Shown here: positions 1-64,000 of the stretch, one piece after another
Numbering within the stretch: position 1 is the first letter of the stretch
How the letters are laid out: each line of letters opens with the position of its first letter
Assembly: GCA_964019415.1 (NCBI GenBank)
Contig: OZ025870.1
Location: forward strand, 9,335,415-9,399,414
Direction of reading: 5' to 3'
From: Ianthella basta
Taxonomy: Eukaryota > Porifera > Demospongiae > Verongiida > Ianthellidae
DNA: 64,000 nucleotides
Program-made: the position numbers and the translations under genes
The notes under the pieces: generated by a model
What the model saw: only the letters and a program-made list of their open reading frames with translations
Databases searched by the model: none
Told to the model about the DNA's origin: nothing

Positions 1-198
1 ACGGTTGCCCTTGTAAATGCTCTTCAGAACTTTAGAACCTGGCCCGCGCGTACTGCGCTGTAGCAAACGTACGTAGCTTTTGCCATCACAGAACACTAGC
101 TACTCTCGCGACTGTGGGTTCCTTTGGTACATTATGTTTCTGTAAATGCTCACTGTAAATGCATGTGCTGTAAGCAGTCATGTGTCTGTCTGTGCTGG

Positions 199-420
199 AG
201 ATTTCTCTGTGCATGTGTGTGTGTGTGTGTATGTGTGTGTGTGTGTGTGTGGTGTGTGTGTGGTATGTGTGTGGTGTGCAGTGTGTGTGTATGTGGTGTG
301 TGTGTGTGTGGTGTGCAGTGTGTGTGTATGTGGTGTGTGTGGTGTGTGCAGTGTGTGTGGTGTGTGCAGTGTGTGTGTGTGTGTGCGTGTGTGTGTATGG
401 GGTGTGTGTGGTGTGTGTGG

Positions 421-476
<56 letters not shown>
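199..476. repeat. (TG)n microsatellite
   Basis: Long imperfect TG/GTGTGGTG run with a pure stretch at about 425-474. Every reading frame through it gives Cys-Val or Thr-His polymers, so no gene is called here. It lies upstream of the first visible exon of gene A and is probably in an intron of it. Confidence 0.95.
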
Positions 477-477
<1 letters not shown>

Positions 478-534
478 AGGTTACTGACACAATGTCATGT
501 TTACCTCTTGTGAGTGACAGAGCTGCGACCGAAA

Positions 535-597
535 GGAGCAAGTATTTCGAGTTGGGGCGGCAGCCCCACGAGTTTTTAACTTGAAATACTTGTTCAC
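535..597. repeat. small palindromic MITE (CAAGTATTT family)
   Basis: The arms read AGCAAGTATTTCGAGTT and, on the other side, AACTTGAAATACTTG, folding around a GGGGC-GGCA-GCCCC centre. A second copy with the same arms and a GGGGCGCC-type centre lies at 10151-10222, and a degraded relative may lie near 7585-7655. Confidence 0.6.
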
Positions 598-849
598 TAT
601 CCTAGCTTTGCAAATTGCCAGTAACTATGACTTGCACTTAGATTATGTACGAGTTGTAATTCCCATGTATTCAACACACAACACACACGTGCACAGTTTG
701 AATATTGGAGAGAATGTTGGTTAAAATGGCAAGTCTTTGACAAATGACTCTAATTAGAAAAGAAATATTGTGGCATGCTGTGCTTTCATCCATATAATGT
801 TTTTATTAAGTGATTTACTTTGTGTTTGTCTTCATAATGAAAATCACAG

Positions 850-1319
850 TTCTGTTGTTACTATCCTGGACAAAGCTGGCGAAGGAGTGAACTCTTATGA
901 GTATGACCCATTCGGAAGGGTTATTGCAGCATCTGAAAGTGTAAGGAACATCTTCCAATATGTTGGCCAGTTGGGTGTCATAAAGGATGAAGCAGTGGAG
1001 AATGTCTACATGATGAGAGCCAGGCATTATGATGCCACACATGGGAGATTCATGAGCTTTGACCCACTTGGTGTGTACCATTTTTGTGACTTGTTTCGTG
1101 TGTGGCTGATTCTTCAGTACATTATGCTTCTTGTGCATTGTATTCCAGGTTTTGCCGGAATATCTCCAAATTTGTATGTATATGCCAACAATAATCCTCT
1201 AACGGTGAAGGATCCAACTGGCGAATTTGCAGTTATATTGGGTGCTGCTGTTCTCAGGGCAGGATATTCAGCTGCTATATACCTGGTGACTACCCCACCA
1301 TCAGAATACACAGTAGGAG
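850..1319 (+). other. Gene A exons 1-2: RHS/YD-repeat core domain
   Basis: Visible residues include YEYDPFGRV, RARHYDATHGRFMSFDPLG and, across the splice at 1070/1149, NLYVYANNNPLTVKDPTG. This is the conserved RHS-associated core that closes the YD shell in bacterial Rhs proteins and in teneurins. The codon interrupted by the intron is the Gly of DPLG, so the splice restores the motif exactly. The earlier YD repeats must lie upstream of the window. After the final DPTGE the sequence becomes hydrophobic and small-residue rich, as it does after bacterial RHS cores. Confidence 0.88.
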
Positions 1320-4300
1320 GTAAGCCTATAGCAATTGCTTGTGGTATTAGTATTCTACACAGCTCATTGAAAGAGAAAAAATTTGCTAGATACTGTATCC
1401 TCTCTAACAATTTGTCACCCCTAGTGCAGCAAAACTTCGTCTTTTGAGCCAATTAGAGCAGGAATGGAGAAGACTGTCGAAGGTGACGATTATTTAGAGT
1501 TTTCAGACGAAACATTAGAGAGCTTTAAATTTCAGTTATGAGTGTTCCTTGCTGGAATGGCCGCTTTCACATTGAGCGTGCGAACAGCAGTGTGAGTCTA
1601 CCGTCTGAACAAGAAGGATCTGGAGATGATTCGCTGAGCTCCATTGTCGCACCAAAGGGAAAATGAATGACATACACAGCATCGAGAAGCTTATAGACGA
1701 ATGGAACAATGCCAGAAGGACAAAGACAACAGTGCGAGCGTTGTTGGCTTTGTTCCTAGGCTTTGTTCCTTGACCATCGTATCAATATTGCAGACATTTC
1801 TGACGAATATTTAGAATGCTTCCTCTTCATGATGAAAATTAGAGGCAAATGGCGGAAATTAGAGAGACAGAAATCCGTCACAATTAGAGTACACTTGAGC
1901 ATATTTTTCCCTGTCGAAATTTATGACTACTTTTTACAGCAGATACGGTGTATAAAAATGCACTTCATGTTATACTCTGCCTGGTACATATATACTGATG
2001 TAAAAGTGACCTTTAGCTCTCTTGATCCACATGCATCATCTGACTAATATTTAATAGTATGGTGATTGAACAACTATATGGAGTTAAGCATTGGCATGTG
2101 GTCATATATGCCTTGTGTAGACCTGAAAAGTGGTCTGATATTACAATATCAGACCTCGGATTGCACAGCAGGTCTGACTTCAAGAGCACAGTGGAATCTA
2201 CTACTATACAGTGTCAGGCAAAGCAGTCTTACCATTTCACTGTGGCTGTGACAATCTGTGCTACAGGGATCTTCATGCTCCAAGAAAGAAGCCGCGACCG
2301 CAAAAACTGCCCCACGAAAGATAGTCTGTTGGACAAGATACCAAAATAAATACGTAAGTAGACATCTTCTAGGCACCAAACACCGTGTCCGGCTCTGTTG
2401 CACAAAGCAATGGCTTGGAAGATGTGAAGGCATGGTCCGTTGAGCGGCTTCTTCAGATGACAAGGAACAAAATCCATAAAGACATCACTAAAGGCTCCCA
2501 CACGTGGTTAGAATTGCCCTTCTGAATCAAATTCTACATTGAAGACCATCATTCTCCACAAAAGAAGCGTTTCCTAGACCCTCTGTGCAGCACCCTGTCA
2601 CGGCCACAACAAAACTGCGGACTGTGCATTATTTTAAATTCGGTTCTCTGTCATCTCATTGGTCAACGTGCTGCCAAAAGGCGCACAGTATTCTCATTGG
2701 TCAGCCCTAAAGCCTGTTGTAATGTCATGGAGGCACCTACTGAATGCAAATGATGCCATTGCTGGGTTCCAGCAGGAGCAGTGATGTAAGGCAGGCGCTT
2801 ATCAAATGCAAATAGCATTGTTTCGAGAGAGGTCTGTTTTTGATATTGCTTTGGAAAGTTCATTCCGGTTGTGTACTTACCATACAATATACTATATATA
2901 GATCCCATTACCATGGCAATGGGCTTCTTTTTGCGATCTGTAAATCTCGTGGATCCCCCAACTGTACCTTCGCGCCATGACTTCTATTTCGTGTAGCTGG
3001 GCTTTAACTAAGGTGCATCATTCGCAATTCGAAATTTTACAGGAATTTTATAGCAGAGAACTGTAGCTGTTCATTAATACGCCACAACATACGATGTGCA
3101 GGTTGCCCAGCTTACTCGTTTCGTCGAGAAACAGGATATAGCAACTATGAACTGGCTATGAACCAGAGCCGAGAAATGAACTGGTTACGAGCTGGAGGCA
3201 GGCTTTGGTTAACCTCTTAGACACGAATGACAAGTTTACTGGTCATAAATTTGTATACATGTAAGCGTGAATGACGAGTTTACTCGTCAGAGAAATTGGC
3301 ACAGTTTAAGAGCTGTTTTCTTCTGCTACAAACCTTGAAGTGGACTGACTTTCTCAGAGGACCTACAGCAGTGTTTGGACCTTACCTGGCTCGCTTTTCC
3401 TGTCTCCTTGTAGCACCCAACACCTGCAATCAACTGTTAAATTTTGCGCATATTCACCCCCTATCTCCCTAATACCATGTCACATTGTGTACTAGTCTAT
3501 GGAATGGAGGCAAATTGAACAAGAGTCTATATATACTCTCGTTCAAATTGCTACTATGATAGAGGAGAAGTAGGTTATCTCCAAGCTTTACAGCATGCAG
3601 AAACTTGCCGTTCTCGTTGCCTTCCTCCATTTTGTGTTCTTCGTCTGTATGCGCTTGCAAACGTCCTTGATCTGGCAAAAGAGGAGCCCTCAGTATTCTC
3701 GGAGACAGCGTCGAGCTATCCTCACACCATCTTCGCCTTTCTGGCAGTGACAACACCACAAAGTGCGCGCACTTGGCTCAAGTCATTTACTCTTTGTGCG
3801 CCGCCATTTTAACTCCGTGTACTGAGTGCAAGTTCGAGCCTATAACGTTAAAAGACATGTACATGGCAATGGGAAGCACTGCGGCTGACATGTGTCTGAC
3901 AGTGAGTAAGCTTACACTTAGCTGACGCACAGTACAGATAATACAGCCATTTTTTTGGGCACAATCCTAAATACACGTCACAAGCATTATGTCTAATACA
4001 GTGAAAGCACTGATACTAGACTCTTCTACCAGTATACTATTATTGTGACATGACATAGAGTACATGTATCATTAACTCCAATCATGGAGATAGAATAATC
4101 TTTCTTTAGAGTTTTGCCTCAATACCATTGGGCTGAGAAATGGCTTTGTGGTTAACTTCACTACTGGGACTTTGAATGCCATTGCTAAAGAAGTATCTGT
4201 GCATGATCTGTCATAACCTTTTACAGGGATATTCATACACACAGATGGTTCTTAATATATAGTCAGTAAGGTGGAGAAACCAGCAAACACACAAATTAAC

Positions 4301-6476
4301 ACTAGTACTGTTTTTGGTCAGTTACCTTCCAACACTTTCTGCATGGTGATCCCATCCACTGAATGTGATTAACATCTAGTCATATGATGCCACTTGCTAA
4401 TCTGTACACAGGGAAATCAATACCATTTCGTGCTTCTGCTTTATTCAATCCAAATGCAGGAATTGCAGGAAGTGCAGTAAGTGGAGTAGTTACAATACCT
4501 GTTATCGGTGATGCCTTGGGAAGTATCACTGAGGATTTGGTAGACAAAGGATCTGTGGACTGGTATGACGTGGGCGAGGATGCCACTGTGGGAGCAGCTA
4601 TTGGCTCACTTGGAAAAAAGACTGGAAAACTGGAAGGTGGGAATGCATGTTCAAGTTATATAAAGTGGCATTCTTCTCTGTCAACATAATAATTAACAAC
4701 AAACATAAATTTGCATACAAATTTACATAGCCTTGCATACATACAAATTTTCATCTTTACATTTCATCATCGACTTGATAAACTGTACTGCTTTTTCTAA
4801 TAAATTCTCATTTGAAATTCAACTTCTTCTAATTCCATGTTTTAGTGGCCTCTACATTGATCTTGTTATTTTGTTTTGACAATTTGTTGTATGGTTTTGT
4901 GTTGCACTTCCAGTGGAATCAATGTATGTATGTTTATACAATACGTATATTGGGTCCCCCATTCACACCAGCCTTGTGCTGAAGGGGTAACCTTAATACA
5001 ATACAATGCAATACAATACAATACAATACAATACAATACAATACAATACTGTGATAGTATATATCTGTATTTTGGTAGACGCTCATTGCTACTGCTTAGA
5101 TAGGATTGGGCAAATTCTTGAGCAATCATGTAGCAGAGATAAATTGAATGCAAAACATTTCGACTACTGAAGTCTTCATCAAGTACAATACTGAAGAAAG
5201 ATGAGTGATTGGCCTAATATATTTAGACAGCAACCTAGTAATGTCATAAAGGCAGGAATGAGTTGATGAAATGACAGTTCTTCAGTAGTAATGGTAATAA
5301 TGATTAATGAATACTGATAACGGTAATGATTGGTGAGGTGTGTGAGTCATGAAAATGGGAGGGTGAAGGGACAAGGGCTACTAGTACCCCCCGGACCGTA
5401 ACCCTTCCATTATTATATTCGTAAACATGGCGAAGCCGTAACTATTCTTCCTGGTTTGAAGCGCAGGAATGGACTATGTGTTTGAAACTTGGCTAAGGTG
5501 TTCAGTCAATACCACCAGTATGAAAGACGCAAAATACCGAGTTTACTGAAAACATCACTCGGTTGCATGTTTTCTGTAGTGACACTTTATGCATATTGAC
5601 ACGTGACCCCTTTTGTTAAATCTGCTCACAAATTAATGATTTTGCATGTGCACAAAGAATTTTCTGATGCAATTGATCTAGTTGTAGTAGCTAATGACTT
5701 TGTTAGAGCAAATGAAAGAAGGCCACCCTCATTTGCTAAATTATGATTTTGGCTTGAACTTGCACGCAGTTGTGTACTGTTTTAATTGTTGTTTACACTG
5801 ATCATTGTTTTACAGTGTGTTTTGCAGTGCATGGGTCTTCTCCTATTGGCATATTATACATCCACTCAACAGGCTAAGCCTGTAACCAGCAGTTGTAAAG
5901 CTAGTAGCATGGTCTGGACAATCAGAGATGAAAAAAGTTTTTGTTTGCTTTGCTCTCGCATTTTTCTGGCCTAACCACTTCTCTTGGGCTTCCACTACTC
6001 CTGTACTTGGTACCTCAATGTAACTATTGTGTTCTGTCATTCTGTTTAGTTGCTAGGTAGCTAGCCAATTTACTTTGAATGACATTATTTCACAGAATCT
6101 TACTCTGCAGAAAGAACAAATAGGTGTGCAAAGTGCAGAGTGAACTGCTTTCTACCACAGCAAAAACCTGTAGCCGCTTGATGACTGTCGGCATAAAGCA
6201 CTTTTAGCTCTCTATGTACCCTCTTTATGTCTCTCTATTTTTCTCTCTAGTATGTTAGTATGCATGCATGTGTACATTGCGTGTTTGTGTGTGCACATGA
6301 GTGTGTGCGCATGTGTCTGCGTATGTGTGTGTTGCATGTTGTGTGTGTGTGAGAGAGAGAGAGTCTTGAATCCGTTAATGTGCTTTGTTTCACTGTCCAT
6401 TCTGTTAAGTGTAACTGTGTGAGAGAGAGAGAGAGGGAGGGAGAGAGGGAGGGAGGGAGGGAGGGAGGAATGGAGG

Positions 6477-6512
<36 letters not shown>

Positions 6513-9407
6513 GGCGAACTGTGTTTATGGCAATGCTGAAAATGTGCAAGCTGCCTATTTACCACATATGCATGTTAATGTACTGCGCAGCTGTTCGTAT
6601 GTGACTCAAGTTGTGTGTGAGTCTATTTCGCATGTGGGTTATGACACCTATGTAAATAATGTGGCTTCGCGCGGTCAAACCAAGCTGTGCATAAAACTGT
6701 AACTGCATTATAGTACTTCATGTGTGTATAACAATTACTTCAGTGACAATTTCCTAGATGGAGAATCACCGACGACGGCAGTATCTCTGCAAATATACTC
6801 AATCACTGTGTGGCGGCCGATTGAGAGCAGATTAAAGGGCATAGAACAGTACACAGTCACATGATCTAACTTTTTCCTTGTGTCCACAGTTAAAAATGCA
6901 ATCCATTGGAGAGTTACGTTGCTAAAACTGCATTTTTGTCTTCGCGGTTGAAGCTTTTGCACATAATAACTCGCGATTAAAAACTCGTATCAAAAGTGGA
7001 CACATGCAAAATTTAGAAAGCATCTTTACATTATGACTTCTACTTTCATTGTCAAGCTGTTCTGAGGTCCCATACGGCAATTTACTAATGAAACCAATTT
7101 TGCCTCCTCCAACAGCCAGAGTCACATGACTCTGTCTCAGTGGGTAGGCGTACCCAAACGTCACAGAAATGGTGGCCATGGAATGCCTAATTTACTGTGA
7201 TGCTTTGCGCCGCACATGGCCTACTTCGTCTTACATACATATGCAAAAAGACTCCTGCTTACCTGCTCCAGTATCGAAGTTGTCTCTGCCTCCTCGTCTT
7301 GTCCCAGATGTGACATTCCTTGATTACTGCATGACACAATTAATTGTTGGGGCCCTGGCTGGGGCCCACATACATCACACAGTGTCACATGAGTAACTAA
7401 GGTAACGTAGAAGAATGTGCTGAAACCACACAGTCCAAGCTTGTGTAAACTATGCTGCCATAACCCACATGTGTCATGTCCGCTTCAGTCATTTGTGTTC
7501 ATTTTTATGGAGATTGTGTGATAGTGTGATAATTATTTGAACCGTTTGCAAAAGCTACTATTGATAACGCAGCAGTGACCAAAGGGATCAATTATTCAAC
7601 TTGGGGCAGCAGCATCACTAGCTATTTTACTCAAAATTCTTGTTTCATTATTATAATGAATATTATGTATAGTACTGACAAGTGATTTCACAATCACCGA
7701 CTTGATGATAGTCAAACAGAATAACAGTAACCAGAACTAGCTTTGGATTGCAATGGCTCAGACAGGTGTTAAAAGAGAGGTGCTTGTGTGATACTGTCAT
7801 CCTTTTTGATACTGGTATATTTCAGTACTTTGGTGACCATAGTGAATGTCTTAGCATGTGCATATAGATTTGAATGATTCTATTAATGCAATCATTATAG
7901 CCAGATCAATCTAAGTTAATCAAACTTTTCGAAACCATAATAGCTGACTTCATCAGTGAATAATCATACTTACAAGCAAGGGTAATAAACTTCCATTTTA
8001 ATGATTGCTTTCAGAAGTGTAAATGCACCTAGCCATTGCATTGTTAATCTCTTTGATGAAGCTTTATTCTGTCTCTATTGCTTCCTATACAGGGAAAGTG
8101 GGAAAGAAAGCAAAGGGAGCTATGCCGAAATCCAGGACTGGACCCCTTCGCAGATATTATGAACATGTGAAGAGGAAAAGCAACGAATATGTAAAATCAT
8201 TTAAATCTAAAATATCTGAAGACTTTTACCCAGATGCAGTGTCAACTATGGCTAAAGGTAAAATTCGTATGAATGTTGAAAACATTGTTAATGATACTTT
8301 TGGAGAGGACATTGAAAAAGCAAAGGAGAAGGTGACGGAAATTATTGATCAGACCTTTATAAGGTCACAAGATCCAGTAAGTGCCAAGCATTAAATTGCA
8401 CATAACTTTGCACCTTTAACCCTATAGGCTCGAACTTTAAACTTCGTGCCATGCACTCAGTTCGCAAAGTTACAATGGCAGCGCACAGAGACTAAATGAC
8501 TTGAGCCCAGTGCGCATACTTTGTGGCGTTGTCACTGCCAGAAAGGCGAAGATGATGTGAAGATTGTTCACCCTGTCTCCGAGAATACCAAGGGCTCCTC
8601 TTTTGCCAGTTCGAGAACGTTTGCAAGCGCGTATGGACAAAGAACACAAAATGGAGGAAAACGACGAGAACGATGAGTTTCCGCATGCTGTAAAGCTTAG
8701 AGCTTACTTATTTCCTCTCTGCCATGGTAGCAATTTGAAGGAGAGTCTATAGACTCTCGTTGAAATTGCCTCTGTTCCATAGACTAGTACACAATGTGAT
8801 ATTGGTATTATGGAGAACTCGGGCGAATACGCATAAACTTCAACAGTTGATTGCAGGCGTCGGGCGCTACAAGGAGACAGGAAAAGCAAGCCAGGTATGC
8901 TCCAACCACTGCTGTAGGTCCTCTGAGAAAGGCAGTCTGCTTCAAGATTTGTAGCAATAGAAAACAGGTCTTAAACTGTGCCAATTTCTATGACGCGTAA
9001 ACTCGTCATTCGTGCTTACATGCATACAAATTTATGACCAGTAAACTCGTCATTAGCGCCTAAACGGTTAAAGCATAGTTTGATTCTACTGTCTCTGATT
9101 AATGTAGAACACTATTTGCTCACACCACTCTTTAACCTATACTCAATATGCAATACGCAATAACACTGTCACCTGCAACTTGATACATAGCATCTGCATG
9201 GCTAATGTACTTCTGCATGTAATAATATTAAGTGTAGATATTTCATACTTGAACATTAGTGTATAGCTCTTTGAACATGTGTTTGTGTTGCTCATTTATA
9301 GCATGATGATCTCATGCGTCAAAGCACCACCTGACGCAGGGATTTTTGGGGCGCCGAAGGCGCCCCTATATTGTTTTCACTTTTAGGTATTCGTATGGCC
9401 TCATGTT

Positions 9408-9444
<37 letters not shown>

Positions 9445-12400
9445 CTGTCATTGCAAGTGGCGGCGCTCAAGTCGTTCTTTACAAAGCTTTAAATCCTCTC
9501 TATTGACGTTTTGCCGTGTTTGAATCGGACGAAATGTGGTCATAAACATGTGTTAATAGAGTAATACTAATAAAAAGCCTAAGGAACGTCTCTTCTGCGA
9601 GATACAGCTCCAATTATCACTGAAGGACATTGTAAAATGGCCGCGCGCTCGACGCTTTCTGTTTGCTAGGCTCAAAATCATCTTTCTTTAGATTTCGCCG
9701 TGTACCCAAGGAACGAAAAGCGTTTCTAGAACATGTTTAAGTAATAGTATTGTAGTAGGAAGCTTGCTTAACTGTTTTCCTGCGAGGTACAGCCCTAAAT
9801 ACAACAGAAGTCTAGTGACCCGTAGGCCAATAATGGGAGACCAGCGAATCATGACACATAATTATAGCCATGATTCGTTCATAGAGTCATCATAGGGTAG
9901 CCTTTCAGCCAGCACACTCCTCCTCCAGGCACAAAGTAACAATTGCTCATTCAGAATGTCATATAGATCAAAAAGCAGTAGGTAAACATTTGACAGTTTG
10001 GTAGGGGTGCTTTCACTGGATATGACTGGCTGCTCTGGAGACTTGAAACTCTTGCAAACCCAACGGTCTAGTGTGTCTTGATGTATCTTTCAGACCAACA
10101 ACAATACTGTACCCCCAACTATCTGATTTACTGAATGTACATGGGAAAATTGCTAGCAAGTAGTTCGCGGTTCAGGGGCGCCCTGGCGCCCCACGAATTT
10201 TTTAACTCGAAATACTTGTTGCATTGCAGGGGTCGGTCTGCAGTAGCCTGTTAAGTGCCAGTAGCACTTCATTATTACCTGTTAAGCACCCCTAACACCT
10301 CATTGTTACCTCAGTGTGTAAACTAATACCTAACAAAGAGGGCAAGAGAGTCAAATATGCAGCAGACTACACTAGCAAAAGTAACGGCATAAACAGCATG
10401 GATACAATGATGCCCCTAACATTAAAAATGAACAAAAATTCATGAAGATGAGTCGTGTCTACAAACTGAGTCATCCAAGTTCTAAACTTGTAGTCAAATC
10501 AGTCAGTTCGTGAATGTGCACCCTTGAAAGATTGGAATGTAAAGAGGCTGCGTTTTGAAGTGCAAATGTTTGCTGATTTGGCAAAGGTGCAGGTCATGGT
10601 CAACAAAAATCTCAAAATCGAGATCATAGTCAAAATCCAAACGCTCTGGAGGAGGAAGGTTGTTGGGCGTCAAACAGGTGGCATGCTTGCTGGAAGGAAG
10701 GTTGTTCTCCTGGTTGCTAGTGGAGTTACACATGACCATAGGCTGAATCACAGCTATGCTGTAGTACCAGACTGCTAGCTAAAACTCCCAGAGCAACTAA
10801 CTTTCCCACGCAAACGAAGTGGATCCATTATTTTGCGATAAGCCAGTTACTACACGACTTCAGTGTAGTACGGCAAATTTTATTGCACTCACCCTTGGGT
10901 GCTTCGCACCCTCCAGCCTCATGCATTTAATTGCATACTTCATCGAAGGCATGTAGTGTTACTACTTACTGCCACACGCACACACACACACCATCCATGC
11001 TCTGCTTTCACTTTCCAGTGGTGCAGGCCACATCCAGAAAGAACATATTTACTGGGGTGGTGGGAGAGAATGCTGGTGGGATCACTCCCTCCACCCTGAA
11101 CACTTGGCTTGGCGAGTAGGGTTTCGTCTACAGAACTTCATGTGATTCTTAAGGCCTTGCTTCTTGTATTGACCATCACAGTGTGGGCAGGTCAGGGTCT
11201 TCAGGGCAGATTGCCTGTGTTTCTGTCTCTGGTGGTTAACAAGTCCGGCCTTGTTTTGGGCCTGGAAGGTGCAGCCACTCTCTTTACATTGTAGATCAGC
11301 GTGTGCTTCAAATAACTCTCTTTCCCTCCTTTGCTTGCGTTCATCCTTTTTTCTCTTCTCCACTTCTTCTGATTCCCTGTTCAGGTCCTCTACCATTTTG
11401 TCAACAACAGCTGTCCAACCACAACAGCGGTCTTGTGCAATCTCCCTCCAATCCTTGTCAACTTTGCATCCCTTCAGGTCTTTGCTCACAACATCTGCCC
11501 ACCTCAGTTTCTGCCCCCCAGCTGTCCGCTTGCCACCCTCTGGCTTGCACACTAATAGTTGTCTAGGTATGCGCTCTGTGCCCATCCTTGCAACGTGACC
11601 CAGCCATCTTAACCTCCTCCTCCTCAACATCGACTCAACAGTTTCCATGTTTGCCTCAGTTCTGATCACTGTGTTCCTCTTCTGCTGTCTTACTGATAAC
11701 CCTAAGATGATTCTCAGGCACCTCATCACAAAACTTTGCAGCCTTTTCACCTGATGGGCCAGAGGGGCCCATGCCTCACTGCCATACATTAAAGTTGGTA
11801 TAATTGCAGCCTTGAACATCCTCATCTTTGTTTCAGTCTTGATCTTCTTTTGGTACCAAAGGACTCTGCTCAGGCTCCTGAAACTACTTGATGCCTTTCT
11901 GATTCGTGCGCTAACCTCCTTATCTAGCCCGCAGTCTGAGGCAACGGTACTTCCTAAGTACTCGAACTCCTCCACTACATCCACTGTGTTATCTGTCCTC
12001 TGAAGCTGCACTTGCCTAGGTTGTTCTTGCTGCTGACCAGCCTGTGGTGTGGGAAGCACTGCCATGATCTTAGTCTTTCTTGCACTAATGGTGAGGCCCA
12101 TCTCACTACAGCTTTCATCCATGTCCATTAACATTTCCTCCAGTTTGTCCATGGAGTCACTAACCAGGCACATGTCATCCGCGTAGTCCAGATCAGGGAT
12201 TTGTGTTCGATGGTGCATCAGCTTCCTGCACCCTACCAGGTCAGCTGCTGGATTGAAGAGGACTGTTAACCCGTTTGCCGGATGCTTCCTCAAGGCCATG
12301 CATATGACTGAGTCAAGGAACAGGTTGAATAATGTTGGAGCAAGTACGTCTCCTTGTCGGACTCCATTGGCAATTGGAAATTCCCCAGACACCCTCCCAT

Positions 12401-15400
12401 AGGCTCGTACAGCACCTGTAGTTCCTTGGTGGAGTGCTTCTAAGATACGTACCACCTTTGTTGGAAAGTGGTACCTCTTCTGGAGTACTGACCACAGAGC
12501 CTTGCGGTTTACAGAGTCATAAGCTTTCTTTAGGTCCACAAAACACATGTAGAGAGGTGCATGGAACTCCCGTGCCTTTTCCATCAAGGTACGCAAGGAG
12601 AAAAGATGGTCTGTGCAACCCCTGCCTTTTCGAAACCCACACTGGTTCTCTCTAAGTGCTCGGTTTGCTTTCTCCTTCAATCTGTTTTGGATGACTCGAC
12701 AGAAGACCTTTCCTGGTACACTAAGTAGAGCTAGCCTCTGAAATTGTCACATACATCATACGCTCCCTTCTTGTGCAGTGGGACAACAATTTGCTTCAAC
12801 CAATCATCTGGGACTTTCTCCGAGTGCCAAACTCTACAAGACAAACAAGTCAACCAGTGGACAACGGGCTCTCCTCCTAGCTTCAACATTTCTGCTGTAA
12901 TCTCATCTACTCCTGACCAGAAGCATATCTTTTTGGGGACATCACACACCACCTCCTGCAACTCAGCATAGAATTTTTCAGCCTCTTCCTCATTTCCTTC
13001 CTCATTCGTTGGAGCATACACTGCCACAACAGACACAAAACCACTGTGCATCTTAAGCCTTGTTCGCAAGAGCCTCTCTGATACTGGGTGAAACTCTGCC
13101 TTTGCTGCCCTCCATGCCACAGGGGCGTTCGCACTCAACACTACTGCTACTCCTTTCCTACAGTTTTGCACTTCATGTTCTGGCATCCCTGAGTACATAG
13201 TTGTTGTGCCATTAAGTTGCAAAATCCCATGACCTGGCCACCTTACTTCTGACAGAGCCAATACTTCAATTCTCTTCTCTTCCATTGTTCGTAGCACATC
13301 TCTGAGTTTTCCATTCTGCCTTGTTGGTTTGCCAAGTGTTCTCACATTCCAGCACCCAATTCGAGTGCTAGACTTTGGTGAAAAGAAGGTCTGATCCGGC
13401 TGCATCAGTGCAATAGGGTCCTTTCAGCTTTGCCTACTACACGTCATAGGATCTGCATTCTGCAGTGGGCGCCTTCCCATCCCTCCTTTTCGAAGAAAAC
13501 GCTCATTCTTTGTGGTTTTAGGGATCATTTGGTTTGAGGATCTGCAGGGTGATCAGCCCTGCGAGTCCTGCTGACGTTTAGCCATCCTTGATGTTACCAG
13601 GGCCACCACGTGGAGGAGTCAGCATCAGCCCCCCCCCCCACACACACACGCTAACACACATGTATGCGCGCACACACACACACAAACACACACACAGCAC
13701 ACATACTGAGTGAGAGAGCGGGGGTAGACACGGAGCGTTAGCTAGCAAGGTCTTTTGTAGCTGAATGGAGGAACATTTTGGCGCATGTTACCTGCCCATA
13801 GTGTATAATTCAACCTGCCCATAATTTCAATTCCTCTAGGAGTGCTAACCTTTGCACACTTTTGGTGCTATGATTTCCTGAAGTGTGCTGCACTGTTCTG
13901 CTGTCTCAACGAACTCCACGAGGGTAGCTGGTTTCCCAACATGCGCACTATCAAGCTTTTTGGTTGAAAACCAAGCCAATTCACTCAAGGAACCTCATTG
14001 CGGTGGTATATTGCAATGAACAAAGAGTTCAAAGTCTGGTTTAACATTTAAAAGTACTACACACTAGAGGAAGCTTAAATGTAGTAAGTCGATAGCAATT
14101 CATCTCAGAGCACCGCCATTTTAAAATGCCCGTCACTCGGTCTTCATGATAGTTGGAGCTATATCTCACAGGAGAGTCATTCATTTGGCTTCTTGCTACT
14201 ATGACCGTATGACATACCTATGTCCTAATTTTGTTTGATAAGTAGATGGCAAATGCGGACATAGATGATTGCGAGCCTTGTAAAGCATAGAATTTGAGCG
14301 CCAAACGGCCTCTTGAATTGCCCGTAGTATTCATACATACATAGTTCATTACGAACATTAAGCCATACAAATACCTAAAAGTGAAAACAATATAGGGGTG
14401 CCTTCGGCGCCTCAAAAACTAACACACATGTCAAAAAGCAAAATTGATCATTTTAAACTATTATGTCATTAACGCACATTGCTACATAGCCTTAAAATTT
14501 CCAACAGATCGATGAGCTGATAAAGTAAAAACAAGACATCATTTAGTTTGCAGTTTACTGTCCATACATATTCAACTTTGTTGAATGTTGAATAAGCTTG
14601 CAAGCACGTCTGTTTGATATGATACTGTCAATTATTGCTACCCAATTGTGGTATCTCGTCATAACATTGTTGTAGAAAGGTTGACATGTTACCTTTCCCA
14701 TATGCATGCTATAGACATGAGAACAATACACTGAAACTATTCAACTGCAAATTTTCAAAAGCTACTTACAGACCGGGTGTAATAACTGCTTAGCACATTG
14801 AAATAAAGTGATTTTGGTATGGAAAGGAAAGTGTTCCCGACCAGACTACAGGCATGATTAGCATGCAAGTCTGAATAGATTTTCAGTGGCACTCTCATAT
14901 GGGTTGGAAAGCTTCTGTGAACTGTATATTTTGAATTACAATATTAATTTGTTTTCTGATGTCTTGCTGTTCATTACACTTAGTTTTTGTTCAATTCATT
15001 CCTCTCTAGAATGACATTATCGGGCCCTCAGGCTATGGAGATGCACGATTCATACCAGCTAACCTTGTCCTTGAGTACAAGATTAGGTTTGAGAATGACC
15101 CCAATGCCACAGCTCCAGCTCAAAGGGTTTTCATCAGTCACCGTCTAGATGACGATGTGGATGTGCGGACATTCAGAGTTGGATCATTTGGGTTTGGAGA
15201 ATTTACACAGAATGTTACGCTCCAAAGAGCCTTCATACAAGTAAACACCACCAATTTGATTGTGAAGTTGTTTCTTCATATCTGCTTTGTATTCTGTTAT
15301 ATTGTATCTGTTCCTCCTTAGGATGTTATTAATATGACAGAGTCCCTCGGTATATTAGTAAGGGTGAGAGCTGGCATTGATGTGATCAGCAGTGAAGCAT

Positions 15401-18400
15401 TCTGGGATATGCAGTCCATTGACCCAGAGACAGGTAGGAATGTGAAAACTGGTCTCTTAGGAATATAATCAACATCCATCATTTGATGTAGCTAATCTTG
15501 ATAAGATATATTTTTAATTATTGCAAAAGCAATAAGGCATTTTGGGACATCTCTGGGATGTGCTTGTAAAAATTGTTTCCTTTAACCTATTGGATGGATG
15601 ATATCACATTATTATAATAGTTTCAAATCAAACATTTGCCACTTTCATCAGCAAACATTAGCATGAATAATAATAATAATAATAATAATTGATCTTATTT
15701 AATGTGGGGAACCTTTAGCCAGAAGGCTACTCTTCCAGGCACCCACAACACATACATAGTGCAAACAACACAGACACACATATACAGTAAGATCATTTTG
15801 TTATTCATTCAATGAGGCTGTTTGTTGTCAGGTGGGTGCTGCCACTGAAAATTTCTCTGCCATGGCCTGGGCTTGAGCTTGAACTGGAAACATCCCATAA
15901 TCATGGATCTTGAAGCATGTGCTTCAGCTCCAGACCACCCGCACCCCCAAGCATGGTATTAAGAACACTATTTCAAGCATCATCTAAGTTAACATAGGTC
16001 ATTGTTGTATTTCTCTACAGTACAAACAATTACCACTGTCCCTGCTTAGACAGCACTACTGTGATGTTTAATAGTAATAAATTGAAAGATTCTAAATCCG
16101 AACACACTTAATTTGCATATTATTGACCTTACCACCTGTAAGGAGAGGCACCCATTGACCCAACTGTGGGATTCCTTCCTCCAAACAATGGTACAACTGG
16201 ACAGGGCTTTGTTACCTTCACTGTGAGAGCCAAACAACAGCTTGGACCCCTTCCTACTATTGATGCTGTGGCTTCCATCACCTTCGACCAGAATGAGCCC
16301 ATTGTCACCCCTCCCATCTTCAACACTGTGAGTGGTTCTACTAAGGGATACAAGAGGAGCCTAGATGCACGAACTACCTGCTTACACGTGTTTGTAGTCA
16401 TGTACATTAAATAAGCATGAAATTTAGACTGATGTTATAATGTGACAGAAACATAAAAACCTATGCATGCATTGATGTATGCACTATGGAATAATCATTA
16501 AAGTAGCTTCATATTGTTTTAAACAGATTGACGATATTGCTCCCGCGGTTAATGTCACTGCAATCCAAGACCTGCTAAGTGTTGGAACTCCAGCTGTCAG
16601 TTTGAGTAAATCTGATGTTGGATCAGGAGTAGCCACTGTGGATCTGTACTTACTGGAAGGTTAGATATACATAGCATTAGTGTAATTCTAAGTGTTCCAT
16701 TCATTGCAGTATTGCCAATTGGCTAGTGATGCTGCTCCTTCAGTTTCTTCCAAACCTTGGTTTCATTTATAGACGACCAGTTGAGACCTCTGCTTCTAGG
16801 GAGAGCAGAACAGACAGCCATACTTCCCCTATTGCAAGGCTTTCAGTATCAAGTAGTAGCAAGAGCTATAGACAATGTTGGCAATATGCAGACTCTGGAG
16901 GATGCCTTGCAGAACGTTTTACCATTGAATTTCACTACAATTCCCATCACCTGCCCAAATGACTGCTCTGGCCAAGGCAATTGTTCCTCAATTGGTACTT
17001 GTCAGTGTCAGACTGGTTTCTATGGTTCTGACTGTAGTCAAGGTAAAGGTCACTGGCATGCATAACATGTCTATGTCATATGTTACGTGAGATTACTGTA
17101 TAAAATTATGATACTGGATGTGAGGCATGCAATGTAGTGTGTATATAATTATGTGCACTTTGCAATGCATAATAACACTCTCAAGGCAGCAATATACTTA
17201 TAGTAGTAATTGTATACAAAATGTAGCTATTTTAATCAGACATTTTAGTATATTCTGCCTTCAAATCAAATTATACTTTACTACTTACAGTTACACCTCC
17301 ACTGGAGCCACCCTTTCTGAACTTCACCTCTCCCTCAACCACTGGACAAGAAGATAATCCAGTAACTGTGTATGTCTTTGCTACTCCTGTAAGAGACACA
17401 ACAGGTGCAGACGAGCTGGTCATCAGTATTTCTGGTTTGCCAGCTGCAGCAATTCTTAGCAATGGAATGCGCTTAGGAGAGGGACTTTGGAAACTTATTC
17501 CAGAGGACTTTGGAAACCTTGAAATTTTGCTTCCTACACATTTTTCAGGACTGTTAGAGATTCAGGCAACTGCCTACTTTGAGAACCATCAGAACACAAC
17601 TTCTAGGTCAAGAGGTATACTGTTTACCATTGAGCCTGTGCCTGATGCTCCATATCTTGTGGTGGTAGATACTTGCTACAATGCCTCACGAAGCACTGTG
17701 GACATTTTTGTGGAAAGCAGACTTGTAGACATGAATGGTTTGGAAGAGCTAAGCCTTGTTGTGCATGGGCTTCCTGAAAATGTTAGTCTAGTTGAAGGTA
17801 ACAGAAGCTCAAATGGAGAGTACATAATCACTATGCTTCAAATGTTCCAGCTTCGTGTACCAGATAGATTCCAACCATTCACTTTTGAAGTCAACGCCTA
17901 TTCAACCATAACTGCTCCAATGATGCAGACCAATGTTACCGAGGAGGTGACAGTTGAAGAATGTAAAGTCATTGAAGGTAACAATTGAAGTGGAACACTG
18001 TCATGATCTTGCCTCAGCATTCAATCCACAAACATGCAGTTCAGATCTTTTCCAGTGCAAACGTCCTTAGATGCTGTAGAGTACACGTTTTGTCTGAATA
18101 TACATTGTTAACACAGTGTCACAATATCACACAATGTTAATATGCAAGATTTAGTATATATTCTTTGGCCAGGGTGGTTCCATGTTGCATTAGCTAAATA
18201 ATGTTCAAGAATCTGATTCTGCTTTTAATTTTCAAGATCAAGTCATTGTGCTTCCATAGCTCAACCTGTACTCATATCACAAGCTTACGCACATTAGTGT
18301 ATTAAAGTGGCTCAATCTATAATCTTCTTTTCTTTCTTTCGCAATATAAACACTCAGGGGTGTGTCCACGATCAGTTGAACAGAATGAAGCACTGGACTT

Positions 18401-20992
18401 CAATTTCTACTGGCCAAACACAAATGCTGGAAACATTTTCGCTATTCAGTGCCCCTGCAGGGACCTCTATGAACTGACTGAAGACCTGTTTGCCATCAGG
18501 GAGTGTGGAACAGATGGAAGCTGGCTGAAAACTGAACTCTCCACTTGTGTATCCAGTAAAAGAGTGGTGCTGTGTGAGGTATATACATCTCTAATGTGAA
18601 TTTGCAGTGTTATAGCTGCAGTAACATTGTAATGTGTGGCTGTGTACATGCCGCACTCTTGATGGCGAACATACACATGCATACATGGATAACTCTTGTC
18701 AATTTCTCATTTGTGCAGGGTGGAGATCTGGCAGGCACCCTGTTTGACAGCCTGGGATTGCCTGACACTTTGACATCTGGAGATGTAGCCATTCTGTTCA
18801 GTGCAGCAAGCACTCTCCTCACAACTGAAAACATCAATAACAACACCGTGAGCTGTAAACCTGCTCTTCTTAGCTCATTATATGAGCACAAAATGTGCAT
18901 CAAGCATAGAAAATTCTTCTAGGAATTACTATGCTGCAAGTGTATCTTACTCTACATAATCCAATGCTTTGCCTTTCCTACAATGCTAGGTGAGAAATAT
19001 GCTGCTGAATGCATTTGATGACCTGCTATCTACCGATGATGATGTTCTACTGGCCTTAAGTGAAACGACAAGCATTGGAGAAAAGTATGACATTGTATTA
19101 TAATTCAATGCATTCTGTGATATGTATTCGTATGACTGTAGAGCACCCTTCAGCATACATGTAAGTCACAATCAGCAAATTTAAAATTCATTCTCATTAT
19201 AGTAATGGGGTTATTCTTGAGCAATCATGTATAGTTCTTGTGTGCTCTTGCTGTACAGGCTTTTGTCATCATTCGATATGATTGGGAAAGTTCGTGGTCT
19301 CAGTCTAGGGGAAACCTTCATGGTCAATAGAACACAATTTGCTCTAGAATATGTTGAAGTCAGCTCAGATGATCTTCCAGATGCAGGATACAACGTTAAG
19401 TTTGGTGGGGAAGATGGCGATCAAGTGAACCTGCCAAAGTCTGTATTCAATGGCTATTCTGACAACGTACGCATTAGCAGCTCAAAGCTAAAGAAGACAT
19501 CTTTGTTCAGAGGACGGGAGGAGTCCATCACATTTGCCAGCAACATATTATCAGCCAATGTGCTTGAAAAGGAGGTCAAGGACCTGGCAGAACCTGTCAC
19601 AATAAAGTTTGAAAAGATCACCGTTGTAAGCAGTTTGCATAGAACAGCTTAAAGCATGCATTTCAATCTATAATATTTTCTGTGTAGTGAAGAAATTTGT
19701 TCTTCTTTGGTGTTGCCATGCAGACGCCAAGTGGAATGTTAAGTAGCTGCCACTTCCTGAATACAAGTGCCAGCCGTAAGTTTTTGATTGTTTATACATT
19801 AAACTATAACAAGTATCATCTGAAGCAGTTAATGGGGTGGAAGGAGTATAGTTCCCATTGTTCACTAGATTCCTTATTCATGCTTGACTGTTATGTAAAT
19901 ATCTACTCCTCTTTACACCAAATTTCCAGGAGTTACAGGCAAATGGTCCCAGGATGGATGCAGATTGTTGCAAGAAACACAGAAAGAAGTGACATGTGCA
20001 TGTGATCACCTGTCAAGTTTTGCAGTTCTACTGGTTAGTTAATTATTACCAAATGACTCCTTATTTATCTGCTATAAGGGAGAATTTGCTGCTCCCACTC
20101 CTGGCCTTCCTCCCCTTCATGCAGACTGCAGCAGATTCCACCAAACCTCCACCCATTGGTACCATCTCTACAGCATCCATTGTGCTGCCCATAATTTTGG
20201 GTCTCTTTCCCATCACCGTTACAGTTATTGTAGTAGCGGTGTTCATTCACAAGTAAGTATATTGGAATAGAATGATGTCCCACTAGCATAGTATAGCCTT
20301 GCATTAGCACTACAAAGCATAATGACATGCTAGTGTGTATAGTATATATGCATATACATGTGTACAAGCTTCAACAGTTCTACATGCTAGCTGTTATGTA
20401 CTTAACCTGACACATCCAAGCCTATTTAATATGTGGAAAAGAGCCTGACAACATTATTGCCAGCAATCACGGTGTCCAGGTTGCAGCCCACAGTGCAGTC
20501 CAATCACATTGCAGATATACTCTAACAACATAACAATGCTTGTGGCAACCAATGGCATTATGCAACATCAGCATTTGTGAGAAACTTGCGAGTTTACCAG
20601 GTGATCTGCAATCTCATTGGTTGTCATGAGCCGGGTTATGACATCGGTACATGTCTGGAATTGCATGGGTTGCGGTGTGGACTACAACCTGCACAACTTC
20701 ATGTATAGCAATGTGCCTGGCATATTTTCCCCATTTAAAACGGCACGTGGCTAGCTGTTATGTTCCATCCATTGTGATTGGTTTTCAGTTTATAGGTGTT
20801 ACCTCATAATGTAGGGGCGAGAAAAGTAAGAAGCAGTACACAGTAGGTACTGTTGATGCAACCTACTCCAAGCAGCTGCCAGAGAAGGTTATAGAGAATG
20901 TTGGTCGCCATGAAGAGAGCAATGAATTGGAAATAGAGACCTCTTTCACTGAGTCGTCTGCGGCCATGGAACATGTGCAGATACATCTGTAG
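850..20992 (+). CDS. Gene A: giant RHS / EGF / HormR-GAIN-GPS single-pass membrane protein (5' truncated)
   Basis: Eighteen exons on one strand splice in frame: 850-1070, 1149-1319, 4412-4636, 8093-8376, 15010-15240, 15322-15433, 16143-16327, 16527-16659, 16773-17042, 17291-17977, 18358-18578, 18719-18847, 18990-19084, 19259-19625, 19724-19775, 19930-20033, 20125-20252, 20815-20992 (TAG). They sum to 1263 residues after one leading base. Donors are mostly GTAAGT or GTGAGT-like; the one after 4636 (GTGGGA) is weak. Domains in order by visible residue: RHS core 1-115, spacer 120-205, basic linker 206-300, DPNDIIGP module 301-580, EGF 581-608, two cadherin-like repeats 611-835, HormR 840-905, GAIN 914-1127, GPS 1111-1162, TM about 1179-1203, tail to 1263. 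The likely role is cell-surface adhesion or signalling (inference). The 3' block from 15010 is secure; the link to the RHS exons across long introns rests on phase agreement and on the S-x-DPNDIIGP motif created at the 8376/15010 junction. Confidence 0.72.
2059..2897. mobile_element. MITE family R2, copy 1
   Basis: An approximately 840-bp block that recurs at about 54907-55745. It starts TATGGTGATTG and ends near CTTACCATACAATAT, so the tips (TATGGT/ACCATA) are a short inverted pair. An internal hairpin GGTCTGATATT/AATATCAGACC is shared by both copies. No coding capacity is recognised. It lies in the intron 1320-4411 of gene A; the stretch 1320-2058 before it shows nothing I can name. Confidence 0.6.
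2898..3905 (+). mobile_element. Non-autonomous Crypton-like element, copy interrupted by a MITE
   Basis: It begins ATAGATCCCATTACCATGG, matching the start of the element at 24901 (ATAGATCCCATTGCCATGG). It also shares CACAACATACRATG, AACCAGAGCCGAGAAA and CAGTGAGTAAGCTTAC with that element. A piggyBac-like MITE (3209-3851) splits it, and similarity resumes at about 3852. The right end is decayed. Confidence 0.5.
3209..3851 (-). mobile_element. piggyBac-like MITE, copy 1 (TTAA-flanked)
   Basis: Bounded by TTAA at 3209-3212 and 3848-3851, with tips TTAACCTCTTAG and, inverted, TTAACGTTATAGGCTCG. It is the reverse orientation of the copies at 8416-9071 and 58958-59618. Repeated GACGAGTTTACTCGTCA units lie next to one end. 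Short ORFs inside show no known domain. Confidence 0.65.
4991..5048. repeat. (ATACA)n pentanucleotide microsatellite
   Basis: About ten near-perfect ATACA units in the intron 4637-8092 of gene A. Confidence 0.9.
5391..5517. repeat. Dispersed repeat, copy 1
   Basis: Contains TAACTATTCTTCCTGGTTTG followed by AAGCGCAGGAA and an AAACTTGGC segment. The same order of blocks is found at 48697-48820. No termini could be defined. The rest of the intron 4637-8092 (for example 5518-6200 and 6700-8092) shows no recognisable gene or element. Confidence 0.5.
6346..6509. repeat. (GA)n/(GGGA)n purine-strand microsatellite
   Basis: GAGAGA at 6349-6364, then a mixed GAGA and GGGA tract at 6421-6508. Translated frames are low-complexity only. 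Confidence 0.9.
8416..9071 (+). mobile_element. piggyBac-like MITE, copy 2 (TTAA-flanked)
   Basis: A 656-bp element bounded by TTAA at 8416-8419 and 9068-9071. Tips are TTAACCCTATAGGCTCG and (inverted) TTAACCGTTTAGGCGCT, an imperfect terminal inverted repeat. Near the right end the motif TAAACTCGTCATT occurs twice, spaced by about 45 bases. piggyBac transposases target TTAA and duplicate it, hence the assignment; no transposase is encoded. It lies 40 bases after the exon ending at 8376. Confidence 0.7.
9345..9655 (+). repeat. Left arm of a long inverted repeat with hairpin tip
   Basis: Starts with the perfect hairpin GGGGCGCC-GAA-GGCGCCCC and then CTATATTGTTTTCACTTTTAG. Its diverged inverted counterpart is 14105-14418. 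An (AT)n run sits at about 9413-9441. Shared later blocks include GAGATACAGCTCCAATTATCA-type and AAAATGGC sequences. Confidence 0.55.
10151..10222. repeat. small palindromic MITE (CAAGTATTT family), copy 2
   Basis: Left arm GCAAGTAGTTCGCGGTT, centre GGGGCGCC-CT-GGCGCCCC, right arm AACTCGAAATACTTG. It is the same family as 535-597. The surrounding 9656-10849 has no gene that I recognise. Confidence 0.6.
10850..10970. repeat. Foldback element with CACCC...GGGTG loop
   Basis: Imperfect arms around AGTTACTACACGACTTC and GTAGTGTTACTAC fold around CACCCTTGGGTGCTTCGCACCC. This is the same design (AT-rich arms, GC-rich TTCG/CGC core) as the palindromes at 33498, 54731 and 55742. Confidence 0.45.
11082..12680 (-). 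pseudogene. LINE reverse transcriptase with C-terminal C2H2 zinc fingers
   Basis: A 532-residue open frame with RT motif A (FVDLKKAYDSVNR), motif B (NGVRQGDVLAPTLFNLFLD) and motif C (LDYADDM), so the catalytic aspartates are present. Downstream comes FEYLGSTV, the thumb-like KTKMRMFKAAIIPTLMYGSE region and RLRWLGHVARM. The C-terminus adds two Cys2His2-like fingers (C-x4-C...H-x4-H and C-x2-C...H-x3-C/H type), which could bind nucleic acid. The true RT frame extends upstream of this Met: similarity (LLSVPGKVFCRVIQNRL) continues to the frameshift near 12731. This domain is open but disconnected from a full endonuclease. Confidence 0.85.
12731..13405 (-). pseudogene. LINE endonuclease (APE type), internally deleted
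   Basis: Starts MQPDQTFFSPKSSTRIGCWN, with RIGCWNVRTLG and LALSEVRWPGHG (the Asn and Glu catalytic regions), and YAPTNE. After DVPKKICFW it jumps to GVDEITAEMLKLGGE, which belongs to the RT linker. The GDFNA and SDH-type catalytic segments that should intervene are therefore missing. The frame ends at DNFRG-stop, where a one-base loss separates it from the RT frame. Confidence 0.8.
13643..13700. repeat. (CA)n tract
   Basis: CACACA repeats next to the C-run that marks the 5' end of the LINE on the opposite strand. From 13701 to 14104 I see no gene. Confidence 0.8.
14105..14418 (-). repeat. Right arm of the long inverted repeat
   Basis: Its reverse complement begins TGAGGCGCCGAAGGCACCCC, then TATATTGTTTTCACTTTTAG, matching the left arm at 9345 with the hairpin tip slightly decayed. 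The two arms enclose about 4.4 kb that contains the LINE. From 14419 to 15009 I see no further gene. Confidence 0.55.
15010..16892 (+). other. Gene A exons 5-9: DPNDIIGP module (prokaryote-like extracellular domain)
   Basis: The module opens with NDIIGPSGYGDARFIPAN, continues IRFENDPNATAPAQRV, RTFRVGSFGFGEF and GFLPPNNGTTGQGFVTFTVR, then DQNEPIVTP and SGVATVDLYLL, and ends ARAIDNVGN. I recognise this series from very large cell-surface proteins of bacteria, where it follows RHS or CARDB repeats. It is split across five exons with typical donors and acceptors, so it is a resident eukaryotic gene and not contamination. Its function is unknown; it looks like a beta-sandwich set with a terminal Ig-like or FnIII-like unit. 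Confidence 0.7.
15670..15948 (-). mobile_element. tRNA-derived SINE, copy 1
   Basis: Read on the minus strand it has a tRNA-like head (GGTGGTCTGGAGCTGAAGC, TCAAGATCCATGATTATGGG, a B-box-like AGTTCAAGCTC), a unique body (CCTTCTGGCTAAAGGTTCCC) and an (ATT)n tail. The copy at 35330-35598 is in the opposite orientation with the same head, body and tail. The anticodon-arm region CTCAAGATCC of copy 2 resembles tRNA-Leu. It lies in an intron of gene A. Confidence 0.65.
16953..17042 (+). other. Gene A: single EGF-like domain
   Basis: Six cysteines in the spacing C-x3-C-x5-C-x5-C-x-C-x8-C, with the GFYGSDC ending typical of EGF_2/teneurin-type EGF domains. It is encoded at the end of exon 16773-17042, directly after the ARAIDNVGN end of the preceding module. 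Confidence 0.85.
17291..17977 (+). other. Gene A exon 10: two cadherin-like repeats of bacterial type
   Basis: The 229-residue exon has QEDNPVTVYVFA, then ELVISISGLPAAAILSNG, WKLIPEDFGNLEILLPTHFSG and EIQATAYFEN. The pattern (acidic Asp-rich start, LSISGLPxGAxLSNG, W-x-L, FSG) is that of tandem cadherin-like or VCBS-like repeats in bacterial adhesins. A second, more diverged repeat follows (ELSLVVHGLPENVSLVEG, then a FQPFTFEVNAYS ending). The exon carries several N-glycosylation sequons. Confidence 0.6.
18358..18578 (+). other. Gene A exon 11: hormone-receptor-like (HormR/HRM) domain
   Basis: Residues show FYWPNTNAGNIFAIQCPC, then FAIRECGTDGSWLKTELSTC. The WP-x-T-x-AG, CPC, RxCxxxGxW and terminal Cys pattern is that of the HRM domain, which precedes the GAIN domain in many adhesion GPCRs, including latrophilins. 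I ended the exon at the GAG/GTATAT donor (18578) and not at the nearer GTAAAA, because only the former keeps the frame into the GAIN exons. Confidence 0.75.
18719..20033 (+). other. Gene A exons 12-16: GAIN domain with GPS autoproteolysis motif
   Basis: The exons give helical subdomain A (LFSAASTLLTTENINNNT, NAFDDLLSTDDDVLLAL), then strands (FMVNRTQFALEYVEV, NVRISSSKL, FASNILSANVL, PVTIKFEKI). The GPS motif follows, with Cys in SSCHFLN, the KWSQDGC segment, and CACDHLSSFAVLL. HL/S is a cleavable GPS tripeptide; the cut would fall between visible residues 1155 and 1156. All four GPS cysteines and the Trp are present. GAIN-GPS is normally followed by seven TM helices (adhesion GPCRs) or the polycystin bundle. 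Confidence 0.88.
20125..20992 (+). other. Gene A exons 17-18: single TM helix and short cytoplasmic tail
   Basis: Exon 20125-20252 encodes a Pro-rich stalk (STKPPPIGT) and one hydrophobic run of about 25 residues ending VVAVFIHK. The last exon (20815-20992) encodes a hydrophilic tail with a basic stop-transfer start (KGEKSKKQY), acidic patches (EESNELEIE) and a TAG stop. No further hydrophobic segment exists, so the protein is type I single pass. A possible polyadenylation signal AATAAA is at 21143-21148. Confidence 0.82.
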
Positions 20993-21142
20993 ATTATTGC
21001 ACTGAATTTGCTAGATAGCTGTCTACAAACATGATAGATTACAGCTAGGCAAGTTAGCTAGTTCTGTAGTTTCATTATAGCCATATACCTTGCACTTTGC
21101 TGACTATTAGAAAGTAGTGATTGTATGCACTATTACATTATT

Positions 21143-21148
21143 AATAAA
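21143..21148 (+). terminator. Possible polyadenylation signal of gene A
   Basis: AATAAA about 150 bases after the gene A stop codon; no other canonical signal was noted closer. Confidence 0.4.
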
Positions 21149-24100
21149 TTATAGTAGCTATACATAATTCTACGTTATATGGAGGCAAACATTGCCTAGT
21201 TGCAATTGCAAGGTGTGCAACTAGTACTGCTACAAGCTACTCGCCTACATGCAGTTTAACACTAGGGACATTTATTAAGAGCACAAGTGGTTTAAATTTG
21301 GGCCTCAGGCTGGATATAGCTCTAGATCTCACAGCAGAAAACCTGACCAGTGTGTGCATGTGGAGCAATGAATTATCAATGCATGGCGATTCATAGAATG
21401 CAACTAGTGCTACGTACACATGTCATTGCATGGAGCATGGTAAGGCATCTCTAGTAGCTATATACCGTATTTGTCTGTATAGAGGCCAGGCTTGAATATC
21501 TGCCGGGCTCGAATATTGGCAGGGGGTCTGGAGGCAGGTCATTAATAATCGAAGCCGGATATGTATACTAGACATACATAATATTTATAGCTTTTTGTGC
21601 ACAAGTGCTCCCACAGCTGGACCACATGTGAAAATTTGTATATGATGCACAGAGTGCTTATAGCTATAGTGTATAATAACAGTGTTCGTACTTAATTTCA
21701 TAAATGTACGTACTATGCATGGGGTTTGACATTATCTACATAGTCAAACTTCTACTAGCTGCCTATAGCTATATAACGCAATGAAGGTCTGGCAAACATG
21801 ACCCACATCAAGCTACCTATATACCACGCCATCCTTAGAGCTATACATTGCTTTTACTTCGCCATCTATATCTAGTACCCAGAGGCCAAAGTTTCAGTCC
21901 ACCAGTCCAAAGTTTAAATATGCTCCTGTCCTCCCACCCAAACTCTCCAATTGCTATGTATGTGAACTGGCACAGTGCATTCATGTGTACATCATATTTG
22001 AAGTATTATTGCATAATTATAGCTACAGGCCCTACTTCTGTCACTACAGTCCTTCTCAGTTTCACTATTATAATATTGACTACAAGAGGATTGTGCTGAG
22101 CATGTCTCGGAAGGGTGGTGTTCAGCATGCAATGGACTAGCAGAATTAGACTGTGGTTGTCTTGCGTGTGTACATCTGTACTTTGTCGGATTTTCAAACA
22201 ATCTGTGTAGGATACAATGAACTAGCTAGCCCACAACTGCACATGCACAGTTGTTTACAGCGCATACAAAAGTAAAAAAATAATTGCAGTTGGTGTATAA
22301 TTGCACATGTGGTTACAAAGCAGTCCTTCCTACTGTAATACTTACAGCTCTGTGCCACTGCATGCAACTGTATGTTTGCCCTTTCAACCCTCTCTCTGAG
22401 AAATGCTACTGCATGCCTGTAAATTTGCCCTTTCAAGCCACTCACTGTGGTACCATGGCCATATACATGCATATGCTGGAGATTGTGCCCTTTTAAACCA
22501 CCTACATCAATATTGCAGTACATCAGATTTGCTGTTCAACTGAAGTGCCCATGGCATTTGAAGAATGCTGTTGTATTTCAGTGTGCTGCGTGTAACGGTA
22601 GCTAGAGTGCGCAACGCTAGCTACCTTTATCACTGCCAGGGCATCTAGTTTTCGCAAAGCCGCCACCAGCACCTATAGTGTAGCGCACTCCTTCCAACCA
22701 TTAGCACATCTAGCTGGCTATAGTCCCATAGCTAGCTACTCTGTACTGCCCGTGTAGACCACTTCCACCCACATTTTCACTTTATTACAAGCAAAGAAAG
22801 GGAAAGGCATGTCTTCGCTGCTTTCTATACAATACTACCTTCCAATACTGTACTGCCTTCAGTCATGCAGCGGCCAGGGCTTGTTTTGAATGCGCACACT
22901 CGAGTCAGCAGTCGCCATTCTGTACAGTTAACGCCCTAGGCGTTTGTACGCAACCATGTCCTCAAAGGGAAGAATCCTCTTTACCTCCTCCATCTTTGTC
23001 TCAACGGAAGCCTGACAGCTGGTGAGTACCGACATAGATACTCGGCTAGTAGCCGTGAACCATGTAACTTGCTATGCCTGTACTTGTAAGGTATCGTTTA
23101 AAGACGAATATCTGTCTATGCAGCTACGCAAGTGCCCCCAAAGGTCGCTGCGCCGGCTTCAACTCACCCTTCAGCATACGTAGCTAGCTGCGTGTAGATC
23201 TAGGATGCACAGTCCACTCATATCGTGCGTGTAACATTATCTGTGCTTCCATAGATGTGGATTCTACTCAATCTAGTCAAACTTCCACTAGCAACGGTAA
23301 ACGCGATGAAGGTCTGACAACTACATCTAGATTGCTAGCTACGTATCACTACCACGCTATGCTTATCCGTCCGGTGGTTTTATCTTGCAGCCCAGCGCCT
23401 GATTCCCAATCTTGCCGTCCATCCGTCCTAACTTCCCACTGTGTAATTGCCATGCAGTGCATTCACATCCACTCCCATTGCCTGTCTTAACTGCTAAAAG
23501 TATTCTTGAAAGGGTAGCTACAGGCCCTACTTCTGTCACTGCAATCCTTCTCAGTTTCAATATATACCTGACTGCAAAAGAATTGATGCCGAGCATGTCT
23601 CGGCTGGGTGGTGTTCAGCAGTGGACTAGCAGAGTTAGACTGTGGTTGCCTTGTGTATGTATATCTATGCTTTATTGGATTTTCATTGTGTTCAAACTTC
23701 AAACAATTTGCATAGTGGTACTCATAATGAACCAGCCCACACCTGCACAGCTGTGTACACAAAAGCAAGTTGCACTTGGTAAATGCACATGCACATGGCA
23801 GTTACACAGTTTCCTACAGCACTGTGCCACTGTATGTACTGTAAAGTTGCCCTTTCAAAACCACTCTCTGAGAATGCCGCTGCATGCATACATATGATTT
23901 GCTACCCTAGTAAACTGCGTCATGACGCCAATGGTTACAGCTGATGCAGAAAGTGCGCTGTAGCAAATGGAACGCTTTACATTCAGGCAGATCTAGAGTG
24001 CAGCCTCCAGTGATGCTGAAAGTTTGCTCTTGCTTTTTACTGAACCTCCTTTGCCCACGTATATTGTATGAGCTTTTATTTGGTATAGACTGTAGCTATA

Positions 24101-24760
24101 TACATACTCTGAAGCCTTGTACAGTGTGCAGGTGTATGAAAAGCATAGCCATTCTTCCTATTGCTGTACTGGAATTTGCTGCATAAACATGTGATGGCTG
24201 CATATTTGTAAGCCTTAGGGCGTACAATTCATCCTTTGATTGTCCAAAGGACGTCCCTGGACACTTTTCTATTGATTAACTTTGCTGTTCATGAATTGAA
24301 TGACCGTGGGTGGGAAAACAGTGTATTTAGGTAGTAATGTTTAGGTCAAGTAGAAAGAAATTCTAAGTGTAATCGCAGTCAGGCCCGATGAAAGTGGCTA
24401 CGTTTGAAGACCATAAAGGCAATATGTCATACCACGATGCAATTGACGTCATAGCTGTCCGTAAACGTATAGACCTTGTAATGATATTGGCATACCTTAT
24501 CATTGAGGTGATGTGTGGACTAATATGGTACTGTGCATTTGTACATAGGCCAAATACTTGGCTCATTTTTGGCACATTTATAAATGTCAACTATTTCACT
24601 TCAGCTAAAATTGAGCATTTTTTGCAATTGAACATACCTATGGCTTAAGTGCATTTTTAACTGGTTGGATACTGCATATATTAGCATAATCATTATGAAT
24701 TATTTGTACTTCTTACCTTTGCATGTACAAACATACAGCATTGATTCAAGAAGCCCTAAT

Positions 24761-27942
<3,182 letters not shown>

Positions 27943-29130
27943 CTGGTGTGTAAATAGTGTTCGCTCTAGATGCTTGTATATTTTCCTGTAGAATTAAGGC
28001 TTACAATGGCTAGTTTCTATCTAGCAAGGTTAGCAATAGTACTAGAGTTGCTAAATAGTGACCCATTTGGGTCAGGTGTGTTGTAGAGATCCAGAGTGTG
28101 CTCTTGTACGTACTTGAACACATTTATAATGATATAATTATCGTTTGAAGCAAGACTGATGTAGCCATTAAAGCATGCGCGAAATGTCCAATTGACCTCA
28201 CCTCTTTTGGTATAGCGTGTTCCTTGAAATGCTATATGCTGTGTATGTGCCATTCTGATGCATGACCGTATACATATACTAATCTCTCTGCTCGTGCTAT
28301 TGTTTATTTGAGATCTAGCTTCCTTTAAGTTTACAGCAAAGTGTCTGCTAATGAAAAATATATTGTGATACAATACACACTTGAAACCCATCATAAAGTC
28401 ATGACCCCCTTTTGTTATTATCTATTGCTCATGACCTGCCTCATCACACATAAGCATATTATACAATGCATACTTTACCTCTCTTCCTCTTCTGTACTTT
28501 TCAGCTCAAACTGACAATATCTAAACTTTCACTGAAGCTAGTATAGTAGTCTCATACCCAGCCTCACATGTACCCATGAAAATAGTGTGGTGCGATCGAG
28601 AACTACCCCCAACCTAATGCTATGATATTCCCAATGTCACCTCTATCCGAAGAGATCTAGCTAGATTAACTTAGGCAGTGACGGCGTGAAATCAAATGTG
28701 AAACTCCTATATCTGACCTGATGACATCTCTAGTGACTATGGGAACAGCAGCAGATAATTGAAATTACATTCCTAAAGAGATAACACACAGTCAATAGGG
28801 CTGAAGTAGGCCCGTGGTTGGGCGTGGAGGCTGGGGTGTGGGGAGCGAGGGGATGGGATATTACGAAGGTATTGAAGGGAAGGGAAAGAGTGCTGAGTGA
28901 GAGGATACACACCACATGCTGCATACCAAGACACACGCACACACACTCACACACTCGTGGACAGAACATTCTTTATTAATTGATGCTATAAATAACGGGG
29001 AAAATTCAAATGGATCGAGCCATTGAAATGCAGTGTTTGCCTTTACATGTTGTGGGACACATGGTACAAATAGTATAGCTGTTTATGAGCCATTCCACAT
29101 GGACAATTGTGTTACATGTAATAATATATA

Positions 29131-29565
29131 TGTGGGATATGGGATATGGGATATGGGAATCTTATTTAATCTGGGAAAACCTTTAGCCAAGGGCTACTTT
29201 CCAAGGCACCCAGCAAACAGTACAAGAACAAGAAATCAAACAAGGACAGGGAAACAAAACACAATCAAAATCCACACAAAGACACAAAATAATTGCCATC
29301 AGCTAATCAGGCCTTGTTCCAACCACTTCCGGGGTCAACTCAATGGCAGTCCAAAAGCGACAGCATCCTCGGTGCATGGAGAGTCCTGGCTTCCCATCTA
29401 CACGCACATGCTCTACACTTTTGCAGGACTCTAGATACTTCCTAGTAGCATCAGGGCAGTCTTCGCTGTCTTCACTCAGGCTTGGCATCCTGATTGGTGT
29501 CAGGGCAACACCTTTCTTGGTTGTGTATCTCAGTGCTGGGCCACTCACACGCCATGTATGACGTG
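29131..29565 (-). mobile_element. Insertion specific to unit 1, possible retroposon with SINE-like tail
   Basis: Unit 2 reads ATATATATGTGACATGCTAAAA at the same place, so about 435 bases are inserted here. One end is a short tandem GATATGGG repeat. The next 60 bases (TCTTATTTAATCTGGG, CCTTTAGCCAAGGGCTACT) match the SINE tail at 15695-15760. The remainder has an 81-codon minus-strand frame without a known domain. Confidence 0.5.
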
Positions 29566-29920
29566 CTAAAACTGAAATGATGGATAATGTGGCAGCAAGC
29601 CTGTTTCAGCCGGATTCTACAAGCAGGTGCAGGTAATTGCTCTCCTTCCTTTGCCTTTCAATACACACACTAAATACAAATGTGTACATTCACACACTGC
29701 ATGTATTCACAAATGCAAACATTATACAGCAGTATACCATAGACATGTGCATTCCTACCATTATATTAATTGACTCTCATCAGAACACAAACATGTAGTA
29801 CTCACATACCTTACACACACACACACATACTCACAACCTTACAGCACTTTGGACAACAGTAAAATAATTATAGCTAGGTCGATCACTACTTGAATTCCTA
29901 ATGTCATGCTTTGAAGTGTC

Positions 29921-30445
29921 TAAAACACACAGCCAGTAGTCTTATCAGTGAGTGAAGGGTTTCCTAGATTACAGGTGCTGACCTCAGCAGAGCAGTGACT
30001 CCCACTCCCTGAGCAGGCTGAAGTGCTCAGTCTCTCTTACAGACTGTTCCTAAATATAAGGCGCATTTACGCTGGAGCAAACCGGGTTTAAACCCGATTT
30101 AGAGTTGACTTGTTTCAAGCGGGTAGTAAGCGTTCACACACACAGCTACACATTTGCTTAAACAGCACTGAGCAACCGGGAGTTGCATGCATAGTTCGTA
30201 AGATGTGCATGCTGTTGTCGCTTTTTCTGTGTAACAAGTAAGAATGCAGTATAATTGCAATATACATACAGTGTCAAAAATATTGTGATGATCGTACCGA
30301 AATTCATAGGAACAGTCTGTAAGAGACTAAGCACTTCAGCCTGCATGCTCAGGGAGTGGGAGTCACTGCTCTGCTGAGGTCAGTGTCTATAATGTAATTT
30401 GGGAAACCCTTCACTCACTGTTAAGACTACTGGCTGTGTGTTTTT
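29921..30445. mobile_element. MITE with terminal inverted repeats of about 130 bp
   Basis: Tips ACACACAGCCAGTAGTCTTA and TAAGACTACTGGCTGTGTGT are inverted copies. The match continues through CAGAGCAGTGACTCCCACTC and its complement, plus TGAAGTGCT. The middle, about 240 bases, contains the perfect palindrome GGGTTTAAACCC. A copy truncated on the right is at 41995-42572. Confidence 0.7.
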
Positions 30446-31390
30446 GTATAATAACAGTGTTCGTACTTAATTTCATATATGTACGTATCATGGGGTTTGA
30501 CATTATCTACATAGTCAAACTTCTACTAGCTGCCTATAGCTATATAACGCAATGAAGGTCTGGCAAACATGACCCACATCAAGCTACCTATATACCACGC
30601 TATTCTTAGAGCTATTCATTGCTTTTACTTTACCATCTATATCTAGTGCCCAGAGGCCAAATTTTCAGTCCACCAGTCCAAAGTTTAAACATGCTACTAT
30701 CCTCCCGCCCAAACTCTCCAATTGGTATGCAAACTGACTCAGTGCATTCATGTGTACATCTTATTAGAAGTATTATTGCATATAGCTACAGGCCCTACTT
30801 CTGTTACTACAATCCTCAGTTTCACTATAATATTGACTACAAGAGGATTGTGCTGAGCACATGCCTCGGAAGGGTGGTGTTTAGCATGCAATGGACTAGC
30901 AGAATTAGACTGTGGTTGCCTTGTGTGTGTGCATCTGTACTTTGTCGGATTTTCAAACAATCTGTGTAGAATACGACGAACTTGCCCACAACTGCACATG
31001 CTCGTTGTTTACAGTGCATATACAAAAGTAAAAATTAATTGAAATTGGTGTATAATTGCACACATGGCAGTTACAAGGCAGTCTTTCCTACTGAAAATAA
31101 TACTTGCAGCTCTGTGCCACTGCATGCAACTGTATGTTTGCCCTTCCAACCCCCTTTCTGAGAAATGCTACTGCATGCCTGTAAATTTGCCCTTTCAAGC
31201 CACTCACTGTGGTACCATGGCCATATACATGCATGCTGGAGATTTTGCCCTTTTAAACCACCTACATCAATATTGCAGTACATCAGATTTGCTGTTCAAC
31301 TGAAATGCCCATGGCATTGGGTGCATGAAAAATGCTGTTGTAATTCAGTGTGCTGCGTGTCACGCTAGCTAGAGTGCGCAACGCTAGCTA

Positions 31391-32587
31391 CCCTGCAAGT
31401 CTCCCAACCTCCTGGTGGCCACCACCCACCCATCCCCTTTAGCCGAATCTGCCTTTGTTGGTACCACCACAAGTTCGGTGTGATCGGTCCAAGTATCTGA
31501 GGCGAAAATCGTTACATTGGTGACTCTGACGCTGGTCGTTTCGGCCACAGAACACGCACGACGATGGATTCCCATCCGAGCCAACCAGCCACCCTCCACC
31601 AGATCGAGACTACCACCTCGTGGCAACCGCCACCGCCCATGAATCGGCCTCTCGGCTCCTCATCGGCAGGCTCTTAGCTCTCCCCTCTCCTCACCGGTCC
31701 CCATCGGCCTGCCACTCCTCTACCGCCCGCCCGGCCCTTCCTTGGCTCATTTGGCCAACCGTCGGTCCCTCATCTGTCGCAACCCGGCCCCTCATCGGTC
31801 ACGTCCGGCTTTCTTCGGCCTCACTCCGGCGTACAACGGCCTCATCCGGGCTTATCAGGCCTCAACCCCTGGCCCCAGCTCGCATCATCACGGCTTCCCT
31901 CGGCCTCAGCCCAGCTACTTTCGGCAGCTTCCCGACTCTCTTGGCCCCAACTCAGCCCCTTCCAGTCCACGGCACTTCTGGAATGCGTCTTTAGGGACCG
32001 CGTTTTTTCTCTGGAAGGCCCTTTGCGGACTTTGGCCTGGCACGGCAACAGCTGCACACTTTCGGGACTACAGGACCCCGCTTGGCCCCTCACGGCTCTT
32101 CACTGGATACTGCTTCTGGCCTCTCTGACCCTGCTGGCCCACTTTCACTGGGGTAAGTTCATTGCCAACGCCGCCACAGCAGGCTGTCACCGCATCACAG
32201 CTGCAGCTTACCCAGTTTATACCAGCTCTCATCCTAGTCTTGTTTGGCACCAGATCCTGACTCCTTGACGGACCTCTGGTCGCGTGGTCGCATTGCTTCT
32301 CACAGCTGCAGTCCTCACTCACCCAGCCTTGGATTTGATGGGTGGAGCTCCATGGCCGGGCCATTTCCGGACACTTGCAGTTGCTACAAGCTCAGCCCAC
32401 GCTTCACAGTGGCAAGCAGTCAGGCAGTCACAATGCTGGGTGTTCCTTCATCTCCTGCCATCTTCAGTGGCAACCTTACTCATCACGCACTTCAACGACA
32501 GCGCATCGCTGGATCAAGGCACTCAACGTCTCGCACAGCTTTTCACTACATCGTCTCGTTCCCTGTCGTTCACTGGGGGGGAGTACT
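31391..32587 (+). mobile_element. GC-rich retroelement-like fragment (possible Gypsy remnant)
   Basis: A compositional island, clearly richer in C and G than its flanks, inserted in unit 2. Near its left side ATCGTTACATTGGTGACTCT resembles a Gypsy LTR end followed by a primer-binding site. Its right side has a polypurine-like GGGGGGGAG at 32575-32583. Overlapping ORFs are Pro/Ser/His rich and I recognise no gag, protease, RT or integrase, so the internal part must be deleted or decayed. Which strand and class it belongs to is uncertain. Confidence 0.3.
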
Positions 32588-32646
32588 GTAGTGTGTGCTC
32601 ATGCTCCTGCCCATTACCACTTATAATTTCCTGTATTTTACTTTAT

Positions 32647-33616
32647 TGTTGGTTGCCATGGCAACACCAAAAACATCAAAGGAAAAGACTGGGATATATA
32701 TGGAATATACCCCAGCTAGCCAGGTTATAAATTTACCGGGAGCTCTGGGCTCTTATTTTAGCCAATCCGCTTCCTGTCCAAAGTTTACTTTATTTTAAAT
32801 TTGTTTTCACACCTTTTGCATCGAGCAGCTGCTGTCCACATTGCATGTATCTCTTTCTTGCAGCATGTGCATTTGTCACCTTGTCATGTCATAGCAGTGT
32901 ATGCTCATGACATCCCATGGTTGAGCATGATTTGCTTGTGTGCATGCTATGTTCCTGCATGCAAGAAAGGGATGGTGGATGTAAAATCTTTAAGCAAGAA
33001 ATGCCGGGAAGTGGCCATTTCTCTACTGAATGCATCATGTTTCTGCTGCTGCACAGTACTGCAGCAAGCTAAAGCGTTTCCGTGCAAGCGGGGCATTCTC
33101 TACAACGCTTACAGTGGCTGCCTCGTCTCCATTCTGCAGCTACGTACAGCGAAATTAAGTGATGTTTTTGCAAGTAATCCAAACTTGGCAAAGTTTGGCA
33201 TACGTAACTACTTACTGCGAACCTGTATTCTGTTGTGGAATATCTTCAGAGACCCAAGACGTCGGAATGACGGTTGCTGCGCTGAAACGTCCTTCGCGTA
33301 GGCCTCATTGGAGTCGAAGTAGCTACGTAGTTTATACTAGTTCTTTCGTCCGCGGCGACAACAAGAGCAGCGCTTCTACAAAAGATTCCTTCCGAGTTCT
33401 TGCGCATTCCTTCTGATCCCGTACGCGCTTGGCAACGAAACGTTCGATAGTTCAGCGAATCGGCTGTGTTATTCTTAACTTTTGAAAAACAACAAGCCAA
33501 TTATAGTACGCTAAGCCGGCCTATATGCTTCTTATTTTACTCGCCCTCGGGCGCTTCGCGCCCGCGCGCCTCCTGAAATAAAAAGCGTATAGGCGGGCTT
33601 AGCGTACTATAATTAT
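32647..33616 (+). repeat. Dispersed repeat R3, copy 1, ending in a palindrome
   Basis: Starts GGTTGCCATGGCAACACC and is repeated at 55887-56810 with the same block order (AGACTGGGATATATATGG, GGGAGCTCTGGGCTCTTATT, GAGCAGCTGCTGTCCACATT, CCAAACTTGGCAAAGTTTGG). Small frames in it show no known domain. The right end is the hairpin 33498-33616. Confidence 0.7.
33498..33616. repeat. Foldback palindrome with GC-rich loop
   Basis: Arms AATTATAGTACGCTAAGCC and GGCTTAGCGTACTATAATT are near-perfect inverses. The loop is CGCCCTCGGGCGCTTCGCGC and following bases. A partial copy sits at the end of the second R3 copy (about 56735-56810). Confidence 0.85.
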
Positions 33617-34485
33617 AACTTATTCCGGTATTACACACATCACGTGACTGTCAATAGGCTTTAGGCGCCTTTGGCAAACAATACCTTTTATACCTTTGTG
33701 TTCTTTGTATGCATGCTATACATTCTAATGCATGCGATTTGATTCATCACTACTATTGCAACCCGAACCGGACCTCTTACCGTAACAACGGTTACATTTT
33801 CCTCCTCCATCTTTGTCTCAACGGAAGCCTGACAGCTGGTGAGTACCGACATAGATACTCGGCTAGTAGCTGTGAACCATGTAACTTGTTATCCCTGTAC
33901 TTGTAAGGTATCGTTTAAAGACGAATATCTGGCTGCAGCTACGCAAGTGCCCCCAAAGGTCGCTGCGCCGGCTTCTACTCACCCTTCAGCATACGTAGCT
34001 AGCTGCGTGTAAATCTAGGATGCACAGTCCACTCATATGGTGCGTGTAACATTATCTGTGCTTCCATAGATGTGGATTCTACTCAATCTAGTCAAACTTC
34101 CACTAGCAACGGTAAACGCGATGAAGGTCTGACAACTACCTCTAGATTGCTAGCTACGTAGCACTACCACGCTATGCTTATCCGTCTGGTGGTTTTATCA
34201 TTCCGCCCAGCGCCTGATTCCCAATGTTGCCGTCCACCCGTCCTAACTTCCCACTGTGTAATTGCCATGCAGTGCATTCACATGCACTCCCATTGCCTGT
34301 CTTAACTGCTAAAAGTATTCTTGAAAGGGTAGCTACAGGCCTTACTTCAACCCAGGCCACAGGCCCTACTTTACTACAATCCTTCTTAGTTTCACTATAT
34401 ATCTTGACTATAAGAGAAGTGGACCAGCAGAATTAGACTGTGGTTGCCTTGTGTATAAACATAATATATATTTGTTTATATAACT

Positions 34486-34705
34486 AGCTGAATGCCCGCC
34501 CTTCGGGTGGGCTCCCAGCATATCGTTTAAAATTGGAACGTTTAACCAATCAAAACCGTCCATTTAATTGGGAGCATTCTGTAGACTCGCTCCGTAAAAC
34601 TCCATGCGTACAGAACTTCCTTATGTTAATCCACTTCGTCTAAAGGAGTCCAGCGGCGAAGACGCTAACCACCTTAGGTCACCCCCCGTATTGCCGTGAT
34701 ACACA
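34486..34705 (-). mobile_element. Hairpin-terminated repeat, copy 1
   Basis: GAATGCCCGCCCTTCGGGTG (7-bp stem, TTC loop) at 34491-34511, followed by about 200 bases repeated directly at 35600-35815 (AACCGTCCATTTAATTGGGA, GTCCAGCGGCGAAG, GTATTGCCGTGAT). The bases just outside the hairpin include CTAG. From 34706 to 35329 I see nothing identifiable. Confidence 0.55.
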
Positions 34706-35329
34706 TGTACCCATTCATGCACCATGTTACAGTTGCTGGAATCTTAGGGCATAGCTACATACATTCACTGTAACGTTTTACATAGCATATAATAAGTACA
34801 GTGCATGAATTACATTATGCATGGACAACAGGCATATTATAAGTACAAATGCAGTGGGCTTGTATGTGCATGGGCTATCAAACATACCAAACACGTATGT
34901 GCAAATGCGAATACGTTTGTTGTTTGTTGCGAATGTGATTGTTTCTTGTAACGTTTACCGAAAGCAATAGCAGTGAGTATGTGAATACCGCAAGTGACAG
35001 ATGGTATGGGACATCCATGGTAACAGAAAAGCAGTTGAAAATGTGACAACACCGCAATTGAAATATCAACAAATCTCAAATCAATGAGGTGCACAATAAT
35101 AAACAATTACTATTATGGTGCAGGTACACTGTCTGCAGGTCCAGCTGGCATACCAATGAACAGACCAAGTTGACGAGACGGAAGGTTCATAACAAAACTA
35201 CACATATTGCTACACAATAAAATGATACTATTGTAGGTAATGACATATACACACATACCTCAAAGGGACAAATTTGAACATAGTAAAGTGGTAAGCTTGA
35301 CATATGACATGATACAAAATATGCACTAT

Positions 35330-35598
35330 GGGGGTTCTGGTGGTCTGGAGCTGAAGCGTATGACTCAAGATCCATGATTATGGGATGTTTCCGGTTCAAG
35401 CTCAAGCTCAGACCATGGCAGAATAGTTTTCAGTGGCAGCACCCCCTGATAACAAACAGCCCCACTGAACAAATAACAAACTGATCTTACTGTATGTGTG
35501 TCTGTGTTGTTTGTACTATGAATGTATTGTGGGTGACTGGAAGAGTAGCCTTCTGGCTAAAGGTTCCCCACATTAAATAAGATCAATTATTATTATTA
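35330..35598 (+). mobile_element. tRNA-derived SINE, copy 2
   Basis: Head GGTGGTCTGGAGCTGAAGCG, then GACTCAAGATCCATGATTAT and B-box-like CGGTTCAAGCTC. The body is shared with 15670-15948 and the tail is (ATT)n. The hairpin-terminated repeat 35600-36084 is inserted directly in or after the tail. Confidence 0.7.
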
Positions 35599-35599
35599 A

Positions 35600-36084
35600 G
35601 CCGAATGCCCGCCCTTCGGGTGGGTTCCCATCATATCGTTTGAAATTTGAGGGTTTATCCAATCAGAACCGTCCATTTAATTGGGAGTATTCCGTAGACT
35701 CGTTCCGTAAAACTCCGTACGTAAAGAATTTACTTATGTTAATCCATTTCGTTTAAAGGAGTCCAGCGGCGAAGGCACTAACCACCTTAGGTCACCCCCC
35801 GTATTGCCGTGATATGCTCTTCCAAGTTTGGCGAAGATTGGTGAAAAATTGAAGGAGGAGTTCGTGCACAACCAAACACGATCTTTTCCCCTATCTCTTA
35901 GATATGGCGGCGACCGTAAAAGTGGCAAGAACTCGGGCGGAACGACCTTAAACCAAATTTCGGCTCGGCGAGGTTACTCACAGTCCCCCTCTTCGTAATC
36001 CTACCAAGTTTCGTGACGTTTCGTCCAGAATTGAAGGAGATTATCCCGAACAACGAAATGTGCGTTACGTTTATTATAATAAGA
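35600..36084 (-). mobile_element. Hairpin-terminated repeat, copy 2 (longer)
   Basis: Same hairpin as copy 1 at 35608-35624. Read on the minus strand it begins TCTTATTATAATAAACG and ends near GGGCGGGCATTCGGCT. A TC start and a subterminal 3' hairpin recall non-autonomous Helitrons, but the CTRR end is not conserved between the two copies. No protein is recognised. Confidence 0.45.
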
Positions 36085-37230
36085 TATTATGCTTTAATGG
36101 AATTTCATTGTGTTCAATCTTCAAACAATTTGCATAGTGGTACTCGTAATGAACCAGCCCACACCTACATGTGCACAGCTATGTACAGTGCATACATAAG
36201 CAAGTTGCACTTGGTAAATTAATGCACACTTGACAGCTACACTGCAGCTTCCTACAGCACTATGCCACTGTATGAACTAGTGTAAGTTTGCCTTTTCAAA
36301 ACCACTCTCAACTTAGAATGCCACTGCACGCATACATATGATTTGCTACCCTAGTAAACCGTGTCATGGTGCCAATGGTTACAGCTAATGCAGAAGCTGT
36401 GCTGTAGCAAATGGAATACTTTACATTCAGGCAGATCTAGAGCGCAGCCTCCAGTGATGCTGAAAGATTGCTCTTGCTTTTTACTGAACCTCCTTTGCCC
36501 ACATATATTGTATGAGCTGTTGTTTGGTATATAGACTGTAGCTACATACTCTGAAGCCTTGTACAGTGTGCAGGCATATGAAAAATATAGCCATTCTTCC
36601 TATTGCTGTACTGGAATTTGCTGCATAAACATGTGATGGCTGCTTATCTGTAAAGTTGTACAATTCATCCTTTGTCCAAAGGACGTCCCTGGACACTTTT
36701 CTATTGATTAACTGTGCTGTTCATGAATGAAATGACCGATGTGCCAGCTTTGTGTATGTTTAAGGCACAGTGGAAAATCAGTGTATTTAAGTAGTAAGGT
36801 TTAGGTAAAGTAGACATGAATTCTAAGCGTAATCGCAGTCAGGCCCAATGGAAGGGGCTTTGTTAGAAGGCCTTAAGGCAACACTGTCATACCAAGATGC
36901 GATTGGCGTTGTTGCTGTCTGTAGATCTTGAAATTTTATTGGCATGCCTTATTATTGAGGTGTTGTGTGGACTAATAGAGTATTGTATATGGTACTGTGC
37001 ATTTGTACATACGCCAAATACTTGGCTCATTTTTGGCACATTTATAAATGTCAACTATTTCACTGAAGCTAAAAGTTTGAGCGTTTTTCACAATTGAACG
37101 TAACTATGGCTTAAGTGCATTTTTACCATGTTGGATACTGTATGTATATATGTGCATAATCATTATGAATTATTTGTACTTCTTACCTTTGCATGTACAA
37201 ACATACAGCATTGATTCAAGAAGCCTTAAA

Positions 37231-38748
37231 ATGATGGGTGTACATCCTTTCAACCTCTGCCTTACCATACTCGCTCTCATGGTGGTTGTTCAGAGTGGAG
37301 TGTCTGCACAGCCTTCACCCATTCTGCTAAGTGAGTAACTTCTTAATCTGTCTTAAACACTGAGCACAAAACATTAATTTGTTACATGAGGAAGCCATAC
37401 ATCACCGCAAGCTGCAGTATGCTAATTTCGCATAACGCCACTGTTTACGCTTTCACACCTCATAACACACTGCGTCGAATGGGGCTCTTATTTGCTAACC
37501 CAATCACTTTCTAGCCTTAAACAAACGTTTTGTTTACTACTTTAGCAAAATGCCTTTGATATTCATCACCTTGCAAACTTTCTCCTGAACATTGGCTCTA
37601 GAATGATGAGTGCTTGGCACTTGGAAGCATGGTCATCAGCATAAATTTATGCCTTAGCACAGCATTGCACGTGTACGTTTATGGCAGTGACATGTAATTG
37701 TGCATGTAATGTCTATAGTGACAGAGAAACTCAGATTCCCTTTCCCGAGTTCACTTGATGGATCAACTTGAAGGTAGGTCTTGCCACTCCCAAGTTCTCC
37801 AGTCGTTTAAATCCTAGTACACTCTCTAAAAAGAAAGTTCTCCCTTCATACGCTGCTTGTAGGACTTCTAATCATCTGCCCTAGTGCCGACTCAAGCGGC
37901 GCCGACGCTTTATTCAGTACGAGAGGCCACTGACATCTCGCCTTTCGCCTTGTGCATGTTATAACTAGTACATATATTCTACCCAACACCATGAATGTGC
38001 TTAGAGTGTGGCCACTGTTTTGTTTACTGTAGTCCATGGTATAACGGCGTCACAGCTGGATGCCCGAGTTGAGAATGCACCAATTTCCAGGTGCAACACA
38101 GATGGTGAATATCGGTCACTGTGGTTGAATTTGAGCGTGACAAGTCTGTTAAATTGTCTTGATCATGGATTGAAGTGAGTTTTTTCACATTCATGTAGAA
38201 TTGCAGTTATGTCAGTATGGTAGTCATTATATACAGTAGCTGCATCTTTGATTGAGTGTGATTGAGGCATTGAGGTTATATGGTAACTGCATGATGAGAA
38301 TGCCATGCTATAATCTTCCGCCATGCACCTGCACTAGTTGTATTACTGCTCTCTGGTGCTTTGAATGAGGACTTTTTCACCAATGAGATTTACGCATGTT
38401 ATCTACACTGTCAACAGTAAATGTTGCTAATTTGGAATGATGTTATTTGCATGCTCTGAATCATGTGTAGCCTTTGAAATTTCCTCCACTTTGCTTCACA
38501 TGTTTTCTACTGCACAGACTCAACTATAATGCAACTACTAACACATACACTCCCAATGCCGGTGTCACTGTCCGAGTTGCAGGGGCTAATGGGAGTGATG
38601 TGACGAAGGTCGAGTTTTTGGACCCTCAAAATCGTCTTCCATACCTTCATGACACGGTTGAGTACTTTGTTGCCAGAGGCTACCAGAGGGACGTGTCTAT
38701 TAGAGCAGCACCATATGACTGGAGGTTTGCTGCAGGTAAATTATATGT

Positions 38749-38834
<86 letters not shown>

Positions 38835-40412
38835 CCCACACCCACCTACATGCACGCATCTACATGCACACACAAACGCATTCACATGCACACACAAACG
38901 CATCTGCATGCACACACAAGCGTGTGTGCATGCACACACAAACGCTTGTGCATGCACACACACCACACACACCACCCATGCACACACACACACACATACA
39001 CATGCGACCACACACACGCACACCACACGCACACACACACACAAATGCGGCCGCATACACACATGCACACACCACACTAACACCACAAATGCTCGCACGC
39101 GCACACATGCCGACCAACCTAGTATTCCAGGCTGTGCAACATTTTGCTGTAGTATCATGGAATTGCGACTTCTGACCAAGCTTTGAAATTTATTTCAGCA
39201 ATACATTGCAGCTATAAAGGCTGATTGATAGATCTGCATATTGTTGCTTATGCCTGTAGGCACTGGCTGTCACTCTTGATCTAGCTAGTTGCGCGCATCT
39301 TCCTTGCAGTCATCATAGTCTTAAATGCATGAAGCCTTCCCAAAGATGCAACTTAGTCCACATAAACTTGCATGGGACATGCAAACTTACATGGACTACA
39401 GTAAGTTGCATGTCCCATGCAACTTACTGTAGTCCATGTAAATTTTAGGCAGATTGCTGCTCTAAACAAAGTTGCTGCATGCAGGTTACACGATTGTAGA
39501 TTGGTTCATAATGTGTTGACCTTAGCTAGCCTAGATCTGTGTCCTTTACATTTCCCTTCTGCAGACATGCTTGAGGAACAGGGCTATTACAGTGGACTGA
39601 GGTCATTAGTGGAAGAAATGTATGCAGCCAATGGCATGACTCGTGTCACTCTGATAGCCCACAGCATGGGAGGACCAGTGTCCCTGTACTTTTTGAACAA
39701 CATTGTGAGCCAGACTTGGAAGGATACCTACATTCATGCCTATATTCCTGTAGTCGGTGCTTGGGATGGTTCGGTATTAGCACTGCAGTTCGTAATCTCT
39801 GGGTTTGTAACTAGCGATGCATTTCTCATTCGATCCGACTTGTGGAATAGTTTACGGGATCTTCTCCGCTCATTTCAAAGTGTGTTTTGGCTGCTTCCAA
39901 GTACAGCAGTATTTGGCAATGACACTGTTTTTGTGCAAGTTGGATCAGTCAATTATACTGCCAATGACTATGAAGCTCTGTTTCAGCGCATTGGTTACCC
40001 TGAAGGGTATACAATGTACACCAATGTTGCATCTCTGATGGATGGTTGGAGGGCACCAAATGTTTCCACTTACTGTTACTATGGCTTGCTTGGAGCCGAT
40101 AGCACTCCAGTAGGTTTCACTTATGCTGAAGCCGGTTTTCCAGATGCTGCACCCATCTCACGTACCTTGGCAAATGGTGACACAGTAGTGAGTCAAGTTA
40201 TTTCAGAGATCTGCCTGCGCTGGGAAACAGAGCAGAGTGCTCCCTTTGAATCTCGTACATTTGCTGCTAATCACATAGACATTATTTCTGATGATGACGT
40301 GCTTGCTGCCATTGGGGAAGTTGTGGGTGCACCCCGAAACGGAGTTGCCACTGCTGTAGCAAGCGTCTTTAGTTCTGTTTTGGCAGCTATGCTTGCATAC
40401 ATGCTGTCATAA
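37231..40412 (+). CDS. PLA2G15-like: LCAT/PLA2G15-like phospholipase-acyltransferase, copy 2
   Basis: Four exons (37231-37330, 38033-38174, 38518-38735, 39565-40412) join in frame to 435 residues. It shows the signal peptide, an ILLIHGITASQLD start, EFLDP, RAAPYDWR, nucleophile Ser in AHSMGGP, catalytic His in ANHIDI and the same hydrophobic C-terminus as copy 1. Differences: the mature N-terminus is six residues shorter, the ITGS after the His-Gly is ITAS, and the Asp motif reads NGDTVVS instead of NGDGTVN. Asp is kept but the usually invariant Gly and Thr are changed. Exon 4 remains fully open, so it is probably still translated. A possible ATTAAA signal is at 40463-40468. Confidence 0.82.
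38748..38828. repeat. (CA)n microsatellite beside a splice donor
   Basis: About 39 CA units starting some 15 bases after the exon 3 donor of LCAT-like gene 2, at the same place as in gene 1. Degenerate CACA/TGCACA sequence continues to about 39108. Confidence 0.95.
39387..39441. repeat. Perfect 26-bp inverted repeat with TCC spacer
   Basis: TTACATGGACTACAGTAAGT and following bases (39387-39412) are exactly complementary to 39416-39441. Genes 1 and 3 have only a single AGTCCACGTAAATTT-like segment at this point in intron 3, so the palindrome arose in copy 2 alone. Confidence 0.9.
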
Positions 40413-41404
40413 CTGGTGTTTAAATAGTGTTTGCTCAAGATGCTTGTATCTTTGCCTATAGCATTAAAGCTTACAATAACTAGTTTCTACCTAGTAAGGT
40501 TAGCAATAGAACTAGAGTTACTAAGTAGTGACCCATTTGGGTCAGGTGTGTTGTAGAGATCAAGAGTGTGCTCTTGTACATACTTGAACACATTTATAAT
40601 GATATAATTATCGTTTGAAGCAATTAAGACTGATGTAGCCATTAAGGCATGCCTGAAATGTCCAATTGACCTCACCTCTTTTGGTATAGTGTGTTCATTG
40701 AAATGCTATGCTGTGTATGTGCCATTCTGATGCATGACTGTATGTATAATATATACTAATCTCTCTGCATGTGCTATTGTTTATTTGAGATGTAGCTTAC
40801 TTTCAGTTTACAGCAAAGTGTCTGCTAATGCAAAAGTACAATATTGTGAAACTGTGCATAGTTGAAACCCATCATACAGTCACGCCCCCTTTATATTATT
40901 ATCTATTGCTCATGACCTCCCTCATCACACATAAGCATATACAATGCACATTTTACCTCTCTTCCTCTTCTGTGCCTAACAGCTCTAACTGACAATATCT
41001 TAACTTTCGCTGAAGCTAGTATACCAGTCTCATACCCAGCCTCACATGTTCCCGTGAAAATATATAGTCTGGTGCAATCGAGAACTACCCCCACCCCAAT
41101 GCGATGATATCCCCAATGTCAACTCTATCCAAAGAGATCTAGCTAGATTAACATAGGCAGTGACGGCGTGAAATCAAATGTGAAACTCCTATATCTGACC
41201 TGATGACATCTCTAGTTACTAGGGGAACAGCAGCAGATAATTGAAAATACACTCCTAAGGAGATAACATACAGTCAATAGCGCTGAAGTGGGCCCGTGGT
41301 TGGGCGTGGAGGCTGGGGTGTGGGGAGCGAGGGGATGGGATAGTGTAAAGGTGTTGAAGGGAAAGAGTACTGAGTGAAAGGGTACACACCACATGCTGCG
41401 CACA

Positions 41405-41405
41405 A

Positions 41406-41490
<85 letters not shown>
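41405..41490. repeat. (CA)n microsatellite
   Basis: About 43 CA units downstream of LCAT-like gene 2. The equivalent site in unit 1 (28932-28955) has only a few interrupted CACACA units. Confidence 0.95.
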
Positions 41491-41492
<2 letters not shown>

Positions 41493-41994
41493 ATGGACAG
41501 AACATTTAATTGATGCTGCAAATAACAGGGAAAATTGAGCCATTGAAAAGCAGTGCTTGCCTTTACATGTTGTGGGACACATGGTACAAATAGTATAGCT
41601 GTTTATGAGCCATTGCACATAGACAATTGTGTTAGGCCATGTAATAATATATATGTGACATGCTAAAACTGAAATGATGGGTAATGTGGCAGCAAGCCTG
41701 TTACAGCCGGATTCTAATTGCTCTCCTTCCTTTGCCTTTCAACATACACACTCAATACAAATGTGTACATTCACACACTGCATGTATTCACAAATACAAA
41801 CATTATACAGCAGTATACCATAAACATGTGCATTCCTACCATTACATTAAGTGACTCTCATCAGAACATAAACATGTAGTACTCACATACCTTACACACA
41901 CACATACTCACAACCTTACAGCACTTTGGACAACAGCAAAATAATTATAGGTCGATCACTACTTCAATTCCTAATGTCATCCTTTGAAGTGTCT

Positions 41995-42572
41995 AAAACG
42001 CACAGCCAGTAGTCTTATCAGTGAGTGAAGGGTTTCCTAGATTACATGTGCTGACCTCAGCAGAGCAGTGACTCCCACTCCCTGAGCAGGCTGAAGTGCT
42101 CTGTCTCTTATGGACTGTTCTTAAATATATATAAGGCGCATTTACACTGGAGCAAACTGGGATTAAACCCGATTTGGAGTCGACTTGTTTCAAGCGGGTA
42201 GTGAGCGTTCACACACACAGCTACACATTTGCTTAAGCAGCACTGAGCCACCGGGAGTTGCATGCATAGTTCGTAAGATGTGCATGCTGTTGTTGTTTTT
42301 CTGTGTAACAAGTAAGAATGCAGTATAATTGCAATATACATACAGTGTCAAAAATATTGTGATGATCGCACCCAAAATCGTGTATACATAGCTATATACG
42401 TTGTTTCCCGCTGTGATCATGCACACTCATGATGTTCACTCCAACCATGCAGTACACAGCATACCATTTATTGGAACAGTCTGTAAGAGACTGAGCACTT
42501 CAGCCTGCTCAGGGAGTGGGAGTCACTGCTCTGCTGAGGTCAGTGTGTATGATGTAATTTGGGAGACCTTCC
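41995..42572. mobile_element. Second copy of the long-TIR MITE, right end truncated
   Basis: Left arm GCACAGCCAGTAGTCTTATC matches 29926. The right arm (AGGGAGTGGGAGTCACTGCT) stops near 42572 where unit 3-type sequence takes over, so the outermost 20 or so bases are lost. Confidence 0.65.
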
Positions 42573-43579
42573 TCTCTTCGCCCTTTCCCTTCGCTCCAGC
42601 GAAGTGGATTGCGGAATTACCCCAATTACGGAATTACCCCCGTTTGCCTTATAGTTAACGCCCCAGGCGTTTGCAAACAGCCACACCCTCTTAACCAAAC
42701 ATCGAGGCTGAAACCTCTTTCCCTCTTCCATCTTTGTCTCAACGGAAGCATGACAGTTGGTGAGTGCCGACGTACATACTCGGCTGTGAACCGTGTAAAT
42801 TGCTATCCCTGTACTTGTAAAGTATCTTTAATAGACGAATAGCGGTCTGTAGCGTCTGTAGCTACGCAAGTGCCCCCAAAGGTCGCTGCGCTCGCTTCAA
42901 CTCACCCTTCAGCATACGTAGCTAGCTGCGTGTAAATCTAGGATGCACAGTCCACTCATATCGTGCACGTAGCATTATCTGTGCTTCCATATATGTGGAT
43001 TCTACTCAACCTAGTCAAACTTCCACTAGCTAGCTACCTAACGCGATGAAGGTTTGGCAAACATGTACGTAACTACATCTAGATTGCTAGCTACGTAGCA
43101 CTACCACGCTATGCTTATCCACTCGGTGGGTTTATTTTGCAGCCCAGCGCCTGATTCCCAATCTTGCCGTCCATCCGTCCTAACTTCCCACTGTGCAATT
43201 GCCATGCAGTGCATTCACATCCACTCCCATTGCCTGTCTTAATTGCTAAAAGTATTCTTGATAGGCTAGCTACAGGCCTTACTTCAACCCAGGCCACAGG
43301 CCCTACTTCACTACAATCCTTCTCAGTCTCACTAAATATCTTGACTACCGGATAATTGATGCTGAGCATGTCTCAGTGGGTGGTGTTCAGCAGTGGACTA
43401 GCAGAATTAGACTGTGGTTGCCTTGTGTATGTATGTCTATGCTTTATTGGGTTTTATTGTGTTCAAATTTCAAACAAGTGTAATCGCAGTCAGGCCCAAT
43501 GAAAGTGGCTATGTTTAAGACCTTAAAGGCAATATGTCATACCAAAATGCAATTGACGTCATTGCTGTCCGCATACGTT

Positions 43580-45465
43580 TAGATCTCGTTGCCACGGTAA
43601 GTTGCGTCTAAATGATGATTCTAAAACCCGTAGAAGCCTTCCTATTGCTTCGCGCGTGATTCTAAATCCCATACACGTACGTGGCGGGCAGAGTGCGCGT
43701 GACGATAAATTCCATACACGTACGCTGCGGGAAGAGCGCGGGTGACTATTATAATGACATCATAGTACAGGTTATTTATACACAATGGGCGTGAGTATAG
43801 TATAATAATAATAGTAATAGAGTCAGAGCTTAAAAGTCACTGAGAAGCTCTTCAATCTCTTTTTCTGAAAACTCTGGTATTGCCACTGGATCGTCCTGCG
43901 TGGTATTCGGCGGAGCACCATACGTGACGTTAATAGTGCAGCCACTCATTGACTGTACGTTCAATGTAACGGGCAGGCTGGCCATACGCGCCACGGAACT
44001 GCCCGTTGTCGGGTTCTCACTTGCGAAAGGATGTAGAAGGGCCTTTTGGTAATCAACTTCGCGGCTGACAGCAAGGATCGTGGAAGCAGCACTATGTTGC
44101 CTTTCGGTGGAGTGTTTGTACTGTCTCAAAGCGTCAACAGAGCGATGGCCTGTTCTCTCTTGAATTACTTTTTCTGGGACATTGGCTTTGAACAAGGCGG
44201 TGGCAGCTGTAGTACGGAGAGAATGGTTAGTTCTTATCTTGAGGCCTGCCTTTCCGCACATGCTTTTCACCATCCCACACAAAGTATTCTTTCCTATTGG
44301 TACTGCAGAGTACCATGGCCATGTGGATGGTGTTTTAGATAAAGGACAAAAGTAGAAAGCCCCAGCCTTGTGTGCATCTGGTGGCAGCTTACTGATGTAG
44401 AGATCCAAAAGGTGCACATGACATCTCTCTCCAGCTTCAGGCACTGTCACTGACTTGACCACCTTGTTGCCTATGCTTCTTCCAGAAAAAGTGCCCTTAT
44501 GGTTCTTTGAACCGTTTTCGTAGTAAACATAACCTGTCTCTTCTTGTTTGATTTGATCGATTGTCAATCTGCAATGTTCGTCGCCTCCTCTTAGACAAAA
44601 CTGCATCCCGATGTAGAAAAACACGGCATTGAGAAGAGATACAGGATTGCTCGTTACGAGTACTCCAGTTGCCCATAGATGGTCAATTTCGTCTTTGTCA
44701 AACGGCAGATGATGCGATGTAGGTGTTCCTATGTTCTTCTCTCGCAGTCCCCTGAAGATCACATCAAGAGAGTTATGCAATTCCTTAAAGTGATTGTCTT
44801 CTTTGTTAAGAAATGTGGGAGCATCTGCATTTTTGTTTTTCATGTGGCGCTGAATACCAGTCAGTAGAGAGTAGATGGTGTTTGGTGAATACTTTGACCC
44901 ATTGGTGGTCCTGGTTTCTGCTGCAAAACAGCTTAACAGTGGCTAAGCACAACAGGGTCATTGCTGTCTAGGATGTCATCAAGTACAGCTTCCTGCGAAA
45001 TGACATTCCTGTTGAGCTTCCACAACAGGAAGTTATTCAAGGCCCACCTTGTATTCTTCTCCATATTCTGCAGGGTGTAGCCTTGCTTCATTACATCCAT
45101 TTCCGCTTCCGTAACAAGGTGGAAACGCGACCTTTTGCTAGAAGGCGGTTTGGAGGAGGAGCTTGAACCCATAGGGGAAGTTCCCTTTCTACAGGCGGTA
45201 CAGCGGTCAACACCGAACTCTTTTTTCCCGATGCAGAAGCAAGCAGACGTTCCCGAGGCCATTCCGACTGACGAAGCAGCGTTCTAGACGGCGTACGTTG
45301 CCTAGAGGACAAGGTTTGTCGCCAATCAGTAGGGATCTAAATTACTTAAATGCTGACCAATCGGTGTCTACGAGATTTAGACCACCCGGCACTCGGGCGC
45401 TACAAGCCCTCGAGCTTCGTGATCTAAATCTCATAGACACCTCTTGGTCGGCATTTAACTATTAC
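43580..45465 (-). mobile_element. Crypton-like tyrosine-recombinase element
   Basis: The duplicated flanks at 24460 and 36915 are uninterrupted here (CTGTCCGTAAACGTATAGAC and CTGTCTGTAGATCTTG), so the insert is bounded at about 43580 and 45465. On the plus strand its ends are TTAGATCTCGTTGCCACGG and ATTTAACTATTAC, with no terminal inverted repeat. A 123-bp hairpin (45343-45465, arms AAATGCTGACCAATCGGTGT / ACCTCTTGGTCGGCATTT) closes the right end. It encodes the recombinase ORFs on the minus strand. No clear target-site duplication beyond a possible TAGAYCT is seen, in line with recombinase-type movement. Confidence 0.72.
43830..45262 (-). pseudogene. Tyrosine recombinase (KIAA1958/ZMYM-type, Crypton-like), one frameshift
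   Basis: Two minus-strand frames belong together. The upstream 109 residues (44933-45262) start MASGTSACFCIGKK, with a CFCIGKK...CTAC cysteine cluster, and end QNMEKNTRWALNNFLLWK...VVLSHC-stop. The downstream frame runs from FAAETRTTNGSKYSPNTIY (about 44930) through the Met at 44843 to 43830. The catalytic domain shows Arg in MQFCLRGGDEH, HSLRTTAATALF (His-x-x-Arg), GHRSVDALRQYKH (second His region plus the Tyr nucleophile) of the phage-integrase fold. A single missing base near 44938-44945 breaks the frame, so this copy is probably inactive unless spliced or shifted. Related proteins are known in vertebrates as KIAA1958 and ZMYM C-terminal domains, derived from Cryptons. Confidence 0.82.
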
Positions 45466-45758
45466 TAGACCTTTTATAATATTGGCATAACTTATCATTG
45501 AGGTGTTGTGTGGACTAATATGGTACTCTACATTTGTACATAGGCCAAATACTTGGCTCATGTTTGGCACATTTATATATGTCAGCCAGTTCACTGCAGC
45601 TAAAAGCTTGAGCATTTTTCACAATTGAACATATACCTATGCTAAAGTGCATTTTTACCATGTTGGATATTGTATATATGTGCATAATCATTATAAATGA
45701 TTTGTACTTCTACCTTTGCATCTACCGACATACAGCATTGATTTTGAGAAGCCCTAAA

Positions 45759-46856
45759 ATGAAGGGTGTACATCCTTTCAATCTCTGCCTTACCATACTC
45801 GCTCTCATGGTGGTTGTTCAGAGTGGAATTGCTGCACCTGCTCTGAACACGTCCCAGCCTTCACCCATTCTGGTAAGTGAGTAACTTCTTAATCTGTCTT
45901 AAACACTGAGCACAAAACATTAATATGTATTCTACCCAACACCATGAATGTGCTTAGAGTGTGGCCACTGTTTTGTTTACTGTAGTCCATGGTATAACGG
46001 CGTCACAGCTGGATGCCAGAGTTGAGAATGCACCAACTTCCTTCTGCAACACAAATGGTGAATTTGGGTCACTGTGGTTGAACGTGGCAAAGCTGGTATT
46101 TAATTGTCTTGATCATGGATTGAAGTGAGTTATTTCACATGCATGTAGAATTGCAGTTATGTCATTATATACAGTAGTCATTATTGCCTAGCTGCAAGTT
46201 TGATTGGGACACTACGTAACTGCATGATGAGAATTCTGTGCTTAAATCATATGGCATGCAACTGTATCAGCTATATTACTGCTCACCAGAACTTTGAACC
46301 AGGGCTTTTTCACCAATGAGATTTACGCATGTTATCTACACTGTCAACACTAAATTTTGCTAATTATGAATGATGTTATTTGCATGCTCTGAATCATGTG
46401 TAGCCTTAGAAATTGTCTCCACTTTGCTTCACATATTTTGTGCTGTACAGACTCAACTATAATGCAACCACTAACACATACACACCCAATGCCGGTGTCA
46501 CTGTCCGCGTTGGAGGGGCTAATGGGAGTGATGTGAGGAAGGCCGAGTTCTTGGACCCTTTCAATCTTATTCCATACCTTCATGACACGGTGGAGTACTT
46601 TGTTGCCAGAGGCTACCAGAGGGATGTGTCTATTAGAGCAGCACCATATGACTGGAGGTTTGCTGCAGGTAATTATATATATGTGTACATCCACACACCC
46701 ACCCACACACATGCACACCCACACCCACCTACATGTACGCATCCACATGCACACACAAATGCGTGTGCATGCACGCACGCACACACACCACACACCACAC
46801 ATGCACACACACACGCACACACACACATGTGGCACACGCACGCGCACACACCACAC

Positions 46857-46921
<65 letters not shown>

Positions 46922-48044
46922 TACAATACATGACAGCTATAAAGGCTGATTGACAGACCTGCATATTGTTGCTTATAGGCACTGGCTGGCACTCTTAATC
47001 TAGCTTATTCCACACATCTGCCATACAGTCATCATAGTCTTGCACGAAACCTTCCCAAAGATGCGATTTAGTCCACGTAAATTTTAGTCAGATTGCTGCT
47101 CTAAACAAAGTTGCTGCATGCAGGTTACACGATGCAAGAACTCTTCACTGGAGATTGTTTCATAACGTGTTGAGCCTAGCTAGCCTAGATCTGTGTCCTT
47201 TACATTTCCTTTCTGCAGACATGCTGGAGGATTCTGCAGACATGCTGGAGGAACAGGGTTATTACAATGAACTGAGGTCATTAGTGGAAGAAATGTATGC
47301 AGCCAACAACATGACTCGTGTCACTCTGGTAGTCCACAGCATGGGAGGACCGGTGTCCTTGTACTTTTTGAACAACATTGTGAGCCAGATTTGGAAGGAT
47401 ACCTACATTCATGCATATATTCCTGTAGCAGCTGCTTGGTATGGTGGGGTAGCAGCACTGGAGAATGTAATCTCTGGGGTTTCAGATGGGGTTGAATTTC
47501 TTCTTCTTCTTCTCCGACTTGTGGGTTCGTGTACGGGATACTCTCCGCTCATTTCAAAGTGTGTTTTGGCTGCTTCCAAGTGCTCTAGCATTTGGCAATG
47601 ACACTGTTTTTGTGCAAGTTGGATCAGATCAGTACACTGCTAATGACTTTGAAACTCTGTTTCAGCGCATTGGTTACCCAGATGGGTATGCAATGTACAA
47701 CAGTGTTGCACCTCTGGTGGATGGTTGGAGGGCACCAAATGTTCCCACTTGCTGTTACTATGGCTTGCGTGGAGCCGGTAGCACTCCAGTAGGCTTCACT
47801 TATGCTGTAGCCAATTTTCCAGATGCTGCACCCATCTCACGTACCATGGGAAATGGAAACAGAGCAGAGTGCTCCCTTTGAATCCCGTTCATTTGCTGCT
47901 ACTCACATGGGAATCCTTTCTGACGATGACTTGCTTGCTGCCATCGGGGAAGTTGTGGGTGCATGCGGATCCGGAGTTGCCACTGCTGTAGCGAGCGTCT
48001 TTAGTTCTGTTTTGGCAGCTATGCTTGCATACATGCTGTCATAA
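45759..48044 (+). pseudogene. LCAT/PLA2G15-like copy 3, pseudogene
   Basis: Exons 1-3 (45759-45876, 45986-46124, 46451-46668) and the start of exon 4 (47219) match copies 1 and 2 with intact splice sites and Ser in VHSMGGP. Exon 4 is broken twice. A CTT-repeat expansion at about 47498-47513 adds four bases compared with copy 1 and shifts the frame to a stop at 47599-47601. At about 47857 a 47-bp deletion removes the catalytic Asp motif (NGDGTVN) through CLRW. The sequence after it resumes as TEQSAPFESR and keeps the His and the hydrophobic end. The exon 4 acceptor is also duplicated. A truncated product is possible but could not be catalytic. Confidence 0.85.
46858..46918. repeat. (CA)n microsatellite in intron 3 of pseudogene 3
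   Basis: About 29 CA units preceded by interrupted CACA/CACGCAC from 46690. The pure run is farther from the donor than in copies 1 and 2. Confidence 0.9.
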
Positions 48045-48696
48045 CTGGTGTGTAAATAGTGTTCGCTCTAGATGCTTGTATTTACCTATAGCTTACAATA
48101 GCTAGTTTCTATATAGTAAGGTTAGCAACAGAACAAGAGTTACTAAATAGTGACTCATTTGGTTCAGATGTTGTAGAGATTCCGAGTGTGCTCTTGTATT
48201 GTACTTTTACACATTTATGGTGATATATTGGTTGAGGAAACACAGATGTAGCCATTATATATGCATGTATGAATTGTCTTCACCTCTTTCGGTATCTTAA
48301 TGTTATGGCTGTTTCTTGGAATGTGTTAGTGTTAGTGTCTATTGAAATGCTATGCTGTGTATTTGCCATTCTGATGCATAACTGTATGCATATATTAATC
48401 TTTCTGTGCTATTACTTGTTCAAGATCTGGCTTCCTTTCAGTTTAATGCAAAGTATCAGCAAATTAATGCAAATATATATTGTGATACAATACATACTTG
48501 AAACCCATCATGAAGTCACGTGCCTCCTTTGTTATCATCTATTGCTCATGACCTGCCTCATATCACATAGGTACAGTAAAAGACTTGGCTAGACTAATCC
48601 CTGTAAGTTCTCTGCACTTTGTTGCGCTTCAATAGCTGCTCATGTTCCCAGGATACGCTTGCTCAAAGTACAACCTAGTGCAATTATGAGAAAACA

Positions 48697-48820
48697 GCCT
48701 GTAACCCTTCTGTTAGTATATCCATAAACATAGTGACGGCATAACTATTCTTCCTGGTTTGAAGCGCAGGAAAGAACTGCGGTTTTCAAACTTGGCCAGG
48801 GTGTTGGGACTATACCTAGT
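48697..48820. repeat. Dispersed repeat, copy 2
   Basis: Same blocks as 5391-5517 (ATAACTATTCTTCCTGGTTT, GAAGCGCAGGAA, AAACTTGGCCAGGGTGTT). Confidence 0.5.
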
Positions 48821-51114
48821 CTCGCGCGCCAGCCCCTATTTCCCTTATTGCGCAAAAAACGGAGAAATAGGGTCTGGTCAGACTTGACCTGTTCCTGGGT
48901 CGCCATGGAATGTGCGGAATGTGTGACGTCATCAAAGCCACTTTAGAGCTTTGGATTATACGGCGAGCAGGACCCGAAGCGGCCACGGTGAACGCTCTGA
49001 ACTACTCACTATCAGCTTACTGTACACAAAATGCCCTCCATTCCGTTCTCATGCCTGTAAATGGCTTGCATGCCTCACATACACCATAGCTAGAACAGTA
49101 CTAACAACATACAAATGTGCATATACCTCACAGTATATTCTCATTCAACTATATGCACACAAATGTACGTACATACAGCAGTAGAGTAGCTTAAAATTAT
49201 GAGCTTGCATGTGTGTACTGACTGCAGTGCTGCATTCTACTTTAATTTTGCATTCTGTTACTAGTTCTTCTACTCATTCTGTAGCATGCAGAAGTCAGCA
49301 ATGTATATGATTTGTGTGTGCATGTACACGCAAAAGCACACATGTACACCTTCCTGAAGTCTACATGCATGCATGCACAGGATGCATACAGGCAGCTGAA
49401 TGTCTGCTGTTTGATTAATGCCTGGGAGTATGTGCAAAGCAAATTGTTTTATTTATCTTGCAGCATGCAAGCCAAGATAGGAGCAATGGGCAGTCCTTCA
49501 TCTTGCTCCACGCTGAAGTGATTTTCAAAACAGTAATTATGTTCCTAGCCTGAAACCTACAGTACATTTGTATCGTGAGTTTGTATATGTCACCATGAAT
49601 ATCAATATTGATATGAATATGATTATACATTCATTACTTGGATTAACAGTGTTAAGCAAGTTTGTTAACTTACAACTCTTTTAAACCATGTAAAGTAAGC
49701 TGTTATTGCAAGTTAACAATTGCAAGATCTTTTACAACTCTGCTAATTAAGGCAGTTGGTGCGGTGAATGGAACGAATAGGAATCGGTTTGGGACCGCCA
49801 AAGCCTAAATGTAGGACCAGTACCATAGCTTTAAACTCATTTCCACAAGCAGAAATGAGCTAGATGGCCGAACAAGTACATCATATCTACTCCTCAGGAG
49901 TTGGGCAAATAATATATGAATGAAGCTAGTGTGTTGCAGCTCCAGCTACTAAGAAAAATGCAGTTTTCCCTTTTAATCGGCGACACAAACTACAAGGTAA
50001 ACGTTACAAACTAGCTTCAACCAGTTTTAGAAGCCTTCATTTATCTTTTACACTTGGGAACCTTAAAAAAAATCACGAAGGTTGCTTCTCGTCTGTGGAA
50101 ATCGCTTCGCGTGAACACGGCAGAGGGTGCCATTTTGTTCATATACGCGCCATGTTGTTCAAAGGTACGCGAGGAATTTGGAATGGGAATCGGTTTGGAA
50201 TCGCTACAGTAAGTGAGAGAGCTGCTCGTCTGCCAAAGAATCACAATATACTGGGACGCGTCCTCAACGAGCGAATAGTCGGAGTTGTAGCTCGTTGGAG
50301 CCGCGTTCCACTACACTGTAACTCTCTATCCGACGCGCAGCTCTGTCACTGGGCTAAAGTGCCTATTTCCGTCTTGTCGCTCTTTATGGACTCACTCCAA
50401 CACCCCGAAACCCAGAATACGAACAACTTCGGCGAATAATACTCAGTGGCAAGAGAGAAATGACAACCAGATGGCAGAAAACGTCGTCGCATAGGCTTTC
50501 CTCAAGGATCGCAGGTTCCACAGCCAGTAGCGAACATATTATTATCTCGGATACAAATGTTGCCCTGTCTCTACTTTGACACAACAAGCGCCCGTGTCTT
50601 GATAATTGTTGCTGTGAACTGAAGCAGCACCGATCTCATTGGTCAGCGAGAGGTGTAGAATTTACACATATGCTAGACCCTACTTTTCTTCCGTCCCCGC
50701 GTGCAATGACAAAGTAGGAGCTAGCAGCTAGACTAAGTCAGTACTCTCTGTGTTCATGCTCCTTGGTCAGAACTCCCTTGCTGATTTTAAAGGTCTACTA
50801 ATGTAATTACTTGTGAGTGCCTGACCAATTAGCGCAATATAATCAATTAATTTAATTAGTATTGGTCATGGCACATATTCATAGCCTTCCCAATGACCAC
50901 CTAGTCCCAATGCGTTTGCTAACCTGATTATCATGTTGCCCCCTGTTTAAACTGTACTCCAGTGTATGTACACACGCTAGACATAATGTAGGCTCCCAAG
51001 CAGAGAGACAATTCATTTGCTAATTCTAATGTAACAGTTAGTTTGCTATGGCTACATACTTAATTATGCATGCATGTTACAGTACACATTATGCATGCAT
51101 GTTACACTAAATCA
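48821..51114. other. Intergenic stretch without a confident gene
   Basis: I find no exon with a known domain. A 114-codon plus-strand frame at 50095-50439 and a 67-codon minus-strand frame at 50384-50587 lie in a locally GC-richer part, but neither resembles a known family. TGTGTGCATG/ACATGCATGC-rich tracts occur around 49310-49390 and 51060-51105. Confidence 0.5.
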
Positions 51115-51440
51115 ATTAGCATTGTCCTAGTGGGACTCTAATGATTCACTTACTTGGGTAAAGTTTACTTGACCTTCAAATGATTGGGTCCAGGTGGTCA
51201 TAATGACCATGGTCATGACCAATGCCATGGCCTATGTGAGCACTGATTGACTTGCAGCCTATTGGGAGGCTATGAAGCACACTCATCAGGACTGCAGCTG
51301 CTGCTGTTGCTCTGCTCTGTATATAGCATAACCCTGCAGCTGGTTAGTGGGTAACAAAGATGAGAGACCCAATGAGTGCCATTCTGGTGCTTCATCGCCA
51401 TCATAATTTCATTTACAACAGGAGGTGCTGCATCTTCAAA
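51115..51440 (+). pseudogene. Decayed duplicate of gene B promoter and first exon
   Basis: Matches 51840-52070 in order: ATTACTTGGGTAAAGT, GAGCACTGATTGA, TTGCAGCC, GACTGCAGCTGCTGCTGTTG, CTCTGCTCTG, GATGAGAGACCC. The ATG at 51360 starts MRDPMSAILVL as in gene B, but the signal-peptide coding sequence then diverges (HRHHNF) and no following donor is seen. The equivalent of the TATA box reads GCTATGAAGC, so it is lost. Confidence 0.65.
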
Positions 51441-51942
51441 GCTGCAGGTTTTCATGCCGATCCTGATAAATTACCATAAAACAAGAACAAAAACATGAGG
51501 GGAGGGAGGACATGTAATGTGGCTGGGACAGAGAATAATAGAATTTAATTCTCGTCAATGGAAATTATAAACCGGTCAGAAAACATTGTCGATAAGTCAA
51601 TATTCAGTCAATATTCATTCAATTTGTTTGCCAAGATGGATATGAACACTGCATGAGTAGTCTTATGAAAAGCAGAATCTGCATTTGTGTATTCAAACCA
51701 AGACTTGTGCCTATTAGTATGCGGTGCTTTCAATGCAAATCTTTTGCCTCACAGATGGAGGGATAGGTGTGGCTTGTTCAGTGTTATGCAAAGAGCATAG
51801 TTCTGCGCATGTTGCATACTGGCAGATAATCAACTAGCATATATAATCCTTGTCGGACTCTGATAATTCAATTACTTGGGTAAAGTGTGACCAATGACAT
51901 GACCTATATGAGCACTGATTGATTTGCAGCCTTGTGGGAGGC

Positions 51943-51949
51943 TATATAA
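51943..51949 (+). promoter_or_regulatory. TATA box of gene B
   Basis: TATATAA in GGCTATATAAAGCCC, 82 bases before the start codon at 52031. An initiator would be expected about 30 bases downstream, inside GACTGCAGCTGCTG. Confidence 0.55.
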
Positions 51950-52030
51950 AGCCCCCATCAGGACTGCAGCTGCTGCTGTTGCTCTGCTCTGCATTAGCAT
52001 GACCCTGCAGCAGTTTAGTAGGCAACAAAG

Positions 52031-55000
52031 ATGAGAGACCCAACGAGTGCCATTCTGGTACTTGCGGTGTTGCTGCTTGCCAGCAGCTGCATTGTAAAAG
52101 TGGGTGGCTCACACTTCAGGGGTGCCATTATTCAGTGGAGCCCAGTTGACCCAGCAGCTTTCAACGGAACGGTAAGCAATTGTCTGTTCCTTTATATATG
52201 TATTAGTTATACCCCAGCGCTGATGTGTATAATATATTATGGATTTAAAACGCACGAGGCCTCGTGCGCCTAAATCCATATACTCCCGTCTAGCGCGTCT
52301 AGGCTCTTCTTCCAGGACGGCAACTCTCAAGAGTGGCTGCCTAGTTGTGTTAAATTTACAAGTGCTGTGAAGTTTTTTCCTGAAGTTAAGCCACTGGAGC
52401 AACACTCTAAGGAGCCAGTGAAGTGATTGAGGCTTCTGCGATGTTCTCGGCCTTCGATGGTTCTTTGCGCTCGCTGCTCGACTTTCTGCTCTACTTGAAA
52501 CAGTGCTTACCCATTGCTGCAGTGAGTTTGAGTGCCCTTGCCTACGACTTAGTGCACGAGCTTGCTGTTTCTCATTTGTGCACTGTGCAGGTCGCATACA
52601 TGGTTTATCTAGCTCGGCTACGAAGCGCTTTACGTCGCTGGCTTGTGTGTATTGGTTGCAGCGTGGTGGAGGGAGGTATTCTCCTTTCCAGTGTTTAGCG
52701 GACTCTCCCAAAGACACACAAAGTTGAAGCTGACTGCAAGTTGCTGCATTTGTGCGTTTGTTCTTTGGTGTGATTTCACACCTTCGTTGTTATCAATAAG
52801 AATTCGTTATCTTTCACACCTTCCATATCTGGGCAGGGACATAACTAGTCTGGCTTGCTAGACCGTCCCACATAAACGCCTACAGGCGCGGAAGGGAAGG
52901 GACGGTCTAGCGGCACTCTAGATTAGTTCACACCTCGAAGACCAAACCAATATTCATAGGTTGGTTCGACCGCAGGAACGCACTCTGTCTCATATCTGAC
53001 TCCTGTGTCTCAGGATCGCGAACGAAAAATTCGTCTTGCAGAAGGGAAAATGGATCGATCGAAATTGTTTGACTCACACCTCATGGATTCTCTCCAAACT
53101 ATTGGAAAGTCGGGTTTACTCCTAAGCAGTCACCAGAAAGAAGCCCTCAAATCTGTATTAGCCGAAAGGGACACTCTCGTGAGCCTTTCAACGGGACATA
53201 GCAAATCGGTCGTCTTCGAGTTGCTGCCTCATCTTTGCGACGCCTTCAAGCAACACGCTTCTCCTTCAGCCGTGTTGGCAATATCGCCGTTGATTGCGCT
53301 GATGGAGACGCGAATTAGCGATTTACGGCGAAGAGGACCGGAGGCCACGTGCCATGTCAACTTTCTTGCGGACGTTCTCTGACTTCGCTCCGTTAGAATA
53401 CGTTTGCAAGAAGGTGACCTGGTAGGGGTGGGTATTCTCGAAGGCATGGGGCCGGACGACTCTGGCTGAGACTTTGTCCCGAAGAAAAACGACCTCGACT
53501 TTGCTAGTCTTTCTTTCAATGACTTCGTTTTCGCTGCCACATCATCATCGTTCTTCTTGACTCGAAGGACAGCATCGTAGCAACTCTTGCAAAGCCGCGT
53601 AGGTGCATCTTCTCGGACTTCATTTCTGCTGTCGATCTTGGTAAGGAGAAAAAGAGCATGACCTACAGCGGTGAGTCCTTCATTGGTGATCTTGCAAAGA
53701 AGGTAGCAGTTCTCGTCGAGCGAGCGGAGACAAATGCGGCAAAATCTTGCGTTCTTCATTGCTAACGGAACCGATCTAGAGAGAGCGCAGCTGAGTAGAC
53801 TTCAAAGAGATAATGCGTTCCTGTGGTCAAAAGAAGCTATGAATATTGGTGTGTGCAATTCGGCACAGTCGAATCTGATTGGTCCTCGAGGTGTGAACTA
53901 ATCTAGAGTGCCGCTAGACCGTCCCTTCCCTTCCGCGCCTACCGGGCGCTTACGGGACGGTCTAGCGGGCCAGACTAGGACATAACAGGATATAGAGTGA
54001 CTTGCGTGTGCGGATCAAAGGAATTTTGAGTACTTTATATTGCGCAATCTTGCAGCGTGCTTTATGGCTGTTCTTTATGGAAGTTAAAGAACACTAGCTA
54101 CCGTAAAGAACTCTAGCAAGAAACACAAGCACTCAAACTTCCTCCTTACGCTTTTAAGGGTGGATTCTGTCCAGTGTGGTCTGACTGAGATCGCGAATTA
54201 CAAAAGTTACTTTTCATTTCTGCCGAAGTGTGACCTCGTCGCTCCGTAAGTTAAAGCCTAGCCTGCTACCCATCCTTCGCTTCTGAAAGGCGGCAACGAG
54301 TGCTCTAATGGCAGAGGATGGGCGCTTCGCTAATCCTTTATGCGGCTCTTGAACTGGCAGTCCGAGCGGGCATTTGCGCACTAGCTAGCTAGCCAAACCA
54401 TAGGGTCGAGTATCTATGGCCAAACAGATAGTAACAACGGCAGCAAATAGTTGTTCTTCTGCGATGTTAAAAAGAACATAGCGCAGCTCAGACTTGTTCC
54501 ATTAAGGCGTATTGAGAGTCTTCTTGCCAGCGAATGACCGTTTTCGCCCATTACTGCTACAGCTACTCGCTTAACTCTACTTTCCTTCTGACCAGAATGC
54601 GAGGTAAGTTTGAATAGAGTCAACCAATCGGATTAAAGATGACGCAATGCAATCAGCCAAATATGGGGTTGCAGATGACGCAATCGAAAAATGGAAGACT
54701 GAAGGCCAACCGTCCGCCCACGCAAGTCACTCTATATCATTTAAAGTGGGCTAGGAGTGCTTTACGCGATTTATGGCACTCGGTGTGGGGGTCTCATTGC
54801 GTGATAAAGCACTCGGCTTCGGCTCGTGCTTTATCAGGAACTCGACCCCCACACCTCGAGCCATAAATCACGTAAAGCACTCCTAGCCCACTTTAAGTAG
54901 CATATATGGTATGGTGATTGCGCAACTATAGGGAGTTAAGCATTGGCATGTGGTCCTATATATGTGATAATAGACCTGAAAGAGATCTGATATCACGATA

Positions 55001-58000
55001 TCAGACCTCTGATTGCGCAACAGGTCTGATTTGAAGAAGACGGTGGAGTGTCCTAAACAATGTCAGGCGAAGCAGTCTTGCCATTTCACTGTGGCCGTGA
55101 CAACAGTGCTGCGGAGGATCTTGACGCTCCAAGAAAGAACCACGACGTAAAAATTGTTGCACGAAAGGAAGTCAGTGGAAAAGATACCAAAATACATACG
55201 TAAAGGGACGTGTTCTAGGAACCGAGCACTGTGTCCGGCTCTGTTGCGCGAAACTATGGCGTGGAAGACACGCAGACACGGTCCATTGAGCGACATCTTC
55301 AGATGACGATGACGAGTCCATCCGGATATCGTTGAAAGCTTTCACATGTGATTAAAATTGCCCCTTCTAGTTCTGATTCCACATTGAAGACGGTCTTCCT
55401 CCATAAGAGAAGCGTTTTCAAGACCCTCCGTGCAGCACCCTGTTACAGCCACAACCGAAACTGCTGACTGTGCATTATTTTGAATTCGGTTCCCTGTCAT
55501 CTAATTGGTCAGCGTGCTGCCAAAAAGGTGCGCAGTATTCTCATTGGTCAGCCCTGAAGCCTGTTGTGACGTCACGGAGGCGTATACTGAATGTAATGGT
55601 GCCGTAGCCCGTTCTCAGAAGGAGCAGTGACGTAAGGCAGGCGCTTATCGGATGCAAATGGCGTCGTATTGGGAGAGGTCTGATTTCGATATTGCTGCGG
55701 AATGTTCGTTCCTGTTGCGCACTCACCATAAAATATATTATATATGATACGGTAGGTCGGTCCATAGCCTCTATATACGACCTCGGCGCTCATATTTACC
55801 TCAGCGCTTTGCGCCTTGGTAAATATGTAAGCGCCTCGGTCGTATATATCGGCTATGGACCAACCTACCGCACTATATATATTACTTAATGTTGGTTGCC
55901 GTGGCAACGCCAAAAACATCAAAAGAAAAGACTGGGGTATATATCATATATACCCCAGCAAGCTGGGTTAAAAATTTACCAGGAGCTATGGGCTCTTATT
56001 TTTAGCCAATCATTTCATGCCCAAAGTTTACTTTATTTAATAATTGTTGTTTACTCACACCTTTGCATTGAGCAGCTGCTGTCCACATTGCATGCATCAC
56101 ATTCTTGCAGCATGTGCACATGTCACCAGTCATGTCATGGCAGAGTCTACATGACATGCCATGATTGAACATGATTTGCTTGTGCGCATGTTATGTTCAT
56201 GCAAGAAAGGAATGGTGGATGTAAAATCATTAAGCAAGAAATGCTGAGAAGTGGCCATTTCTCTACCGAATACAACATGTCTCCACTGCTGCACAGTACT
56301 GCAACAATCTAAAGCCTTTCCGTGCAAGCGGGACATTCTCTACAACACTTATAGTGGCTGCCTCATCTCCATTCGCAGCTACAGCGAATTCAGATGATGT
56401 TTTCCACAAGTAATCCAAACTTGGCAAAGTTTGGTGTATGTAACTACTTACTGCGAACCTGTATCCCATTGTGGAATATCTTCAGTGACCCAAGACGTTG
56501 GAATTACTGCTCTGAAACGTCCTTAGCGTAGGCTTCATTGATCATTGCAGTCGAAGTAGCTACATAGTTTATACTAGTTCCTCTGGCTGCGGCGGCAACA
56601 AGAGCAGCGCTTCTACAATAGAATCCTTGAGTTCTTGCACATTCCTTCTGATCTCCTATGTGCTTGGCAATGAAACGTTCTTGGGTTCGGCAAATCGGCT
56701 ATGTTCTTCTCAACTTTTGAAAGCAATAAGCCAATTATAGTATTTGCGCCCTTGTGCCTCGTGAAATATAAAGCATATTGGCCGCCTTAGCGTACTATAA
56801 ATATAGCTTAAGCGCCCCTATGCATATATATGCTTCTTAGCTCGAGCTCCTGTTATATCCTGGCTGGCTAGTTTACGCGATATAGTTCTGTGGTTGCCAT
56901 GGCACGGGGTATATTACATTGTTAACTTTGTTTATGCCTATGCCTTTTGAGTGTTCTACCATCAATATGTTTTTGAACATGCGTGTAGACAACTCACTGC
57001 ACGAATGTTCTTTGCAATCATAATTTTGCCATATGTGCAAGGAATAGTTCAATGTGAATGAGAGATATTATCCCAATCTAGATCACCATCACTCACCGAA
57101 TTGCCTGGAGACGGGGTACTGCTTTCTGTGATGCAAGTACTATTACTTCAGGACGACTGATTGGAGAGGCTGGCAGTTTGAACTGTCAGATCGGATGCAG
57201 AGGGAGAGTGGGAAGCATGCAGTTCCAGTGCACTGATTTTAGTGAAACTGAAGACTGGTCAAGTGGACAGCGAACATATAATTATGACATGAGTGAAGTG
57301 GACTATTTTGAAGCTTCGTAAGTATCTGCACTATAGCTTTCAATACACTTACTCTTCTGGTACACTGGTGCTCTAATAATGCCCAGTAGGCTGCCAATAT
57401 CTTTGTTTTCTGACTGCCACATGCAGACTATATACATGTACTTCCTGTGAATCATTGCTTAATTTATGCCTTAGACTATAATAACTGTAGAGAATTCCAG
57501 TTAATGCAAATGAACATTTATCGTGTATATAGAATTTAAGAGAAAGTAGCTTCTAGGAGCTTAGTGTATTGTTGCATGTGTACATGCATACAGGGAATCA
57601 GATCTTTTGAAATTTGTTCAATGCTTAACAGTACAGTTGCAATGGATTAATCTCAGTCTGGACAGATGCAGATTCTCACAAATACACTTTCTCAACTCAT
57701 TTCCACGCAATATGTTTATATGGTCTACTGTCAGGTCCCACCTCATCACTTACACTGTGTATAATTCATTCACAGGTATAGCGGGTGCTGCTGGATACCT
57801 TTGGTAAGTGGAGGTGGCAGCTGGGAAGTACGAGTTAAAGGAAACTTTACAGTTCGTACCGATACAGGGAGGATAAACACATCTCCCGTAACAGCTATTT
57901 CTCCTATTCTGAGGCTGCAGCGTGGATGCAACCACACTATTGATATTCCAGGTACCAATGCCCATGATTTCATATATAGACTTAGTTTATGCTTAATATT

Positions 58001-61000
58001 TATTCTGCTGATTTATATATTCTTCTATTAGTTGATGACATTGATGGTGATGAAGTGCGATGCAGGTGGGCAAGTGGATCCAATGGGGAATGTGCTGGTG
58101 TGTGTGCTGGTTTCCCTGGTGCAGTTCTTAATGAGGTATATTTAATTGGACATTAAATTCTTCACATCAACACTGTAGCGGTATCTGATTAAATTAAGCA
58201 TGAGTTATGAGAATAGTAATAAGTAACAGTAACTGTTACTATTCTTTCCTTGCAGAGAATCTGCCAGCTCCAGTATGAGGCAGTTGGCCGCATTGGGTGG
58301 TATGCAGTTGCCCTACAGATAGAAGACTATGCCTCCCCCACCGATGTCATGCCTCTCAGCAGTGTGCCTGTCCAGTTTATGGTTTTGGTGTTTACCTCCA
58401 ATCAGCCATGCTCACAAAAGCCTGAGTTTGTGGGTATCACCAGAGCTGCTGGTTCCTGTATTGGAGTACCATTTAACTCTACTTTCCACGAATCGCTTAT
58501 TGCCATGACTGGTGGACCAGATGTGAGGTAAAAGTTGCACAATTATGTCAATTGTACATAAGTCAAACCGAGTATTTTATATCATTTATTATGGGCACAG
58601 GTGTTTATGTGATGAATGGTTATGCTCAGGAGAGATTATGAGCATCTACCATTGTATGGTTATGTATAGGATATGCAGAAACAATTGCCTACAGAAACAC
58701 GCACCATAGAATACATGCATCTCCATACTTACATGACACTTGGCCATATTGCAATCACAAGAACAAGCATGTAGTTGTACATAGGCCTAGGCTAATACCC
58801 TACAGACTACTTTGCTGGTTGTGTAGTAAAGACACGTTTTAGCCTAAAGTTTATTCTCTTGAGCTTCACTGGATCTTGAGCCATTTTACTATTGCACAAG
58901 GAAATGTGCGTTAATCCATAGATTACTGTTGTCAGTATATATACCTTCTGTCACACCTTAACCCTATAGTGCTCAAGTTTAAAGTTCGCGCCATACCCTG
59001 AATGTCCGAGTTTAAAAATGGCTGCGCACACGAAGATTTTGTGCACTAAATTGTCACGCTTTCTGGCCATTTCTTCACCCAAACAGCGACATAAGGAGGA
59101 AGGTAGTGTAGAGTGATATACTGCATGACATTTGACAGTGTAGTTGGACCAAATCCAGACTCTTCGCGCGAGTACGTGGTGCCATTGAGGAAGACGTCGC
59201 ACGCCTACTCTTCAAGCTTTTTCTCGGCCCTGAAATGTGACGATGTAAGTACGCACGTAAGCGAATTGTTGGCGCAGTATCACAGGAAGATGTAGAGCCC
59301 GTACTTCACCATTTTGTTACACAGCGCGCGTTCTTTGGTTTAACTACGAACGAGAAGGGACACGGCGTAATGTCGCTCGAACTAAAGCAGTTGCTTGCAC
59401 GCAGCTTGCGCCACCAGGAGACAAGGTACGCTCGCTGAGAGAAGATTTTCCACTGGTACATGTCCTTGGAATACAGTTGCTTGCGTAGAAGACTTGTAAC
59501 CACTGAAACAGTGACGTTTTTCAGGCCTCTTTAGTTATGACACCTTTAGGTGTCAATGGGCCTTAACGACATTTCGTTTTATGACACCTAAAGGTGTCAT
59601 TGGGCGCTAAAGGGTTAACTAATACTTAACGCTCACTTGTCTATTCCATCTATATATTAGCATAGTGGCTATTGACACCGTGTCTCCTCAAGGGCTGCTC
59701 AAATCCTCTTTAGTAAGTGGGCCAGGAGGAGGCCAATGGCATGTCAACATCACATGGACGCCGGATCAGTCTCAATTTGGACCGAATATTTTCTGCTACA
59801 CAGCCATGGATAGCATAGGGTAGGCATACGTACATGCACATGCATACGTACATAGGTATATAAGATATATATATATATACAGTCAATTGTGATTTAAATT
59901 ACGGCTCGAGCTTTACTTGACTTGTATATTTTGTAGGCTAGCCTCTGATCAAAGATGCGTGACTTTACTTGGTGGAGGTACGTACATATGCAAAGTCAGT
60001 TTATTCTAGTGCATGTCATGACAACAGTTCTTATTCAGCTAAGGGCAATGAATGCATACTATCTGTACTATGGTGTATAAAGAATAGTATGTACTTGTGA
60101 ATCTGAAATTATAACGTCAATAGCAGCTGCTGTTTCAGTTGGTCGTTGCAATTGTGTACAAATGCAAATCAGGAATAATGGGTTAATGCACTAATGCTAT
60201 AGCATAATGTGTGCATAACAAACCTCAGAAATATTTTAAATTAGTGACACAAGCTTCATCCACAAATTTGCAATGAATGCACAATTGCATGCACCTAGGC
60301 CTCTTTCATTCAGTTTTACAAGTCAGATGAGTGCTAATACGATATGCATTTTGTCATCTGCATGCAGTTGAAGCACCAAACTTCATCCGTGGGTCCATGT
60401 TCCCAACTGGCCGGATCTTTCCAAATCACACACAATGGTCAATCCAATTAAATGAGAAAGTAAGGCTATTACATACACCGGGTACTGTAACAATGTATAG
60501 ACATAATCCGACCAATGTGCTGATCTCTATAGCAAGGTGTATACATCCTACATGGTCATATATATCTCCAAGTGTTGTGTCCAATGCCTAATGAGCCTGT
60601 ATCACATTGTATTTGGAATGATTATGAGTTTGTGGGACGTTTATTGCTTGCATCATTGCAGTTTCAGAGGCCAACAAACAGCCGATTCATCAGGATCATC
60701 AGAGAAGATGGCCGTGAAGTTGTGACAATAGATGTTGCTATCTCACCATCTGTTATGTACCCTGAGGGGAGCCTGAGGAGAGAACTCAAGTTTATAACCG
60801 ATTACCAGTTCACGGAAAGAATGCAGTATTATGTGTTACTTGATCCAGGTACGTATGTTTAACACTGATGTAGTGCACTATGTTCAATTTTCTATGTAGC
60901 AGCTAATAATTGGAGAGTAATTATGCATATGGGGCTGGAGCATTCTATATCCTACTCATACTATTAAGAACAAAGCGCATTTCCAATACTGCCTGTGCAA

Positions 61001-63945
61001 GTGCCATTGAACGTGCTTGCTGAGTAGATAGGCAATTGTTTGCAGCAATCTTTAATGTTATTAAGGTGCACTGTGAAATTGGTCCATCTTATGCTTCTGC
61101 ACATAACGTTATCCATGCACCCCACCATGACATGTATATACTTCTTGCGCATGCACTTTAGTATGGATTGGATAATAATGACTTTCATCATGTGCAGTAA
61201 AATGAGTAACTCTGTTGTGTCATGCTGAACCCTTACTAACAGTATGTGAGAAGCGCTCTACAGATTACTCCTACGTATCACATATGTACCCTTTTAAATC
61301 TTCATTTACCGGCATACATCTGGTTCATGCAGTCTTGGTAAATGGTAATGACACAATCCATGAACTCACATGGTGTTTTGTTCATTCAGGTGTGGCAGTG
61401 GGACCAGAGTTTTGTGGTCCTGAATCTCCTGCTCTTCGTGACCCAAGCATTTGGGTTGTGTCTATTGGTAGGTGTTGCTAACATTAACATTTGTTTCTGA
61501 ATACTTTAAATTATGCATTATATTGTATGAGCTTTGTTCAGCAGTTGCCTGTATATTATTATTTATCTCTTTCATTTACTACAGCGGATGTTACACCACC
61601 AAGTTTAGTGTCCTCACCAGTCAAAGGACTTCAAATGAGAACTTTACTATTTTCTGGAGATTTGATGAAGAGGCAACTGCAACCTGCACTCTGCAGACAC
61701 CAACTGATCAGCTTACTGAGATATGCAATAATGGCACATTCATGCGGACACGTCTTAAAGGTGGATTGCATTTTCTGTTTGTGCAAGGGACTGATTTGGC
61801 TGGAAACACTGGCAGACCTAGGCGTTATGATTGGATTGTGGGTAAGTGTGCTTTGCTTCCTGGCAGATCAACATCACAGCCTTACCAAATAAGTCTAAGA
61901 GAATTTTCAATTTTCAATGCAATCAAGTAGCTGGATAGATTTGGTTATGTATAGTGTTACGGAATGCCATTCTGTGTAATTGGCTAAACTTACAAGATTG
62001 TAAGGAGTACAGAGTGTTGTGGCTTCCAATATGCTAATAATGTGTGCTGTCCTGATGCTGTTGTGTCTCGTGCCCTCAGATGTCACCCCACCACGAGTGG
62101 AGCTTAGATCCTTCCCCAGCTTGGTATCCAATACGACCCGCTGGACCTTTAGATATGAGTGCTTCGATGAATCAAGATGCTCATTCACTTGTAGTTCACA
62201 TGAGGTGGGAAATTCTCCCCAGTACTCGCCATGTGGGACATCTTATCGTGTGGACAGGTTGCTTGAAGGCAGTGAGTATGAGTTTGAAGTATTTGCCACT
62301 GATGCTGTTGGGAATATAGGACAACCAACTGTACACCGCTGGAAAATTGGTGAGTGTTAAATTTTGCTTGTTTTTCTAAATGATTATCATGAAGAATAGC
62401 AGCTCTTTAAAATCTAGTGACATAGTTGCAGGACCTTTAATTTGTGCATTACATAGATAAGCACTGGGTAATAATGGTTTCTTAGATAGCCTGTGCGAGC
62501 AAGCCAAGCTTGATTTCAGGAATGCCAGACATGCAGTGTTTGACTGTTTGTATAGTTATAGCAGTGTACCCTACAGACAGGTTTTGCTAACCTATCATGC
62601 ACAACCATATGATGCACATGCTATGGGATATGTCAGGCTACATAGGTTAAGTGGCTTAGTCTGTGGCAGAATGCCAGAAACCTGTCAGAGAGTCTGTATG
62701 TTGCATGCTATACAGAATTGCAATGCAATGTAATCTGCTATGTCCTGGTATGCCTAAATTTAAAGGATAGATGAATTTAATTCATGTATGTGCGAGACTT
62801 GAAGGATCTGTTTGGAGCAGGCAATTTTATATATTCTTAGCTACTGTATATAATTATGTCTGTGCTTGCCTTATGATTGCTTACTAGATATCACACCACC
62901 AGTCATCACATCTATCAATGATATAACAATACCATGTGGTGAGGAACTGTCTCCAAATGCCACTGGAATACCCCAAGTGACTGACAATGAAGACCCTAAC
63001 CCTACAGTGGAGTATGAAGATAAACCATCTGGTGGATGCGGGTTTCAACGGTTGTGGCGGGCAACTGACGATGCTGGCAACAGGGCTAGTCGGCTTCAAC
63101 TTGTGACACTAACTAGTCCACTGCCTCCTGAGATAATTGCTCCTAGTGTCATGTTTCTGCCCTGTGGTAGTGTGGAAGATGCAATTTCAAATGTGGAGGA
63201 GTTAAAGAAAGGCATTATTGTGCGACATCCTTGTGACAGGCCCACTGAAATAAATTTTACAGATTCTGCTGTTATTGACAGGTGTGGGTTCTCATTCTCG
63301 CGCACTTGGTTGGTTGAAGATGACTGCGGGGGAAGTAATACTTTTCAACAGACTATTCGAATCTTAGACCAACAGTTACCTGATGCACCTGAGAATGGGC
63401 AACTGAACACAGACATTAATCAACGCCTCATGTGGCCGCAGTATCCTGGTGCTTTCAGCTATGAAGTGTATGTTTGGCGGTTTGGCAATGTGAGGCCAGT
63501 GAAACCAACATCTGTTACAACTCTGCGTCACTATCAACCTTCTCCACACTACCCACCTGGAACTAAGATGTCATGGCAGATAGAGTACAGGACCGATGTG
63601 AATGTGACCGTACCAAGCCCAGTATGGGGATTTGAAACTGAAGCCTTCCCTGATTTCTCTGTGACTGACATTATGCTACCTTCTTTTGCTTTCTCTGGTC
63701 AAGACTTTGACGTATCTTGGACTGTGATTAACATTGGTAATCTCAGCTCAGGTTCAGTTGTCTGGTATGATCGTGTGAGGATGGGGCCAACACGAAGCAT
63801 TGGTAACAGTAGAATTGTAGCTACAATTATGCAAAGAAGAATCCTGGATGCTAAAGATGGCTACATGTCGCAAGCTACAGTCAATCTGAGGAACAGCGAT
63901 ATTGGGCCATTCTATATATTTGTGGAGACAGACATATTTCATAGA
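52031..63945 (+). CDS. Gene B: giant extracellular HYR/CARDB-type protein (3' truncated by window)
   Basis: Thirteen exons: 52031-52171, 57082-57317, 57776-57951, 58032-58135, 58256-58527, 59661-59819, 59937-59977, 60368-60459, 60662-60848, 61390-61467, 61585-61841, 62080-62349, 62888-63945 (donor GTAAGT follows). Phases agree at every junction except for an apparent one-base loss inside 61585-61841. The product begins with a signal peptide (ILVLAVLLLASSCIV) and SHFRGAIIQWSPVD, a Cys-rich N-terminal region (to about residue 310), several Trp/Cys Ig-like units, three TPP modules, HYR-like repeats and a CARDB-like module. It must continue beyond the window. The likely role is cell-surface adhesion (inference). 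Modules of this type occur N-terminal to RHS and DPNDIIGP modules in bacterial giant proteins, hence the suspected relation to gene A. Confidence 0.75.
52239..52280. repeat. Short perfect hairpin in intron 1 of gene B
   Basis: GGATTTAAAACGCACGAGG followed directly by CCTCGTGCGCCTAAATCC, an almost perfect palindrome without a loop and a miniature of the foldback design seen elsewhere. Confidence 0.7.
53005..53382 (+). pseudogene. RecQ-like helicase N-terminal fragment in transposon
   Basis: The frame has a Q-motif-like LLSSHQKEALKSVL, a Walker A-like LVSLSTGHSKS (canonical GKS altered to SKS) and motif Ia-like AVLAISPLIALMETRIS, in the order of RecQ/superfamily II helicases. It ends after about 125 codons, before any DEAH box. 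It is therefore a fragment without ATPase ability. Confidence 0.6.
53229..53759 (-). pseudogene. Zinc-finger (ZAD-like) fragment in transposon
   Basis: The minus-strand frame starts MKNARFCRICLRSLDENCYL and has a second pair in TRLCKSCYDAVLRVKKN. Two C-x2-C pairs about 50 residues apart with an LCKSCY motif recall the ZAD-type treble-clef finger. The second half is basic and Ser/Pro rich, and its C-terminus overlaps the helicase frame antisense, which must be spurious. Function unknown. Confidence 0.45.
54731..54906. repeat. Long foldback palindrome
   Basis: Arms TTAAAGTGGGCTAGGAGTGC and GCACTCCTAGCCCACTTTAA are exact complements, and pairing continues inward (CGATTTATGGC / GCCATAAATC, GTGTGGGGGTC / GACCCCCACAC, GATAAAGCACTCG / GCTCGTGCTTTATC). 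The loop is CTTCGG. No coding sequence. Confidence 0.9.
54907..55745. mobile_element. MITE family R2, copy 2
   Basis: Begins ATGGTATGGTGATTGCGCAA and ends CACCATAAAATATATTATAT, homologous throughout to 2059-2897. It keeps the hairpin GATCTGATATCACGATATCAGACC in a variant form. Directly abutted by palindromes on both sides. Confidence 0.65.
55742..55881. repeat. Foldback palindrome with CGCTTTGCGC loop
   Basis: Arms GGTAGGTCGGTCCATAGCC and GGCTATGGACCAACCTACC, then ATATACGACC / GGTCGTATAT and CATATTTACC / GGTAAATATG, closing on TCAGCGCTTTGCGCC. Confidence 0.88.
55887..56810 (+). repeat. Dispersed repeat R3, copy 2
   Basis: Starts GGTTGCCGTGGCAACGCC and follows copy 1 block by block to ATAGTATTTGCGCCC. 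The terminal palindrome has lost its left arm. The remaining stretch 56811-57081 to the next exon shows nothing identifiable. Confidence 0.7.
57082..58527 (+). other. Gene B exons 2-5: Cys-rich N-terminal region
   Basis: Key strings are ITHRIAWRRGTAFCD, LNCQIGCRGRVGSMQFQCTD, SGCCWIPL, VRTDTGRINTSPV, VDDIDGDEVRCRWA, GVCAGFPGAVLNERICQLQY and VALQIEDYA. Together with exon 1 (SHFRGAIIQW) it forms an extracellular N-terminal region that I have seen in large invertebrate proteins but for which I know no established domain name. Confidence 0.6.
58958..59618 (+). mobile_element. piggyBac-like MITE, copy 3 (TTAA-flanked)
   Basis: TTAA at 58958-58961 and 59615-59618; tips TTAACCCTATAGTGCTC and (inverted) TTAACCCTTTAGCGCCC. 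Near the right end TATGACACCTTTAGGTGTCA and TATGACACCTAAAGGTGTCA form paired subterminal repeats. Located in an intron of gene B. Confidence 0.75.
61585..63111 (+). other. Gene B exons 11-13: TPP/HYR-like modules
   Basis: Three consecutive exons open with the same phase 1 codon and motif: ADVTPPSLVSS, DVTPPRVELRSFPS and DITPPVITSINDITIPCGEE. The first two end in GTDLAGNTG or ATDAVGNIG plus an RYDW/HRWK segment, and the third in ATDDAGNRAS. This is the layout of HYR-like and Ig-like repeats at the cell surface, spread by symmetric exon duplication. The first has a frame break at about 61610-61635. Confidence 0.7.
63367..63945 (+). other. Gene B: FnIII-like unit followed by a CARDB-like module
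   Basis: LPDAPENGQL...YEVYVWRFGN...MSWQIEYRTD...SPVWGFETE is a fibronectin-like unit. FPDFSVTDIMLPSFAFSGQD, then VSWTVINIGN, VVWYDRVRM and GPFYIFVETD, match the CARDB type (cell-adhesion-related domain of bacteria). The exon ends with a GTAAGT donor at 63946. Confidence 0.65.
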
Positions 63946-64000
63946 GTAAGTTTGTAGGTTAATGTGCCAGAATATGACGCTAAAAATTATTTGAATTAGA

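Follow-up and report, generated by a model that had tools for sequence, protein, structure and literature searches.

A locus of the sponge Ianthella basta raises the question of whether a single gene can hold both the ligand and the receptor of a known cell-surface pair. In a first-pass annotation, exons for an RHS/YD core and exons for a hormone receptor domain (HormR, or HRM), an EGF domain, a GAIN domain and a GPS were joined in one chain. This was read as a teneurin-type ligand module and a latrophilin-type receptor module in one protein, possibly an early or independent arrangement of the pair. The stretch of DNA analysed here (the window; 64,000 nucleotides) corresponds to C3:9335415-9399414 of a 209-Mb assembly, where C3 is contig OZ025870.1.

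The 18 exons of the window, all on the forward strand, splice in one frame to a protein of 1263 residues with a single terminal stop, with AG acceptors at all 18 exons and GT donors at the first 17. They form the 3′ part of a longer gene model of 44 exons and 4416 residues (C3:9288729-9356406, 67.7 kb), which starts ∼46.7 kb upstream of the window and in which 26 further in-phase exons were chained from open frames conserved in paralogous regions. A first exon encoding a signal peptide was not found. Since the program used to choose splice sites favoured phase agreement, phase alone is weak evidence for the model. Support independent of phase comes from two paralogous copies on C3, termed A and C (the window copy being U), in which the splice dinucleotides are kept at exactly homologous places. 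Across the whole model, and counting testable exons only (those with a usable paralog match), AG is present for 29 of 31 acceptors in copy A and 33 of 34 in copy C, and GT for 31 of 33 and 35 of 36 donors, respectively. Moreover, the join of position 8376 to position 15010, across a 6.6-kb intron, restores the motif DPNDIIGP, which is found in three of five bacterial proteins, namely those of our alignment A2; two Nostoc proteins outside that alignment have PNTLINP or NTLINP at this site. The run of 18 in-frame exons to one stop is thereby confirmed and, as far as genomic sequence can tell, the RHS core and the HormR-GAIN-GPS block very likely belong to one chain.

The RHS-associated core (TIGR03696, E = 3.3e-17, residues 18-98 of the 1263-residue protein) lies at 850-1319, as had been annotated, but is divided between two exons. 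Its first half is encoded by exon 27 (850-1070), the first exon of the original chain, which shows 84% and 89% identity in copies A and C, and its end (NLYVYANNNPL..DPTG) by exon 28 (1149-1319), as judged from the spliced translation, the TIGR03696 match and structure matches. The linker that follows occupies exon 29 (4412-4636; 63% and 72% identity where copies A and C could be matched) and exon 30 (8093-8376; 34% identity in copy C, unmatched in copy A), the latter ending in the DP of DPNDIIGP. No Pfam family and no toxin domain was matched in this linker; a single weak PADLOC match (E = 0.017) was taken as chance. The 6.6-kb intron that separates exons 30 and 31 contains, outside the protein, a reverse-strand retrotransposon (11082-13423) with reverse transcriptase and endonuclease ORFs, which we take to be of LINE type. 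Exons 31, 32 and 33 (15010-15240, 15322-15433 and 16143-16327) encode the first part, middle and end of DUF7619 (PF24595, E = 5.9e-15), a domain left unnamed in the first-pass annotation. All three exons align with bacterial sequences; exon 32 was also placed by paralog comparison, and exon 33 (GFLPPN..NEPI..FNT) is 93% identical in both copies. Exon 34 (16527-16659) encodes a bacterial-type Ig-like domain, and exon 35 (16773-17042) the end of that domain and one EGF domain, for which EGF models gave values of 2.2e-4 to 1.1e-3, all below their cut-offs. Exon 36 (17291-17977) contains Ig/cadherin-like repeats by eye, with no Pfam match and a single-sequence structure model (pLDDT 33) that was uninformative as to fold. 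Exons 35 and 36 both end in phase 1, exon 36 being phase 1-1, which fits exon shuffling.

The remaining exons encode the receptor-like tail. The hormone receptor domain in exon 37 (18358-18578; 67% identity in copy A) was recovered by PF02793 at E = 2.3e-5 and 25.1 bits, just below the Pfam cut-off of 26.2, and the HRM domains of both related genes tested scored above it (29.3 and 33.7 bits). The GAIN domain begins in exon 38 (18719-18847; 76% identity in copy A), continues in exon 39 (18990-19084; a 60% identical stretch in a related gene on contig C23) and has its subdomain B in exon 40 (19259-19625; 53% identity to a C23 gene). The Pfam GAIN model gave no match to the 1263-residue protein at E up to 10, and a single-sequence structure model of exon 40 was uninformative (pLDDT 37), but among solved structures the GAIN-B/GPS stretch matched ADGRL3 (6.9e-10), and a three-row profile of it matched ADGRG2 (1.1e-15) and ADGRL3 (2.8e-14). 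The GPS (PF01825, E = 7.9e-12) starts in exon 41 (19724-19775) and is completed in exon 42 (19930-20033); it reads HL|S in the spliced protein, which we take to be of the cleavable type, with cleavage predicted at HL|SSF between 20012 and 20013. Exon 43 (20125-20252) encodes a transmembrane helix, the sole strong one in the model, with a hydropathy of 2.9 against 1.96 for the next highest, and exon 44 (20815-20992) a short cytoplasmic tail and the stop.

In the full model, a weak Ig/HYR-like N-terminal stretch and six CARDB stretches precede the RHS repeats, core and linker; DUF7619, Ig, EGF, Ig-like, HormR, GAIN, GPS, one transmembrane (TM) helix and the short tail then follow in order. Pfam searches of the upstream part (residues 1-3253) identified CARDB (1.7e-47, six stretches) and RHS repeats (PF05593, 5.8e-27, six stretches), together with Big_13, HYR_4C and DUF6531, all below their cut-offs.

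From CARDB to the Ig domain after DUF7619, this order is that of a bacterial family. A tblastn search against plasmids matched 424 records, mostly through one part, and the match extends over RHS core and DUF7619 alike at the three best places (one in Gloeothece, two in Nostoc). Among five proteins analysed locally, Gloeothece RS38360, Nostoc C052 and Nostoc HK-01 have RHS and DUF7619, two of these with CARDB as well; Gloeothece RS32910 and the Terrarubrum protein have CARDB, a pre-RHS match and DUF7619, without RHS. In local blastp searches, whose E-values derive from this five-protein set, sponge residues 1392-3266 aligned with Gloeothece 7-1821 (28.6% over 1939 columns, 2e-174) and residues 3447-3737, which include exon 34, with Gloeothece 1954-2251 (42.6% over 298 columns, 1e-58); Nostoc HK-01 aligned in order at 876-1956, 2180-3251 and 3454-3726. 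From the CARDB array to the Ig domain after DUF7619, the sponge protein is collinear with single cyanobacterial polypeptides, and CARDB, RHS core and DUF7619 stand in the bacterial family's order in one sponge chain. Planctomycetes, Verrucomicrobia and other groups also have related ORFs. A scan across GTDB genomes yielded at least 80 loci, 79 of them with a DUF7619 match; the same ORF carried CARDB in at least 32 of the 79, RHS in at least nine and both in at least four, these counts being lower bounds because locus flanks were of 10 kb or less. No match to the sponge tail segment was found in the same ORF at any of the 79 loci. In Candidatus Paraprochloron terpiosi LD05, CARDB, pre-RHS and DUF7619 matches share one ORF, without an RHS match; the name of this cyanobacterium presumably points to the sponge Terpios. 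In an unrooted tree of 15 rows the three sponge copies grouped together (100/100) on a branch of length 1.9 that drew a long-branch warning; four of the 12 inner branches were well supported, nine of the 15 rows deviated in composition, and no donor is named. Passages of PMC6425310 describe bacterial teneurin-like proteins that can carry upstream CARDB repeats, so that the CARDB-RHS neighbourhood as such is already known in bacteria.

How, then, does the RHS part relate to teneurins? RHS/YD repeats and an RHS-associated core are present, but no Pfam model for the teneurin TTR, FN-plug, NHL, YD-shell or Tox-GHH domains was matched (residues 1-3253 at E ≤ 0.1, the last 1263 residues at E ≤ 10). 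Nor does the model show type II topology, as the sole strong TM helix lies near the C-terminus, after the GPS (the extreme N-terminus is missing from the model). When the whole RHS region was compared with solved structures, Rhs proteins matched best (8h8a, 1.6e-35); entries further down included a ‘Teneurin-like protein’ (9pt5, 1.2e-22) and SGS4 (1.7e-9), and metazoan teneurins were absent at E ≤ 1. For the RHS core alone, 9pt5 came first (1.8e-10), SGS4 and SGS1 gave 4.4e-9 and 2.4e-8, and Teneurin-4, at E = 0.054, was not significant. The structure table gives molecules, not species; we take the Rhs and 9pt5 entries to be bacterial. On domain content and sequence ranking together a teneurin origin is rejected, and the description of the RHS part as teneurin-like gives way to collinearity with the cyanobacterial CARDB-RHS-DUF7619 proteins.

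The receptor end was examined in the same manner. It shares HormR and GAIN-GPS with latrophilins (ADGRL), but Pfam searches of the 4416-residue model matched neither a lectin (RBL) nor an olfactomedin domain, and 7tm_2 was not matched in the window protein. With one strong TM helix in place of seven, an adhesion GPCR identity is rejected, and because the GAIN-B/GPS stretch matches several solved adhesion GPCRs (ADGRG2 and ADGRL3), it is not specifically latrophilin-like. Passages of PMC12716839 treat HormR-GAIN-7TM as a holozoan module and HRM as largely holozoan, in keeping with the genome being that of an animal or a near relative of animals, and those of PMC6978801 state that latrophilin binds teneurin via its lectin domain. 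The genome itself contains at least 101 HRM-GAIN matches (99 of 239 candidates scored). Among the closest is a gene at C23:932407-935186, 55% identical from HRM to TM over pieced-together parts and single-TM by eye; another, at C6:5615-5619 kb, is 39% identical over pieced-together parts and has one TM helix. Both loci have EGF-like stretches upstream of HRM, and neither was matched in the genome search for RHS cores. Among the 7tm_2 matches listed (150 of 427 candidates scored) none lies on C23 or at C6:5.6-5.9 Mb, and a single one, at 4770968, on C3. The likeness to these two genes, the single TM helix and the lack of a listed 7tm_2 match beside them place the tail with a single-TM receptor family of the sponge's own genome rather than with latrophilin. 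Elsewhere in the genome, C12:4.78-5.04 Mb holds a dense array of at least 33 7tm_2 matches, of which at least 30 run almost full length within a single open frame, which makes the 7TM part there apparently intronless.

The proposal of teneurin ligand and latrophilin receptor modules in one protein is consequently not supported: the RHS part belongs to another bacterial family, and neither a lectin nor a 7TM match is present. Of the two suggested arrangements, independence from teneurins stands and an early form of the pair does not. Given the other bacterial family, the missing lectin match and the one TM helix, the gene looks like a separate capture and fusion.

Three copies of the gene lie on C3. 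The RHS-core search of the genome found these three places only (five of five candidates scored; an intron-split core could escape). Copy A extends from before C3:9.100 to ∼9.144 Mb, and copy C from window position 57082 to ∼C3:9422175, its 5′ part lying within the window (57082-64000, forward strand) as judged by paralog comparison. No stops were found in the matched stretches of copies A and C. Between U and A, dN/dS is 0.25 for CARDB and RHS (2619 codons), 0.16 for a stretch of 366 codons, 0.21 for exons 37-38 (114) and 0.21 for the N-terminal part (450); between U and C it is 0.23, 0.28, 0.28 and 0.22 for stretches of 2618, 452, 224 and 607 codons. These values of 0.16-0.28 would show that the gene family is kept under selection. 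Exon 36 is present in copy C and was not found in copy A, where the HRM exon follows the EGF exon by ∼1 kb, in phase and with frame-keeping AGs. After its first GAIN exon, where the GAIN-GPS-TM exons are expected, copy A is interrupted by ∼5 kb of N (C3:9144415 to ∼9149400). In copy C, exon 36 is followed by an fn3 exon with a stop (E = 1.5e-5, 25.5 bits against a cut-off of 25), and no matches to exons 37-44 were found up to C3:9439414. Copy C is thus predicted to be a secreted version of the U ectodomain, its fn3 end in place of the anchor being counted as module swapping. The interval between the window's gene and copy C contains other coding sequence. Three similar coding stretches in tandem (26089-28000, 38471-40409 and 46410-47878), one of which looks perhaps broken, carry an HSMGG lipase-like motif and are presumably LCAT-like; a 370-residue ORF on the reverse strand (43833-44942), possibly of a mobile element, resembles what we take to be a tyrosine recombinase; and overlapping ORFs at 52960-53801 resemble what we take to be a fragment of a RecQ-like helicase and a zinc-finger protein.

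Four other explanations of the locus were weighed. The chain could represent two neighbours, a bacterial-type RHS gene that stops no later than exon 36 and, downstream of it, a HormR-GAIN-GPS-TM gene of its own. As copy C shows, an end shortly after exon 36 is possible for an RHS gene, and the related HRM-GAIN genes elsewhere have no RHS core match. However, exon 36 and the HRM exon lie only 380 bases apart and have compatible phases, the HRM neighbour recurs in phase in copy A without exon 36, and the EGF-like stretches upstream of HRM on C23 and C6 suggest that HRM is probably internal there too and not a first exon; two genes are distinctly improbable. It is also unlikely that copy U has recently become a pseudogene within a working family, with its own fusion protein not made at full length. 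This reading draws on one in-frame stop in exon 26 of copy U (C3:9331965-9332068, upstream of the window), at a position where copies A and C have a sense codon. Yet no second internal stop occurs in the 4416-residue model, despite dS values of 0.66-1.15 between copies, an alternative GT donor inside exon 26 could splice round it in phase, and frame and splice sites are intact in the tail exons. The stop may reflect a variant, an error or incipient decay.

A teneurin, divergent or early, joined to an ectodomain of latrophilin type would account for the RHS core and repeats, for an EGF domain whose best scores, although below cut-off, were to teneurin EGF models, and for 9pt5 as the top solved match of the core alone. 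It is opposed by the collinear bacterial match, by the silence of every teneurin-specific model, TEN_YD-shell included, by the non-significant metazoan teneurin, by the opposite topology with a C-terminal anchor and by the want of lectin, olfactomedin and 7TM matches, and we regard it as very improbable indeed. The largely bacterial character of the protein might point to an assembly chimera or bacterial contamination, but on a contig of 13.4 Mb, with 43 introns in the model and three diverged copies with conserved splice sites, this is scarcely credible.

The locus is therefore best explained as one gene, probably encoding a giant type I single-pass cell-surface protein, in which a bacterial block would have arrived by horizontal transfer, gained introns and been joined to an animal tail. 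The CARDB-to-Ig block would derive from a bacterium with a protein of the CARDB-RHS-DUF7619 type. The bacterial tail (presumably RTX-like in Gloeothece, by eye) would have been lost and its place taken by EGF and by an animal module of HormR, GAIN, GPS and a single TM helix, a cassette of the genome's own receptor family that may have been added by shuffling at phase-1 introns. The protein would be secreted and its GAIN domain would cut itself at HL|S, leaving an ectodomain of ∼4300 residues non-covalently held on a membrane stub. Displayed in this way, the bacterial-type adhesive ectodomain could bind partners on neighbouring cells, in the matrix or among microbes, and could be pulled off or shed by force or binding; copy C, without an anchor, would act outside the cell. 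Two candidate aspartates of the RHS core (YD..GRF..DP) align with those of bacterial cores, and we presume that they have a role in RHS-core self-cleavage. A tentative and rather doubtful extension is that two self-cleaving elements in series, the RHS core and the GAIN-GPS, display the captured shell and let it go on binding or pull, and that this protein, with its secreted paralog, could serve microbe or self recognition in an animal without neurons.

No description of an RHS-GAIN fusion was found among the titles, abstract openings and passages of the literature covered (subscription journals and preprints lie outside this scope), and the main text of PMC4784904, on prokaryotic genes in Amphimedon, has no mention of RHS, CARDB, YD repeat, teneurin, adhesin or GPS. 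In passages of the surveys, teneurins go back to a transfer of bacterial RHS in the line of animals and choanoflagellates and are lacking in sponges (PMC6428715, PMC6297184, PMC6425310, PMC13018210); work on polymorphic toxins derives them from a single bacterial transfer (PMC3482391). The sponge gene suggests more than one capture of bacterial RHS proteins by animals for use at the cell surface. If correct, it would stand for an additional and independent capture, with another bacterial family as its source and with opposite topology, anchored by the GAIN-GPS device of adhesion receptors. The repeated recruitment of RHS shells as animal surface recognition proteins thereby becomes testable, and the gene points to GAIN-GPS without 7TM as a release anchor.

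The sponge protein can be compared with several known systems. With the bacterial giants WP_245602873.1 (Gloeothece verrucosa PCC 7822), BBD63171.1 (Nostoc sp. HK-01) and locus L102 (Anabaena sp. 4-3) it shares the order CARDB array, pre-RHS, RHS repeats and core, linker, DUF7619 and Ig, whereas these are intronless and have no matched EGF, HormR, GAIN, GPS or TM part. Like the adhesion GPCRs (ADGRG2, ADGRG3, ADGRL3 and others) it has HormR directly before GAIN-GPS, with a sequence match in GAIN-B/GPS, but one TM helix instead of seven. The C23 and C6 genes of the same genome have the same succession of HormR, GAIN, GPS, one TM helix and tail, with EGF-like stretches upstream in place of an RHS core match. 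The mosquito salivary gland surface proteins SGS1 and SGS4, compared by description, are likewise giant animal proteins with a captured RHS/YD shell, but passages of PMC9935623 describe a Tc-like shell with propellers, carbohydrate-binding and lectin domains. Teneurins, which occur in bilaterians and some choanoflagellates, likewise consist of an RHS shell that a eukaryote took over from bacteria and combined with EGF and one TM helix (passages of PMC6425310 and PMC6297184); the sponge protein differs from them in its bacterial source family, in matching no NHL, TTR, FN-plug or Tox-GHH model, and in being predicted as type I where teneurins are type II.
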